Below, piece by piece: positions 1 through 46,166 of a stretch of DNA of 46,166 nucleotides. Where the stretch lies: the IMG/VR virus record IMGVR_UViG_3300045741_000533, positions 1 through 46,166 of that record. The stretch is one strand, 5' to 3'. The position numbers and the translations under genes were made by a program. The stretch is from a virus. Every line of letters starts with the position of its first letter. Position 1 is the first letter of the stretch. Under the pieces are notes generated by a model that was given only the letters and a program-made list of their open reading frames with translations, searched no databases and was not told the origin of the DNA.

Positions 1-150
1 GCCCTCCGGCGTGGCGGCTTCTTCGGCCGCCGCCCTCAAGTCCTCGAGCCACTGAGCCGACTCAAAGGCCAGCTCGACGTCGAGTACGGTCCACCTCGTG
101 CGCGCCGCCTCGATCGCGTCAGGGCCAAACTTCCCCGCGAGGTACGCGAT
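1..150. repeat. Left copy of the terminal overlap
   Basis: These 150 bases match 46017-46166 except at one position (C at 24, A at 46040). The open frame running off this edge continues correctly into 46016-46014 at the other end, so the contig is a circle or a circularly permuted genome cut at an arbitrary point inside the tail chaperone region. The overlap is most likely an assembly artefact of a circular molecule rather than a physical terminal repeat, because it lies inside coding sequence. Confidence 0.95.
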
Positions 151-650
151 TCGGAGATCTACCCCGTCGGGAGGCTCAACTTCCCGGAGAGGCCGCCGGC
201 CGCGAGTCGGGAAGTCAGGGCGGCGCCTGGACCGGCGGAAAAAAAAGTCCCGAAGTTCTCCACCAAGGCGAACCGGACGAGCTCCGCCAGCGCGCCGTAG
301 TTCTGCGCGAACTCGATGTCCATCGGGACCGGCAGCATGACCACCCCGCCCTTGTCCCCGATGACCTCCTTCTGCACGTCGAAGAGCAGCCGGCGGAGCA
401 GACCAGGCACCTCGCCCGAGAGCAGCTTGGCGCCCAGCTCGGAGAGGGCCGCGTGGACGTCCACCTCGCTCTCCTCGGTCACCCCGCCCGCCACGAGAGC
501 GCCCACCGGGCCGGCGAGGAGGCCCGCCAGCTTGGTCGCGATCTCCAGCCCCTCGGAGAAGGCCGGCAGCATCCTCACGTGATAGGTCACCGGGCCCTGC
601 GGGGTCTGGACCTGGCACGCGCGCAGCGGCGTCGAAGCCATGATCGGCAT
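1..650 (-). CDS. Tail assembly chaperone, -1 frameshift (G-T) product
   Basis: A -1 slip on T-TTT-TTT at bases 246-240 continues the reading frame from codon TTC at 240-238 for 80 codons to base 1, with no stop, and through the circular junction to TGA at 46016-46014. The fused product would have about 137 shared and 80 extension residues. The extension contains an ordered segment (LRIAYLAGKFGPDAIEAA, then WTVLDVELAFESAQWLEDL), which is not what a random out-of-frame read looks like, and it has no independent start. Two chaperone forms made by frameshifting just before the tape measure gene are characteristic of long-tailed phages. Confidence 0.8.
159..650 (-). CDS. Tail assembly chaperone, short (G-like) product
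   Basis: This 163-residue protein lies between the tail tube gene and the tape measure gene, the usual place for the lambda G-type tail assembly chaperone, which coats the tape measure during tail building. Its ATG overlaps the tube stop (TGATG). Residues 20-130 are mostly helical and acidic. Near codon 137 the gene has a run of eight T (bases 246-239) that forms a T-TTT-TTT slippery heptamer in frame. Reading straight through gives a short Gly/Ala/Leu-rich tail and a TAG stop. The role comes from position and the frameshift signal; I do not recognise the exact family. Confidence 0.75.
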   Translation of the reverse strand: MPIMASTPLRACQVQTPQGPVTYHVRMLPAFSEGLEIATKLAGLLAGPVGALVAGGVTEESEVDVHAALSELGAKLLSGEVPGLLRRLLFDVQKEVIGDKGGVVMLPVPMDIEFAQNYGALAELVRFALVENFGTFFSAGPGAALTSRLAAGGLSGKLSLPTG

Positions 651-1045
651 CAGAGGACTCGCTCAAGCGCGGGGCAGACGATGGTCCACTCCCGCGTGCC
701 GATGGTCTGGCCAAACGTGCTGTTCGGCGGCTTCTGCAAGAAGCCCTTCGTCGTCACGTAGCTCTCACCCGAGGACAGGTCGACCACGCCCGCAGGCATG
801 CCCACGCCCGTCTTCTGGAGCAGCGCGAGGGCCTTGTCCTCGGGGCACCCCGCCATGAGCCGCCAGATGATCTTGCCGCTTCGGACGGCGCTCTTGCTGA
901 CGCCGGTCTCGCCGGAGATCCCGGTCTTGACCGTGACCCCGTCGCCGTCGAACTGGATCTCCACCGCGTTCTCGCCGTCCGCCAGCGCCTTGGCGATGAC
1001 CGGCCCAAACATTGCGGTGACCTTCTCTCCTGAATACGTGAGCAT
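650..1045 (-). CDS. Tail tube protein
   Basis: This 131-residue protein follows the tail sheath by 14 bases and has a strong ribosome site (GGAGG, six bases before the ATG). Size, beta-rich composition and position between sheath and chaperone fit the tail tube, which forms the inner channel of the contractile tail. The segment IQFDGDGVTVKTGISGETGVSKSA resembles the DUF3277-type tube proteins found beside DUF3383 sheaths. Tube identity is inferred mainly from order: sheath, tube, chaperones, tape measure. Confidence 0.8.
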   Translation of the reverse strand: MLTYSGEKVTAMFGPVIAKALADGENAVEIQFDGDGVTVKTGISGETGVSKSAVRSGKIIWRLMAGCPEDKALALLQKTGVGMPAGVVDLSSGESYVTTKGFLQKPPNSTFGQTIGTREWTIVCPALERVL

Positions 1046-1059
1046 GCTCTACCTCCAGC

Positions 1060-2430
1060 TCAGGCCGCGACGGCTCCGCTGATGTTGACGTGGTGAATGG
1101 CGCCCGCGTACCGCGCCGTGAACGTGATCCCCGGCGTCAGCACGCGCGCCGCCCGGTTCGTGGAGCTGATGTTCGCGCTGGCCGGCGCCTCCACCGCCCA
1201 GGCCGGCGTCACGATCTGGCCCTGGTCATCCAGGAGCGGGGACAAGATCCCCGCAGACGCATCGCCGCTCAGCACGCCGCGCACCCGGTTGGCCAGCGCC
1301 TGGATGTCCGCGTCGGTGTACGCCACCTTGTCGACGCCCCGGTAGTGGTTCACCACCTCGACCTCGATCCGGGCCTGGAGCCAATCGATGTAGCGAATGG
1401 TATCGATCCACTCGCCGCTCGAGACCGTGCCCTGGTAGGTCGCCGAGACCGCATCCGACAGCGCGTAGTAGACGTTGCCGTACTTGCCGCCGGGCCCGTT
1501 GCCGGGGACGCCGACGATGTTCTGGAACTGCGTGGTGGTGAGCGCCGCGGGCGTGATGCCGGCGAGCTCCTTCCAGCTCCAGCTCTCCGTCCCCGGGGTG
1601 GCCGGCAGCATGCGCCCGACAAGGGCCGCGTCCTCGTACTGGGCGTCGTTGCTGTGCCAGATCGGCGCCGTGCGGGAGTAGGACCCCTGGCGAAGGAGCG
1701 CGAGCAGATCGGTTCCGACGGGAGAGTAAGCCACACTGGCGCTGTTCGCCTCGCTGGTCTGCGGGAAGAAGCCCTTGCGCCGTGACTGCGTCCACACCGC
1801 GCCCCGGCGGATGGTGTTCACGTCGCGCGAGGTCAGGAGCGTTGCCCACCACACCGCGCCCGCGTCCTCGAAGGCCGACAGGTCCTCCTCGATCCCGACG
1901 TTGGCGGTGGTCGTGGTGATCGTCAGGTTCGCGGTGCCGGTCAGGGCGAACGGGATCCCAGCGATGTCCGAGGTCACCAGCACGTCGTTTCCGCTGGCGC
2001 TGGCCGTGATGTACGCGGCCTGGGTGCTGCCGTTGAGCGCGGCAATGATGCCGTCCCGAATCTCAGCCACCGTCGCGGTGCCGTCCGAGGTGTACGTCCA
2101 CGCGACGCCGTTGATGGTGCCCGAGTACACGGTGGTGTTCGCGACGGTGGTCACGACGATGGTCATCACCATGGGCACCGGGGTCAGGCGCCGGCCGATG
2201 ACGAACGACTGCGGCCGCTTCTTCTGCGAAAGCAGCGCGGAAGCGCTGAGGTATTCCGGATCGGTGGCCAGGAAGCCGTCCGCCAGCATCCCCGCCAGGC
2301 TCGTGTAGACGCGGAAGCGCTCGACGAATCGGGTGTGCTGGCCAGCGATGAGGGGCACGCCAAAGCCAGCGGCGGTCAGCGGCGCCGGCGTGGAGGAGAT
2401 CGAGACGGAGACGAGATCGGAAACGGGCAT
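1060..2430 (-). CDS. Contractile tail sheath protein (DUF3383-like)
   Basis: This 456-residue protein begins MPVSDLVSVSISSTPAPLTA and contains an ITP(A/T)..T..Q..N-type segment followed by IDTIRYIDWLQARIEVEV, features I associate with the DUF3383 tail sheath family. A sheath makes the tail contractile. The ribosome site is GGAGG, six bases before the ATG. Residues about 91-178 form a Thr/Ala-rich inserted domain that closely resembles residues 41-131 of the capsid decoration protein at 5701-6495, and is probably a surface-exposed immunoglobulin-like or related beta domain. The C-terminus (ARVLTPGITFTARYAGAIHHVNISG) is the usual beta-strand end. Confidence 0.88.
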   Translation of the reverse strand: MPVSDLVSVSISSTPAPLTAAGFGVPLIAGQHTRFVERFRVYTSLAGMLADGFLATDPEYLSASALLSQKKRPQSFVIGRRLTPVPMVMTIVVTTVANTTVYSGTINGVAWTYTSDGTATVAEIRDGIIAALNGSTQAAYITASASGNDVLVTSDIAGIPFALTGTANLTITTTTANVGIEEDLSAFEDAGAVWWATLLTSRDVNTIRRGAVWTQSRRKGFFPQTSEANSASVAYSPVGTDLLALLRQGSYSRTAPIWHSNDAQYEDAALVGRMLPATPGTESWSWKELAGITPAALTTTQFQNIVGVPGNGPGGKYGNVYYALSDAVSATYQGTVSSGEWIDTIRYIDWLQARIEVEVVNHYRGVDKVAYTDADIQALANRVRGVLSGDASAGILSPLLDDQGQIVTPAWAVEAPASANISSTNRAARVLTPGITFTARYAGAIHHVNISGAVAA

Positions 2431-2432
2431 AG

Positions 2433-2981
2433 CTATCCTCCAAGGACGCCGGTGACCTCATCACCGGACGTGGTGATGGTCCCGAGCAAGAGATCGGGGT
2501 CCATCCAATCGGTCTGCGGGTTGTCGATGCGGACGCGCGCGCCCACGGCGAAGTCGATGACGGGCCGGGTCTCCCATTGAGCTCCAACCACGGCGTCCAC
2601 CTCCCGCGTCGCGAGGCGACGACGAACGGCCAGGCCGGCGGCATACAGCGCGTCGATCACGAGCTGGCTGTAGCGGCTCGCCTCCAGCGCCTGGATCTGC
2701 GGCTGGGAGTCGTCCGCCGACAGGAGCGTGATGGAGAGCGTCAACTCCGCGTCTCCCTCGATGCGCTCGATCAGCGAGGTGACGTTGTCCACCTGGGCCA
2801 CAGAGGGCCGCCCGATCGCCGTCGGGGGGGAGATGATGTCGAGGATCGCGTAGGGCAGCGCCGGGGCAGGCGCGCTCTGCTGAGACCAGATCACCGTCCA
2901 GCCAGAGCCCAGCACGCCGGAGACCCAGGCCCAGATCGCGGGGCGCATCGTCGAAACCCAGTCGGCGGGGAGGAACGGCAT
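2433..2981 (-). CDS. Neck/tail terminator protein
   Basis: This 182-residue protein sits between the head completion protein and the sheath. The start at 2981 overlaps the previous stop (TGATG), which is why an upstream in-frame Met was rejected. It has an N-terminal Trp-rich segment (WAWVSGVLGSGWTVIW) and a long central region with alternating strands. It resembles the neck or tail terminator proteins (LIC_12616-type) that cap the tail tube and join it to the head; that assignment rests on order and general look. Confidence 0.62.
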   Translation of the reverse strand: MPFLPADWVSTMRPAIWAWVSGVLGSGWTVIWSQQSAPAPALPYAILDIISPPTAIGRPSVAQVDNVTSLIERIEGDAELTLSITLLSADDSQPQIQALEASRYSQLVIDALYAAGLAVRRRLATREVDAVVGAQWETRPVIDFAVGARVRIDNPQTDWMDPDLLLGTITTSGDEVTGVLGG

Positions 2982-3355
2982 CAGCCCTCCACCCGCACCG
3001 CGAGGGCGCGCCAATAGCCGTAGCTGGACCAGTCCTCGACCCGAGCGAGCTCGAAGGTGACGCCCCGCCAGACCAGCCGATCCCGGTCCAGGCCGGCGGT
3101 GCGCTCGGAGACCTGGAAGGGCCCGGCGTCCCGCGGGAGGTACACCACGATCGCCTCCCGGGTCCGCTCACCCTCGGGGAGCTTCTGGATGTCGCGGCCC
3201 GAGGCCTGCTGTACGTTCGCCGCGTAGGTGGTGGTCGAGACGTTCGAGGACGGCACCCAGTCACCCGCGACGTAGGAGCCAGCACCGTTGCGGCGCACGA
3301 CGTCGACAACGTCCTGGGACAGGCCGATGACGGCAGCGGAGACGTCGACGCTCAC
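2981..3355 (-). CDS. Head completion/head-tail joining protein
   Basis: This 124-residue protein lies in the connector cluster between the gp10/gpG-like protein and the terminator. Its start overlaps the preceding stop (ATGA). The motif WRGVTFELARVEDWSSYGYWRALAVR is typical of small beta-barrel stopper or joining proteins that describe a column of the neck. The exact family is not recognised; function is inferred from position. Confidence 0.6.
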   Translation of the reverse strand: MSVDVSAAVIGLSQDVVDVVRRNGAGSYVAGDWVPSSNVSTTTYAANVQQASGRDIQKLPEGERTREAIVVYLPRDAGPFQVSERTAGLDRDRLVWRGVTFELARVEDWSSYGYWRALAVRVEG

Positions 3356-3933
3356 AGCGCGCCCTCCTCATCCGCCGCGGCGGCCATGTCGGTGACGACC
3401 TCGTGCATGACGGATCGGCGCATCTGCCCCGTGTCGATGAGAGGCCGGCTCGAGCCCTTGGCCTTGATGGTCTTCTCCGACAGCGGGACGAATGGGCCGT
3501 CGATCAGCTTCCGCTGAACCGCGCGCACGCCCACGAGCCCGAGGCGAGCGGCGGCCACCTCGGCCGTCATGGCGCCGTCGATGACCTTCTTGGTCAGCTC
3601 CTCGACCGCGGTTCCGATCTCCGACTGCGCTCCGTCGATGCCAGCCCGGAGGAACGAGCGCTGCGGGATGTTGGCCTCGGGGGCTCCGAACTCGTGGTGC
3701 GCGGCGATCTCGGCCACGCTCTGCGGTGCGCTGGATCCTTCGTGAGCAGCGCCCGCGGCAGGCTTCTTCTTCTTCAGGCCGGCCTTGGCCGCCCCCGTAC
3801 GGGGCTTGTGGTCCTTCGGCTTGTGGTCGCCCGCGGATCCGAGGATGCCGACCTTGACCCCGACGTTGTCCATGCGCTGGATCCGGTCGAGCGCCGAATC
3901 AAAGCCCAGGTCGATGTCCTCCACGCCGCTCAT
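3352..3933 (-). CDS. Virion morphogenesis/tail completion protein (HK97 gp10- or Mu gpG-like)
   Basis: This 193-residue protein has the landmarks of the gp10/gpG neck family: HHEFGAPEANIPQRSFLR around residues 80-96, a KKVIDGAMTAEVAAARLG helix, and the C-terminal SRPLIDTGQMRRSVMHEV. Members help join tail to head. The start at 3933 overlaps the previous stop (ATGA). A Lys/Gly/Ala-rich insertion (residues about 38-66) is longer than usual and probably flexible. Confidence 0.78.
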   Translation of the reverse strand: MSGVEDIDLGFDSALDRIQRMDNVGVKVGILGSAGDHKPKDHKPRTGAAKAGLKKKKPAAGAAHEGSSAPQSVAEIAAHHEFGAPEANIPQRSFLRAGIDGAQSEIGTAVEELTKKVIDGAMTAEVAAARLGLVGVRAVQRKLIDGPFVPLSEKTIKAKGSSRPLIDTGQMRRSVMHEVVTDMAAAADEEGAL

Positions 3934-4277
3934 GGCTGCATCGGCCCCAGGACCACGAGACGCCGAAGGGCCTCGTATTGGTCGAGGAAGCCGCTCCGAT
4001 ACGCCCCGCCAGCGCCCGAAGCGCCGCCGAAGGTCATCGAGACGCCGCCAGCGGACATCGAGTTGGCGCCGCTGACTGCGGCGTTCGAGGGCTTGGTGAG
4101 CGAGCGAAGGTGAGCGGCGAGGTAGAGGACGCCGTCGTCGTAGAGGGTGCCCCACGTGGTGGGGTCGCAGCGCCGCTGGGCCTCAGCGATGCACGCGTCG
4201 ATCGCCAAGCGCTCGTCCGCGGAGTCCGTGAAGACTCCCGGCAAGCGCTCGTAGATCATGTCCGCGGTCACCGTCAT
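3930..4277 (-). CDS. Head-tail adaptor (DUF4054-like)
   Basis: This 115-residue protein has an N-terminal helical part (FTDSADERLAIDACIAEAQRRC) with the WGTLYDDGVLYLAAHLRSL segment characteristic of DUF4054 adaptor proteins, then a Gly/Ser-rich loop and a C-terminal YRSGFLDQYEALRRLV helix. DUF4054 proteins bind under the portal and begin the neck. A GGAGG lies nine bases before the ATG. Confidence 0.78.
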   Translation of the reverse strand: MTVTADMIYERLPGVFTDSADERLAIDACIAEAQRRCDPTTWGTLYDDGVLYLAAHLRSLTKPSNAAVSGANSMSAGGVSMTFGGASGAGGAYRSGFLDQYEALRRLVVLGPMQP

Positions 4278-4296
4278 GAGAGGCCTCCTCCACGGC

Positions 4297-4683
4297 TCAG
4301 GCCGCGCTGACGCCGAAGTCGACGGGGTTTGAGGTCACGCCCTGAAGGCCGCGCCGAGGACGTGCCACCGGGAACTCCGGCAGCGCGTTGGCCGCACCCT
4401 TGGCGGTATCGACCGCCGCGGCCATCTCCTCTTGCTTGGCCCGCTCGAGCGCTTCCTTGGCCGCCGCAGAGTCCGCGGGGACCAGCGTGTCGAAGATGGC
4501 CTTCGCCGCCGGGTTCTTGTCGACGAGGCGCAGGAACTCCGCGTCCGCCTCGCACTTCTGGAGCGGAGCGATGTCGAGCCGGATGACCTCCTTGCTCTCG
4601 CCGCCCACCGCCACCTTGATGTGCTTGGTTCGCGGCTCCGTGTTCATCAGGAGCCGCGGCTTGGTGTTCTTCTCGTCTGCCAT
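4297..4683 (-). CDS. Hypothetical virion-region protein
   Basis: This 128-residue protein follows the major capsid gene directly. It has a short beta N-terminus (KHIKVAVGGESKEVIRLDIAPLQKCEADAEFL), an Ala/Glu-rich helical centre and a low-complexity end with GLQGVTSNPVDFG. I do not recognise it. Its place between capsid and adaptor suggests a minor head or head-closure role, or a chaperone. Confidence 0.6.
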   Translation of the reverse strand: MADEKNTKPRLLMNTEPRTKHIKVAVGGESKEVIRLDIAPLQKCEADAEFLRLVDKNPAAKAIFDTLVPADSAAAKEALERAKQEEMAAAVDTAKGAANALPEFPVARPRRGLQGVTSNPVDFGVSAA

Positions 4684-4684
4684 G

Positions 4685-5656
4685 TCAGATCCCGTCCCTG
4701 TAGCTCATGGCGATCGGCACCTTGACGTTGGTGCCGCCGGTGCGGCCGCGCGCGATGTTCTTGACCTCGAGGTCGACGAACTGGGGCGGCAAGACCTCGA
4801 AGGCGATGGCCACCGCCTGCTCGAGAACCGTGGGGTCCTTCTTGTAGCAGAGCATGCGGTTGGTCGCCCCGACGCCAGCGCCCGAGCACTCCAGGATCGG
4901 CTCGACGGTGGTGATCACCTTCTGAGACCTCAGGAAGAACTCGAGGATCGTGGTGTCGCTGACCGTGCTGACCCGGCTCGAGCTGATCAGCCCGTACAGG
5001 TCCACCGGGATCGCGATGGTGTCCGGCACGAAGACCTTCTTCGTCAGCGTCCAGATGTCGATCCAGATGTCGTTGAGGTCGAAGATCACGCGGTCCGGGT
5101 TGCTCACGGCGTTGGTCGCCCAGCTGCCATAGGTCGCGTTTCCGACGGGCACGTTGGCGTTGTTGAGCAGGCCGGTCATGCTCACGCTGGCGTCGCCGAT
5201 CATGGCCACCTGGTTGCGGAAGGAGTCGATGCCCTGCCGGGTGGCCATGGCGTATTCGGCGTTGAGCGGGACTCCAGCCATGGCGGCCGCGTCGATCTCG
5301 TCCTGCGAGTAGACGTAGGAAAGCGCCATCGAGCGCACCGGGAAGGTGAACCGACGACGGGTCGCGTTGACCCGCGCGATGTCCTGGCCGTTGGAGCCGA
5401 CCCACTTGGCCATGCCGTAGTGGGTGATCCGGTCGTAGCCGGACTCCTGGGCGCCGCGTGCGATGTTGCGGATCGGGATCAGCCGATCGGCATCGAGCGG
5501 CGCGAAGGGGGTTCGGTACGCCTGGGCCTCGATGTCCTGCAGCTCGCGCTGGAGGAACAGGCTGGGCGCCGAGTCCTTGCGCCAGCCAAAGACGGCCTCG
5601 GCCTGGGCGGCGATCTGCTGGGCGCGGTCGGTGCGATAGATCTTCTCGTTGCGCAT
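4685..5656 (-). CDS. Major capsid protein (DUF2184/HK97-fold)
   Basis: This 323-residue protein has the length and signatures of the encapsulin-like DUF2184 capsid family: LFLQRELQDIEAQAYRTPFAPLDADRLIPI at the N-terminus, ITHYGMAKWVGSNGQDI, VYSQDEIDAAAMAGVPLNAEYAMATRQGI and LEFFLRSQKVITTVEPI. It would form the icosahedral shell. The ribosome site GGAGACCAGAAG-ATG is almost the same as that of the decoration protein upstream. No separate delta domain is evident at the N-terminus; scaffolding is probably the C-terminal part of the protease gene. Confidence 0.88.
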   Translation of the reverse strand: MRNEKIYRTDRAQQIAAQAEAVFGWRKDSAPSLFLQRELQDIEAQAYRTPFAPLDADRLIPIRNIARGAQESGYDRITHYGMAKWVGSNGQDIARVNATRRRFTFPVRSMALSYVYSQDEIDAAAMAGVPLNAEYAMATRQGIDSFRNQVAMIGDASVSMTGLLNNANVPVGNATYGSWATNAVSNPDRVIFDLNDIWIDIWTLTKKVFVPDTIAIPVDLYGLISSSRVSTVSDTTILEFFLRSQKVITTVEPILECSGAGVGATNRMLCYKKDPTVLEQAVAIAFEVLPPQFVDLEVKNIARGRTGGTNVKVPIAMSYRDGI

Positions 5657-5700
5657 CTTCTGGTCTCCTTCGGCTTCCTTTGCTTGGGCCGAGTCAGCCG

Positions 5701-6495
5701 TTAGGGGATGTCGATCGCGAGCTCGGCGAGCCCGTTGACCGTGGTGGAGCGCCAGCGAGCGTTGGTCACCTGCGTGGCGTTGCCGGAGTCGGCGGTGTTC
5801 CGGAACATGCCGAGGCGGGTCTGTGCGCCGTTGGCCGCGTGCCGGAAGTACACGCTGTCGCCAGGGGCGCAGGTCACCTCGGTGGGCACCAGGATGACGC
5901 CGGAGTGCAGCACCGGGAGGTACTGACCCGAGACGTACTGGGCCTGGCTCAGGGCGCCGACGCGCTCATCGTAGGCCGGGATCTGAGCGAAGACGGCCAC
6001 GCCTTCGAACTGTTGCGAGGCGCCGGTGGGCAGCATGCACGCCTTGTCGGCGCCGGTGTCTCGGACGACCGCGAAGCCCGGGAGGATGATCGACTCGTTG
6101 GAGTGCGCGGTGGTGGTGACCATCGCCAGGTTGGAGTCGGACTCTACGACGGTGATCGCGCCCAGCGACGGGTCGCGCTCGGTGATCACCAGGGTGTTGG
6201 AGACGTTCGCCGCGGTCACCAGCGCGTTGGTGAACTGGTTGGCCTGGATCGCCGCCACGAAGGCGTCAGCAATCTCCGCCGTGGTCGCGCTCGCATCCGA
6301 GGTCACCGAGATCGGGATGCCGTTGATCGACAGCGTGTAGGTCGTCGAGTTCACGGCGGTGATCGTGGTCGTGTAGACCGCGGCCACGTTCGTGCGGCGG
6401 TTGAGCATGCTCTTCAGCTTGTTGTAGTTCGGGCCGCCGATGAGCTGGCCGGCCACTCCGGCGCTGGGGTACTGGTCGATCGAAAGCAGGGTCAT
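5701..6495 (-). CDS. Capsid decoration/cement-like structural protein
   Basis: This 264-residue protein lies between the protease/scaffold and major capsid genes, the usual place for a cement protein. Its last third (ALSQAQYVSGQYLPVLHSGVI, APGDSVYFRH, ARWRSTTVNGLAELAI) is typical of phage structural cement proteins. Residues 41-131 form an inserted Thr-rich beta domain shared with the tail sheath (sheath residues 91-178). It has a strong ribosome site, GGAGACCAGACC-ATG, matching the capsid gene's. Confidence 0.75.
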   Translation of the reverse strand: MTLLSIDQYPSAGVAGQLIGGPNYNKLKSMLNRRTNVAAVYTTTITAVNSTTYTLSINGIPISVTSDASATTAEIADAFVAAIQANQFTNALVTAANVSNTLVITERDPSLGAITVVESDSNLAMVTTTAHSNESIILPGFAVVRDTGADKACMLPTGASQQFEGVAVFAQIPAYDERVGALSQAQYVSGQYLPVLHSGVILVPTEVTCAPGDSVYFRHAANGAQTRLGMFRNTADSGNATQVTNARWRSTTVNGLAELAIDIP

Positions 6496-6527
6496 GGTCT
6501 GGTCTCCTTCGTTCCTTGGGCTCGGGC

Positions 6528-7049
6528 TCAGGCCTTGGCCGGCTTCCAGGCGTTCTTGACGGCGGCATCGTGCTCGGCGCGCGCGGCGGCCACCGGATCG
6601 TCGGCGTCCTCGCGGCTCTCGCTTCCGCCCTTGGCCCCGGCGGCCAGGCGTGCCGCAGCATCCGCGGAGTCGACGCGCTGGGCGGTGGCCATGTCGTAGG
6701 CGGCGCCGATGTACTCGCTCGACTTGCCGTCGAGGCGGACGGTGGGGGCGAGCTTGGCGACGACACGTCGCTTGATCTCGTCGGAGTCGAGGCGCTGGAG
6801 GTCCTCCACCTTCTCGCTCAGGACCTTCGCGGCCTCGGTGGCGAGCGCGGCCTTGGCGGTTGCGGCCTTCTCGGTCTCCACCGCGTCGAGGCGCTTCGAG
6901 AGCTCGGCCTTCTGGCTCTCCACGACGGCCAGCTTGGCCTGAGCCTTCTCGAGCTCGCCCGCGTCCGTGCGCGTCTTGGTGAGCGCTGCGAACTCCGCCG
7001 CAACGGCCTCGGGGACATCGAATTCGGCGGCGCCGATCTTGATCTTCAT
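6528..7049 (-). CDS. Possible nested scaffold protein (internal start)
   Basis: Within the protease-scaffold gene, ATG at 7049 (MKIKIGAAEFDVPEAV) follows GGAG by nine bases and sits exactly at the boundary between the protease and coiled-coil regions. The product, 173 residues, would be the free scaffold, as lambda Nu3 is made from inside gene C. This is inference from position and spacing. Confidence 0.4.
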   Translation of the reverse strand: MKIKIGAAEFDVPEAVAAEFAALTKTRTDAGELEKAQAKLAVVESQKAELSKRLDAVETEKAATAKAALATEAAKVLSEKVEDLQRLDSDEIKRRVVAKLAPTVRLDGKSSEYIGAAYDMATAQRVDSADAAARLAAGAKGGSESREDADDPVAAARAEHDAAVKNAWKPAKA

Positions 7050-7652
7050 GGTGTTGCTCTCCTGGTCGGGGTCGGTGGCGTTGCCTGCCGAGTCGAGGCG
7101 GATCGAAGCCGACGCGCCCGCCCGGGCGGCCCGCACGATCGCGAGGTGGTTCACGGTGATGTCGCGCTGATAGAAGTCCGCGCGGTAGGACTGGCCCTTC
7201 GGCCCAAGCACGCCATCGGTGTCGACGTGCACGCCGCCGGGGACGGCCTCGAGGCGGATGTCATAGCCGGGGCTAAGCTGGCGCTCGCCCCGGTCGACTG
7301 CCCGGATGGTGTCCGCGTCGAAGATCGAGAGCATTCCGCTGACGTGCTGGCCGTCGTCGGCGCGGGTGGCGGAGCCGACCATCCCCACCGTCAGGCCCTT
7401 GGCGTTCTCGGCGGTGACGCGGTCGGACGGATGGTCTCGGGTGATCGGCTTCAGCGCATAGGTCTCGAGCGAGGCCGGGGCGAAGACGTCCTCAGGGAGG
7501 CGCAGCTCGCGCCGCACGCTGCCGTCGGGGTTGATGTACTCGAGGACTCCAGTGCGGGTCAGGTTCGCGGGGGCGACAAGGAAGCCTTCGTCGGTGCGGC
7601 GAGAGCGCCCGATTGGGGCGCGGTCGTAGCGGCGAACCTTCACGGGGCCCAT
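6528..7652 (-). CDS. Prohead protease-scaffold fusion (DUF2213)
   Basis: This 374-residue protein has two parts. Residues 1-195 resemble DUF2213 proteases: FLVAPANLTRTGVLEY, PEDVFAPASLETYALKPITRDHP, and VNHLAIVRAARAG, which carries the family's NHLA histidine. Residues 202-374 are Ala/Glu/Lys-rich coiled coil, as expected for scaffolding. The protease would mature the prohead and remove the scaffold. An internal ATG at 7049 has its own ribosome site. The gene begins 23 bases after a copy of the 14-nt motif and just after a CCCCGCGCGGGG palindrome. Confidence 0.82.
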   Translation of the reverse strand: MGPVKVRRYDRAPIGRSRRTDEGFLVAPANLTRTGVLEYINPDGSVRRELRLPEDVFAPASLETYALKPITRDHPSDRVTAENAKGLTVGMVGSATRADDGQHVSGMLSIFDADTIRAVDRGERQLSPGYDIRLEAVPGGVHVDTDGVLGPKGQSYRADFYQRDITVNHLAIVRAARAGASASIRLDSAGNATDPDQESNTMKIKIGAAEFDVPEAVAAEFAALTKTRTDAGELEKAQAKLAVVESQKAELSKRLDAVETEKAATAKAALATEAAKVLSEKVEDLQRLDSDEIKRRVVAKLAPTVRLDGKSSEYIGAAYDMATAQRVDSADAAARLAAGAKGGSESREDADDPVAAARAEHDAAVKNAWKPAKA

Positions 7653-7675
7653 CGTGACGTCCCCGCGCGGGGCAG

Positions 7676-7690
7676 CAACGGGCCTCTTTA
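7676..7690 (-). repeat. 14-nt motif, copy 1 (before protease)
   Basis: On the minus strand this reads TAAAGAGGCCCGTTG and includes the stop codon of the Mu F-like gene. It is followed after three bases by the 12-bp palindrome CCCCGCGCGGGG (7661-7672) and then, eight bases on, by the protease ATG. Identical cores occur at 10806, 36270 and 41480. Confidence 0.85.
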
Positions 7691-9016
7691 GAAGGGGACC
7701 TCATCGTCCTCGGGAGCGGTGATGGTGGGCGTCTCGGCGTCGGGCTGGTCAGGCTCTGGGCTCGGCCCGTCGAAGCCCGGACGCTGATCGACCTCTTCGA
7801 TGATCGGTTCCGCGATGCACCTGCACAGGATGGCCTCGCCCGGGTTCCCGCCGGCCGGGGGATCGTCGAAGCTGTAGGTCTTGCCTTCGCGGTCCCAGTG
7901 CGAGGGCCTGGCCTTCGGATACTTGCCCTCCGGATTGCCGCGCACACGTTCGTCGAGCGCCGTCCTCCAGATGTACTTGGTGACGCCCGCGTCCTCCATG
8001 CGGCGCTTGGTGACCGCCGCCCCGAGCTTGCCGACCTGGTCCCGAGCGATGAGCCCGGCCCGCCGGCGCGCGATGCCGAGCTCGGACTCGGTGCCGTCCT
8101 CGAGGAAGCTCTTGGTCAAGTCCGCTTGCACCTCCTCCCAGCGGAGGCCGCGCTTGTAGGCGTCCGTCAGCTGGTCCTCGAGGGCGCCGTAGTAGCGATC
8201 GGGGATCGACTTGATCAGTACAACGCTCTCGTTTGCCGCGGCGGCCAGCGTCTCGTGAAGCCAGGGCTCTCGCATGAAGGGGTCGACCCCGAGCGAATAC
8301 TGAACCGCGTTCCGGCTGAAGCGGTCGACGTCGTGCACCGCGGCGCCGACGGCCTGAGCGATGTCCCGAGCGCTCGTCGCCTCCTCAAAGCCCTGAGCAG
8401 CTTCGTCGGCGATCTTGGCGAACCAGTCCTTTTCTGCAGCGGTCAGTTGTTCCCGCATCACGTCGGCTGGGAGCCGGAGCGTCTCGAGGCCTGGCACCTC
8501 CCGAAGCACCTCGATCGTTTTGGCTACCTTCGGGTCGCTCCACGACTTCACGTTGCGGGTCAGGCGCTCGAAGGCATCGAGCAGCCCCGACACCCGCTTG
8601 TCGCCCTCCAGCGAAAGCTCCCGATTGACCGAGTCGAGTTCTCCGCCGGTGTAGACGGGGCGCGGACCGCGGTGCTTGGGGTTGGTCTCCCGCCACCGGC
8701 GAAAGGCCGCGTCCGCCGCGCCGAAGTCCTTCGGGATGTCCAGCCCGGCCTCGTCGAGCAGCTTCCTGAGCGCCTCCTCCTTCGATCCGAACTTGTGGTC
8801 CTCACGCCATCCAGGTGCGCTGTCGCGGCGCTGGCGCCACCAGGCCTCGAGCTTGGGCATCGCCCGCCGCACCTGCGCGGAGAGCGGCGACAGGAGGACG
8901 AGGATCCGCCGCCTGAACTTCGCCTCAACCTGGACCGGGAATTGGGGGCGACGGTGGAGGTGGTGGAGCTGGGCGATCCCGGGCACCAGCCGCTTGAGCG
9001 TCGACGCGCGACGCAA
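7688..9016 (-). CDS. Head morphogenesis protein (Mu F/SPP1 gp7-like)
   Basis: This 442-residue minor head protein follows the portal. The C-terminal half carries the family's pattern: LIARDQVGKLGAAVTKRRMEDAG, the YIWRTALDERVR segment, and EAILCRCIAEPIIEE. Such proteins sit inside the prohead, bind the portal and help DNA ejection or assembly. The start is TTG at 9016, chosen because a GGGAG lies eight bases upstream and no ATG occurs for over 50 codons. Its stop is inside the 14-nt motif. Confidence 0.82.
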   Translation of the reverse strand: MRRASTLKRLVPGIAQLHHLHRRPQFPVQVEAKFRRRILVLLSPLSAQVRRAMPKLEAWWRQRRDSAPGWREDHKFGSKEEALRKLLDEAGLDIPKDFGAADAAFRRWRETNPKHRGPRPVYTGGELDSVNRELSLEGDKRVSGLLDAFERLTRNVKSWSDPKVAKTIEVLREVPGLETLRLPADVMREQLTAAEKDWFAKIADEAAQGFEEATSARDIAQAVGAAVHDVDRFSRNAVQYSLGVDPFMREPWLHETLAAAANESVVLIKSIPDRYYGALEDQLTDAYKRGLRWEEVQADLTKSFLEDGTESELGIARRRAGLIARDQVGKLGAAVTKRRMEDAGVTKYIWRTALDERVRGNPEGKYPKARPSHWDREGKTYSFDDPPAGGNPGEAILCRCIAEPIIEEVDQRPGFDGPSPEPDQPDAETPTITAPEDDEVPF

Positions 9017-9019
9017 GGG

Positions 9020-10774
9020 CTACTCTCCCGGCTTCGGTGGAGGGGTAGGCTGTGGAGGCGGACCGCCAGCGGGAGGCGGTGGCGGCGTAGGCTTCGGCGC
9101 CGAGAACCCAGCGCCGACCGAACCCATGATCGCCGCCGCCTCTGCGTCGCTGAAGCGGTAGAACACCTTCAGCATGCCGAGCCCGGCGTCCCTCGGCAGA
9201 TCGCCCGCCGCGACGGCTTTGACGATCTCCACGCCGGCCGCGACCTGAGCGCCGTTCGGCAAGGTGTCTTGCACCTTCTCCGTCGGCGGGGGTTGGCCAG
9301 ACGCTGCCGGCGCCGTCGGCGATGCGCTCTGGCCTGGTGAGGGCGGCGCTGCAGGAGCCTTGACCATCGTCGGCATGGCCTCCGGCGGGATGTCTCCGAG
9401 CCCATCGTCGAGCGCGGTGGGGTCGAGGTCGTAGACGCACTCGTCGTCTTTGAGGAGGCGGGTGCGCGCCTCGGCCGGGCTGATGACGTTGGACGTCACC
9501 AGGATCGCGTCGGTCTGCGCATCCTGGTTCCGCGTCTTGCTCTCGGACTCTTCGTTGGGCTCCTCGAGCGAGCAGAAGCGGAGCTTCCAGCGATCGGGCA
9601 CCACGCCCTTCGTCGGCCCGTCGCTCGAGATGAGGAGGAGATCGATCAGCCGGTTGAGCGGGTCGCGCAGCTTGCGCTCCTGGATCGCGCCCACGCGCTT
9701 CCTCCAGTTGGCCTTGCCGCTCTCGTCGTCGGTGGAGAGGCCGCCCGGCGCATGCCCGAAGAGCAGCGTCAGGGGCATCTGCGCGGCGGCAGCGACCTCC
9801 TCCATGGCCTGCCCCAGAATCGTCGCGACGCCCTGGTAGCTGACGGCCTTCTCGTCGATGCGGTCCTTGGCGTCGATGGGCGCGACGCGGAGGGTTGAGC
9901 GGTACTTCTGGAAGGTCTGGAGCCGCTTCCGGATGAGGTCCTCGCCCTCCTTCCCGCGTGAGGCCAGGAGGTCGGTCAGGCCCTCGATCGCGAGGTAGGT
10001 CTGCGAGAACTTCCCGATGGTGGTTTGGATGTAGTCCCACAGCTCGGTGAAGCGCAGCACCGGGGTGGCGACGCGATCCACCATGCTCTCGCCCCAGCCC
10101 CCGCGGCGCCGCCGCGTGTCGTCGCTGGCGACGATGCCGAAGCTCGCCAGAATGCGATCGGCGTGAACCTCGACCACCCGGCCGCTCGCGTAGTTCGTGA
10201 TCGAATAGGTCTCGGGCCGGCCGTAGTGGGGCGAAGCGTAGTCGCCGACGTCAGGCCCTGGGCGCACGAGGCGGTTGTCCACGAGCACGAGCCCGCGCAC
10301 GCCGCGCACCCCGCCGCGGTTGATCGGCTTCTCGAGCGGCTGGCCGTCGTCCACCAGCATCAGGCAGCACGCCCCGCCGTCCTTCAGGTCGCGCCGCAGG
10401 AAGTCCGAAAAGACCTCCTGAGCCTTCAGGCCCTCGAGCGCATCGAGCACCATCTTGGGCCAATCGTCATCGAGCCCGCCGGGGTTCGCAGCGTCCTCGG
10501 CCTCTGTCTCACCATCGCCGCCATCGCCGCCGAGCTCGATCCACGCCGAGGTCGCTTCGTCGGCCGGCTTGTCGATGATGGTCGCGATCAGGTGGTTGGT
10601 GACGTACAGCTCGTCCCGCTGCTCCCATCCCTGGCGGTTCTTGTAGACGACCTTGGTGGCGAGGCGTGGATCGACGTCGGTGCCTAGGCCGGTCAGGACG
10701 TTGGAGAGGCTGTCGCTACGGGCTGGAGGGGCCGGCGGGGCGGGCTTGATGGATCGGAGACGTGCCTTGCCCAC
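9020..10774 (-). CDS. Portal protein (DUF1073-like)
   Basis: This 584-residue protein starts LRSIKPAP, then SDSLSNVLTGLGTDVD and ELYVTNHLIATIIDKPADEATSAW, the signature of the DUF1073 portal family (the Pfam entry was later renamed after Acb1, but this protein is a portal by size and position). It forms the dodecameric DNA channel at one capsid vertex. LMLVDDGQPLEKPI and AAAQMPLTLLFGHAPGGLSTD are further landmarks. The C-terminus is Pro-rich and probably disordered. The start is GTG; it lies 31 bases after copy 2 of the 14-nt motif and 12 bases after a perfect six-bp hairpin, and has no strong nearby ribosome site. Confidence 0.88.
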   Translation of the reverse strand: MGKARLRSIKPAPPAPPARSDSLSNVLTGLGTDVDPRLATKVVYKNRQGWEQRDELYVTNHLIATIIDKPADEATSAWIELGGDGGDGETEAEDAANPGGLDDDWPKMVLDALEGLKAQEVFSDFLRRDLKDGGACCLMLVDDGQPLEKPINRGGVRGVRGLVLVDNRLVRPGPDVGDYASPHYGRPETYSITNYASGRVVEVHADRILASFGIVASDDTRRRRGGWGESMVDRVATPVLRFTELWDYIQTTIGKFSQTYLAIEGLTDLLASRGKEGEDLIRKRLQTFQKYRSTLRVAPIDAKDRIDEKAVSYQGVATILGQAMEEVAAAAQMPLTLLFGHAPGGLSTDDESGKANWRKRVGAIQERKLRDPLNRLIDLLLISSDGPTKGVVPDRWKLRFCSLEEPNEESESKTRNQDAQTDAILVTSNVISPAEARTRLLKDDECVYDLDPTALDDGLGDIPPEAMPTMVKAPAAPPSPGQSASPTAPAASGQPPPTEKVQDTLPNGAQVAAGVEIVKAVAAGDLPRDAGLGMLKVFYRFSDAEAAAIMGSVGAGFSAPKPTPPPPPAGGPPPQPTPPPKPGE

Positions 10775-10805
10775 GGCGCCAGCGTGCTCCGCCAGGCGGA
10801 GACGA

Positions 10806-10820
10806 CAACGGGCCTCTTTT
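10806..10820 (-). repeat. 14-nt motif, copy 2 (before portal)
   Basis: The minus strand has AAAGAGGCCCGTTG preceded by an AT-rich GATAAAATA segment. Four bases after it comes a hairpin (10787-10801, CTCCGC-CTG-GCGGAG), then the portal GTG at 10774. Unlike the other copies it does not overlap a stop codon, because here a long non-coding leader precedes it. TAAAAT just upstream could be a -10 element, but no good -35 is seen. Confidence 0.85.
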
Positions 10821-10959
10821 ATTTTATCACAGATTCCGGAGTTCTATGAGGTCGTGTGTTGTCGCAGACCGAGATCCACAATCCGTAGTGGTTACACACA
10901 GCCGGGGGTAACACAGAGCGTGCCTTTCCGCTCAAGGGGGCTTGATCAATCCAGTTTGC

Positions 10960-10981
10960 GGCCCTAGGTTCGACCTGGGCC
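10960..10981 (-). ncRNA. Leader hairpin (portal operon leader)
   Basis: On the minus strand GGCCC-AGGU pairs with ACCU-(A)-GGGCC around a CGA loop, giving nine base pairs and one bulge. It lies about 150 bases upstream of the portal motif copy. It is one of two strong folds in the terminase-portal gap and may be part of a single structured leader RNA. The inverse strand can fold as well, so orientation is inferred from the neighbouring genes. Confidence 0.4.
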
Positions 10982-11027
10982 CTGGGTAGGCGTCCCGCAA
11001 GGGATCGAGTCTGTTCGGGGTTTTGGT

Positions 11028-11073
11028 GGGCTTGGGACCCAGGCAGCTTTCGCTTGCCTGGTATCCCTGGCCC
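11028..11073 (-). ncRNA. Long structured hairpin with GAAA tetraloop
   Basis: Read on the minus strand, GGGC pairs with GCCC, then GGGA with UCCC, then CCAGGCA-(A)-GC with GC-UGCCUGG, closed by a GAAA tetraloop and separated by small internal loops. The GNRA loop appears only on this strand, which argues for a minus-strand RNA. It may be a regulatory leader or a small RNA; a packaging-RNA-like role is conceivable from its position between terminase and portal but is unproven. Confidence 0.45.
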
Positions 11074-11081
11074 GCCTCAGT

Positions 11082-11154
11082 GCGCCCGTAGTTCAGTCGG
11101 ATAGAATAACAGCGTCGAATCTGTTGGTCGGAGGTTCGATTCCTCCCGGGCGCA
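11082..11154 (+). tRNA. tRNA-like gene with an eight-base anticodon loop
   Basis: A cloverleaf can be drawn: acceptor GCGCCCG/CGGGCGC, D stem GTTC/GAAT, anticodon stem AACAG/CTGTT, T arm GGAGG-TTCGATT-CCTCC, discriminator A, and no encoded CCA (ACCC follows). The body resembles bacterial tRNA-Arg. The anticodon loop is CGTCGAAT, eight rather than seven bases, and the base that normally separates D and anticodon stems is missing. If T at 11115 is U33, the anticodon is CGA. It may be a degenerate tRNA, a frameshift-suppressor-like tRNA, or an inactive relic. It is the only gene in a 600-bp gap and is opposite to its neighbours. Confidence 0.6.
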
Positions 11155-11334
11155 CCCTTTTCTCTTCTCCCCAGCCTTGCCGCTGTGTCAAGCGAAGCCA
11201 TTGTAAATGGCTATTAGCATTGAGTGTTACCGGTATACCTTACGATCAAAAGCGCTTATTTATTCCGATGTTATGGCCCATGTTTGGGTCCGCGCCCGAA
11301 CGCCCGTTGACATACGTCATGACGGCTGTCGAGG

Positions 11335-11356
11335 CGACCGGACGCGCGTCCGGTCG
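11335..11356 (-). terminator. Palindromic hairpin after terminase
   Basis: A perfect 22-bp inverted repeat (centre GACGC-GCGTC, arms CGACCGG/CCGGTCG) begins 17 bases after the terminase stop. It could fold into a nine-bp stem with a GCGC loop. There is no run of U after it, so it is a weak intrinsic terminator at best; a protein-binding site is the alternative. Confidence 0.45.
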
Positions 11357-11373
11357 GATGGAAACACCGGGGT

Positions 11374-12888
11374 TCAGGTCATTGAGGCTGCCTTGGCCGC
11401 GACGTTCGCCCCGCCGCCGGCCTCGATGAAGACCATCCGCACCAGCTGGCTGAAGGCGTCCATGTCGTCATCGAACTCGACGTTGGGGTAGCTCAGTAGC
11501 CGCGCTACGAACGGCTCAACCCAGGGCGCGCTACCCCGCGGCGGGAAGAGCACCGAGCCCGAGCGCACGTAGTACGACGCCGCCACGAAGCGCTCGTACT
11601 TCGAGCCGCCGCCCTCGCCCGAGCCCGGCGTCACCGGAATGAGCCCGGGCACCGAGGCGCTGAGCGTGTTCATGAGCGCGGGTCCGTTGGCCTCGTCCTC
11701 CACCCAGATCGGCCCCCGAGCTCGGTCGCGGATCGCCCGGGTCTCGGAGCACAGCCGCTCGAAGTGCATGAACTCCGCCATGGCCTCAGTGATGTAGAGC
11801 CTAGCGCCGCCCTCGAGGCGTCCGCCCACGATGCCCACGCGAGAGCGCTTGGCCCGCGGCTTCGTCGGGTCGAGGTCTTTGAAGCTGGGGTCGATGGAGC
11901 TCACCGGCATCGCCGTCGGGCCCGGAGGCTGCGGCCACCGCGGTACGTCGCCAAGGCTCTGAAGCACGGCGCCGGAGCGAGACCGCGGGCGTTGGTTGCA
12001 GATGGCTTCGTAGAACTCGCCCAGGCTGAGCTTGTCCTCGGCGATGACCTCCGGCGTCCACCTCGATGGGAGGAGCGACTCGCCGGGCTCGGTGCGCGGA
12101 TCCGTCCAGCCGATGCCGGTCGGCTTCTTGCGATCCGTGGGGTCGAACTCCGTGGGCAAGCACAGATGGTCCCAGCCCTTCGCCAGCGCACGAGCGCACG
12201 GATCCTCCGGGTGGAGGCGGTGCATGTTGAGGACGATGACCGACCTCGATGGGTCGTTCTGCCGGGTGAAGAACTCGCCCTCCAGCCAGGCGTTGGCGTG
12301 CTCGAGCTCCACCGGGCTGAAGCGATCGTCGATCCCCAGGATATCGTCGGCGAGGAGCACGAGGCCGCCGTAGCCGGTGCCGCCGCCGCGAAAGGTGGCA
12401 GTCCTCCTCCCGCCGGCGCTGTTGAGGAAGTCGTCCTTGCGGTTCGTGTCGTCGCTCAGGGTCCAGCTCTGTCCGAGCTCGGCGAGGAGGCGCTGATACC
12501 ATGCGCTTTCGATGAGCGCTCGCGTCTTGCCGCTGTCGCGCGTGCTGAGCGACTGGGTCCGCGCCGCGGTGAGGAAGGGCACCCACGGTTCCGAGAGCCA
12601 AACCCACGCGGGGAAGAGCACGCCGACGATGGTGCTCTTGAGGGCGCGGTGCTGGATGTTGATCACGAGCCGACGGATCCCGCCCGGCTCTCCCAGGAGG
12701 GCGCGCTTCGTCGCCTGCATGTGGTCGCATATCGCGTCGATGTACCAGCCATCGCCGAGCTGGACGCCGGGGACCACGTGGGGGAAGGCACGCCGAACGA
12801 AGTAGCCAAAGCTCCGCCGGCAGCGCTCCGCCTCGAGCTGCACCAGCGTGGGGCGCGCTCGGCGCCTCTCAGCCCTGCCGTTCGTCAT
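11374..12888 (-). CDS. terL: Terminase large subunit
   Basis: This 504-residue protein has the two-part structure of a packaging motor. ATPase: IRRLVINIQHRALKST around residues 71-86 occupies the Walker A place, and LVLLADDILGIDDRF (176-190) is Walker B with the coupling acidic residue. Nuclease: SSIDPSFKD (330-338, D333), WVEDEANG (395-402) and FDDDMDAFSQ (472-481) give the acidic RNase H-like site. The Walker A is odd: GKS/T is replaced by LKS, with no Gly. The ATG overlaps the previous gene by 20 bases. Confidence 0.9.
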   Translation of the reverse strand: MTNGRAERRRARPTLVQLEAERCRRSFGYFVRRAFPHVVPGVQLGDGWYIDAICDHMQATKRALLGEPGGIRRLVINIQHRALKSTIVGVLFPAWVWLSEPWVPFLTAARTQSLSTRDSGKTRALIESAWYQRLLAELGQSWTLSDDTNRKDDFLNSAGGRRTATFRGGGTGYGGLVLLADDILGIDDRFSPVELEHANAWLEGEFFTRQNDPSRSVIVLNMHRLHPEDPCARALAKGWDHLCLPTEFDPTDRKKPTGIGWTDPRTEPGESLLPSRWTPEVIAEDKLSLGEFYEAICNQRPRSRSGAVLQSLGDVPRWPQPPGPTAMPVSSIDPSFKDLDPTKPRAKRSRVGIVGGRLEGGARLYITEAMAEFMHFERLCSETRAIRDRARGPIWVEDEANGPALMNTLSASVPGLIPVTPGSGEGGGSKYERFVAASYYVRSGSVLFPPRGSAPWVEPFVARLLSYPNVEFDDDMDAFSQLVRMVFIEAGGGANVAAKAASMT

Positions 12889-13240
12889 CCTCGATGCGCT
12901 CCCTGGCGTCGGCGGGTAGCGCCTTCGGGTCGTCGGTGGGCTCTGCCTCAGGCCGGGGCTTCTTGTGCACGCCGGTCCTCCTCCCTGGCTTGAGGTCGCC
13001 CGCCCGCTCGGGAAAGGGCTGGTTGCCGTGGAGGCGCGCGGCCATGCCCGCGACGTGCGCGCGCATCGCGATGGTCATCTCTTGCTCGACGGAGGCGGGG
13101 ACGCCGTGGCTTTGGAGGAAGGCCACGAGGTCGCGGATCCGGTCGAAGGCCTCGACCTCCACGCGGGTGGCAGGGCGCTCCCGCTCCACCGGCCGCTCGT
13201 AGATGTACGGGATCATCATGTGCTTCGGCTCGTCAGCCAT
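12869..13240 (-). CDS. Hypothetical protein between terminase subunits
   Basis: This 123-residue protein lies between the small and large terminase genes. Residues 20-85 form helices (VEVEAFDRIRDLVAFLQSHG, VEQEMTIAMRAHVAGMAARLHG); the C-terminal third is charged and Pro-rich, probably disordered. I do not recognise the family. Its position suggests a packaging accessory factor. Its end overlaps the large terminase start by 20 bases, so the two are likely translationally coupled. Confidence 0.6.
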   Translation of the reverse strand: MADEPKHMMIPYIYERPVERERPATRVEVEAFDRIRDLVAFLQSHGVPASVEQEMTIAMRAHVAGMAARLHGNQPFPERAGDLKPGRRTGVHKKPRPEAEPTDDPKALPADARERIEDDERQG

Positions 13241-13748
13241 TCGCTTTGGCCCTCCGCTCTTCCGCAGCGCGTTCGATCGCCTCGAGCTGCGCCAGCTCCT
13301 CGTCGGTGTACTTCGAGAGGTCAGGCCGCTCCGCCGGGCGCTCGACGCTGCCGCTGTGCTTGACCTCGGTCTTGTCGGAGTAGCGCTCTGGGTGGCGGTT
13401 CTTGAGCAGCCAGGCGGCGCCGTTCCACTGCGGGGAGAAATCGCCTCCGCGCGCCGCGGCGTCGATGTACCCGACCAGGCGCATCTCGGCGTCTGCCATG
13501 GCCTGCTCGACAGCCCTGGCGAACCTGGCGAGGCGTGGCGTCTTCGGGCGCTCGTCCTGCCCCTTGCCGCGGCGCCTCCATTCCTCGATGGTGCCGAGCC
13601 CGACGCCTGAGCGGAGCGCCGCAGCCTCGAAGCTCGCGCCGACGCGGATGGTCTCGCAGATGATCCGCTCGACCTCGTCGTTCAGCTTGGGGGGCCTGCC
13701 CTCGGGCCTGCCCTCGGGGTTGGGCTTGCGCTTCTTGCGCTTCTTCAT
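13233..13748 (-). CDS. terS: Terminase small subunit-like protein
   Basis: This 171-residue protein starts with a very basic tail (MKKRKKRKPNPEGRP) and then has a helix-turn-helix (ICETIRVGASFEAAALRSGVGLGTIEEW) as in small terminases that recognise the packaging site. WNGAAWLLKNRHPERYSDK is another family-like segment. The start at 13748 overlaps the previous stop (ATGA) and follows GGAG. It would bind DNA and recruit the large subunit. Confidence 0.8.
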   Translation of the reverse strand: MKKRKKRKPNPEGRPEGRPPKLNDEVERIICETIRVGASFEAAALRSGVGLGTIEEWRRRGKGQDERPKTPRLARFARAVEQAMADAEMRLVGYIDAAARGGDFSPQWNGAAWLLKNRHPERYSDKTEVKHSGSVERPAERPDLSKYTDEELAQLEAIERAAEERRAKANG

Positions 13749-13987
13749 CGCCACTCCCCGCACTTGCGCCACCCGCCGGGAGCGGGGGCGTAGTGGTACC
13801 GCTCACGCAGCTGACCGGCTTTCCATGTTTCACCGCAGACCGAGCACCGGAGCTCGTGCGTCACGTAGCCCGAGAACTCGACCGCGATGGCGTAGGGCCC
13901 GCTTCGAGGCTCCGCGGCCAGCTCTACCCACTCCTCCTTCTCGGGGAGGTAGAGCGTCCTCCCTCCCTGCGATACTTCACGCGCCAT
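13745..13987 (-). CDS. Small CxxC protein
   Basis: This 80-residue protein has a single zinc-ribbon-like CSVCGETW motif at about residues 48-55 and a further Cys near the end (KCGEW), so it may bind one metal in a dimer or with an atypical ligand. Ends in an ATGA overlap with the small terminase gene. No family recognised; it travels with the packaging genes. Confidence 0.55.
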   Translation of the reverse strand: MAREVSQGGRTLYLPEKEEWVELAAEPRSGPYAIAVEFSGYVTHELRCSVCGETWKAGQLRERYHYAPAPGGWRKCGEWR

Positions 13988-14651
13988 TGGACACCTCTGC
14001 GGCGGCCTCGCGGGCCTGCATCCTTGCCTTGTAGGCCTCGAACTCGCGCTGTTGCTCGATGCGCATGCGGTTCTGTTTCGCGATCATCTCATCCCAGCGC
14101 TCGGGGAACCAGTCGCGGTTTCTGTAGACGAGCGTCCACCAAAGATCCCAGCACGCTCGGGCGTCGGTCAACGCGTCGTGCGCATCCCCGCGCATCTCGA
14201 CGCCCCAGCGCCGGCACGTCTCGGCCAGCTTGTGGCGACCTTTCCCGGGGACGTACCGGTCGATTCCGCGAACCCACACCAGCGGGTCGGCGGCTTCCGC
14301 GGCCCAGCCGAGGCGCGCGAACTCGAGGTCAAAGCTCACGTTGTAGCCGAGCACCGTCCGGCCCCGGCCGATCTGGAGGATCGCGGGGAGGAGCTCGGCC
14401 AACGTCGGGGCGTCCTTCACCGTGTCGTCGGTGATTCCGTGCACCGCGGTGGCCTCGGGCGGGATCGGGATCCCCGGGTTCACGAGGGAGGAAACGAAGC
14501 GGACCATCTCGTTGCCGCTTTCGCGGGCCACCGCCGCGATCTGGACGATGCGGTCCCGGCCCGGATCGGTTCCTGTCGTCTCGACGTCGAGGACGAGCCA
14601 GGGCGTGACGAGGAGCCACGCAGGGACCGGCACCTCCGCGAGGCCGCTCAT
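13977..14651 (-). CDS. DnaQ-like 3'-5' exonuclease
   Basis: This 224-residue protein has all five DEDDh residues: LDVETTGTD (D22, E24), YNVSFDLEF (D108), and HDALTDARA (H158, D163). It degrades single-stranded 3' ends, as DNA polymerase epsilon subunits or phage-encoded exonucleases do. The C-terminal 45 residues form a charged helix (EQQREFEAYKARMQAREAAAE). It lies among recombination genes, so a role in DNA end processing is more likely than proofreading, as no polymerase is present. Confidence 0.85.
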   Translation of the reverse strand: MSGLAEVPVPAWLLVTPWLVLDVETTGTDPGRDRIVQIAAVARESGNEMVRFVSSLVNPGIPIPPEATAVHGITDDTVKDAPTLAELLPAILQIGRGRTVLGYNVSFDLEFARLGWAAEAADPLVWVRGIDRYVPGKGRHKLAETCRRWGVEMRGDAHDALTDARACWDLWWTLVYRNRDWFPERWDEMIAKQNRMRIEQQREFEAYKARMQAREAAAEVSNGA

Positions 14652-14902
14652 TCGCTGGTCCAGCCCTTCGAGCGAGCGAACCAGCGCTTGACGATGAGGG
14701 TACCGCTGTCGCCTCGCGCTTGCTTTCGCCCGTCGACGTCCCGGCCGTAGACCTCGCTGTCGTCGTGGATCCCTGAGAAGGGGACCCAGTGTTCCCTCCC
14801 GCCGCCGGAGCGCACGAGGACCGCCTTGTCGGTGACCACCTGTACCGTCGCCGGGCCCATCTTCACCGGCTCGTCTCCGCTTGGGTCGTAGCGGCGGGTC
14901 AT
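14648..14902 (-). CDS. Hypothetical 84-residue protein
   Basis: Start at 14902 overlaps the stop of the previous gene (ATGA) and the end overlaps the exonuclease start, so it is real by packing. The middle is beta-rich (ATVQVVTDKAVLVRSGGGREHWVPFSGI), a small SH3-like or barrel fold often seen in phage early genes. The C-terminus WFARSKGW is basic. Function unknown. Confidence 0.6.
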   Translation of the reverse strand: MTRRYDPSGDEPVKMGPATVQVVTDKAVLVRSGGGREHWVPFSGIHDDSEVYGRDVDGRKQARGDSGTLIVKRWFARSKGWTSE

Positions 14903-15249
14903 GGCGTCCCCCGAATCATCGGTGCCCACTTGCCACCGAGCTGGCGATACTCGAACACCTCCTCGCGCTCGATGGCCCGTTCTTTGGCGGCCAGCATCCC
15001 ACGAGACCACCCCAGGTCGGTGTAGAACACGACCCGATCCGCGTCCTCCCACCAAGCAAAGCCAGCCTCGATCCCGCGGCGGCGCTCCTCGGGATCGTTG
15101 TCGTCCAGCACGCCGGGTTGGGTATACAGCCCGTGCGATGCATACGGAGCCTCTCCGCGCATGATCGAGTCGTGGAGGCATGCGCGCAGGTACTCCAGAT
15201 TCCGCTCGACGTCGCACGCGTACGGGCTCTCGATGATGACTCGCCTCAT
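14899..15249 (-). CDS. DUF7768 protein (deoxyribosyltransferase-like)
   Basis: This 116-residue protein has the DUF7768 pattern: VIIESPYACDVERNLEYL at the start, EAPYASHGLYTQPGVLDD, RRGIEAGFAWWEDADRVVFY and a final TDLGWSRGM. The fold is of the nucleoside 2-deoxyribosyltransferase type, suggesting nucleotide salvage or DNA-base chemistry, but the activity of DUF7768 is not established from sequence alone. Both ends overlap neighbours by four bases. Confidence 0.72.
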   Translation of the reverse strand: MRRVIIESPYACDVERNLEYLRACLHDSIMRGEAPYASHGLYTQPGVLDDNDPEERRRGIEAGFAWWEDADRVVFYTDLGWSRGMLAAKERAIEREEVFEYRQLGGKWAPMIRGTP

Positions 15250-15452
15250 CGATGCCTCCCGGCCAAGATGTCCTCCGCGGCCACCTCAAGGGCTGCGGCA
15301 GAGGCCGTGTTGTTGATGGCGTGCGACCGCGCCAGGCACGCGGCGGCCTCGCGTTTTAGATACTGGTACACACGCGCACGCTCCTCCATCAGCGCGATAC
15401 CTAACTCACGCTCCCATCTGGTGGGCTCTGGCTCTTCCTCGGGAAGGCTCAT
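15246..15452 (-). CDS. Hypothetical 68-residue helical protein
   Basis: It has an acidic start (MSLPEEEPEP) followed by Ala/Glu/Arg-rich helices (ERELGIALMEERARVYQYLKREAAACLARSH). It lies three bases after RecT and overlaps the DUF7768 gene by four bases. No family recognised; possibly a recombination accessory. Confidence 0.55.
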   Translation of the reverse strand: MSLPEEEPEPTRWERELGIALMEERARVYQYLKREAAACLARSHAINNTASAAALEVAAEDILAGRHR

Positions 15453-15455
15453 CCT

Positions 15456-16538
15456 CTATCCCTCCGCCCCAGGTTCGCGAGCCGGCTTCACCGTGTACTT
15501 GTCGATCACCGCCTTGGCCTTGGCGATGAAGGCCTCGCGGAGCTGCGGCGTGTTCTTGCCCCGCGCCGATCCGACCTCGTTGATCCAGATCGTCTTGGCC
15601 TTGCTGTCGTCGCCCACGACGAAGGCCAGCGACGCCCGTAGATCCTCGAGCTCCTCAGCGAAGTCGGAAGCCTGCGGCCCATCGTCGGCCGGTGGAGGCG
15701 GCTCCTGGGCTGGCTTCGTGGCCTCTCCAGCGACAGCTTGAGCAGCCGCGAGGATCGTTGCCTTCTGCGCGGTCACCGGAGCCTGGACAGCGGCCTCGGG
15801 CGCAACGTCGATCGTGATCTCCTCGGCATGTTGCTGGCTCACGCCCGCGTCGGCGCGTTCGTCGAGCATCGCCGCGCGCTGCATTTCGATGCTCACCGGC
15901 AGGTACTTGAAGAGCCGACGGATCGCGGTCTTTTTCGCCATCTCCTCGGGGTGGTCGACCCAAGGCCCGAAGTCCTTGGCCACGCGGTTCAGCTCGCGCG
16001 CGGTGACCACCTCGAATTGGACCCCGCCGTCCCGAAGCTTTGCCACCGCGTACGCGTGGGTGATGGACTCAGCACCGTCGGCGGGCTCCTCCTCCGCGGG
16101 CTTGTGCAACAGCGTCTCGTTCAGCCCGTAGCTGAAGCGGAAGAAGTCGCCCTTGCGGACGACCCGGGCGCTGATGCTGACGATCTGGCCTGAGCGCCGA
16201 GCCAGGTCGATCATGCCGCGATAGCCGATGATCACCTGGGGTTCGGTCCGGTTCTCCTTGCGGTTCTTGTAGGGGAGGATCCAGACGTGTCCGAGGGCCC
16301 CGCCGGGCTCGAGCCCGAGCTGGGCGCACTGGATGATCGCGCCGAAGAGCGCCTTCGGGTCGCACTTGAGGAGGTCCGGCGTCTTCCGGAGCTCGGTCAG
16401 CGCGATCCGGGCCATGCGGTCGGCGGTGATGTGCCGCGGGAGGGCGGCGGCGATCTGGTCTTTGTGCTTCGACAGGAAGCCGAAGACGGACAGGCTCGCG
16501 CCGTCGGTGGGGGTGGTGTTGGCGATCTCTGCGCTCAT
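15456..16538 (-). CDS. recT: RecT-type single-strand annealing protein
   Basis: This 360-residue protein has the RecT core: SVFGFLSKHKDQIAAALPRHI, the LKCDPKALFGAIIQCAQLGLEPGG segment (residues about 57-80), PQVIIGYRGMIDLARRSG, and a conserved WVDHPEEMAKKTAIRRLFKYLP near 190-215. It anneals complementary strands after resection by the YqaJ-type nuclease just upstream, whose stop it overlaps. The last ~110 residues are Ala/Pro/Gln-rich with a helical end, longer than in many RecT proteins, perhaps for SSB or partner binding. Confidence 0.9.
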   Translation of the reverse strand: MSAEIANTTPTDGASLSVFGFLSKHKDQIAAALPRHITADRMARIALTELRKTPDLLKCDPKALFGAIIQCAQLGLEPGGALGHVWILPYKNRKENRTEPQVIIGYRGMIDLARRSGQIVSISARVVRKGDFFRFSYGLNETLLHKPAEEEPADGAESITHAYAVAKLRDGGVQFEVVTARELNRVAKDFGPWVDHPEEMAKKTAIRRLFKYLPVSIEMQRAAMLDERADAGVSQQHAEEITIDVAPEAAVQAPVTAQKATILAAAQAVAGEATKPAQEPPPPADDGPQASDFAEELEDLRASLAFVVGDDSKAKTIWINEVGSARGKNTPQLREAFIAKAKAVIDKYTVKPAREPGAEG

Positions 16539-17581
16539 GCTGCGTGCTCCTCTGCTTTATCGGTCGTGATCGCGACTCGGAGCGTTCGCCCCGGTTCGCC
16601 GCGGTGTTTTGAGACGATGTCCTTGGTGTTGACGCCGTGGAGACCCAGGAGACCCAGTGCCTCGTTGGCGATGGCCTTCCAGTCGGTCGAGCCCTCGCGC
16701 TTGCGCCATGTGGCCACGCCGATGGATGAGCTCTTCACGCCCTCCGCGTCGCCGATGGCCGCTTTGATGCGCGCTGCGATGGCCTCTTGCTCTTCGGCCG
16801 CGGCCTTGGCCTTGGCGCGCGCAGCTTCGTAGGCCTCGGTGAGGCGCTCCTCCTCCGGAGTCATGTCGCGGAGCGGAGCGCGTGGCGCCGGATGCCGCTG
16901 GGCCAGCCAGGCGTCAAGGAGCTTCGACGGCGCGGGTTGCACCGGCTCGCCGCCCACAATGTGCCGCGCCCACCAAGAGGCGCAGGCCTGGACGATCGCC
17001 GCCCCCACGGCGCGATCCCTGGTCACCCGGTAGACGCGCAGCTCCCCGCGCGCGAGGTACAGCGGCACAAGCGCCTCCACCGCGGCGCGCTGCTCCGTCT
17101 CGGCCACGTGATCCAGCGCCCCCTCGATCTCCGAGAAGAGCGCCGGGATCACCAGCACGGGCACCCAGGCCACTTCGCGATCGAGCGCTTCAAGCTGGAC
17201 CTGAACCTGAATCGCGTAGTCCGTCGGCAGGCCCTCCGGCTCTCCGGTCCAGTCGGCGGCGTAGGCGTGCTCGTTGGCCGTCTTGCATTCGACGATCGCG
17301 CCCTCCGGCGTCTCGAAGTCGAAGCTCACGCGCTGCCAGGCACGGCCTTTGGGCCGCTCGATCGGGGGCAGGCTCCGGAGCTCCAGCCCGCCTCCGAGCT
17401 TGGAGAAGAGCTCCGCCACTCGCGGCTCGAGCGCGAGCCCGCGGAACATCTCGGGCGAGCTGGGCCCGCGGAAGTCATCCAAGATGCGACGTGCGACGTC
17501 GAATGGGGTCTTGTACTTCGAGAGTCCGAGCACGGCTGCGGCGTCGGTAGAGCCAATGAGCCTTGGGTTGGGCGTGCTCAT
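16535..17581 (-). CDS. YqaJ-type viral exonuclease
   Basis: This 348-residue protein has a lambda-exonuclease-like fold: IGSTDAAAVLGLSKYKTPFDVAR (residues 9-30), GLALEPRVAELF with E52, SFDF with D88, and VECKTANEH (98-104) with the E-x-K, then YAIQVQVQLEAL. These match the YqaJ catalytic set. It resects double-stranded ends to give 3' overhangs for RecT. The C-terminal 120 residues include an Ala/Glu coiled coil. Start is an overlap (ATGA) with the preceding gene. Confidence 0.88.
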   Translation of the reverse strand: MSTPNPRLIGSTDAAAVLGLSKYKTPFDVARRILDDFRGPSSPEMFRGLALEPRVAELFSKLGGGLELRSLPPIERPKGRAWQRVSFDFETPEGAIVECKTANEHAYAADWTGEPEGLPTDYAIQVQVQLEALDREVAWVPVLVIPALFSEIEGALDHVAETEQRAAVEALVPLYLARGELRVYRVTRDRAVGAAIVQACASWWARHIVGGEPVQPAPSKLLDAWLAQRHPAPRAPLRDMTPEEERLTEAYEAARAKAKAAAEEQEAIAARIKAAIGDAEGVKSSSIGVATWRKREGSTDWKAIANEALGLLGLHGVNTKDIVSKHRGEPGRTLRVAITTDKAEEHAA

Positions 17582-17838
17582 GACTTCCTCCACGTTCCGC
17601 GCGGCGTGGTGGTCCCACTCGGCTGCTTCCCGACCCGGTTTTGGCGCGCCTGCTTGACCGCCCGAAGCACCAGCTTGGCGTGCTTCTCCGCTTCGTCCGG
17701 GCGGTAGATGACCGTGATCGAGCCCAGCGGATCGCTGAAGATCATCGCGACGTCGACGCCGTCCGAGAGCCCGACGTCGACGCGCGGTGTGATGTTGCCT
17801 GAGGATCTCGCGTACTTCTTGATGGTCTTCGTGCTCAT
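17578..17838 (-). CDS. Hypothetical 86-residue protein
   Basis: Begins with a basic segment (MSTKTIKKYARSSGN), then beta strands (DVAMIFSDPLGSITVIYRPDEA) and a basic helix (EKHAKLVLRAVKQARQNRVGKQ). Start at 17838 overlaps the previous stop (ATGA) after a GAGCGAGG ribosome site. It may bind nucleic acid; the family is unknown. Confidence 0.55.
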   Translation of the reverse strand: MSTKTIKKYARSSGNITPRVDVGLSDGVDVAMIFSDPLGSITVIYRPDEAEKHAKLVLRAVKQARQNRVGKQPSGTTTPRGTWRKS

Positions 17839-18497
17839 GCCTCGCTCCAGATCTGGTGGAGGCGCTCGACGAGCGCGCCCTCGTCGGTGGCCACCGTCGT
17901 GGTCCGCGTCCGGGCGCTGGTGCCCCACTGCCCAAGCGCGTCCTCGGCGATGCGCTCGCCCACCACCGCGCCGTCGATGCGGACGCTCTCGTCCTGGCCG
18001 ATGATGTACGGCACCAGCTCGAGCTCGGCGGTGGGCCAGGGCTCCCAGCGCACGAGGCGGTAGCCGGCCTCGAAGCACTCCGGGCACGGCAGGTCGTCCT
18101 GCGGGTCGCCCGTCTCGTTGAAGCCGCCGCACCCGGAGCACCGCTCGCAGATCTCCGGCCGCTGCGTCGGCGCCGGCATGGTCTCGGCGCCCGCGAAGAG
18201 GAGGTCCAGCTCCTCGGCGCACCGAAGGGTGCCGTCCCCGAGCCAGGAGTCCACGACCTCGGCCGCTTCGCCCCAGAGGTGATACAGCGCGGTCCGCGGC
18301 TCCTCGACGGCCCAGGCGATGACGGGCCGCGACAGGCGCTCGTAGACCGCGCGAGCCAAGTCGCTGTCCTCTCCCCCGCACACGTCGGCGATCGCCTCGT
18401 GCGGGTAGGTCTCCGGGATGCGGAGCTCGGCGCGGACAGCCGCCAGAGCTGCGATGACCGGGTCCGTGGTGGTGGTCGTGTCGATGGCGGTGCTCAT
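17835..18497 (-). CDS. Zinc-ribbon-containing hypothetical protein
   Basis: This 220-residue acidic protein carries a double-Cys cluster ICERCSGCGGFNETGDPQ...PCPECFEAGY (residues about 116-145), like a DnaJ-type zinc ribbon with CxxCxxC and CxxC. The rest is helical. No enzyme motif seen. As the second gene of the leftward operon it is probably early. Confidence 0.58.
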   Translation of the reverse strand: MSTAIDTTTTTDPVIAALAAVRAELRIPETYPHEAIADVCGGEDSDLARAVYERLSRPVIAWAVEEPRTALYHLWGEAAEVVDSWLGDGTLRCAEELDLLFAGAETMPAPTQRPEICERCSGCGGFNETGDPQDDLPCPECFEAGYRLVRWEPWPTAELELVPYIIGQDESVRIDGAVVGERIAEDALGQWGTSARTRTTTVATDEGALVERLHQIWSEA

Positions 18498-18808
18498 TCG
18501 CGTGACTCCTCTCGGCCCTCGGTGAGCACGCTGGCGCGGGCTCGGCGCTCGGCGGCGAAGATGACCTGCATGCTGGACAGCGCGAGCCCGAGGGCCGAGC
18601 CCGCAGCCGGGTGCCTGAGCGTGTGCTCAATCTCCAGCGCCTCCAGCGCATTCATGGCGTGGACGATGGCCCACATGGCCCGGCCGTCCTCGCGTCGGCT
18701 CCACGCCCCTGTGCCCCGGTCGTAGAGGTCCTTCAGGTGCTGCTCCATCTCCTCGGCGGTCCCGCACGGCCGCTCCATCACCATCGCTTTGTCGATCGCG
18801 CTGCTCAT
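18494..18808 (-). CDS. First gene of the leftward operon, hypothetical
   Basis: This 104-residue protein is the first gene after the leftward promoter. ATG at 18808 is preferred to the one at 18823 because GGAGGG lies seven bases before it, while 18823 is almost on the predicted transcription start. It is helical (GTAEEMEQHLKDLYDRGTGAWSRREDGRAMWAIVHAMNAL). Family unknown; an immediate-early regulator is possible but not shown. Confidence 0.6.
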   Translation of the reverse strand: MSSAIDKAMVMERPCGTAEEMEQHLKDLYDRGTGAWSRREDGRAMWAIVHAMNALEALEIEHTLRHPAAGSALGLALSSMQVIFAAERRARASVLTEGREESRE

Positions 18809-18830
18809 TTCCACGCCCTCCATTGGTCCA

Positions 18831-18858
18831 ATATTATGGCCAATGCATTGGCCGTCAA
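18831..18858 (-). promoter_or_regulatory. Leftward early promoter
   Basis: On the minus strand TTGACG (18858-18853) and TAATAT (18836-18831) are separated by 16 bases, and the spacer is operator 1. This is a good sigma-70-like promoter and would start transcription about 18825, just before the ribosome site of the 18808 gene. It probably drives the recombination and packaging operon. Confidence 0.65.
18838..18853. promoter_or_regulatory. Operator 1: 16-bp perfect palindrome
   Basis: GGCCAATGCATTGGCC at 18838-18853 is a perfect inverted repeat lying between the leftward -10 and -35, overlapping the -35 by one base. A repressor bound here would block leftward transcription directly. The same CAATGCATTG core occurs at 18883-18892. 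Confidence 0.75.
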
Positions 18859-18877
18859 GTCCCCGGTGGTCGATTTA

Positions 18878-18906
18878 TTGGACAATGCATTGGGCGGGTG
18901 TACAGT
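18878..18906 (+). promoter_or_regulatory. Rightward promoter of the RHH regulator
   Basis: TTGGAC (18878-18883) and TACAGT (18901-18906) are 17 bases apart. The spacer begins with the second palindrome, so the regulator likely controls its own gene. Transcription would start at or within a base or two of the ATG at 18913, giving a leaderless mRNA as in the lambda cI maintenance transcript. Confidence 0.55.
18883..18892. promoter_or_regulatory. Operator 2: CAATGCATTG
   Basis: This 10-bp palindrome repeats the core of operator 1, 45 bases away (about four to five helical turns), in the rightward promoter's spacer. A third, degenerate site CATTGGTCCAAT lies at 18821-18832 over the leftward start. 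The arrangement looks like a two- or three-site switch. Confidence 0.65.
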
Positions 18907-18912
18907 GTGACC

Positions 18913-19137
18913 ATGGCCCCACCGAAGAAGGTCACCCCGAAACAGGAAGTGATTTGGAAGATCCTGTTCACCGACGCCGAGGCCGCCGAGATTCAGGCCG
19001 TGATCGACCGTGCCCATGCGGCTGGGCTCACGCCGTCCCGGTCCGCATGGTGCGTCGCGGCCCTCCTCGCCGCTGCCCGCGCCGATGAGCTCGCAGCCAA
19101 GCCGCCGAAGCCAGCTCGGACCAAGCGGAAGAGCTAG
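18913..19137 (+). CDS. Ribbon-helix-helix-like regulator (candidate repressor)
   Basis: This 74-residue basic protein reads as a beta strand (VIWKILFTDAEAAEIQAV) followed by two helices (VIDRAHAAGLTPSRSAWCVAALLAAARA) and a basic tail (PKPARTKRKS), which fits an RHH DNA-binding fold. It is one of only two plus-strand protein genes and is divergent from the leftward operon across palindromic operators. The start at 18913 was chosen because an upstream frame runs through both operators and lacks a ribosome site. It is a strong candidate for the main repressor. No classical CI or Cro was found. Confidence 0.65.
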   Translation: MAPPKKVTPKQEVIWKILFTDAEAAEIQAVIDRAHAAGLTPSRSAWCVAALLAAARADELAAKPPKPARTKRKS

Positions 19138-19142
19138 GCCGC

Positions 19143-19625
19143 TCATGTCACACCCCGATTGAGCAGCGGCGCATCAGCCCGCAGGCGCTCGCGCGAGGCC
19201 TCGGCGTAGGCCGGATTGAGCTCCACCCCGAGGTATCGGCGCCCAAGTCGCAGCGCGACCAGACCCGTCGTCGCGGTCCCGGAGAAGGGGTCGATCACCA
19301 GGTCCCCGGGCGCAGACCCCGCCGCGATGCAGGTTTCGATCAGGTCCGGGGGGAAAGTAGCGAAGTGGTGCTCATTCGTCGGCTTGGTGGTGACGCTCCA
19401 GACCGTCCGCCTGTTCCGCCGGCCGTTGCCGACCCAGTTCTCGGTACCGGCGCCCACGAGCGCCGACACGTAGTCATCGATCGATGACTCAAGACCGATC
19501 TGGTCGTCGGCGCCGTAGTCGCGCAGACCCCAGTACGGAGGGCTGGTGACGCACGTGCGAGCTGTTGCGTCGGCGACCGCGCCGATGGCCTCGCGGGCGT
19601 CTCCCGTGATGATCGTGGCGCTCAT
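19143..19625 (-). CDS. Shortened N6/N4 DNA methyltransferase
   Basis: This 160-residue protein keeps the catalytic TSPPYWGLRDYG (residues 27-38) and the AdoMet-binding DPFSGTATTG (112-121) with the following ELNP. Family members are usually 250 residues or more; here the segment between the SPPYW motif and the GRRNRRTVWSV stretch is only about 35 residues, so most of the target-recognition region is missing. It reads as a clean in-frame internal deletion rather than a frameshift. Activity is uncertain. It overlaps the methyltransferase gene upstream by four bases. Confidence 0.78.
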   Translation of the reverse strand: MSATIITGDAREAIGAVADATARTCVTSPPYWGLRDYGADDQIGLESSIDDYVSALVGAGTENWVGNGRRNRRTVWSVTTKPTNEHHFATFPPDLIETCIAAGSAPGDLVIDPFSGTATTGLVALRLGRRYLGVELNPAYAEASRERLRADAPLLNRGVT

Positions 19626-20245
19626 CGGTCGAGCTCCTTGATCAGCTCCAGCGGGTCCATCTCGACGCCCTGAGCGTCCAGCACGGCGCGGGCCTCAAGG
19701 AGCCCCTCCACCAAGCTGGGCGCGGGCCGACACAGCGCGGGCAACTCCAGCGCGTGCTCCCAGATGACGATCGCCATCGGCTCGGCGTGCGACGTGACCT
19801 TTCCCTCAAAGCCCATCGGCGGAACGAACGTCGCCCGCCCGCGGGGGAAGATCACCCGTGCGGCGCGGCGCGTGATGAAGCGGTCCCACCAAGCGCGATC
19901 CGTCCGCGCGGGGAAGAAGCCGACGCACTGGACGATCCTGCGCTGATCGAGCTGCTCAACCGCACGCGACACCATGTGCCCGATCTCGCCGAATGGCGGC
20001 TGAAGCCAGGCCACCTCAGCCGACCCGACCTCGCCCCATGGGTACTCGAGGCACGAGCGCTCGGCCGTGAAGTAGCGCGGACACTTCGCGTTGCTGTCGC
20101 TGGCGCACGCGTCGACAGTGAATCGGCCGCCGTAGGCGTAGCGTCGCTCGATCTCGCGGAAGAGGGGCACCGGCGTCTCCCAGTCGGGCAGCCGGTCACC
20201 GCTGAGCGCGCCCCATGGCATTGCTTGTTGCTTGGCGGCAGTCAT
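19622..20245 (-). CDS. Dam-like phage N6-adenine methyltransferase, altered motif IV
   Basis: This 207-residue protein resembles the phage N6-adenine methyltransferase family: DWETPVPLFREIERRY near residue 21, FTVDACASDSNAKCPRYFTAERS (42-64), and WLQPPFGEIG (80-89). The last is the motif IV place, where D/N-PPY/W is expected; here it is QPPF, so catalysis may be altered or lost. Such enzymes protect phage DNA from restriction. It ends in a four-base overlap with the second methyltransferase. Confidence 0.75.
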   Translation of the reverse strand: MTAAKQQAMPWGALSGDRLPDWETPVPLFREIERRYAYGGRFTVDACASDSNAKCPRYFTAERSCLEYPWGEVGSAEVAWLQPPFGEIGHMVSRAVEQLDQRRIVQCVGFFPARTDRAWWDRFITRRAARVIFPRGRATFVPPMGFEGKVTSHAEPMAIVIWEHALELPALCRPAPSLVEGLLEARAVLDAQGVEMDPLELIKELDR

Positions 20246-20862
20246 TTCGCATCCACAAGCTCGGCAACGAGCTCCGACAGGCCTCCGTCGCCGAGCGTCG
20301 GCGGCTTAGGCGCTTCGATCCTGCGGGTCTCCGGCTCTCCGGTTCCCAGCGTCGGCACGATCACGACCTCGGTCTCCCAGCGTCCGAGGTTGGTGGACTC
20401 CGCGATCCCGCTCAGCCGCCGCGCCATCTCGGCGTTCGGCATCTCGGACCACGCGCGGTGCTGGCGCTGGAACTCCTTGGCGGCCCACGTGTCGAAGTCG
20501 GCGCCGCTTCGCTGGCACAGCGCCACCCATCCGCCCATCGAGCGGATCGCCGCGTTGATGGCCGGGTCCTCGAAGTCGACGGAGCGATAGCTGCCGTGTC
20601 GCCGGATCGCCTGCTGCACCGTGGCCCATGCCGTGAGCGCCCGCTGCTCCTGGCTCTGCTCACCGCCGAGCTGCCGCAGATCGCGCGGCGCCGGCATGCG
20701 TCCATCGCCGTCGCGGATCCAGCGGGCGACGGCGCTCCTCCACGCATCCGCGTCGAGGTCCGAGCACCCGAGCCAGTAGGCTTCGGCCAGCGCCTCGCTC
20801 GGCTCCCGATTCGCGAAGGCGCACAGCGCCTCAAACAGCGGCGTGAAATCGTCGATCAGCAT
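20242..20862 (-). CDS. Probable helicase loader/replication P-like protein
   Basis: This 206-residue protein follows the replication initiator. It has FANREPSEALAEAYWLGCSDLDADAWRSAVARWIRDG near the start and AINAAIRSMGGWVALCQRSGADFDTWAAKEFQRQ around residues 105-135, which recalls the DUF6475 or lambda P type of loader found beside phage initiators. It would recruit the host helicase. The assignment is a resemblance plus position. Confidence 0.6.
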   Translation of the reverse strand: MLIDDFTPLFEALCAFANREPSEALAEAYWLGCSDLDADAWRSAVARWIRDGDGRMPAPRDLRQLGGEQSQEQRALTAWATVQQAIRRHGSYRSVDFEDPAINAAIRSMGGWVALCQRSGADFDTWAAKEFQRQHRAWSEMPNAEMARRLSGIAESTNLGRWETEVVIVPTLGTGEPETRRIEAPKPPTLGDGGLSELVAELVDAK

Positions 20863-22031
20863 GGCTCGGTGTCCGCCTCTATCTCGCGGAGCACGTAGCC
20901 CGCGGGTTGCGTCTTCTTCGCCGCCCAGCTCGCGACCGCGCGGTGGCCCTTCTGCTCCTTGGAGGACATGACGACCCTCGGAGTCCCTGCCCGCGCCGTC
21001 TCGGCGAAGCGGGTGACCTGCGAGCCGCTACGCATGATGAGGTCCAGGCCGAGGTACTTCGTCTGGCGGTCGTTCTCGCCGAGGTTGTGCGGCGTCATGT
21101 GGCAGCCATCGATCGCGAGGCAGAGCGTCTCGACGTCGGTGCCCTCGCGCAGGCGCGCCTCGATGAGCCTCCACTCGGACGACTTCGGGTCCGGGTCCCT
21201 GAAGCTCCTCGGGTGGTGCTGGCGGTAGCGGTCGAAGACGCGACGGACGAGCTCCGCCGTCTTCGGCTGGGTCGGTTCTGGTGGGATAAGGACCAGCGGC
21301 TCCGGTGAGCGATCGGCCGGCGTCTGCGCCGGAGGGGCCCCGCTTGCGGGGTCTGTGTCCGCCAGGCGGACAGATCTCTCTTCCGGATCTGAGGAAGAGG
21401 AAGAGGAAGAGGAAGAGGAAGAGGAAGAGGAAGAGGAAGAGGAAGAGGGGGGTGGCCCTTCTTTTTTTTGGGGGGGGGGCTTAGGTCGAGCCTTAGGTCG
21501 GGCCTTAGGGTCGACCTTAGGTCGGTCGCTTTTGATCAATGATTCCGCGTAGAGTCTGTCCTCGGCGCGCGCCGGCATGGTGCGAACCAACTCGCGCAGG
21601 AAGTCCTCGCCGCGCTCCGCCAGGTACGCCGCGAAGGCCCTCCACGCGCGCCATTTGAGCTCGCACTCGGGGACCTCGAGCCACTCCCGGGCGCCCATCG
21701 CGACCACGTTGGAGGGCGAGCGGGGCTCGTTCCGGCCGGGCGCGACCGCTTTGGGCAGCCAGATCACCCGGGCGATCGGATCGACCTCGACCATCCCCTG
21801 GGCCTCGATCTCCGCCAGGCACCGGCGGACATCCTCGACCGGCCAGCCCAGGTCCTCGGAGAGCAGGCCGAGGCCAAGCCCCATGAGGCCCGGGATCGAT
21901 CGGTCGTGGCCGCAGGTGATCAGGTGCACCCAGAGCGTCTGGGCGTTGGGCTGCGGGGCCGAGAGCGCGCGGAAGCGGGCGTCCGCTCGCATCGCGCAGT
22001 CGACCGGCCTATAGCGGCGGACCTTGCTCAC
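20856..22031 (-). CDS. Replication initiator-like protein with polyserine linker
   Basis: This 391-residue protein has an N-terminal winged-helix-type region (YRPVDCAMRADARFRALS, LWVHLITCGHDRSIPGLMGLGLGLLSEDLGWPVEDVRRCLAEIEAQGMVEVD), typical of phage initiator proteins. A linker of Lys/Pro/Arg and about 19 serines (residues 196-214) joins it to a C-terminal part (FDRYRQHHPRSFRDPDPKSSEWRLIEARLREG). The linker is encoded by iteron-like repeats, a C10/A8 run and a GAGGAA microsatellite. As in lambda O, the origin may lie inside this gene. Confidence 0.65.
   Translation of the reverse strand: MSKVRRYRPVDCAMRADARFRALSAPQPNAQTLWVHLITCGHDRSIPGLMGLGLGLLSEDLGWPVEDVRRCLAEIEAQGMVEVDPIARVIWLPKAVAPGRNEPRSPSNVVAMGAREWLEVPECELKWRAWRAFAAYLAERGEDFLRELVRTMPARAEDRLYAESLIKSDRPKVDPKARPKARPKPPPQKKEGPPPSSSSSSSSSSSSSSSSSSSDPEERSVRLADTDPASGAPPAQTPADRSPEPLVLIPPEPTQPKTAELVRRVFDRYRQHHPRSFRDPDPKSSEWRLIEARLREGTDVETLCLAIDGCHMTPHNLGENDRQTKYLGLDLIMRSGSQVTRFAETARAGTPRVVMSSKEQKGHRAVASWAAKKTQPAGYVLREIEADTEPC
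21391..21447. repeat. GAGGAA hexanucleotide microsatellite
   Basis: About 9.5 copies of GAGGAA (plus strand), encoding the serine tract of the initiator. Changes in copy number keep the frame, so linker length could vary without loss of the protein. The tract is a strict polypurine run and could unwind or form unusual structures beside the iterons. Confidence 0.9.
21462..21479. repeat. T8-G10 homopolymer pair in the initiator gene
   Basis: T8 (21462-21469) is followed by G10 (21470-21479); the gene reads C10 then A8, coding PPPQKK. Runs this long are prone to slippage, so the frame could switch. The frame as assembled is intact. Confidence 0.75.
21480..21524 (-). repeat. Four iteron-like repeats (candidate replication origin)
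   Basis: Plus-strand CTTAGGTCG or CCTTAGGTCG repeats at 21480, 21491, 21503 (one extra base) and 21515, spaced 11-12 bases apart, that is about one helical turn. On the minus strand they read CGACCTAAGG. They sit inside the initiator gene next to purine-rich and homopolymer tracts, as in lambda, where O binds iterons inside its own gene. Confidence 0.6.
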
Positions 22032-22327
22032 CCCGCCACCCCCGGCTCCCTGTAGCCGAGCATCCGCATGCCCTTCAGGGTGATGGAGGCGGGGTTATTG
22101 GCTGGCGCCGAGACCCATCCCAAGACGCCCATGCGCTGCAGCTGCCAGCGCACAGCGGTCTCGCCCAGGTTCACTCGATCGGAGATCTCGCGCGCGGTCG
22201 CCTGACCGGCGAGGAGCACGTCCAGGATTCGGCGCCGGCTCTCGGTGAGGGTCTCGGACCTCGCGCGGGCCCACCGCACGACGATCTTCGGGTCATAACC
22301 AAGCTCTATGAGCTGCTGCTGAATCAC
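22028..22327 (-). CDS. Winged helix-turn-helix protein
   Basis: This 99-residue protein has an HTH pattern: RRRILDVLLAGQATAREISDRVNLGETAVRWQLQRMGVLGWV, the usual winged-helix order with recognition helix ETAVRWQLQRM. GTG at 22327 is chosen because GGGGGA lies eight bases before it; a GTG at 22369 has no ribosome site. It lies directly upstream of the initiator and may regulate replication genes. Confidence 0.65.
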   Translation of the reverse strand: MIQQQLIELGYDPKIVVRWARARSETLTESRRRILDVLLAGQATAREISDRVNLGETAVRWQLQRMGVLGWVSAPANNPASITLKGMRMLGYREPGVAG

Positions 22328-22384
22328 GGCAGGGTCCCCCTTTGGGAGGGCCGCGGCAGCCGAAGCCACCGCGGCCCGGATGCT

Positions 22385-23293
22385 TCAGGCGATCGGGGCG
22401 TAGTGCTGGACCTTCGGCACGCCGAGGAACACGGGCCGCTTGAGCTCGCGTTCGAGGTGGGCAAGGAGCCGTCGCGAGCTGTCCAGCGCGAACTCGGGCG
22501 CGTTGGCCCAGCGCACGCGGAACACCGGCGCAGCGTCGGCTTCCTTCCCGGCCATCACCCGGACGCGGAAGACGGCCTTGGAGGCGAGCTCGTCTCCGCC
22601 GAGGCCGTCCGATACCTCGGCCAACCCTGCGAACGCGCGAAAGTGGGCGCTGAACTCGCGAGGGACGGCGATCTCGCCGCTCTTGCTCTTGCCAGCCCAG
22701 CTCACGCTGACGCCCACGGTCGCCCCGGTGTCGAGATCTCCCGTGTAGCTGATGGTCTTGGCTGACCGAAACGACGCCACCGCCGCCGCGACCATCGGAT
22801 CGTCCAGGGCCTCGATGCGGTCGAGGAGGAGGTCCGCGAAGTCGACGTGGGACAGGTCGCGCCCAGCCTGGCAGTCGAGGGGAGCGAAGGCGCTGAAGTC
22901 GGGGTGCCGTAGGAGGTCCGTTGCGACCACGCCCAGCTCCGGCTTCTGCTCGTGCAGCATCGTCTTCAGGTGGGCGCCCATGCCGTCCACCTTCACGAAG
23001 GTCAACGCGTCGGGACGGAGCGCCGTCCACCGGGCGAGCGATGCCACGTCGTCGATCTGGTGCAGGAGCACGAGATCGGACGGGGCGTGCACCCGCTCCG
23101 CGTTGAGCGGATTCGCATGGGTGCTGTACTGGATCGCGCCCTCGCTGTTCCGGAGGAGGACCAGGTTGCCAGCGCTCTTCCCCGCCAGCGGAGAGGTCGG
23201 CCCGTACACGATGGGCAGCGTCACCGGCAGCTTGGCCGCCGAAAGCTCCTGGATGACCGCCTTGGCGGCCCCGAACACTTCCTCAAACATCAC
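22385..23293 (-). CDS. DUF2303-like protein, function unknown
   Basis: This 302-residue protein looks like the DUF2303 (YfdQ-like) group of phage early proteins: a HPDFSAFAPLDCQAGRDLSHVDFADLLLDRIEAL stretch, then beta-rich SAKTISYTGDLDTGATVGVSVSW and EIAVPREFSAHFRAFAG. It lies with a small partner just upstream and RusA beyond, so a DNA metabolism role is likely. Start MM overlaps the previous stop. Confidence 0.5.
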   Translation of the reverse strand: MMFEEVFGAAKAVIQELSAAKLPVTLPIVYGPTSPLAGKSAGNLVLLRNSEGAIQYSTHANPLNAERVHAPSDLVLLHQIDDVASLARWTALRPDALTFVKVDGMGAHLKTMLHEQKPELGVVATDLLRHPDFSAFAPLDCQAGRDLSHVDFADLLLDRIEALDDPMVAAAVASFRSAKTISYTGDLDTGATVGVSVSWAGKSKSGEIAVPREFSAHFRAFAGLAEVSDGLGGDELASKAVFRVRVMAGKEADAAPVFRVRWANAPEFALDSSRRLLAHLERELKRPVFLGVPKVQHYAPIA

Positions 23294-23673
23294 TCACCAT
23301 CCTTCGAGGCAGGAGCCTCCGCCGCCGGGGCCTTGCGCCCGCGCCGCACCATCTGATCCACGAACATCTTCATTTGCTCGGCGTCCTGGGTGACCAGCTC
23401 GCCGTCCTGCGGCCGCACGAACGCGAGGGCGCCCTTGCGCTTGCGGCTCGGCGCCGCGCTCTTGCACTTGCCCGAGAGCAAGATCCCGTCCGCCTGGCGC
23501 ACGAGGTCGATCGTGATCGTGAGCTTCGCCGCGTCCTCGTAGACGGCGTCATCCATGAGCATATGCGCGAGGGTCCGGAGCTCGGTCTCCGCCTCCTCGA
23601 GCACGCTCCCCGCGTCGCTGCCCCGGCCGACGTCGGCGAGCTGCAGCGGTTTGTATTGTTGCTGGTCCATCAT
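23290..23673 (-). CDS. Hypothetical early protein
   Basis: This 127-residue protein has a helical N-terminal half (VLEEAETELRTLAHMLMDDAVYEDAAKLTITIDLVRQ) and a basic C-terminal part (KRKGALAFVRPQDGELV...). The pattern KLTITIDL resembles small phage proteins paired with the DUF2303 gene. Start ATGATG overlaps RusA's stop. Function unknown. Confidence 0.55.
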   Translation of the reverse strand: MMDQQQYKPLQLADVGRGSDAGSVLEEAETELRTLAHMLMDDAVYEDAAKLTITIDLVRQADGILLSGKCKSAAPSRKRKGALAFVRPQDGELVTQDAEQMKMFVDQMVRRGRKAPAAEAPASKDGE

Positions 23674-24074
23674 TCCTCCTCCGTTAGTTGTGTGATCTCG
23701 ACGAGCGTGCACGGTTGCTCGCCCATCGCTGCGTGCCTCTTGTGGATGTGCAGGTCTGAGACCTTGCCGTCGTCGAAGTGGTCCTTCAGGCCGTCCAAAA
23801 TTTGCTTCGCGTAGTTGTCCGCATCGCCGCGCGTCGCCTTACGGACCCGTCCGGACGCGCGCGCGGATCTGAGGCGCGGGAAGATCGCCGTGATGGTGAC
23901 CTCGAGCGGACCATCTAGTTTTCGCGGCACACCCGCAGCGAGCGCACAGATGGCGACGGCGTGCTCGGCGCGAGCTGTCTTGCGTTGGGTGAAGTGGTGA
24001 CCGCGCCCCCGACCGCGGCCAGCACGCTGCCAAGGGACAGGCTTTCCAGGGACGACGAACGCCCAAGCCATCAC
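23670..24074 (-). CDS. rusA: RusA-like Holliday junction resolvase
   Basis: This 134-residue protein shows the RusA core: FVVPGKPVPWQRAG at the start, and GDADNYAKQILDGLKDHFDDGKVSDLHI (residues 83-110), with the catalytic D84, D86 and D101/D102 region. It cuts four-way DNA junctions formed in replication and recombination, and fits a phage that also has RecT. Strongly overlapped with its neighbours. Confidence 0.9.
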   Translation of the reverse strand: MMAWAFVVPGKPVPWQRAGRGRGRGHHFTQRKTARAEHAVAICALAAGVPRKLDGPLEVTITAIFPRLRSARASGRVRKATRGDADNYAKQILDGLKDHFDDGKVSDLHIHKRHAAMGEQPCTLVEITQLTEEE

Positions 24075-25078
24075 CGCACCTCCGGGAAGGCGTCATGCGT
24101 TCGGCCGTCGAGGAGCCGGCCGGCGGCCTTCTTGCCGACGCGCCTCGCTGCGACTACGCGTTGCCCGTGGAAGCCGTGCCCACCAGCGAGGTTCAGCCAG
24201 CGATCATTCTTGCCCAATGCGACGTTGGTGTTCTCGTAGATCGTCTTGAACTCGCCCCACTGTTTGAAGAAGTACGGCACATTGGCGGAGGCGCATTGAT
24301 CACGAAGCGATCGCGCCCAATCCGGGTGCATCGGCCGTGCGCCGAAACCACTCTCGCCGCCGACGATCACCCAGTCGATCTGGTGTGGCAGCTGCGTAGC
24401 GATGAGCGTTCCCGTCAGCGGGCTCGGCCGCATACCAAACCCACCCAGCGCGTCCAGCCACGGATCTCCGTCGATCGGCTTCGGCCATGGAGGTGACGGG
24501 AAGGCCGCCACCCTGGTGAGGTCGACGAGGCCGAGAAGCGGCTCACACGACAGGAAGCGCACCCGTGCGGGCACATCCAAGAGGTGCGGGATCCGCTCGT
24601 CCGCGCGGCGCTGGTCCTCGACCGTAGTGCCGAGCCAAACGTTCGGCGCCCACGTTGGACCGATGCTGTCCGCCCCGTTGAAGGCGTCGTACTGCGCTTG
24701 GTTCCACAGGCGGTCGGCGTTCTCGGGTCGTTTGGTGAGCAGGAGCCAGTCGAGGTGCTCGGTCGCGGCGATCAGCCCATGAAGCCGAGCCCGCAGCGGG
24801 GCCAACTCCGGCAGGTCCTCGAAGACGTCGGCCATCGACGCGCAGAAGACGCGGTGCCGCTCGCCGGCCGCCTGTGCTGCCGCGCTCCAGCGCCGCGGCT
24901 CGGACCACGTCTTCTCGCTCGCTGGAACCCGCGGCTGGCCAGGGCCCCACTTCGCAAGCCCGAACCGGGTAGCGATCGCCTCGGCGTAGCAGTGCTCGCA
25001 GCCCGGCGAGACGCGCTGGCACCCTCGCCACGGGTTGAATGTGTGGTGCGTCCACTCGATCTTGCTGTCGGCGCCCAT
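24071..25078 (-). CDS. DUF5131/Gp37-Gp68 radical-SAM-like protein
   Basis: This 335-residue protein has the Gp37/Gp68 signature: IEWTHHTFNPWRGCQRVSPGCEHCYAEAIA with C20, C27, C30, then FCASMADVFED, LDWLLLTKRPENADRLW, VWLGTTVEDQRRADERIPHLL, FLSCEPLLGLVDL and DWVIVGGESGFGARPMHPDWARSLRDQC. The Cys triad suggests an iron-sulfur cluster and radical chemistry. The substrate is unknown. The start overlaps the previous stop (TGATG). Confidence 0.85.
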   Translation of the reverse strand: MGADSKIEWTHHTFNPWRGCQRVSPGCEHCYAEAIATRFGLAKWGPGQPRVPASEKTWSEPRRWSAAAQAAGERHRVFCASMADVFEDLPELAPLRARLHGLIAATEHLDWLLLTKRPENADRLWNQAQYDAFNGADSIGPTWAPNVWLGTTVEDQRRADERIPHLLDVPARVRFLSCEPLLGLVDLTRVAAFPSPPWPKPIDGDPWLDALGGFGMRPSPLTGTLIATQLPHQIDWVIVGGESGFGARPMHPDWARSLRDQCASANVPYFFKQWGEFKTIYENTNVALGKNDRWLNLAGGHGFHGQRVVAARRVGKKAAGRLLDGRTHDAFPEVR

Positions 25079-25341
25079 CAGCCGACCCTCCTCCCGTCGA
25101 TGCCTCGCACGGGATGGACCGCGCTCAGGTCACGCGGGGGCTGGTGGAGCAGGGGCGCAGCGATGGCGGCGATCCGCGTGTAACCGGCCCTCTTGGCCTC
25201 GGTCAGATGCTGATCGCACACGTAGAACGAGGCCGAAAATTCGGCGCCCTCCCAGCGCTCCGTAGGTGTTTGAGCCCGGTAGGTCGGCAGCGCCGTGCAA
25301 CCTGGCGCCGCACATCGCTCGGAGATCTTGCTGTCGCTCAT
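25078..25341 (-). CDS. Hypothetical Cys-rich small protein
   Basis: This 87-residue protein begins MSDSKISERCAAPGCTALPTYRAQTP and has a later CDQHL, giving a C-x4-C...C-x2-H zinc-binding pattern, a common small phage zinc finger. Start at 25341 overlaps the microprotein's stop (ATGA). Basis for function is lacking. Confidence 0.55.
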   Translation of the reverse strand: MSDSKISERCAAPGCTALPTYRAQTPTERWEGAEFSASFYVCDQHLTEAKRAGYTRIAAIAAPLLHQPPRDLSAVHPVRGIDGRRVG

Positions 25342-25412
25342 CGCGTCCTCCAGACCCAAGCGAACACGAGGGCGCAGAGGGCGATCGTGCAGAGGTAGAC
25401 GAGAGCACTCAT
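25338..25412 (-). CDS. 24-residue membrane microprotein
   Basis: ATG at 25412 and TGA at 25338-25340 encode 24 residues that are almost entirely hydrophobic (MSALVYLCTIALCALVF then AWVWRTR). Both ends overlap neighbours by four bases (ATGA), strong evidence that it is translated. It would form a single transmembrane helix with a basic C-terminal end. Function unknown. Confidence 0.55.
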   Translation of the reverse strand: MSALVYLCTIALCALVFAWVWRTR

Positions 25413-25879
25413 TGGACGCTCCCATCGCCGAGCAGGCCGGCAGGCATGCGGCCGCTCGAATAGATCTCCGCGACGCGGGGCACGATGTGCTCTCCGATCG
25501 TGGACCCGTCGGGCGTCACGATGTTGGCCAAGAACACCTCCTCGAAGGACTCGATGCCGCCCGAGGACAGCTCGAGCTTGGCCTTGATGCCGAGGAGGAG
25601 CGCCCTGAAGCGTCGGCGCTCCTCAGCCGCACGCGCCTTCTCCACTACCGGGGCGGCCGCCCACCGATACTTGGACTCGGCCTTGATATCGGCGGCGGTC
25701 GGGATCGAGAGGTCAAACCGCAGGAAGCGTTGCTTCAGCGCGAATTGGATCCGCACCCTGCCCCCATCCTGCGCTGATCCAAAAGACGTCGCTCCGTGGC
25801 GGCGGACCAGCGTCTCGATCTCAGCCTTGGTCTTTTCCGGGGCGACCGACGTCCCCTCAGCGAAGCGTCGACTTTTCAT
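25409..25879 (-). CDS. Conserved-looking phage protein, function unknown
   Basis: This 156-residue protein has an EGTSVAPEKTKAEIETLVRRHGATSF start, then a beta-hairpin region (RVRIQFALKQRFLRFDLSIP) and a helix AEERRRFRALLLGIKAKLELSSGGIESFEEVFLANIV. This layout is common in phage and prophage early regions, but I know no function. Start at 25879 overlaps the previous stop (ATGA). Confidence 0.6.
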   Translation of the reverse strand: MKSRRFAEGTSVAPEKTKAEIETLVRRHGATSFGSAQDGGRVRIQFALKQRFLRFDLSIPTAADIKAESKYRWAAAPVVEKARAAEERRRFRALLLGIKAKLELSSGGIESFEEVFLANIVTPDGSTIGEHIVPRVAEIYSSGRMPAGLLGDGSVQ

Positions 25880-26073
25880 AGACGCCCCCACGCGGAGACA
25901 ACGGCGACGGCAAGCACCGCGACGCCGAGCACAAGGCAGCCGATGGCCATGGCCACGGTGCGGCGGTCGACCTCGCCAACGGGGCGCTCGATCGATTCGT
26001 AGCGAAGGCTCGGGCGCGCGCGGCGCCGGTTGACCTCCTCGGGGTCGACGTTGATCGGCTGGTGCATTGTCAT
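25876..26073 (-). CDS. Small membrane protein
   Basis: This 65-residue protein starts at 26073 (ATGA overlap) and ends with one clear transmembrane helix (VAMAIGCLVLGVAVLAVAVVSAW). The N-terminus is charged. With the 24-residue microprotein and the neighbouring small genes it belongs to a cluster of small early membrane proteins, perhaps for superinfection exclusion or host takeover; this is speculation. Confidence 0.55.
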   Translation of the reverse strand: MTMHQPINVDPEEVNRRRARPSLRYESIERPVGEVDRRTVAMAIGCLVLGVAVLAVAVVSAWGRL

Positions 26074-26300
26074 GCCGCTCCTCGGATTCGGGGGAGCGCC
26101 TTGGTCTGCGGCGCCGTCGTCTTCAGCGCGTAGCGGCAGACCGCGCACGTCACCGGGCCGGGGCCGGCCACAACGTCAATGCGCCCGCACGCGGTGAAGC
26201 TCCGCCCCGGGGCGCGGTAGTGGTTCTTGAGTGATTCGACTTTTTCCGAATCTTTCCGGCTCTTTCTGCTTCGAATGTGCTTCGGCGATGGCTTCGACAC
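26070..26300 (-). CDS. Small basic CxxC protein
   Basis: This 76-residue protein starts with GTG five bases after GGAGG. The N-terminus is very basic (KPSPKHIRSRKSRKDSEK) and the centre has TACGRIDVV...VTCAVCRYAL, a possible zinc site with CxxC. It may bind nucleic acid. Directly after the second recombinase. Confidence 0.55.
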   Translation of the reverse strand: MSKPSPKHIRSRKSRKDSEKVESLKNHYRAPGRSFTACGRIDVVAGPGPVTCAVCRYALKTTAPQTKALPRIRGAA

Positions 26301-26309
26301 GCGGACCTC

Positions 26310-27494
26310 CTAGAGCAGCGAGAGCTGCCGGGCGCCGACGAGGGCGCGGTGAAGGGCCATCACCGCTTCGCAGCGGGCGGCCCAGGAAAAGCGGGAGTAG
26401 CCTGCGACCACCGTCTGGGGGTCGTGGGAGATGGCCGAGACGACCGCGGTGGGCGCGCCAGCTTCCTGGGCGAGCGTCATCCCGGCGGCCTTCAGGTCGT
26501 AGGGCCAGCGATGCGGCACGAGGCCGAGGGCGCGCTCGTGACGGCGCCAGCGGTCGCTCTGGCGCTTCTTCTCGAGGGCCCGGATTGAGCCGTCCGCCCC
26601 TCTGCGGCAGAGGACCAGGTCCTCTGGGCCGGGGCTTCGTCCGGCGACCTCTGCCCAGCCGCCATCACGGAGCTCGGTCAGGAGGGCGCCCAGGATCGGC
26701 GAGACGGGAGCCTCCCTCGAGATCGAGGTCTTGGTGGGACGGACAACCCCCTCCGACAGGGCCCGGGAAACGGTGATCCTTGCGAGTGGGCGGGCGGACC
26801 AATCGATGTCGCCCCAGCGGAGCTCCATCGCTTCCCCGGGGCGCATCCAGGCGAGCGCGATCAGCCCATAGTATGCGCGGTCGACCAGCTCCACGGCGGG
26901 CGACCGGAGAAGGGCGGCGATCTCCTCGGCCGCGAATACGTGGTCCGCGCGCCGGAAGCCCGGCCCATCACGGTTGGCCGGCAGCTCGGAGGGCTCTAGG
27001 CGGCAAGGGCTTCGGTCGATCAGCCCGGCCCGCTCGGCGCCGCGGAAGAAGGCTCGGAGGAGGTTGTAGACGTTCCTCACCGACCTGGGCGCGAGCTTCA
27101 ACTGGGCGGGGCCGTCGGCCCTCGAGGCAAGGTCGGAGACCAGACGGCGGACGTGCTCCAGCCGGATGGAGGTGACCGGCTGTTGGCCGAAGCGAGGCTC
27201 GACGTGCTTTCGCCACAGCGAAGCGTAGCGGGCGGGCACCCGAAGGCCGCGGGTCTTCCGCTCCTCCAGCCACACCTCGAACCACGCACCAGCCGTCGGC
27301 CCAATCGGTGGATGAACCGGTCCGGCGACCGAAGGGGGGGCTGCGCTCGGACGGCGCGACCGGAACTCGTCGGCCCTGGCGGCTGGCAAACGTTCGCCGT
27401 TGGCGATAGCTTGCTCACGGGAGGGCCTGCCAACCTGGTGGTGGCCCCGGTCTTCAAAAGAGGAGGGGTTCGGCGTCTCGGATCGTCTCTTCAT
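26310..27494 (-). CDS. Second tyrosine recombinase, altered active site
   Basis: This 394-residue protein has a SAM-like N-domain (WFEVWLEERKTRGLRVPARYASLWRKHVEPRFG) and a catalytic domain with R218 (WMRPGEAMELRWGDID), K255 (RPTKTS), H357 (ISHDPQ) and Y366 (GYSRF). The HxxR box, however, reads YDLK (332-335) where H and R are expected. It may be inactive or unusually tuned. The first 65 residues are disordered. It is not a copy of the integrase at 28080. Confidence 0.75.
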   Translation of the reverse strand: MKRRSETPNPSSFEDRGHHQVGRPSREQAIANGERLPAARADEFRSRRPSAAPPSVAGPVHPPIGPTAGAWFEVWLEERKTRGLRVPARYASLWRKHVEPRFGQQPVTSIRLEHVRRLVSDLASRADGPAQLKLAPRSVRNVYNLLRAFFRGAERAGLIDRSPCRLEPSELPANRDGPGFRRADHVFAAEEIAALLRSPAVELVDRAYYGLIALAWMRPGEAMELRWGDIDWSARPLARITVSRALSEGVVRPTKTSISREAPVSPILGALLTELRDGGWAEVAGRSPGPEDLVLCRRGADGSIRALEKKRQSDRWRRHERALGLVPHRWPYDLKAAGMTLAQEAGAPTAVVSAISHDPQTVVAGYSRFSWAARCEAVMALHRALVGARQLSLL

Positions 27495-27532
27495 CGCGTT
27501 ACCCTCCTCTCTCCGTGACCAGAATCAAAGAA

Positions 27533-27823
27533 TCAGGCGGCGAGCCTGAAACCTCGGGTTCCTTGCGCCGCCGACGCGCGCCCATTGACGCGCCGGCCAC
27601 GGCTTCCGAGCACCAGCCTCAAGTCGTTCTTCCCGGGCTTGCTTGAGGCCTCCTCAAGCAGCAGTCGGATCAGGAGCGTCTTGTTTCCCTTGGTCCTGGC
27701 GTTGGCCAGGTCCTCGAGCATGCGCTCATGGGTCGGTCCCGGGATGAAGGTCACCTTTGCCTCGCGCCGGATGGCGCCATCCTTGGGCTGCGGCCCACGG
27801 CGCTTTGGTCTGCGCTGTGCCAT
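27533..27823 (-). CDS. Small basic ribbon-helix-helix-like protein
   Basis: This 96-residue protein has a very basic start (MAQRRPKRRGPQPKDGAIRREA), a strand (KVTFIPG) and helices (THERMLEDLANARTKGN, KTLLIRLLLEEA) that suggest an RHH fold, and a disordered basic tail. Near the recombinases it may act as an excisionase or a repressor. It has only a weak AGG before the ATG; a leaderless transcript from the predicted promoter is possible. Confidence 0.55.
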   Translation of the reverse strand: MAQRRPKRRGPQPKDGAIRREAKVTFIPGPTHERMLEDLANARTKGNKTLLIRLLLEEASSKPGKNDLRLVLGSRGRRVNGRASAAQGTRGFRLAA

Positions 27824-27829
27824 TGCGAA

Positions 27830-27859
27830 CCTGTACCATCACAGATTTAGTCGCGTCAA
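27830..27859 (-). promoter_or_regulatory. Putative promoter of the RHH-like gene
   Basis: On the minus strand TTGACG (27859-27854) is followed after 18 bases by TACAGG (27835-27830). Start of transcription would be close to the ATG at 27823. The -10 is poor (TACAGG against TATAAT), so support is weak. Confidence 0.35.
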
Positions 27860-27879
27860 TAGGCGTGCTGGCACAGGAT

Positions 27880-28083
27880 TTACTTTTGTCCATTTCCGAA
27901 CGGTTGCGTAGGCTTGGCCGTATCGGCGCGCTTACGGCGAAGTTCTTCGAGGATCAGACGGAGCGCTTCCAGTTCGGCCTGCAGTTCAGCCGACGCGGGC
28001 GGGCGCGGCATCCACGCGTCCTCGCGCAAGAGGTCGACCGCGAACCAAACACCAGGCCAGCGCTTCTTTCGGCGGGCCCTCAT
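27880..28083 (-). CDS. Small basic protein after integrase
   Basis: This 67-residue protein starts at 28083 in an ATGA overlap with the integrase stop. It has MRARRKKRWPGVWFAVDLL, then ASAELQAELEALRLILEELRRKR, a leucine-rich helix that could dimerise. A directionality factor or a toxin-like partner of the integrase is possible, but no family is recognised. Confidence 0.5.
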   Translation of the reverse strand: MRARRKKRWPGVWFAVDLLREDAWMPRPPASAELQAELEALRLILEELRRKRADTAKPTQPFGNGQK

Positions 28084-29051
28084 CGCAGCACCTCGAACAC
28101 CGGCGCGATGCGCTCGATCTCGTCGCACCGCGCGGGCCAAGGCACCTCCGAGTAGAGCTCGATCATGTCGCTCGGCTTCGCGTGTGTGAAGAGCGCGACC
28201 ACGTCCTTGCGCGCACCGCGCCCGCGTAGGAGATCGATGAACGTCCGACGCATCGCGTGGATCGTGCGCGAATCGTCGAATCCCAGGCGCCTGAGGTCGC
28301 TAGTCAGCGTCGCGTTGCATGTGTCGTTGCGGAGCGCGCGCACCGCCGCCGCGGACGAAGCGCGCGACGGGAACACGAGATCCCCCGGCCCCGGATCGCG
28401 CCCCATCTCATCGGGCCAGCGGTCGGCCCAGCGCTCGAGAGCGCGCGACAGCGAGCTGAGGATCGGCACCTCCCGCGAGACGCGTGTCTTGGTCGCATCG
28501 AGTTTCAGCCGGCGCGTGCTCCACGCTTGCCCCACGATGAGCACGTCCAGCGGCTCTCGCTCGCCAATCGCGCCCCAGGTCAGCCCAGCCAGCTCCCCAA
28601 AGCGCAGCCCCGTCGCGAACGCGCACGCGTAGAAGAGACGGCGCCGAAACGCGATCGAAACGTCGGTGATCAGCGCGCGGACTTCCGCCTCCGTGTATCG
28701 CGCCCGTGCTCTCCAAAAGGGATCGGCGTCCACCGCCGGCGGGAGCTCGCGCGGCGTAAGGCGCGTGGTGTTCGCGGGCAGCACGTCGTCCGCCACCGCG
28801 GCGTTGATCACCGCCTGAAGGCCCCGGTACCAGCGCAGGACGGTCCGCGGCGCGTAGCGCCCCGAGGCCTGCACCGCCGAGACCCAGGCGCGCACATGCC
28901 GCCTCGAGATGCTCTCCAGCGGCTGCCCACCGAATGTCGGGAGCAGTGCATCCAAGAGGGCCCTGTCGTCGTCCACCGAGCGCAGGCCCTCCGCCGCCCG
29001 TCGAGCTGTCCACCTTGTCGCGTACTCTTGGAACGTCATGCCCCGGAGCAT
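28080..29051 (-). CDS. int: Tyrosine integrase
   Basis: This 323-residue protein has all catalytic residues of a tyrosine recombinase: R150 (ATGLRFGEL), K188 (ATKTR), H265xxR268 (HAMRRTF), H290 (FTHAKP) and Y300 (IELYSE). The N-terminal domain (TFQEYATRWTARRAAEGLR) is the core-binding SAM-like fold. It would integrate the phage into the host. Two starts are possible, 29051 and 29039; the ribosome-site hairpin at 29043-29057 favours the downstream one. Its likely attachment site was not found by eye. Confidence 0.88.
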   Translation of the reverse strand: MLRGMTFQEYATRWTARRAAEGLRSVDDDRALLDALLPTFGGQPLESISRRHVRAWVSAVQASGRYAPRTVLRWYRGLQAVINAAVADDVLPANTTRLTPRELPPAVDADPFWRARARYTEAEVRALITDVSIAFRRRLFYACAFATGLRFGELAGLTWGAIGEREPLDVLIVGQAWSTRRLKLDATKTRVSREVPILSSLSRALERWADRWPDEMGRDPGPGDLVFPSRASSAAAVRALRNDTCNATLTSDLRRLGFDDSRTIHAMRRTFIDLLRGRGARKDVVALFTHAKPSDMIELYSEVPWPARCDEIERIAPVFEVLR

Positions 29052-29057
29052 CTCCGG
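29043..29057 (-). promoter_or_regulatory. Hairpin that may hide the integrase ribosome site
   Basis: The minus-strand sequence CCGGAG-ATG-CTCCGG is a perfect six-bp hairpin; its loop is the upstream ATG and its stem holds the GGAG used by the ATG at 29039. Opening it would be needed for initiation, so integrase translation may be tuned. Confidence 0.5.
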
Positions 29058-29062
29058 AACTC

Positions 29063-29079
29063 TGTCAGATCGTGTCAGA
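29063..29079. repeat. TGTCAGA direct repeat (10-bp period)
   Basis: TGTCAGA occurs at 29063-29069 and 29073-29079, exactly one helical turn apart, between the integrase and the divergent plus-strand gene. It may be an arm-type integrase or Xis site; two copies of a seven-mer are weak support. Confidence 0.35.
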
Positions 29080-29159
29080 GTCTAAGCGCAGGTGATCCTT
29101 AGTAGATCAAAACTGAACCCCCGCGCAGCGTTGTGGTGACCCGCGCCGAGGGCTAGGTG

Positions 29160-30128
29160 ATGGGGATGCTGCACGCGCTGGCGGTGCTGACGTTGGTCAT
29201 CGGGGCGCCGCAGCCTGTCGACGGCTTCGAGGAGACACAGGCACGGATCGAAGCCGCGAAGACGAAGCCACAAGCCGAAGCTCCACCCGAAGCAAAGAAG
29301 GACATTCGAGAGCAGCTCCGCTCTGGCCAGGCGATCTGCAAGCACTGGCCGCTGACCGCTGAAGACCGCGCCTGCGCTGACCAAGTCCTGGCCCAGGACA
29401 TCTACGTGGCAATCCGCTCGGGGCGACAAGCCAGCACCCTTTGCGCCAGAGTCTTCGACGAACTTGGCTGGCCCAAGGCTTTCGACCGAAGGATGGTGCC
29501 TCTCAACGAAAACGCCGGGGATGGCCCGCGCTGCTCCGCCGACTGGGGCTCGCCTCAGAGTCCTGAGGACTCGACGCAGATTGGCTGCATGGTCACCCTC
29601 GCCACCCAGGACCTAATCAACTGGGCGGACAAGAAGCCTTCTAAGGCTGCAAAGATCGCCGCGGAGCTGCTTCGCGGCGCGCTCCCCGCCGACGTTGTGG
29701 AGGCCGACAGCTGGACGATCGCTGGGCTTCCGAAGGGACCTGTATCCGTCGGCCGCCTTCGAATCGAAATCGGAGACACCGTGGTCGCGCGGATCGAAGG
29801 TGACGAGAAGTCGGTCGGGGTCGGGATCGCATACATGGTCGAGCAGACGAACCCGAAGCCGCGGCCAATTCCGGACGGGGTTGTCTACCTGCTCGACCAT
29901 CGCCGCGTGCGTCACGCCCAAGATCGCCTGACTGGCCTCTTCCAGCGCTTCAGCGCAGGGGAGCACATCCTTGAACCGATCCAAGCGGGCGAGCGTCTAG
30001 AGCGAACCGTGGCGGTGAAGCTGCCGGTGGAAGTAGTCGGGCGGACCTTCGCGCTGGTGCTCAGCGATCACGAGAGCGGGGCCGTGGTCACCATCCCGGT
30101 GAGCCTGTCTCCGTTCTCCGAAGACTGA
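29160..30128 (+). CDS. Secreted or periplasmic moron protein
   Basis: This 322-residue protein starts MGMLHALAVLTLVIGAPQPVDG, a plausible signal peptide, followed by a soluble Glu/Ala/Lys-rich linker and a beta-rich body (GRLRIEIGDTVVARIEGDEKSVGVGIAYMV, RTVAVKLPVEVVGRTFALVLSDH). ATG at 29160 is preferred (GAGG eight bases upstream) over GTG at 29157. It is opposite to the flanking phage genes and followed by a strong hairpin, the layout of a moron that a prophage expresses on its own. No family recognised. Confidence 0.6.
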   Translation: MGMLHALAVLTLVIGAPQPVDGFEETQARIEAAKTKPQAEAPPEAKKDIREQLRSGQAICKHWPLTAEDRACADQVLAQDIYVAIRSGRQASTLCARVFDELGWPKAFDRRMVPLNENAGDGPRCSADWGSPQSPEDSTQIGCMVTLATQDLINWADKKPSKAAKIAAELLRGALPADVVEADSWTIAGLPKGPVSVGRLRIEIGDTVVARIEGDEKSVGVGIAYMVEQTNPKPRPIPDGVVYLLDHRRVRHAQDRLTGLFQRFSAGEHILEPIQAGERLERTVAVKLPVEVVGRTFALVLSDHESGAVVTIPVSLSPFSED

Positions 30129-30131
30129 ACC

Positions 30132-30174
30132 CAGGCCCCGGCGGGCCGCCCCATTGCGGCCAGCGCCGGGCCTG
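30132..30174. terminator. Bidirectional stem-loop terminator
   Basis: Outer stem CAGGCC-CGGC / GCCGGGCCTG and inner perfect stem GGCCGC-CCCATT-GCGGCC lie between two converging genes (plus stop at 30128, minus stop at 30221). It can serve both strands; no U-run is seen. Confidence 0.6.
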
Positions 30175-30220
30175 AGCTTGTCGAACTCTCGCCCTTTGGG
30201 TGGTGGCCAATCGTTGGGTG

Positions 30221-30640
30221 CTACTTCGGCTTTCGTTCGGGTGCGCGGACAGGCCCGCTCAGATCCCCGGTGGGGCTGTCGCTGGGTCTCCGCTGCCCAC
30301 GAGCCTCGCTCAGCCTGGCGGCCAGCTCGGTGACCTGGCCCTTGAGCGCGGCGATCTGTAGCTCACGCTGGGCGTCGATGCGGGGCCACTCGCTTTGGAT
30401 GACCTCCAGCCTGACCAGCCGCTCGCGCAGCGCGGAGATCTCGAGGTCGCGCGACTCGAGGGCGGTCTTGTAGCTGGCGATCAACGCCTGCCAGTGCGCG
30501 TCCTCGGAGGAACGCTCGATCTGCTTCGCCTCAGCTCCGGCCTTGCGTTTGTCGATGTGCCCGCGAACCGATGACCCAATCAGGCCACCGAGGGCGGTAG
30601 CGAGAGCTCCGACGGCGGCCAGGATCTCGCCTGGCTCCAA
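30221..30640 (-). CDS. Membrane-anchored coiled-coil protein, spanin-like candidate
   Basis: This 139-residue protein starts with TTG and has one N-terminal hydrophobic segment (ILAAVGALATALGGLIGSSV), a long coiled coil (ALIASYKTALESRDLEISALRERLVRLE ... LQIAALKGQVTELAARLSEA) and a polar Pro-rich end. That is the layout of an inner-membrane spanin (Rz-like). Last gene of the lysis and tail operon. Confidence 0.5.
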   Translation of the reverse strand: MEPGEILAAVGALATALGGLIGSSVRGHIDKRKAGAEAKQIERSSEDAHWQALIASYKTALESRDLEISALRERLVRLEVIQSEWPRIDAQRELQIAALKGQVTELAARLSEARGQRRPSDSPTGDLSGPVRAPERKPK

Positions 30641-31009
30641 TCACGGCCCCCGGATGACGATGGGCCCGCAGCTCTCGCGCCCAAGCACTCCGCCGACGAC
30701 CGCCGCGCCGAGGGCGATGCCGCCGCAGATCAGGCCGCCGGTGGGGCTTATGCTGGGGCAGTCGCAGGCCGGGGCAGCGAAGAAGCACCCGCGGGCCACG
30801 GAGCCGGTCAAGACCTCGAGGTCGTGCACCCGGCGGCCGCGCACCACCAGCTCCTCGCGGGCCCCGGTCAGCTCGCGCTCAGCGACTCGACGGGCGGTGC
30901 GCTCCTCCACGTACGCCGACCAGAGGGCGCGCTCGAGCATCGTCGTGAGCTTCGGCGGGGGCGCGGTCGAGGTCACGACCTGGGCGGCGAGGAGGAGGCC
31001 GAGGATCAT
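30641..31009 (-). CDS. Lysis-cassette protein with signal and C-terminal hydrophobic segment
   Basis: This 122-residue protein has an N-terminal signal (MILGLLLAAQVVTSTAP), a coiled coil (EERTARRVAERELTGAREELVVRGRR) and a C-terminal Gly-rich hydrophobic stretch (GLICGGIALGAAVVGGVLG) with four Cys (75-100). The topology fits a spanin or secreted envelope protein. It begins in a four-base overlap and ends just before the next gene. Confidence 0.5.
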   Translation of the reverse strand: MILGLLLAAQVVTSTAPPPKLTTMLERALWSAYVEERTARRVAERELTGAREELVVRGRRVHDLEVLTGSVARGCFFAAPACDCPSISPTGGLICGGIALGAAVVGGVLGRESCGPIVIRGP

Positions 31010-31146
31010 TCCGCCTCCGGGTCCGGCTGCGGGTGGTCGGTCTCGGGCTCGGCCGGGATCTCGATCCAACCCGCGTCGACATCGACCGCGGCCCCGAGGA
31101 GCGCGGAGAGGTCGGCGGAGATCGGGTAGACGACGGGCGACTTCAC
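31006..31146 (-). CDS. 46-residue acidic protein
   Basis: A GTG at 31146 overlaps the stop of the previous gene (GTGA) and the TGA at 31006-31008 overlaps the next ATG. The product (MKSPVVYPISADLSALLG, then acidic EPETDHPQPDPEAE) is small and acidic. Tight overlap at both ends supports translation. Function unknown. Confidence 0.45.
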   Translation of the reverse strand: MKSPVVYPISADLSALLGAAVDVDAGWIEIPAEPETDHPQPDPEAE

Positions 31147-31379
31147 GGCAGCCTCGCTCGGACCGCGGCGTCCTTGCCCTCGAGGAGCTTACGGAGCGCC
31201 ACCGTCTTCTCGGGCCCGTTCGGGATCGTGGACTCGATCCAGTCGGCCAGCTCGGCGAAACGGCGGCTCGTCTCCTGGAGGTGGTCCGGGAGATGGGCGT
31301 AAACAAAGAACCTCATGATCGGGCTCGGCGCTTTCAGCGCAGTGATCGCGGCGCCAAGCGCCTCCATGTCTCGGGTCAT
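31143..31379 (-). CDS. Small helical-hairpin protein, possible Acb2/Tad1-like sponge
   Basis: This 78-residue protein reads MTRDMEALG, then FFVYAHLPDHLQETSRRFAELADWI and STIPNGPEKTVALRKLLEGKDAAVRARL: two helices joined by a Pro-Asn-Gly turn. The order (aromatic-Tyr, a long helix, a PxxxE turn, a second helix with ALRKLLExKDAAVRA) is like the hairpin of the Acb2/Tad1 nucleotide-binding proteins that block CBASS and Thoeris. The resemblance is by memory of pattern only; it is a hypothesis. It sits among lysis genes. Confidence 0.45.
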   Translation of the reverse strand: MTRDMEALGAAITALKAPSPIMRFFVYAHLPDHLQETSRRFAELADWIESTIPNGPEKTVALRKLLEGKDAAVRARLP

Positions 31380-31792
31380 TCTGGATGCTCCTTTTTGTAG
31401 CGGGCCACGATGTCCTCGAGCTCTCCCGCGGCGGGGCCCGTGGCCTTGGCGCGCTCCCCATCGATCTCGATCCGGGTGACATCCCGCGCGGTGTCGACCT
31501 GGATCGCGCTCAGGTCTCGGGTCTCGGCGGTCTCGATGGCAGCCACCTCGGCGCGCACCGTCTCGGTCTTGGCCTTCTTGGCGGCGTCATCCGCTTTGGC
31601 CTCAGCCTCCTCGGTGCGCCGGCGCTGCCCAAGGAAGAGCGCGAGTACCGCCGCAGCCACGCCGATCGCGGCGCCGATGAGCGACGCCACAGCGCCAGCG
31701 TCATCCCCGCGGAGCCGACGCCATAGCGCGACACCAGCGAGGGCGATCACCACCGCCAGGGCTACGCAGGCGGCCACCTCGTAGCGGTTCAA
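31376..31792 (-). CDS. Two-TM coiled-coil membrane protein, holin candidate
   Basis: TTG at 31792 (GAGG eight bases upstream) gives 138 residues: helix 1 VAACVALAVVIALAGVALW, helix 2 AVASLIGAAIGVAAAVLALFL, then a long charged helix (RRRTEEAEAKADDAAKKAKTE). It is a membrane protein with a cytoplasmic or periplasmic coil. It may be a holin, antiholin or the membrane partner of the coiled-coil proteins downstream. Confidence 0.5.
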   Translation of the reverse strand: MNRYEVAACVALAVVIALAGVALWRRLRGDDAGAVASLIGAAIGVAAAVLALFLGQRRRTEEAEAKADDAAKKAKTETVRAEVAAIETAETRDLSAIQVDTARDVTRIEIDGERAKATGPAAGELEDIVARYKKEHPE

Positions 31793-32109
31793 TGGGGCAT
31801 CCTCAGGAGCGCAGTCAGCATCGGAGCGATGGCTTCTGCGTCTCCGGTGATCGTGCCGGTCGCCGCACCGTGAGAGAATTCTGCCTTGGCACCGGCTTCT
31901 CCAGCCGAGGCCACCTCCACCGTGCAACCCGCCCACTCCAGCTGGATGGAGCCGTTCGCGACGGGGAAGATGTCGACCCCATCGTCTCCGGTGGAGGAGA
32001 GGATTGTGCGCGCCGCCGCGATCGCCTCAGGCAGGACGTGGCTCGCGCCGTACCCATCCCATCCGTCGGGGAGCCCGGCGATCTCGGTGAGTCTCTCCTC
32101 CGGAGTCAT
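31789..32109 (-). CDS. Hypothetical 106-residue protein with GWDGYGA motif
   Basis: Start at 32109 overlaps the previous stop. LPDGWDGYGASHVLPEAIAAARTIL is a pattern I have seen in small proteins of bacteria and phages with unknown role. The rest is a beta-rich region (SIQLEWAGCTVEVASAGEAGAKAEFS). No enzyme motif. Confidence 0.5.
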   Translation of the reverse strand: MTPEERLTEIAGLPDGWDGYGASHVLPEAIAAARTILSSTGDDGVDIFPVANGSIQLEWAGCTVEVASAGEAGAKAEFSHGAATGTITGDAEAIAPMLTALLRMPH

Positions 32110-32402
32110 TTCGCACCTCGAGCACGCGCCGCGTCGACCCAGCCCTGCGAAAGCTGACCACCACCCGTCAGCGCCGCCAGGTAGAGGATCGCGTCGCGGA
32201 TGATCTCCGAGTCGCGCATCCAGATCCCGGCGAGGAGGGCGACGGCGAGCACGGCCTGGCCGAGCGTCGTGGTCAGCCACTTCGCGCGGTGCCACGGCCT
32301 CCGCTCATCCTCCGCGATCCGGCGCGCGAGCTCCGGCGTCACCAGGTCCCCGGCCTGAATCGGCTGCAGGTCCTGGGAGGTCGGTGGCATGGACTCGGTC
32401 AT
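32106..32402 (-). CDS. Holin-like membrane protein
   Basis: This 98-residue protein starts at 32402 (ATGA overlap) and has two hydrophobic segments, AKWLTTTLGQAVLAVALLAGIWM and IIRDAILYLAALTGG, with a charged N-terminal helix. Size and two-helix topology fit a class II holin. Adjacent to the peptidase. Confidence 0.55.
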   Translation of the reverse strand: MTESMPPTSQDLQPIQAGDLVTPELARRIAEDERRPWHRAKWLTTTLGQAVLAVALLAGIWMRDSEIIRDAILYLAALTGGGQLSQGWVDAARARGAK

Positions 32403-32713
32403 GGCTTGGGCACCAAGACGAGCTGAGTGTCTCCCCATTGCGGCTTCTCGGTGTTGCCCCTCCCGCAGTACGGGCACCCCATGTTGAACTCGAGGACCGA
32501 GAGCCGTCCGCATCCTGGGGTCTTGCAACGAATCACCACCATCTCCTGAGGGATCAGGATGGTTTCTTCGCCATCCTTCACCACGGTGACTTCGTCTTTG
32601 CTGCTCACGATCTCCAGCCTTTCCGTCTCGCCCAGTACGATCCGCAGCTGCGGACGCGCGTCCGAAATGTCCGCGACCAGATCTTCCCGAATTCGAACTC
32701 GTGCGAGCACCAT
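32399..32713 (-). CDS. Zinc-ribbon protein
   Basis: This 104-residue protein has a beta-rich N-terminus (LRIVLGETERLEIVSSKDEVTVVKDGEETILIPQEM) and IRCKTPGCGRLSVLEFNMGCPYCGRG, a four-Cys zinc ribbon (C63, C68, C80, C83). AGAGG precedes the ATG by seven bases. Function unknown. Confidence 0.55.
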   Translation of the reverse strand: MVLARVRIREDLVADISDARPQLRIVLGETERLEIVSSKDEVTVVKDGEETILIPQEMVVIRCKTPGCGRLSVLEFNMGCPYCGRGNTEKPQWGDTQLVLVPKP

Positions 32714-32717
32714 GCAG

Positions 32718-33209
32718 CTACCTCTTGGGTTCCACCCACGCGGGGTGCTGAAAGTGCGCGGCGTCGAAGAAGCCTTTGAAGCTCCCTCCCCACGTCGCGC
32801 CGACGGCGATTGCCGCCTGTTGGTTGATGGTCTTCCACCGGGGATCGGAGTCAGCGAGCCAATGCCGCGACGCGAGCGGACCGACGACAAGCGCGATGTC
32901 GCACGCGTCTCCGGTTTGGTGCGGAGAGAAGCCCGGAAACTTCCACGTGCGGACCGCCGCCTGGTTCGTGATCGCCCAGCTTTTTGGATTCCAGATGTCC
33001 GCCCCGTTGGCGATGAGCCGGCGGCCCTCCATCCAGATCGTGAGCTGCTCTTGAGCGGAGCGCGCTCCGAAGACCACCAGCGGTGAGCAGTCCTCACCGA
33101 TGCACCGGCGGTTGATCTCCTCGTAGAGCGCGAACGCCATGGGGCGGAAGCGCTCCGAGCACGTGCCGAGGCGGGCCATCTCTTCGGGGTGGGGCTTGGC
33201 GAGCGGCAT
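32718..33209 (-). CDS. Endolysin, M15/VanY-type peptidase
   Basis: This 163-residue protein has the M15 metallopeptidase set: SPHQTGDACDI with H97 and D104, and FFDAAHFQHP with D149 and H152. These bind zinc and act on peptide cross-links of peptidoglycan. It overlaps the previous gene (TAATG). Gram-negative-type lysis is implied by the neighbouring holin and coiled-coil genes. Confidence 0.8.
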   Translation of the reverse strand: MPLAKPHPEEMARLGTCSERFRPMAFALYEEINRRCIGEDCSPLVVFGARSAQEQLTIWMEGRRLIANGADIWNPKSWAITNQAAVRTWKFPGFSPHQTGDACDIALVVGPLASRHWLADSDPRWKTINQQAAIAVGATWGGSFKGFFDAAHFQHPAWVEPKR

Positions 33210-33487
33210 TAGATTCGGTGCCTCACGTAGAGCTTCTGTTCGGGGAGGACGAGGTCCCCGTCGAGGATCGAGAACTGGAGGCGATAGACGCCCTCCACGG
33301 TCCACGCCGAGGTAACACCACTCGTGGTGGCCGAAGCGATGTTGGGCGCTGTGCCAACGGCACCGGCGACCTCAAGGCGCGTCCCGTCCGGCCTCAGGAT
33401 TGCGAGGGCAATCGCTCCCGACGACAGGTCACCGACGTCAGTACAGACCTGGGTGACGCGGGTTCCGAGATCTCCAACGTGGATCAT
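33209..33487 (-). CDS. Hypothetical structural-region protein
   Basis: This 92-residue protein begins MIHVGDLGTRVTQVCTDVGDLSSGAIALAILRPDGTRLEV and is beta-rich, resembling small phage proteins of Ig-like or baseplate upper-protein N-terminal type. Starts in an ATGA overlap with the repeat adhesin. Possibly a virion accessory protein. Confidence 0.5.
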   Translation of the reverse strand: MIHVGDLGTRVTQVCTDVGDLSSGAIALAILRPDGTRLEVAGAVGTAPNIASATTSGVTSAWTVEGVYRLQFSILDGDLVLPEQKLYVRHRI

Positions 33488-34653
33488 GGTGCGATCGACC
33501 TCCCTGGGACGAGGACCACCGTGGCGCCCGCTGCGCCCGAAGCAGATATCTGAGCACCAGCGGCGCCCGAGCGAAGCACGAGAGGCGGAGCCACGAGGTA
33601 TGCCGGCACGGCGTAGGACACCGATGAGAGGCCGGCAGCGGATCCGATGCCGCCAGAATAGGCGGTCCCAGCGCCCGCGATCGCTGCGCCAGCGGAGCTC
33701 GACCCACTCCCCGGCGAGAGCGAGCGACCCCCGCCCGCAATAACCGCTAGGCCGACGGCGGTCCCGTAGCCGGGCGCCTCGCCAACTGTAGAGGAGTAGA
33801 CGACGGTGGCGGTGCCCGTGGAGGTGGCGGCGCTGGATGGAGACAGCGACCGGCCTGAGCTCGTCAGGGTCGAGACGCCCGTCCCTGAGCAGCTTCCGGA
33901 ACTCGTCGATCTGCCGGCAACCGAAGCCGTGGCTACGCCCGCCGATGAGGACGAAGCCGCGATGCTGATGGCGCGTCCCGAGGAAGCGACTGAAGCCGCT
34001 CCTGCGCCGCTCATGGCGGACGCAACGGCTCGACCTATCCCGCCGCCTGAAGCGGCTCCAGCACCAGCGGATGGAGCGGTCACCGCCGGAGAGATCGCGC
34101 GTCCTGCGCCCGAGACCGCCGCGGCCCCGGGGCTAGAAGCCGCAGAGGCTGGAGATCGTGCAGTGCCAGATCCTGCGACCGTGGCTACACCGACCGAACT
34201 AAGAGCGGAGGCGTTGTTGCGGTCGATGCCAGCCGCTGAGGCTGCAGCAACGCCGACAGAGCTGGACGACGTAAGCACCGCACGGTCAAAGCCGGAACCT
34301 GACGCGGAGCCTGCGCCCACAGAAGACAGAGACACGGCTGGGGATATGGATCTGCCGCCCGACGAAACCACCGACGTTCCCGCTGCGGAGACGGCTGCCG
34401 CTGGAGATTGACCTGCGCCGGATCCCGCGACGGTTGATGCGCCAACACTCGTAAGCGTGGCAGCGGGTGAGCGATCAATGCCCGCCGCAGAAGCCACTCC
34501 AGACCCTGCGCTTGAGGCAGTGGTCACTGGGACGGCTTCGGTTTGCGCTACCAGGTTGATCGCGGTCCCCACCTCGTGGGCCCACACAGGGATCAGCCAT
34601 TGTCTGGCTCCGTGAGGCCTGATCCTGCCGCCGCCAAACCGCAGGTACGCCAT
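33484..34653 (-). CDS. Repetitive Ala/Ser/Gly fibre-like protein
   Basis: This 389-residue protein has about 12 imperfect 21-residue repeats from residue 50 to 310. The consensus is near GRxxSPAxxxSSxGAxxxSG. Each has Ser/Thr and small residues with a recurring Ser-x-Gly, as in a beta-solenoid or collagen-poor fibre. Ends: MAYLRFGGGRIRPHGARQW and a C-terminal SGAAGAQISASGAAGATVVLVPGRSI. It lies among tail fibre genes and may extend an adhesin. Confidence 0.65.
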   Translation of the reverse strand: MAYLRFGGGRIRPHGARQWLIPVWAHEVGTAINLVAQTEAVPVTTASSAGSGVASAAGIDRSPAATLTSVGASTVAGSGAGQSPAAAVSAAGTSVVSSGGRSISPAVSLSSVGAGSASGSGFDRAVLTSSSSVGVAAASAAGIDRNNASALSSVGVATVAGSGTARSPASAASSPGAAAVSGAGRAISPAVTAPSAGAGAASGGGIGRAVASAMSGAGAASVASSGRAISIAASSSSAGVATASVAGRSTSSGSCSGTGVSTLTSSGRSLSPSSAATSTGTATVVYSSTVGEAPGYGTAVGLAVIAGGGRSLSPGSGSSSAGAAIAGAGTAYSGGIGSAAGLSSVSYAVPAYLVAPPLVLRSGAAGAQISASGAAGATVVLVPGRSIAP

Positions 34654-34656
34654 AGG

Positions 34657-35778
34657 TCACCCGGAGACGAGTTCGATCAGCCCCGCGAAGTTGGTGGCGG
34701 TCACCGCGCTCTTGATCACGTCGAGGAACGATAGGCAGGCGTTGTCCATGACGCGGGCCAGACTGAAGCTGGTGTTGACGCCGTCAACGGTGGTCATGAG
34801 GTTCGCGACCGGACACGGGATAAAAAAGAGGGGGTGGCCGATCACGAAATTGACGACACCGGTGGCCACCGCCGCGTCGCACTGCATCTGCGTCAGGTAT
34901 CGGATCCCGGTGTCGCCCGACGCGAGCGGCGCGAACCACTGCCCCAAAGGGTGGTCGAGACGCCGCACGATCGCCGAGGCGTTGCCCGCCAGCGACGGCA
35001 TCGTGCGGGCCGTGGTGCCGTTCTGGGAGGTGTACTGGCAGACGGTCCAGTTGTGCGCCGTCGCCGCAAGCGCGGTGCCGCCCACCTCAACAAAAAGGAA
35101 GTTGCCCTCGGCGGAGTCAGCGGTCCCGGCCGTGGTGTTCGCGTAGCGAGATTGGGTTCCTGTGACCGCCTCGGTGGTGGTGCTGTTCATGGTCTTGTTG
35201 ACCTGGAACAAGCGGTCATAGGCGAGCAGCGTCGCGCCAACGGTGGCCAGCATGTCGGCCTTGGTGAAGTGGAGTGTGTCACCGCCCGCAGCGTTATTGA
35301 AGGGCAGCGATCCCGCCGTCGCGCTGGTTGGAGCGTCGCCACCCGGAGCGTTGCTCGCGTTGGCACCGGCGGCAGGCGTTCCAGCCCCGCCCCAAAGGGA
35401 AGTCGTCGCGCTCACCACGCCAGTGAAGCCGCCCTTGCCGAGTAGCAGGTACTGCTTCTTGCCCGCGGTCGCCTCCGAGATCAGGTCCGACAGCGAGCTG
35501 AAGCCCGCGTTGAGCGAGTCCATCTTGCCGGCGTAGCGCGACGCCCGCTTGAGCCGACGGAAGAGATCGCGGAAGACCCCCTTCGCGGTCGCCTCCAAGC
35601 CCACCTCGATGCGCCCGCGGAAGTCCCCGCCGCGCCCGACGTAGACCGCGCCCGGCACACCATCGACGGGGATCGGGGGGCCGTACCAGTCGCGGCACGA
35701 CCGCGAGAGGCGCTCCACCTCCTCGGCGCCAAGCCAACGCTCGAGCTTGGCGGCATGCGTGCCCAGCGCCATCGACAT
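34657..35778 (-). CDS. Large virion structural protein, unassigned
   Basis: This 373-residue protein starts MSMALGTHAAKLERWLG at 35778 (GGAGG nine bases upstream; in-frame ATG at 35772 is less likely). The body has Gly/Ala/Thr-rich beta regions (TTSLWGGAGTPAAGANASNAPGG) and a conserved-looking GLIELVSG end. Between tail fibre candidates. No known family. Confidence 0.5.
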   Translation of the reverse strand: MSMALGTHAAKLERWLGAEEVERLSRSCRDWYGPPIPVDGVPGAVYVGRGGDFRGRIEVGLEATAKGVFRDLFRRLKRASRYAGKMDSLNAGFSSLSDLISEATAGKKQYLLLGKGGFTGVVSATTSLWGGAGTPAAGANASNAPGGDAPTSATAGSLPFNNAAGGDTLHFTKADMLATVGATLLAYDRLFQVNKTMNSTTTEAVTGTQSRYANTTAGTADSAEGNFLFVEVGGTALAATAHNWTVCQYTSQNGTTARTMPSLAGNASAIVRRLDHPLGQWFAPLASGDTGIRYLTQMQCDAAVATGVVNFVIGHPLFFIPCPVANLMTTVDGVNTSFSLARVMDNACLSFLDVIKSAVTATNFAGLIELVSG

Positions 35779-35782
35779 CGGC

Positions 35783-36238
35783 TCAGTCCTCCGTGATCGA
35801 GATGCCAGAGGCGTTGAGGACGGGCTGAATTGCGGTCCCGGTGTAGAGACCCCCGCTCGGGCTCGTGATCTGGCCGGAATAGAGCAACGTCCCCGCGCCC
35901 GAAGGATCGGTGCCGATGCCGAAATACGTGGCGTTTTGCGCGACGGTGCCGCTGGTCCCAAGTGGGAAGGTCACAGCGGAGACGTTGGTGCCGGCGTTGC
36001 CGGTGACCGACCATCCGCCTGCACTGCGAGCGACAGCGACGCGGGCATAGCTGCCGTACGTCACCTCGTTCGTGCCCTGGTTCCCTGCCTCGCCGGGGTC
36101 CGCGCTGTGTAGCGACACGTAGAGGCTGCCTGCGGTCGTGGAGCCTCTCAGGCCCGTTGCGTCACCGACGTTGGCGATCGCCGCGTTCTGGAGGAGGTGC
36201 AGGAGCCATGCGTTTTCGAAGGCGTCGGACTTGCTCAC
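35783..36238 (-). CDS. Tail fibre family protein (SLHSADPGE motif)
   Basis: This 151-residue protein has LYVSLHSADPGEAGNQGTNEVTYGSYARVAVAR, the typical core of a small phage protein usually annotated as tail fibre or structural. GTG at 36238 overlaps the stop of a three-codon minigene (ATG GCC GGG TGA), so translation may be coupled. Starts 31 bases after copy 3 of the 14-nt motif. Confidence 0.65.
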   Translation of the reverse strand: MSKSDAFENAWLLHLLQNAAIANVGDATGLRGSTTAGSLYVSLHSADPGEAGNQGTNEVTYGSYARVAVARSAGGWSVTGNAGTNVSAVTFPLGTSGTVAQNATYFGIGTDPSGAGTLLYSGQITSPSGGLYTGTAIQPVLNASGISITED

Positions 36239-36269
36239 CCGGCCATCGTCGCCGCTGGGCCTGAGCCAG

Positions 36270-36284
36270 CAACGGGCCTCTTTA
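36270..36284 (-). repeat. 14-nt motif, copy 3
   Basis: TAAAGAGGCCCGTTG on the minus strand, after the tail fibre stop (36292-36290). A GCTGG-CTCAGGC-CCAGC hairpin (36254-36270) follows at once and then the GTG at 36238. Confidence 0.85.
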
Positions 36285-36289
36285 GGTCA

Positions 36290-38038
36290 TCACTGGATGG
36301 CGTTCGGGACGTAGTAGCCGATCCGTGCCTCGTAGATATCCACGGCTGCGTCGGTGTGCGTCTTATGGACCGGGATCCCGTAGGCGTAGTTCGTCCGGTC
36401 CACCGTGCGCGTCGCCTCCGATGCGTCGAGCGTAAGCGCCACCGTCTGCACCGTCCCGTTGATCTCCGGGATCGTGTCGTAGGTGTTGCTGACCTTCAGC
36501 GCCTGGATCACCCCGCCCGAAGTCCACGGCGTAGGAATCCGCACGACCGCGGCCTGCAGCACGCCGTTCCCCACAGGGCTCGAGACCACGAGGGCCGCGG
36601 AGGCAATGATCGCACCGTCGGGGATGTCCCCCGCGTTGATCGGCAAGAAAGCGTCCGCTGCGTTGAGCGAATAGAATGACGCTGTCGCAGCACCTCCCGT
36701 GGAGCCTGGAGCAATGAGACCCGCCGTCGGGTTGAAGCCGTTGTACCCGGGGCTGCTGGGGCTGTTCCCGACCTGGAAGCTCGCGCCCTGAAACACCGCG
36801 TAGCGCAGCGGGAAGGACCAGGTGGACCCGGGGTTGATGGTGTCCGCGAAGTTGGCTGCCAGCGCACCGGCGTGCTCGAGTCGGCGCATGGCCCCGGGGC
36901 GAACGTCGAGCTTGGTGACGATGCCCGCGGAGACGCGCTCCCACTGCGATCCGCCTGCGTTCCAGCGCGCGTTGCGGACGAACTCGAGGCACGGGCCGAA
37001 GCTCGCCGTCCCATCGAGGGACAGGTAGATGCCAAGGTTCCCGTCCACCGAGTCGAAGTCGAGGATCTTCTGCCGACCCGCGCCCATGATCCATCGGATC
37101 TGGGAGAGCATGTCGACGCGCGTGTTCATGGAGACCGAGACGTTTGCCGCAGCCCACGAAGCGTCGGCCCACGGACCGCCGCCAGACGGTGCCTCTGCCG
37201 TCACCAGGTTGCCGTCGATCCTCCACCGCACAACGCTCGATCCGCTGCCGTCGATCGACCATTGAAGAGCGCCCGAATCCCAGACCGCGCCGAAGACCAA
37301 GAACATGACGCCGTGGCTGTTGGCGTAGACGCGGAAGGTCGTCCGGTTCGTCGCATTGGCGAGCGGCCGGACCTCGGTGATCGGCGTGTAGTGAGGATCC
37401 GAGCCGAAGGCGCCCGTGCCGTCCCCGTTGTAGCGGACGAGCATCCTCGAATTGTTCTCGTCGATCTGGGTACCGGCCACGCCGATCTCGATGGGGACGA
37501 CCTTCACGCGAGACCTCCGATAGTCGAAGACCGCGGTGCGGTCGGTGGCGTTGGTGCGCACCATATAGACGCGCGTGGCTTGAGCGGTGACCGCGGGCTC
37601 GGCGGCGAGGGCCGCCACCACGACCGGGTGCCAGGCTCCGTCCCGGCCCAAGTCCCAATAGGTGTCCGACGTCGCGGAGTACGTATACGCGGGGCCGGAG
37701 ATCGCGTCGGGTCCCACCGAGTAGCCGTCGGCGATGACGCGCCCGGAGAAGCTGTTTGCAACCACCGTCAGGCCCGCGCCGGTCACCGGAGCCGAGCCCA
37801 CAAGCAGCGCCTGGTTCACGAAGAGGTCCGACGCGCGCCAGATCGCCTGATGGAACCAGAGCTGCCAGCGATAGATGAGGTTGAAGAGCCAGTTGTGGAA
37901 CTGACGCCGCGGGCCGGCCCCGACTGGAGCTCCAGCGGGCTGGTCTCCAGCTTGGCGCTCGGGCGTCGATGGGCTGGTGATGGATCCGCCGGGCGGAGCC
38001 GACGCCCATTCGGGGAACTCGCTTGGTCGATCAGCCAT
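36290..38038 (-). CDS. Tail fibre/receptor-binding protein candidate
   Basis: This 582-residue protein has PPGGSITSPSTPERQAGDQP near the start, RQFHNWLFNLIYRWQLWFHQ, and then long beta-rich regions with many Thr/Ser/Asn/Gly residues (YTYSATSDTYWDLGRDG, MRTNATDRTAVFDY-like). It is the largest gene in the adhesin segment and probably binds the host surface. No depolymerase motif is apparent. Confidence 0.6.
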   Translation of the reverse strand: MADRPSEFPEWASAPPGGSITSPSTPERQAGDQPAGAPVGAGPRRQFHNWLFNLIYRWQLWFHQAIWRASDLFVNQALLVGSAPVTGAGLTVVANSFSGRVIADGYSVGPDAISGPAYTYSATSDTYWDLGRDGAWHPVVVAALAAEPAVTAQATRVYMVRTNATDRTAVFDYRRSRVKVVPIEIGVAGTQIDENNSRMLVRYNGDGTGAFGSDPHYTPITEVRPLANATNRTTFRVYANSHGVMFLVFGAVWDSGALQWSIDGSGSSVVRWRIDGNLVTAEAPSGGGPWADASWAAANVSVSMNTRVDMLSQIRWIMGAGRQKILDFDSVDGNLGIYLSLDGTASFGPCLEFVRNARWNAGGSQWERVSAGIVTKLDVRPGAMRRLEHAGALAANFADTINPGSTWSFPLRYAVFQGASFQVGNSPSSPGYNGFNPTAGLIAPGSTGGAATASFYSLNAADAFLPINAGDIPDGAIIASAALVVSSPVGNGVLQAAVVRIPTPWTSGGVIQALKVSNTYDTIPEINGTVQTVALTLDASEATRTVDRTNYAYGIPVHKTHTDAAVDIYEARIGYYVPNAIQ

Positions 38039-38041
38039 GGT

Positions 38042-38968
38042 TCAGCTCGCTTCCATCCAGACCCCGGCGGCAGGGTCGTTGTCGAATTCAGCCCACGGGC
38101 CGCGGCCCGGATCGTCGATCCAGCCGAAGAGGGTCACGCTGGGGCGGTTGTGGAGGAGGATGAATCGGACGCCAGCGGGAACGGCGCGGCGCAAGATCTC
38201 GGCGTTGGCGTAGCCATCGGCGTTCGAGATCCCGGCCGCCTCCATCACCACCGCGGCGGGGAAGTGCTCGTCGTGGTCGATGGTGGCGCCGGTCCCGGCC
38301 GTCAGGGTCTGGAGTACGGCGATCAGCTCATCGGGACGGCCGTGGGAGCCCTTCGCAAGCGCGGCCCCGTGGAGGCGGATTGCGTAGGCGGCATCCGTGA
38401 GCCCGTCGCGGTCGAGTTGCAGCACTTCGCCGATGCGATCCAGCTGGGCGCCGTACGCCGTGTCGAGGCCTCGATAGGCGCCGACGTTCGCCAGCGCCTG
38501 GTCGACGTCCTGCATCCGGTCGCCGAAGACGCACAGGATAGACTCCATCCCCGCTTGACCGCGGTACTGCGAGACGAGCCGTCCGATCGCCAGGGCGCAG
38601 TGATCGGGGATCGCTCCGGCAGCCGGGAGCACGTCGAGGCTGGCGGTGTGGGGTGTGCCGATGACGTTGCCCGCGAGGTCGGTCACGGAGGCCACGGAAA
38701 TCGTGTAGGCCCCGACCCCAAGCGACAGGTCTAGGTTGACGGAGACGTCGACCACGGCGCTGTCCGTCGCGCTGGGCGTCACCACCAGCAGCGTGCGCGC
38801 GACAGAGCCACCGTTCGGGGTCAGCGTGTAGTTGCCGACGGTCCGCAGGGCGGTGCTGTCCAGCATCGCCTCGGAGAACGTCAGGCGGATGGTCCGGCGA
38901 TCGATGGCCACCGCGGAGAGCAGCGTGGGCGCCACGCCAAAGCCTGTGAAAGATCCGACGAGAGGCAT
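38042..38968 (-). CDS. Ig-like plus baseplate wedge/tail-I-like protein
   Basis: This 308-residue protein has an N-terminal SwmB/Big-type Ig-like domain (TIRLTFSEAMLDSTALRTVGNYTLTPN, residues about 15-100) and a C-terminal part (GAQLDRIGEVLQLDRDGLTDAAYAIRLHGAALAKGSHGRPDELIAVLQTL) typical of P2 gpI or DUF2612-like baseplate/fibre-attachment proteins. It probably links fibres to the baseplate. Confidence 0.65.
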   Translation of the reverse strand: MPLVGSFTGFGVAPTLLSAVAIDRRTIRLTFSEAMLDSTALRTVGNYTLTPNGGSVARTLLVVTPSATDSAVVDVSVNLDLSLGVGAYTISVASVTDLAGNVIGTPHTASLDVLPAAGAIPDHCALAIGRLVSQYRGQAGMESILCVFGDRMQDVDQALANVGAYRGLDTAYGAQLDRIGEVLQLDRDGLTDAAYAIRLHGAALAKGSHGRPDELIAVLQTLTAGTGATIDHDEHFPAAVVMEAAGISNADGYANAEILRRAVPAGVRFILLHNRPSVTLFGWIDDPGRGPWAEFDNDPAAGVWMEAS

Positions 38969-39294
38969 CAGGGAACCTCCACGCCGTAGATCGTGGCGGT
39001 GTACACGAAGGGACCTTGCTCTTCGGTCGTCAGCGTCACCGTGGTGACCGTCTCGCCCGCAGGCGCGGCCACCGCCAGTACCGGCAGCGCGGGGCTCAGC
39101 ACCCAGTCGCCGGGATAGAGGAGCGCCGGGGTCCGCAGCACCTCGCGGTTGAAGTCACAGCGGATATGCGTCGCGTCGATCCGCGTCAGCGTCACGCCGA
39201 TGGTGACCTGGTTGGTCGGCAGCCAAAGCCGCACGTCCCCTTCGGGGGCGCCCACCTGGTAGCGGTTGTTCTGGACGAGGTACAGCGACGGCAT
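38968..39294 (-). CDS. Small Ig-like structural protein
   Basis: This 108-residue protein resembles the N-terminal domain of the next gene (IDATHIRCDFNREVLRTPALLYPGDWVLSP against IDRRTIRLTFSEAMLDSTALRTVGNYTLTP), so it is likely a separate Ig-like domain of the same family. It shares the ATG with the previous stop region. Virion accessory. Confidence 0.55.
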   Translation of the reverse strand: MPSLYLVQNNRYQVGAPEGDVRLWLPTNQVTIGVTLTRIDATHIRCDFNREVLRTPALLYPGDWVLSPALPVLAVAAPAGETVTTVTLTTEEQGPFVYTATIYGVEVP

Positions 39295-39301
39295 GGGTCA
39301 C

Positions 39302-40285
39302 CTAGAGGAAGGAGCCCGAAGCTCTGGTCACCGGCATCAGGACGTCGCCAGCGCACCTGAGGATTTGCGTGTCCGTGTCGGTGCTGTCGCGGTCGTTGAA
39401 GGCCACTGCCGTTGGGCAGCCGCGGATGTCTGAGATCCGGCCAAAATACCGGGCGGTGGAGGTAGCGCCGTTGTTGAATAAATCGATGTCGAATCCGATA
39501 AGGTACCCGATCGCGCCTTCGTAACCCAAGGTCCAGTTCGTGGCCGACCAGCCATTGCACTGCAACGTAAGACTCACCGATGCGGTGGCGCTTCCGTCTG
39601 CGATCCACCCTCGCCAGTTGGCGGCGCCACCCAAGATATTCGACGCGAAGGCTGCCGCTGCCGAGTTGGCGAAATAGAGACAGGCGGTACAGGTGCTCAG
39701 CGCGGACGACTCTGCGTTGATCCACAGGACGGTTGAAAAGTTTGCTGTGGCCGAGTCCTTCAGCGCGATCATGACGTCCCCAGCGCTGGTCCTCCACGTC
39801 GAGAAATAGGCCGTCGTCGCGGTCGCCCACGGGATGAAGTTCACCGCGGTGCGGCTCAGCTCGCCCGTCGGACCCGTGGGGCGGTTCGACAACGGCGTAC
39901 CGTTCAGCGTGTACGCGCCCCAGCCAGCGTAGACGTCGATCGTCTGCGGGGTGGTGTCGGCGTTGCTGTTGTTCGCGACGACGCATATCCGCAGCTGGCC
40001 TGCGGTGACGTTGTTGAACGGACTGCCATAGCCGCTCGGGGCGCGCACCACGAAGTATGCGAGCACCTGGCTGCCGTTGGTGCCGTAGACGAAGTTTGCG
40101 GCCGTCGTCAGGTTGTTCGAGCTGTTCGCGGTGACGCTGTTGCAGCTAAGTTCGAGCGTCCAGCCCGCGGCCAAAAAGAGCTGGAGGAGCGCATAGAGGC
40201 TCTCGCGATATTGGACGGCCTGGTCGACGTTGGAGCTGTAGGTCTGGTTGATGTTGTCGGTCCAGGTCTTGACCATCGTCGTCAT
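39302..40285 (-). CDS. Virion protein, unassigned (fibre-like)
   Basis: This 327-residue protein starts MTTMVKTWTDNINQTYSS after GAGGAA nine bases upstream. It has many Asn/Thr/Gly and Tyr (YAGWGAYTLNGTPLSNRPTGPTGE), typical of tail or baseplate adhesin proteins, and two C-x2-C Cys (TCTAC). Just after gpJ. No family recognised. Confidence 0.5.
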   Translation of the reverse strand: MTTMVKTWTDNINQTYSSNVDQAVQYRESLYALLQLFLAAGWTLELSCNSVTANSSNNLTTAANFVYGTNGSQVLAYFVVRAPSGYGSPFNNVTAGQLRICVVANNSNADTTPQTIDVYAGWGAYTLNGTPLSNRPTGPTGELSRTAVNFIPWATATTAYFSTWRTSAGDVMIALKDSATANFSTVLWINAESSALSTCTACLYFANSAAAAFASNILGGAANWRGWIADGSATASVSLTLQCNGWSATNWTLGYEGAIGYLIGFDIDLFNNGATSTARYFGRISDIRGCPTAVAFNDRDSTDTDTQILRCAGDVLMPVTRASGSFL

Positions 40286-40295
40286 GGCGGCTTCC

Positions 40296-41447
40296 TCAAA
40301 CCGTCGCGACGACGGTGACGGTGATGCGGCTCGAGTCGAGCGCGGCGATCTCGCGCGGCCCGATCACCACCGGCGTGGTCAGGCTCGGGCTTGCAGCGCG
40401 GCCGAGGAGCAGCGTGATGTTGGAGATCCCGGCCGTCTCGACGCCCTGGAGGAGCTTCCACCCGACGATGTCCAGATCCGTCACGATCTGCGCCTCGTAG
40501 GCCAGGAGCTCGGCGGCCACAAGCGCGGTCCCATTCGCGGGGAAGGCGGCGTCCGCGGTGATCTGCGCCGTCAGCCAGATGTTGACCGAGGCCGGGCGCG
40601 TGAAGCGGACGCTGACGCTGTGCCCCAGCGCGTCGGTCGTCGCCTGGGTCGTCGTGCCGTAGGTCTCGATCCCGTCGGGCTTGAGGTCCCAGATGGTGGC
40701 GGCGATCTCCGCGTCGGCACCGCCGACCACGATCACCTCGAAGCTATGAGGAGGCCGCCCATCTGCGTCGGTGAAGTCGAGGACGTTCTGCGTCACCTTC
40801 ACCTCGGTGACGCCGTCGATGAGCGCGATCGCCTTCCGCAGCGCGTCAGCGACGTTCGAGACGGAGATCTGGGAGCGGCGGATCCGCGCGCGGAGGGCGG
40901 CGTCCGACTCGATGGCGCGGCCCAAGTTGGCGTCGAGCGCGTTGGTGGTGGAACTCCAGCCCGTCACCGGGGTGACGATTTCCCAGGTGGAGCCCGCCAG
41001 CGCCTGGACCGGGCCCGTGTCCTCGGCCGTCGCAAGGACGTCGACCGTGCCACCGCCGCCGATCGTGGCCCCGGGCAGCGTGAAGCGGGAAAGCTGGTCA
41101 GCCAGGCGAATCACCCGGCCCGCCGCGAGGACCGTTCCAGGCGTTCCGTGGATGGTCACCGTGACGGTGGAGCTCGATGCGGGGATCCGGCTCAGGCCCG
41201 TCAGCGCCGCGCGTTCGTCGAGCGCCGCCCCGGTGGCTGACACCACGTTGCCCGCGCCGTAGATGGCCTCTGCCTGTTCCCAGAGCGAGGCCTCCCGCTC
41301 GGCCATGATGCCAATCAGCTGGGCGTCCGGGGACTCGCTGGAGAGGTCGACGTTGTCCCCAAACTCAGAGCGCCAGCGCGCCTCGAGCTCGGTCCGGATC
41401 TCGTCCAATCGCTTGGGCACGAAGCCGCCTGCGGTAAGACCCGTCAC
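40296..41447 (-). CDS. Baseplate J-like wedge protein
   Basis: This 383-residue protein has the gpJ hallmarks: DEIRTELEARWRSEFGDNVDLSSESPDAQLIGIMAEREASLWEQAEAIY, AALTGLSRIPASSSTVTVTIHGTPGTVLAAGRVIRL, and LRKAIALIDGVTEVKVTQN. It is the wedge of the contractile baseplate. GTG at 41447 is the start; an upstream open frame has no homology look. The GTG lies in the 3' stem of a seven-bp hairpin following motif copy 4. Confidence 0.82.
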   Translation of the reverse strand: MTGLTAGGFVPKRLDEIRTELEARWRSEFGDNVDLSSESPDAQLIGIMAEREASLWEQAEAIYGAGNVVSATGAALDERAALTGLSRIPASSSTVTVTIHGTPGTVLAAGRVIRLADQLSRFTLPGATIGGGGTVDVLATAEDTGPVQALAGSTWEIVTPVTGWSSTTNALDANLGRAIESDAALRARIRRSQISVSNVADALRKAIALIDGVTEVKVTQNVLDFTDADGRPPHSFEVIVVGGADAEIAATIWDLKPDGIETYGTTTQATTDALGHSVSVRFTRPASVNIWLTAQITADAAFPANGTALVAAELLAYEAQIVTDLDIVGWKLLQGVETAGISNITLLLGRAASPSLTTPVVIGPREIAALDSSRITVTVVATV

Positions 41448-41479
41448 GGGGTGAGCGTCGGCCCCGTGAATGCATCGAA

Positions 41480-41494
41480 CAACGGGCCTCTTTA
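41480..41494 (-). repeat. 14-nt motif, copy 4 (before gpJ)
   Basis: TAAAGAGGCCCGTTG, containing the stop codon of the gp25-like gene. After 11 bases a CACGGGG ... CCCCGTG hairpin (41468-41445) follows; its 3' arm contains the gpJ start codon. Confidence 0.85.
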
Positions 41495-41842
41495 GCGGGT
41501 GGGCTGCAGGGTGAAGGAGACGACCTCGCCGCCGTTGACCTGGAATTCCACCCTGAGGACGCGCGTCCGCTGGTTGACGATGACGTCCAGCCGATCGAGC
41601 GACGTCACGCCCTCGACCGCCCGGATCTCCTCGCTGAAGAGCTGGCGCAGGTGCGGCACGTTCGTCTTCTGCCCAACGACCTGATCGATGTACGGCACGC
41701 CGTCGGCCTTGTTGAGGAACCACTCGCCTCGGAGAAGCCGCAGCCGACACGCGATGCGCTGGGCGGTGGAGTCGATGCGCTGGAGACGCCCGTTGACGCG
41801 GGCAAGGTCCCCGCCGGCGGTCAGCTGAAATGCGGTGGTCAT
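41492..41842 (-). CDS. Baseplate gp25/gpW-like protein
   Basis: This 116-residue protein has QRIACRLRLLRGEWFLNKADGVPYIDQVVG and VEGVTSLDRLDVIVNQRTRVLRVEFQV, the pattern of DUF2634/gp25-like baseplate wedge proteins with lysozyme-like ancestry. Start overlaps the spike's stop (ATGA). Confidence 0.75.
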   Translation of the reverse strand: MTTAFQLTAGGDLARVNGRLQRIDSTAQRIACRLRLLRGEWFLNKADGVPYIDQVVGQKTNVPHLRQLFSEEIRAVEGVTSLDRLDVIVNQRTRVLRVEFQVNGGEVVSFTLQPTR

Positions 41843-42531
41843 ATGGCCTTCACCTTCGCGGAGCTGGACGTGATCTTGCCTTCGATCGGATCGGTGAATG
41901 GGGGCTGGAAGGTGGCGGCCAGCGCGCCGGCCAGCGCCGCGTAGAAGCCAGGGGCGGTGGAGGGTGAGATCTCGACGGTGTCTCCCTCGCGCGCGACCCC
42001 AGCATCCGCGTCGGGTCCGAGCAGAATGGTGCCGTCGGGCTTGAGCCGCACCTCGCTCGAAGCATCCTCCCGCCCGATGACCAGGTCCTCGGTGCCGATG
42101 TCCGGGATCGCGCTCTCGTAGGGCGCCATGCCGGCGAGGACGACGGAGTCCGAGAGGTCGTGCTTGCGCGGGTCACCGGGCGCCACCGCCGCGCCCGAGC
42201 CCGATAGCCATCGGTCCAGCGAGCGCTCGCCGACGAAGAGGAGCACGAGGTCCCCGGCCTTCAGCGGCCAGGTGATGCGCCAGCCTCCGCCGCGCGGGTA
42301 GACGACTGGGGCCTTGGTCACCTGTGGATAGTCGATGATCTTCGGGTCCTCGCCCGGGAGCCGGATGGTGCGCCTGAGCAGAGGCTGGACGTCCGCGCTC
42401 TGTGACTCAGGATAGAAGGCCACCACCTTCCCCGGGAGCACGGTGTGGACGTCCGCCAGGCGGTTCTCGAGCCACACCGTCAGCGCGTCGAGGAGGCTCG
42501 GATCCGGCTGGTCTGCGATGGCACCGGTCAT
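41839..42531 (-). CDS. Baseplate spike (gp138-like, OB-fold)
   Basis: This 230-residue protein starts at 42531 in an ATGA overlap. LPGKVVAFYPESQSADVQPLLRR is the characteristic Gp138 N-terminal OB-like region, then GGGWRITWPLKAGDLVLLFVGERSLDRWL and VRLKPDGTILLGPDADAGVAREGDTVEI, which starts the beta-helix spike. It makes the tip that pierces the envelope. Confidence 0.82.
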   Translation of the reverse strand: MTGAIADQPDPSLLDALTVWLENRLADVHTVLPGKVVAFYPESQSADVQPLLRRTIRLPGEDPKIIDYPQVTKAPVVYPRGGGWRITWPLKAGDLVLLFVGERSLDRWLSGSGAAVAPGDPRKHDLSDSVVLAGMAPYESAIPDIGTEDLVIGREDASSEVRLKPDGTILLGPDADAGVAREGDTVEISPSTAPGFYAALAGALAATFQPPFTDPIEGKITSSSAKVKAI

Positions 42532-43502
42532 GGGCCGACCCGCTGGGACGCCGCCGGGGTCACCGGAGCAAAGTCCGACGTGCCGTCGGTATAGAGGATC
42601 TTCGAGAGCATGACCGCCTCCACCTCGGAGCTCCATTCACCGGAATGCGTGTCCCCGGTGTGGGCGACCGCCCGGATCCGGAAGACGCCCGTGAGATCTT
42701 CGCTGACGATCTTCACCTGGCGCCCGAGGGCAAAGCCGCCGTTGAGCAGCCCCGTCGCACGTACGACGAAGGCCTTGGGGTTCTTGGTGTCGTAGACCGG
42801 GCGGGGCGCGCCGATGAGCCCAGTCTCGGGGGAGAGCAGCACGGCGAGCGTCCCCTTCGGCACCTCGTCGGCGCCGCTGATGATCAGCTGGTCATCGTCC
42901 ACCCAGGCCTCGAGGCCGAAGTCCCGGGCCAGCGCCTTCGTGTAGTCCAGGCTGCGCCCCACCATGGAGGCGCCGCTCTTCAGCGCGTCGAGCCCTCCCT
43001 TGAAGTCCCCGCGCTGGACGCGGTCGAACGCCTGGGAGAAGTCCACCAGCGGGTTGTTGCGCTTCATATCGTCGAGCACCGCGAGGAGGCGCTCCTTCTT
43101 CGTCGCACCCGGACTCAGGCTCGTCGAGATGATGTTCCCGCCGAGGTTCTTGCCGGTGACGGCCTGGATCTCGGTCACGTTCTCGGTGCCCTCTCGGTAC
43201 GACAGCACCAGGCGAACATCGCCGCGAAAGATCTGCGGCAGCGCGCCAACGTCTGTATCGGCCGCAGGACCGGCGTAGCCGGCGAGGAGCGAGAGGCCGG
43301 TCTTTCCGTCGGCCGTCTCCTTCAGTCGCTCTCGGGTCTTTTTCGCCAGGTTGTAGACCTTGATCTCCGCCGCGTTGGGATCGGTCGCCTTGGAGGTGAT
43401 CGTCTTCTTGACGCGGAACCCAATCCGAAGCGCTGGCGCGTCGATGACCACGCCGCCGATCTGCAGCCGCGCCAGGCGCCGGAACTGCACCTGATCGCTC
43501 AC
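42528..43502 (-). CDS. Baseplate hub protein
   Basis: This 324-residue protein starts with GTG in a GTGA overlap. IGFRVKKTITSKATDPNAAEIKVYNLAKKTRERL and GDVRLVLSYREGTENVTEIQAV, and later IRAVAHTGDTHSGEWSSEVEAVML, are typical of phage protein D/gp27-like hubs. It joins the spike to the tube end. Confidence 0.75.
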   Translation of the reverse strand: MSDQVQFRRLARLQIGGVVIDAPALRIGFRVKKTITSKATDPNAAEIKVYNLAKKTRERLKETADGKTGLSLLAGYAGPAADTDVGALPQIFRGDVRLVLSYREGTENVTEIQAVTGKNLGGNIISTSLSPGATKKERLLAVLDDMKRNNPLVDFSQAFDRVQRGDFKGGLDALKSGASMVGRSLDYTKALARDFGLEAWVDDDQLIISGADEVPKGTLAVLLSPETGLIGAPRPVYDTKNPKAFVVRATGLLNGGFALGRQVKIVSEDLTGVFRIRAVAHTGDTHSGEWSSEVEAVMLSKILYTDGTSDFAPVTPAASQRVGP

Positions 43503-43828
43503 GCGGCGGCGACCTCCTCCGCCGTAACGTAGAGCAGCGACACGCGGGTGCCCAAATCCTCGTACCCGGGATCTAGGCCCTGGGCGCTGGAGTCGAAGGC
43601 GATGAAGTCCCCGGCGGGGAAGTCATCCCTCTTGCCGAAGCGCTCGAGCAGCGGCGTGTCCGCGACCAGCCGGAGGCCTCCCGCGAGCAGGTTGGACGCG
43701 GCGTCGTAGAGATCCATGGACCATGCCTGCGCGCGCGAGTTCCACCGCAGCTCGAGGGTGAATAGGACGCCATCGAGCGAGAGGGTCTGGGAGGACGCGA
43801 AGCCGCTTGGGATCTGGATCTGCAGCAT
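43499..43828 (-). CDS. Baseplate plug protein (DUF6983-like)
   Basis: This 109-residue protein has DGVLFTLELRWNSRAQAWSMDLYDAASNLLAGGLRLVADTPLL, the DUF6983 pattern of phage baseplate plug proteins that close the tube at the baseplate. GAGG six bases before the ATG. It overlaps the hub gene. Confidence 0.8.
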   Translation of the reverse strand: MLQIQIPSGFASSQTLSLDGVLFTLELRWNSRAQAWSMDLYDAASNLLAGGLRLVADTPLLERFGKRDDFPAGDFIAFDSSAQGLDPGYEDLGTRVSLLYVTAEEVAAA

Positions 43829-43831
43829 GGT

Positions 43832-44470
43832 CTACCTCGTGAACTTGTCGATCACGGATTGCGGCGGAGCCTTCGTCGGCGCGGCGGTCTTGCTCACCTT
43901 GGTCTTCGGCGTTGGCGCCGGGGCCGCGGGGGTGGCTTCAACAAGCGGCGCCGTCTCTCCGGTCGCCGCAAAGATCACCTTCTTGAGCGTCGCCTCAAAG
44001 GTGATCGAGTCGCCCTCGTCGGGCGTCAGGTTCGCCACCAGCGAGACGATCATCATGTCGTAGTAGATCCGAAGGTTGGTGATGACCTGGAACCTGCCCT
44101 GCTTCGCCTTCGCGTCCCGCAGCGCGGTGTACAGATCGATCGCTCGGCTGGCCGCCTTCTTCACCGGACCATCCGTCAACCCGATCGCGTTCGTCGCGTT
44201 GGTGACGAGCTCGCCCACGTTCTCGCCGAACTGCGCAAGTTGCCCAAGGAAGCTCGGGTCCTTGTACGAAAAGTACCCGGTAATCCGCAGCATGACGGGC
44301 TTGTCGCGCACGTGGTCTGAGATCGTGGAGCCGGTCTCGATCGGGAAGTCGGTGATGTCCGACTCCTCGGTGTGGGACTCGGAAAGCGACACGTCGACGG
44401 TGAGGCCCTCCTCCGCCGGCTCGCCCGAGGCCTCGTCGTACGGGATGAAGGTGACCAGCTGCTCCGCCAC
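43832..44470 (-). CDS. Baseplate/Dit-like tail protein (DUF6046-like)
   Basis: This 212-residue protein has VDVSLSESHTEESDITDFPIETGSTISDHVRDKPVMLRITGYFS, the pattern of Dit-like tail proteins next to contractile baseplates. The C-terminal 45 residues are Ala/Pro/Lys-rich and probably disordered. GTG start. Confidence 0.75.
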   Translation of the reverse strand: MAEQLVTFIPYDEASGEPAEEGLTVDVSLSESHTEESDITDFPIETGSTISDHVRDKPVMLRITGYFSYKDPSFLGQLAQFGENVGELVTNATNAIGLTDGPVKKAASRAIDLYTALRDAKAKQGRFQVITNLRIYYDMMIVSLVANLTPDEGDSITFEATLKKVIFAATGETAPLVEATPAAPAPTPKTKVSKTAAPTKAPPQSVIDKFTR

Positions 44471-44473
44471 GGC

Positions 44474-46009
44474 TCAGTCCTCCACCGTGTAGCTGTTCGC
44501 GTTGTCGACGTGCCGGGCGACGGCGCGGGCGGTCTCCTCGGGCGACTTGGAGCCGTCGACGTTGATCACGATCTGCTTGTTGTCGTGGACGATCGCACCC
44601 ATCGCCCCGCCCGAAGCCTGCTCCTGGCCGACGAGGGTCGTCTTGATGTGCGGGGTGAACTGCCGAACGGTCGGGCCCTGATAGATGCGAAGCCGGCCAT
44701 CGTTCGGGGCGAGATCGCTCAGGGCCTCCTTCCCGCCGAAGAAGCCGACGACAGCCTCTCCGATCTTGCGCCGGGCTGCGTCCTTGGCACCGAGCGCACC
44801 AGAGCCCGCGCCGATCGCGTCCAGGAAGTCGCTCGCAAATGACGCGGCACCTTCTACGCCCTTCCGCACCTCGGCCAGGCTCTTCGCCATGACCTTCAGG
44901 ATGACGATGAACCACACGTCATCGGGATTGATGGGATCGTCGACGAAGGCCTTCTTGAGGCGGCCCGTCAGCGTGAGCGCCTGGTCCCCGTACTTCTCGA
45001 AGAGGGCGACATCTTCGATGATCAGCGCGATCGCGGTGAATGCCGCGACCACCCCGAGCGCCACGGCGATCGCAGGAAGCATCGAGATGTTGAGGATCCC
45101 AAACCCGATCGCCACCGTGAGGAGCACGTTTCGCACCCCGCCAAAGGAGTCGATGACGTTGGTGGTCCAGCGCGCGAGCTCCCCGCCCACCGCCACCAAC
45201 CCAGAGACCCCATTCGCCACGTCCCGGACGATGGGCACGAGGCCGCGGACGCCGTCGGTGGAGATGAGGGAGCGCGTGGCAGCGAACCACGCGAGAGCCC
45301 GCTTGGTCGCCTCGTTGAAGGCAGGAGCCAGGCCAGAAGCGACGGTGCGCACCACGCCGGTGACCGCCAGGTGGAGGCGGTCGAGGTTGTCTCCCAGGTC
45401 GTCGCCAGCGTTGACCGCGTCCTCGGAGATGACCGTGCCGTAGGCCCTGGCCTCCTCCCGCAGCTCGGCGAGGCCCTTGGAGCCCTTCGCGAGGAGCGGC
45501 ACTAAAGCGTCGCCAGACCCACCGAGGACCCGCATCGCGATGGCGGCGCGCTTGCCGGGGTTGTCGATCTTCTCGAGGGCGGCGGTCAGGTCGTTGTAAA
45601 GGACGTCCGCCGTCTTCGCCTTGCCGCCGGAGTCGGTCGCGCTGACGCCGATCTCCGCGAGGAGCTGGCGCACCTGCTTGCCCCGGGCGGTCACGCCGGA
45701 CGCCGCGGCGCCCAAGGTGTTCAGGGCCTCGCGCATGGCGCCGACGGAAGCGCCGCCCACGACCGCGGCGTAGTCGAGCTCCTGGAGCGCGTCGGTGGTC
45801 GTGCCGATTTTCGTGGCGGTGTCGACGGTGTCCCCGGCGAAGTCGGCGAAGTCGGTGACGGCCTTGGCGATGCCGGCGCCCATTGCAACGACGGCAGCGG
45901 ACACGCCGATCGCCAGCGTTTTGGTGTCCTTGAGGAGCGCCTTGTAGGTGGTCGCGCCTGAGGCGTCGACCTTGAAGCCCAGGAGGGTGAATAGCTGGCG
46001 CAGGATCAT
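44474..46009 (-). CDS. Tail tape measure protein
   Basis: This 511-residue protein has MILRQLFTLLGFKVDASGATTYKALLKDTKT at the start, long helices, Ala/Gly-rich hydrophobic segments (GVSAAVVAMGAGIAKAV; LLTVAIGFGILNISMLPAIAVALGVVAAFTAIALI, about residues 285-325) and coiled segments. At about 0.15 nm per residue it predicts a tail of roughly 75 nm. Follows the chaperone pair, as usual. Confidence 0.85.
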   Translation of the reverse strand: MILRQLFTLLGFKVDASGATTYKALLKDTKTLAIGVSAAVVAMGAGIAKAVTDFADFAGDTVDTATKIGTTTDALQELDYAAVVGGASVGAMREALNTLGAAASGVTARGKQVRQLLAEIGVSATDSGGKAKTADVLYNDLTAALEKIDNPGKRAAIAMRVLGGSGDALVPLLAKGSKGLAELREEARAYGTVISEDAVNAGDDLGDNLDRLHLAVTGVVRTVASGLAPAFNEATKRALAWFAATRSLISTDGVRGLVPIVRDVANGVSGLVAVGGELARWTTNVIDSFGGVRNVLLTVAIGFGILNISMLPAIAVALGVVAAFTAIALIIEDVALFEKYGDQALTLTGRLKKAFVDDPINPDDVWFIVILKVMAKSLAEVRKGVEGAASFASDFLDAIGAGSGALGAKDAARRKIGEAVVGFFGGKEALSDLAPNDGRLRIYQGPTVRQFTPHIKTTLVGQEQASGGAMGAIVHDNKQIVINVDGSKSPEETARAVARHVDNANSYTVED

Positions 46010-46016
46010 GCTCTCA

Positions 46017-46166
46017 GCCCTCCGGCGTGGCGGCTTCTTAGGCCGCCGCCCTCAAGTCCTCGAGCCACTGAGCCGACTCAAAGGCCAGCTCGACGTCGAG
46101 TACGGTCCACCTCGTGCGCGCCGCCTCGATCGCGTCAGGGCCAAACTTCCCCGCGAGGTACGCGAT
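46017..46166. repeat. Right copy of the terminal overlap
   Basis: This is a direct repeat of bases 1-150 with a single mismatch at 46040 (A here, C at base 24). On the minus strand the A turns a GAA codon into TAA, so this copy ends the chaperone extension eight codons before the TGA at 46016-46014. Either a sequencing error or a real mixed population could explain it. Confidence 0.95.
46038..46166 (-). CDS. T-domain extension, right-edge copy (partial)
   Basis: This is the C-terminal part of the frameshift extension, repeated because the contig ends overlap. The A at 46040 creates TAA at 46040-46038. In the left-edge version the frame runs eight codons further (EEAATPEG) to the TGA at 46016-46014, seven bases before the tape measure ATG codon begins at 46009. 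Treat it as the same gene as the one at bases 1-650. Confidence 0.7.
   Translation of the reverse strand: MAYLAGKFGPDAIEAARTRWTVLDVELAFESAQWLEDLRAAA

What the first reader, a model, noticed from the sequence alone, without database searches (positions are those of the whole stretch)
1060..6495. Same inserted domain in the capsid decoration protein and tail sheath
Decoration protein residues 41-131 and sheath residues 91-178 share TSDxxATxAEIxD, an ING turn, a VTA/ITA strand and a final NLxxxTTTA. A surface domain moved between head and tail genes in one genome would be unusual.
Basis: seen in the sequence. Interest (0 to 1): 0.7.

Follow-up and report, generated by a model that had tools for sequence, protein, structure and literature searches.

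The report
Shared surface domain, head and tail

Summary
Cement residues about 39-131 (PF22758) and sheath residues about 87-178 (DUF3383) are homologous: alignment score 122, reached by 0 of 5000 shuffles of each of three kinds; a sheath-only profile built without the window's own sheath still finds the cement at E=3.7e-15; AlphaFold2 gives the same order of strands and helices in both.

The domain is already known as a fold: the lateral domain of phage tail sheaths, also in podovirus nozzles, some auxiliary capsid proteins, FliD and flagellin (PMC12846349). It is not peculiar to this genome. In viral contigs it also occurs in baseplate J proteins, neck terminators and cements at three loops; contig L100 has four copies in cement, terminator and sheath. 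Relatives have it in sheath only (most), both, cement only, or neither. One cement carries two CBM5/12 carbohydrate-binding modules instead.

A recent copy from this genome's own sheath into its cement is not supported (own sheath ranks 7th of 108), but neither is it rejected.

Most likely it is a promiscuous accessory surface domain; adhesion or stabilisation is inferred, not shown. New here, as far as I could find, are its repeated insertion in structural cement proteins and the head-neck-tail sharing within one genome.

The parts
5701..6495 (-). structural cement (capsid decoration) protein, 264 aa, with inserted domain
   Evidence: PF22758 E=3e-17, phrog_563 E=4e-19; directly upstream of the MCP gene; core aligns to XM1 gp53 (Z 11.7), Pam3 cement (Z 9.9), E217 5-fold vertex decorating protein (Z 8.7)
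6103..6381 (-). inserted domain of the cement protein (residues about 39-131)
   Evidence: profile E=6e-15; AF2 pLDDT about 85-97 with E39-45 E52-57 E60-65 H72-85 H87-92 E93-98 E101-106 E116-118 E123-129; Z 15.5, rmsd 1.3 over 94 residues to the A-1(L) sheath
6382..6495 (-). N-terminal arm of the cement before the insert (residues 1-38; low model confidence)
   Evidence: matches the N-terminus of insert-free cements by eye; pLDDT under 50 for residues 1-21
5704..6102 (-). cement core after the insert (residues 132-264)
   Evidence: phmmer to insert-free cements: L038 3e-14, L058 7e-12, L003 1e-10
1060..2430 (-). contractile tail sheath protein, 456 aa, DUF3383 type
   Evidence: PF11863 E=2e-17, phrog_205 E=1e-80; AF2 mean pLDDT 88, Z 30-36 to the Sf14, PhiTE and Bas63 sheaths
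1897..2172 (-). lateral (additional) domain of the sheath (residues about 87-178)
   Evidence: E87-93 E101-106 E109-114 H121-133 H136-139 E141-146 E149-154 E163-165 E169-175, same order and near-same spacing as the cement insert
4685..5656 (-). major capsid protein (context)
   Evidence: PF09950 E=3e-52
40296..41750 (-). baseplate wedge (J-like) protein; without the domain in this genome, although many relatives have it here
   Evidence: phrog_6 E=8e-54; no hit of the domain profile

Best explanation
The shared segment is one homologous accessory domain of about 90 residues (seven strands plus a helix, FliD/flagellin-like fold) set into a loop of two virion proteins. In the sheath it is the usual lateral domain of DUF3383-type sheaths. 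In the cement it is an acquired insert between the N-terminal arm and the first core strand. [Shown by sequence, profiles, models and comparison with relatives.] The domain belongs to a pool that has been put many times into surface loops of virion proteins (sheath, baseplate J, neck terminator, cement), by recombination within or between phage genomes. [Recurrence is shown; the recombination route is inferred.] Because each virion carries the sheath and the cement in many copies, the domain would coat both head and tail. It most likely gives weak, multivalent contacts: adhesion to cell-surface or environmental glycans first, extra subunit contacts second. [Inferred, from published hypotheses on sheath additional domains and from a relative whose cement carries carbohydrate-binding modules in its insert loops.]
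For: Homology. Fold: matching AF2 elements. The cement model's best PDB matches at residues about 36-131 are sheath lateral domains: A-1(L) Z 15.5, PhiTE 13.3, Sf14 12.3, Bas63 11.8, Mu 11.5, Milano 10.8; then a Bas63 wedge 11.7, nozzles of P-SCSP1u, Kp7 and T7 10-11, flagellins 9-10, crAss001 capsid 9.8, Patience 8.2, FliD about 7. One BFVD protein, G9BWH5, matches both models (E=2e-11 with the cement, 2e-7 with the sheath). A domain profile finds solved sheaths (9zdk_S 8e-18, 21vm_B 4e-8, 8fop_T, 8kee_A) and 9zd7_0/9zdk gp88, found together with sheath gp76 in entry 9zdk, plus 9ndy_H 'wedge protein 2'. Recurrence: cements of about 15 distinct contigs, about 25-35 baseplate J proteins, 6 terminator-like proteins. 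Insert acquired: most cements are 150-175 aa without it, including MW202816, the nearest sequenced phage found, whose sheath has it. Loops are permissive: the L076 cement has two CBM_5_12 modules (E=4e-13). Adhesion, stability and horizontal exchange were proposed for additional sheath domains (PMC9230969).
Against: No functional evidence exists here. Exposure of the insert on the capsid was not modelled; only monomers were predicted. The published precedents are mixed: in A-1(L) a wedge insertion domain holds a tail fibre (PMC10966104), and in crAss001 the FliD-like domain of the auxiliary protein packs on the major capsid protein (PMC10172136); both point to structural roles.
Confidence: 0.68

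Rival explanations
1. The insert is chiefly a stabilising clamp: in the cement it adds contacts between neighbouring capsomers, in the sheath between neighbouring subunits, and binding to cells plays no part.
For: Published proposals that additional sheath domains stabilise the sheath (phage 812, cited in PMC9230969); the crAss001 FliD-like domain contacts the major capsid protein (PMC10172136); cement proteins are stabilisers by trade.
Against: Close relatives assemble with bare 150-175 aa cements and with domain-free sheaths. The same cement loops hold quite different inserts, including CBM5/12, in others. The sheath lateral domain does not take part directly in contraction (PMC12846349).
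Confidence: 0.3
2. Recent transfer inside this genome: the cement insert was copied from this phage's own sheath gene.
For: Cement copies as a group rank their own sheath somewhat better than chance (mean rank fraction 0.37, p about 0.04, 14 copies); own sheath is close to best for L043 (rank 3 of 108; 48% identity by BLAST) and L013 (rank 5, 60%); the own-pair clade is not rejected for the window (p-AU 0.365).
Against: For the window copy the own sheath ranks 7th of 108 (38% identity) and sheaths of other phages score higher (L019 146 against 125); the maximum-likelihood tree does not pair them and the cement copies scatter among sheath domains (5 changes for 5 rows). The alignment is too short to decide.
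Confidence: 0.15
3. Chance or compositional resemblance of Thr/Ala-rich beta structure, with no common origin.
For: Both segments are rich in Thr, Ala, Ser and Val.
Against: 0 of 5000 in three shuffle tests, reversed sequence at background; profile E about 1e-15 without the window's sheath, against 0.019 for shuffled proteins; identical order of model elements.
Confidence: 0.01

Closest known systems
Lateral (additional) domain of type 2 phage tail sheaths, also in nozzles, auxiliary capsid proteins, FliD and flagellin, as described for Pseudomonas phage Adele (PMC12846349)
   Same: Same place in the sheath, seven strands plus a helix, same set of structural neighbours (9khy, 8i4m, 7qof, 8giu, 6iwy) found here independently
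   Different: That text does not name structural cement (PF22758) or neck terminator proteins as carriers, nor compare copies within one genome by sequence
crAss001 auxiliary capsid protein, FliD-like (FD) domain (PMC10172136; 7qof)
   Same: Fold (Z 9.8, rmsd 2.1 over 99 residues) on a capsid surface protein
   Different: Different carrier protein (with a PH-like domain, not PF22758); the authors called it unique to crassviruses
XM1 sheath insertion domain (InD), FliD D3-like (PMC10457771)
   Same: Domain inserted in a sheath, FliD-like; XM1 also has the same cement family (gp53)
   Different: The authors held it unique to XM1 and perhaps taken from the host; XM1 gp53 (160 aa) carries no such insert
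Ig-like accessory domains exchanged among phage structural proteins (as cited in PMC9230969)
   Same: Promiscuous surface accessory domains on heads and tails, weak carbohydrate binding proposed
   Different: The present domain contains an alpha helix and matches FliD/flagellin-like folds, and no Ig family of Pfam above its cut-off
Insertion domain of baseplate wedge gp31 of A-1(L) (PMC10966104)
   Same: An extra domain of about 100 residues inserted in a wedge protein
   Different: Its identity with the present domain was not tested; it holds a tail fibre

Membership tests
Structural cement protein (PF22758, E217 gp24 / Pam3 gp6) | Curated Pfam score and core fold | tested here: met
   63.5 bits against cut-off 27; core residues 128-264 align to XM1 gp53 Z 11.7 and Pam3 cement Z 9.9
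Structural cement protein (PF22758, E217 gp24 / Pam3 gp6) | Gene next to the major capsid protein gene | tested here: met
   45 bases upstream of the PF09950 gene
Structural cement protein (PF22758, E217 gp24 / Pam3 gp6) | Trimer on the capsid surface at three-fold positions | not testable with these tools
   known for XM1 gp53 (PMC10457771); only monomers were predicted here
DUF3383-type contractile tail sheath (PF11863) | Curated Pfam score and sheath fold over the whole length | tested here: met
   63.5 bits against 34.9; Z 35.9 to the Sf14 sheath over 397 residues
FliD/flagellin-like lateral domain of sheaths | Seven-stranded beta sandwich flanked by a helix | tested here: met
   cement insert Z 15.5, rmsd 1.3 over 94 residues to the A-1(L) sheath domain; model elements
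FliD/flagellin-like lateral domain of sheaths | Sequence homology to solved members | tested here: met
   profile A11, which includes both window copies, hits 9zdk_S 8e-18, 21vm_B 4e-8, 8fop_T 2e-4, 8kee_A 2e-3
FliD/flagellin-like lateral domain of sheaths | Exposed on the outside of the virion | not testable with these tools
   no assembly modelled
Flagellin hook IN motif (PF07196) | Curated Pfam score | tested here: inconclusive
   1 of 39 members at E=0.018, a weak match only; the fold is similar to FliD and FliC
Ig-like domains (Big_2, Big_6, fn3) | Curated Pfam score of an Ig family | tested here: inconclusive
   only chance-level matches, E 0.04-0.08, in 1-2 of 39 members

The most novel reading that the evidence does not exclude
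A single accessory domain acts as a shared 'coat' of the whole particle: phages of this group plant the same module, as a mobile unit, in head cement, neck terminator, sheath and baseplate proteins of the same virion (up to four copies in three proteins in L100), so that head, neck and tail all present one kind of surface. The structural cement protein is a general display platform whose three loops take this module or carbohydrate-binding modules.
Probability: 0.35. Interest if true: 0.6.

Novelty: new variant of a known kind. Interest (0 to 1): 0.42.

Why it matters
It places structural cement proteins (PF22758) among the carriers of a widespread FliD/flagellin-like virion domain, and shows by sequence, not only by fold, that head, neck and tail genes draw on one domain pool. 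The cement loops that accept it, and that accept carbohydrate-binding modules in a relative, are natural candidate sites for display on phage heads. It makes a direct test possible: whether such domains help adsorption or stability, by removing the insert from one protein, the other, or both in a laboratory phage. The module appears to have no Pfam entry of its own.

Tried and rejected
Chance or composition: rejected by shuffles, reversal and profile controls. Own-genome copy as sole origin: not supported, not rejected; the tree has 95 columns for 83 rows and 35 open forks. Single origin of all cement inserts: the tree needs 5 changes for 5 rows, but a single clade is not rejected (p-AU 0.14), and insertion at three different loops argues against it. 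Single-protein scans for close relatives of either window protein in viral contigs, and of the cement in bacterial contigs, found none. tblastn with the bare domain in the phage collection found nothing (low-complexity filtering may hide it). Alignments A1, A3 and A12 were too diverse to scan with. Pfam and PHROGs have no family for the domain alone; single copies match phrog_165/205 (sheaths) and phrog_33525, phrog_29986 and phrog_13532 of unknown function. Exposure on the capsid could not be tested. The paper on PhiTE (PMC11972413) is not held.
Full report
WHAT WAS CLAIMED. A decoration protein (window 5701-6495, minus) and a tail sheath (1060-2430, minus) were said to share an inserted domain, at residues 41-131 and 91-178.

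OBSERVATION. Both genes are real and well typed: the sheath is PF11863/DUF3383 and phrog_205; the decoration protein is PF22758 'structural cement protein (E217 gp24/Pam3 gp6)' and phrog_563, directly upstream of the PF09950 major capsid gene. The Pfam cement match covers only residues 119-261, so the first part of the protein is extra. Smith-Waterman of the two segments gives 122; residue, dipeptide and local shuffles average 41-47 and none of 5000 each reaches it. tblastn of the cement against the window's own record finds only itself and the sheath segment (E=7.5e-11, 37% over 103 residues). A profile of sheath domains from about 90 phages finds the window cement at 6e-15, and at 4e-15 when the window's sheath is left out; shuffled proteins reach only 0.019.

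STRUCTURE. AlphaFold2 models used alignments of window and contig proteins only. Cement: mean pLDDT 80, insert 85-97. Sheath: mean 88. The insert has strands 39-45, 52-57, 60-65, helices 72-85 and 87-92, strands 93-98, 101-106, 116-118, 123-129. The sheath segment has strands 87-93, 101-106, 109-114, helices 121-133 and 136-139, strands 141-146, 149-154, 163-165, 169-175. Caveat: the cement alignment contained sheath-domain rows, so the two models are not fully independent. Foldseek and VIA-align place the cement insert on sheath lateral domains first (A-1(L) Z 15.5, rmsd 1.3 over 94 residues; PhiTE, Sf14, Bas63, Mu, Milano), then wedge, nozzle, flagellin, crAss001 capsid, Patience minor capsid and FliD. 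The rest of the cement matches XM1 gp53, Pam3 and E217 decoration proteins. One BFVD protein, G9BWH5 (276 aa), matches nearly the whole cement model (E=2e-11) and also the sheath model's domain (2e-7), so the cement-plus-domain layout probably exists in at least one catalogued phage.

RELATIVES. Eighty viral contigs were fetched with a sheath alignment and eighty more with a domain alignment. Of 42 distinct loci of the first group with both genes, 34 have the domain in the sheath only, 4 in both (window, L013, L043, L063) and 4 in neither. The second group, biased towards the domain, adds 6 with both and 3 with the cement only (L097, L111, L127). Cements without an insert are mostly 150-175 aa; inserted ones are 237-265 aa (one copy), 359-389 aa (two copies), or longer. 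Three insertion places are seen: between N-terminal arm and first core strand (window, L043, L097, L152, first copy of L063, L098, L100, L102, L154); after the following 'LP' segment (second copy of L063, L098, L100, L102, L154); and in the loop before the last strands (L013, L150, L165) (places assigned by eye and by residue number). The domain also sits in baseplate J proteins at residues about 135-225 (PF04865) and in neck terminators (PF23961: L015, L148, L100). L100 holds four copies in cement (two), terminator and sheath; L165 holds three in three proteins. The window's own baseplate J protein lacks it.

OTHER INSERTS. The L076 cement has two CBM_5_12 modules (E=4e-13), the second in the loop that holds the present domain in L013; L028 and L032 have other inserts near that loop. 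The cement protein thus looks like a platform whose loops accept accessory domains.

ORIGIN. In a tree of 83 copies (95 columns; many forks unresolved) the cement copies fall in five separate places among sheath domains, while baseplate copies are mostly grouped together. The own sheath is not the nearest for the window copy (7th of 108). AU tests do not reject own-genome pairing or a single cement clade (p 0.14-0.43). GC content of insert and core is similar in both genes (0.656/0.697 and 0.663/0.693), so there is no sign of very recent foreign origin.

LITERATURE. PMC12846349 describes this lateral sheath domain (seven-stranded sandwich with a helix) and lists nozzles, auxiliary capsid proteins (7qof, 8giu), FliD and flagellin as other carriers. 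PMC10457771 found a FliD-like insertion domain in the XM1 sheath and proposed host origin. PMC10172136 found the FliD-like fold in a crassvirus auxiliary capsid protein. PMC9230969 discusses additional sheath domains, mostly called Ig-like, with adhesion or stability as possible roles and horizontal exchange. I found no text that names PF22758 cement or neck terminator proteins as carriers; the library holds open-licence papers only, so this is weak evidence of novelty.

MECHANISM. Shown: homology, fold, recurrence, permissive loops. Inferred: surface exposure, recombination between structural genes, and function. I favour weak multivalent adhesion, by analogy with CBM inserts in the same loops and with published proposals, over pure stabilisation; the two are not exclusive.

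VERDICT. Real, well above chance, and explained by a known promiscuous domain; the cement-protein location and the within-genome spread are the new part.

Noticed in passing
L076:2518-3477: Cement protein of another viral contig carries two carbohydrate-binding modules of family 5/12 inserted in its loops (Pfam E=4e-13).
   Followed up: partly
L100:4881-5960, 8902-9666, 9676-10270: One contig with four copies of the domain in three virion proteins: cement (two), neck terminator, sheath.
   Followed up: partly
L165:2066-2854, 5370-6260, 6263-7567: Three copies in cement, terminator-like protein and sheath of one contig.
   Followed up: partly
L028:3713-4489; L074:911-1552; L079:1758-2120: A divergent variant starting TFDAD(L/F)... 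sits in a cement (L028) and in a small neck-region protein (L074, L079); the sheaths of the same contigs are not hit by the domain profile.
   Followed up: no
L139:1782-4853: A 1023 aa protein with tail-fibre and appendage matches also carries the domain at residues 152-231.
   Followed up: no
L033:4445-5020: ORF with collagen-like G-x-y repeats directly upstream of the major capsid gene.
   Followed up: no
window 38042-46009 and 159-650: Tape measure and baseplate genes lie at the far end of the window on the same strand as the head and sheath genes at its start, so the contig looks like a circularly permuted, perhaps near-complete, genome.
   Followed up: no

What the first reader, a model, noticed from the sequence alone, without database searches (positions are those of the whole stretch)
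18821..19137. A compact genetic switch: RHH-like regulator with a palindrome in each divergent promoter
A 16-bp perfect palindrome lies in the spacer of the leftward promoter and its 10-bp core recurs in the spacer of the rightward promoter, which should start a leaderless mRNA at the regulator's ATG. No CI or Cro homologue is visible, so this may be the main lysogeny control.
Basis: partly seen in the sequence, partly recalled or inferred. Interest (0 to 1): 0.85.

Follow-up and report, generated by a model that had tools for sequence, protein, structure and literature searches.

The report
Small self-regulating repressor switch in phage
A temperate bacterial virus carries one small gene facing against nearly all its others, and the two promoters between that gene and the early lytic genes share the same unusual palindromic DNA boxes; this looks like a miniature self-limiting on/off switch run by an unclassified 74-residue protein, although nothing here shows that the protein binds the boxes.

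Summary
GGCCAATGCATTGGCC (18838-18853) fills the spacer of a leftward promoter (TTGACG-16-TAATAT). CAATGCATTG recurs at 18883-18892 in a rightward promoter (TTGGAC-17-TACAGT) whose predicted start is the ATG of a 74-codon gene, the one coding-like gene divergent from the early operon. Local shuffles never reproduce the repeated palindrome (0 of 20,000). The record is a temperate contractile-tailed phage; the leftward unit opens with two unknown genes, then a YqaJ-type nuclease and RecT. Best reading: the 74-residue protein binds the array, shuts the leftward early promoter and limits its own synthesis. The ribbon-helix-helix label is suggestive only (Pfam NikA-like E=0.17, below cut-off; the single-sequence model shows no strand). 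No relative was found in any collection searched. 'Main lysogeny control' is plausible but untested; a winged-helix protein (22028-22369) is a rival regulator, though no CI/Cro-type protein was recognised. Verdict: real and well built, a variant of a known kind of switch.

The parts
18913..19137 (+). 74-aa regulator candidate (P0001), divergent from the early operon; RHH-like only by weak profile match
18838..18853 (.). operator B: perfect 16-bp palindrome GGCCAATGCATTGGCC filling the leftward promoter spacer
18877..18893 (.). operator C: ATTGGACAATGCATTGG with core CAATGCATTG 18883-18892, overlapping -35 and spacer of the rightward promoter
18831..18858 (-). leftward early promoter TTGACG-16-TAATAT
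18878..18906 (+). rightward promoter TTGGAC-17-TACAGT; predicted start about 18913, leaderless
   Evidence: (listed as TGGACA-16-TACAGT)
18494..18808 (-). first gene of the leftward operon (104 aa, no family; GGAGG before ATG 18808), in the position of cro
17835..18497 (-). second leftward gene, 220 aa; weak zinc-ribbon-like matches below cut-off
16535..17833 (-). YqaJ-type recombination nuclease of the leftward operon (start uncertain)
15456..16538 (-). RecT single-strand annealing protein of the leftward operon
19143..19625 (-). DNA methyltransferase gene, convergent with the regulator (5-bp gap, no terminator-like site listed between)
22028..22369 (-). rival DNA-binding protein: winged-helix (HTH_24) in the replication operon

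Best explanation
The 104 bp at 18809-18912 is a compact two-promoter switch of a temperate contractile-tailed phage. The 74-residue protein binds an array of CCAAT/ATTGG half-sites as a dimer or dimer of dimers. Sites A and B cover the -10/start and spacer of the leftward promoter, so bound protein excludes RNA polymerase and keeps the early genes (two unknowns, YqaJ nuclease, RecT, polymerase exonuclease) off. Site C, with less symmetric flanks, covers the -35 and spacer of the protein's own promoter and caps its synthesis (negative autoregulation). B and C are 42 bp apart, four helical turns, so they lie on one DNA face. Its mRNA is leaderless, as for lambda cI. When the protein is lost, the leftward promoter fires; leftward read-through from the convergent methylase/replication genes would also run antisense through the regulator gene. 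Shown: sites, promoters by consensus, gene orientation, rarity. Inferred: binding, repression, leaderless start, lysogeny role, antisense effect.
For: Half-site array confined to this region (6 of 38 in the record); repeated palindrome inside both promoters; four of the record's five promoter-like sites are here; the gene is coding-like, divergent from the early operon and has no SD, with ATG 7 bp after the -10; two tyrosine integrases show a temperate phage; no CI/Cro-type protein found; best RHH-profile score of any small ORF in the window.
Against: No homologue in any collection, so neither sites nor protein can be tested by conservation. DNA-binding fold not established. Another DNA-binding protein exists in the record. 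No operator copies near integrase or replication genes. Promoters are consensus matches only; the host is unknown.
Confidence: 0.58

Rival explanations
1. The array is a binding site for a different protein (the phage winged-helix protein at 22028-22369, or a host regulator), and the 74-aa gene is only its target, for example an antirepressor or accessory protein.
For: HTH_24 match above cut-off; the 74-aa protein has no confident DNA-binding family.
Against: The winged-helix gene sits beside a DnaD-like replication protein, is co-directional with the lytic genes, and has no such sites near it. Autoregulation by the divergent neighbour is the commonest arrangement (general knowledge).
Confidence: 0.25
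2. The 74-aa protein does bind and autoregulate here but is a Cro- or Arc-like modulator of early transcription rather than the repressor that maintains lysogeny; the maintaining repressor is unrecognised. (This is a sub-case of the best explanation, differing only on the lysogeny role.)
For: Operators at only two promoters; very small protein with no signal-sensing domain; a dozen or more window proteins have no family, so a divergent repressor could hide; phage P22 Arc is an RHH protein of this sort (own knowledge).
Against: It is the only regulator candidate divergent from the early operon; no other divergent gene pair with promoter consensus was found.
Confidence: 0.3
3. The repeat is a chance or non-regulatory feature such as a recombination or attachment site.
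For: 13 of 100 whole-window shuffles contain some repeated 10-bp palindrome.
Against: Its position inside both promoters, 0 of 20,000 local shuffles, and the cluster of six half-sites.
Confidence: 0.05

Closest known systems
Phage lambda immunity switch (cI/cro, OR with PRM/PR)
   Same: Divergent promoters, repeated operators overlapping both, autoregulated small repressor, leaderless repressor mRNA (lambda cI is naturally leaderless: PMC4965119).
   Different: No CI- or Cro-type helix-turn-helix protein recognised; operators are CCAAT/ATTGG palindromes; no recognisable Cro partner; no sensing (S24) domain.
SSV1 F55, ribbon-helix-helix lysogeny regulator of an archaeal virus
   Same: Very small regulator (55 aa) that binds multiple short sites in early promoters and in its own promoter and keeps lysogeny (PMC9608457); also an orphan unique to its virus.
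   Different: Archaeal promoters; site ATAGATAGAGT is not a palindrome; RHH is assigned there, only suggested here; no sequence relation tested.
P22 Arc and Mnt (RHH repressors of the immI region)
   Same: Small phage repressors acting at closely spaced divergent promoters (own knowledge).
   Different: They control the antirepressor, not primary immunity; their operators differ (own knowledge); no Arc-type family was listed for P0001.
NikA/MobC-like RHH proteins (Pfam PF21983)
   Same: Best, sub-threshold profile match, residues 10-51. A partly related phage (L218) encodes a NikA-like protein on the strand opposite its neighbours near its integrase.
   Different: Score 12.5 bits against a cut-off of 27; no mobilisation genes recognised here; the L218 protein has no BLAST similarity to P0001.

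Membership tests
Ribbon-helix-helix (MetJ/Arc) superfamily | Profile match over a curated cut-off | tested here: not met
   PF21983 12.5 bits, E=0.17, cut-off 27; RHH_1 none; own profiles E about 0.6-0.8
Ribbon-helix-helix (MetJ/Arc) superfamily | One strand followed by two helices, intertwined dimer | tested here: inconclusive
   Single-sequence monomer model has helices 9-18, 21-36, 43-60, no strand, pLDDT 67; no PDB match; dimer not modelled
Ribbon-helix-helix (MetJ/Arc) superfamily | Binds short repeated or palindromic operators | not testable with these tools
   Operator-like array present; binding needs experiment
Lambda-type divergent repressor switch | Divergent promoters with shared operators overlapping both | tested here: met
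   Sequence arrangement only
Lambda-type divergent repressor switch | CI-like helix-turn-helix repressor | tested here: not met
   No HTH_3/S24 family in scanned window proteins
Lambda-type divergent repressor switch | Cro-like antagonist as first gene of the lytic operon | tested here: inconclusive
   104-aa first product has no family match
Lambda-type divergent repressor switch | Temperate phage with integrase | tested here: met
   Two tyrosine-integrase genes
Lambda-type divergent repressor switch | Leaderless repressor mRNA | not testable with these tools
   ATG 7 bp after the -10 and no SD; needs 5'-end mapping

The most novel reading that the evidence does not exclude
A tailed bacteriophage whose whole lysogeny decision rests on a single 74-residue repressor of a new family (possibly ribbon-helix-helix), with a three-operator array and a leaderless self-limited transcript, and no CI/Cro pair.
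Probability: 0.22. Interest if true: 0.65.

Novelty: new variant of a known kind. Interest (0 to 1): 0.42.

Why it matters
If right, it gives a minimal, easily rebuilt two-promoter switch with an orphan repressor and a defined operator, and an example of tailed-phage immunity without a recognisable CI/Cro pair, a gap in annotating repressors of environmental phages.

Tried and rejected
Homologues of the protein: viral contigs, genome contigs, phages, plasmids, 20 records sharing the capsid protein, and all fetched loci; none. These searches need near-exact peptide words or BLAST-level similarity, and records very near the window may be left out, so absence is not proof. Pattern scan for two CAATGCATTG boxes in viral contigs: 5 hits; the three read (L002, L003, L004) are repeats or coincidences inside long reading frames, the other two were not read. 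Relatives by early genes: the YqaJ protein gave 3 weak loci, RecT and the 220-aa protein none in viral contigs. A RecT alignment found 80 prophage loci in diverse bacteria, none with this switch. The replication-region protein 24071-25078 gave 80 viral relatives, L218 sharing 5 of the tested genes, but without a repeated palindrome. A tandem NikA-like protein in L218 was tested as a distant relative and rejected by BLASTP. Small RHH-like ORFs in other loci have no comparable paired palindromes upstream. The winged-helix protein was folded but the model was of low confidence and not taken further.

Full report
What the record is. The window is a whole IMG/VR virus record of 46,166 bp classed as linear, 68% G+C. 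Family scans show a contractile-tailed temperate phage: terminase, portal, head protease, major head protein, tail sheath, tape measure, baseplate proteins, RecT and YqaJ, two tyrosine integrases at 26310-27494 and 28080-29051. Every protein gene given a family lies on the minus strand; the 74-codon gene 18913-19137 faces the other way. One further right-facing ORF (29157-30128) has a coding-like score but no family, and a tRNA at 11081-11157 is also on the plus strand.

Checking the observation. The leftward promoter is TTGACG-16-TAATAT and the rightward TTGGAC-17-TACAGT; each spacer or -35/spacer holds a copy of the palindrome. Of five sigma-70-like sites found in the entire record, four fall at 18808-18906, including both of these. 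A single 16-bp palindrome is not rare here (mean 2.03 per shuffled record), and a repeated 10-bp palindrome turns up somewhere in 13% of shuffled records, so the bare repeat would be weak evidence; its position is what counts: 0 of 20,000 shuffles of the intergenic 104 bp contain one. In 2.75 Mb of other phage and bacterial DNA such pairs were very rare.

The boxes are parts of a larger array of CCAAT/ATTGG half-sites: ATTGGTCCAAT (18822-18832) over the leftward -10, CCAATGCATTGG (18840-18851) in its spacer, and ATTGGACAATGCATTGG (18877-18893) over the rightward -35 and spacer. Six of the record's 38 such pentamers lie in 72 bp; nowhere else do more than two share 75 bp. B and C centres are 42 bp apart, which is four turns of B-DNA. 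Nothing similar occurs at other promoters in the record, so the regulator would act directly only here.

The protein. The sequence of P0001 can be read as strand (12-19), helix (21-36), helix (43-60) of a ribbon-helix-helix protein, and the only Pfam family listed up to E=1 is the RHH family NikA-like, but at E=0.17 and far below the cut-off. Profiles built here from 22 NikA-like domains, and from these plus 30 RHH_1 domains, score it above all but 18 or 5 of 20,000 shuffles; the RHH_1 profile alone does not. At this score other, unrelated ORFs also appear. The single-sequence AlphaFold model has three helices and no strand and no PDB match. RHH is therefore a reasonable guess, about even odds, not a result.

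Mechanism. By position and geometry, a protein on A and B would exclude polymerase from the leftward promoter, and on C from its own. The leftward operon holds two unknown genes, then the YqaJ nuclease and RecT and a polymerase exonuclease-like gene, typical early lytic functions. The regulator has no Shine-Dalgarno and its ATG is at the expected start point, as for lambda cI, which is naturally leaderless (PMC4965119). The perfect flanks of B against the imperfect ones of C suggest that the lytic promoter is shut first and self-limitation follows; this is inference. The regulator and the convergent methyltransferase gene are 5 bp apart with no terminator-like site listed between, so leftward read-through would be antisense to the regulator; also inference.

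Is it the main lysogeny control? No CI- or Cro-type protein was recognised, but a winged-helix protein (22028-22369; HTH_24 E=7.5e-6) lies in the replication operon next to a DnaD-like protein, and a dozen or more proteins have no family. I give 0.58 that the 74-aa protein binds the array and represses both promoters, and about 0.3 that it is the main repressor.

Relation to the known. The wiring is that of lambda-type switches; the closest functional analogue with a tiny regulator is the archaeal virus protein F55, which binds repeated sites in early promoters and in its own and maintains lysogeny (PMC9608457). P22 Arc and Mnt are RHH phage repressors (own knowledge). Full-text searches for RHH lysogeny repressors in tailed bacteriophages returned few papers; the two read on this point described a ParG-like partition protein (PMC6669507) and phiKZ/phiEL repressors said to resemble the RHH protein AlgZ (PMC3564109); the SP-beta MrpR paper (PMC10516654) was listed but not read. 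The library is partial.

Noticed in passing
window 11081-11157 +: A tRNA gene (Rfam 53.9 bits) that ARAGORN reads with a four-base anticodon tcga in an enlarged loop, in an A+T-rich 599-bp gap between terminase and portal genes; a possible frameshift-suppressor tRNA.
   Followed up: no
window 26310-27494 and 28080-29051: Two different tyrosine-integrase genes side by side in the same direction; both match the same integrase locus of relative L218.
   Followed up: no
window 19143-20245: Two adjacent DNA methyltransferase genes (N6_N4_Mtase and Dam type) next to the switch; whether they methylate the operators is unknown.
   Followed up: no
L218 15269-15664 -: A 131-aa protein with two RHH-looking units in tandem (NikA-like match E=0.004 in the longer ORF), on the strand opposite its neighbours and close to an HTH_17 protein and the integrase of a partly related phage.
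   Followed up: partly
window 29157-30128 +: A right-facing ORF with positive coding score (0.305) but no family match, in the 1.2-kb gap beyond the integrases.
   Followed up: no
window 19472-19489 and 11337-11354: Two other perfect 18-bp palindromes (AGTCATCGATCGATGACT inside the methyltransferase gene; ACCGGACGCGCGTCCGGT just beyond the terminase stop, possibly a terminator).
   Followed up: no
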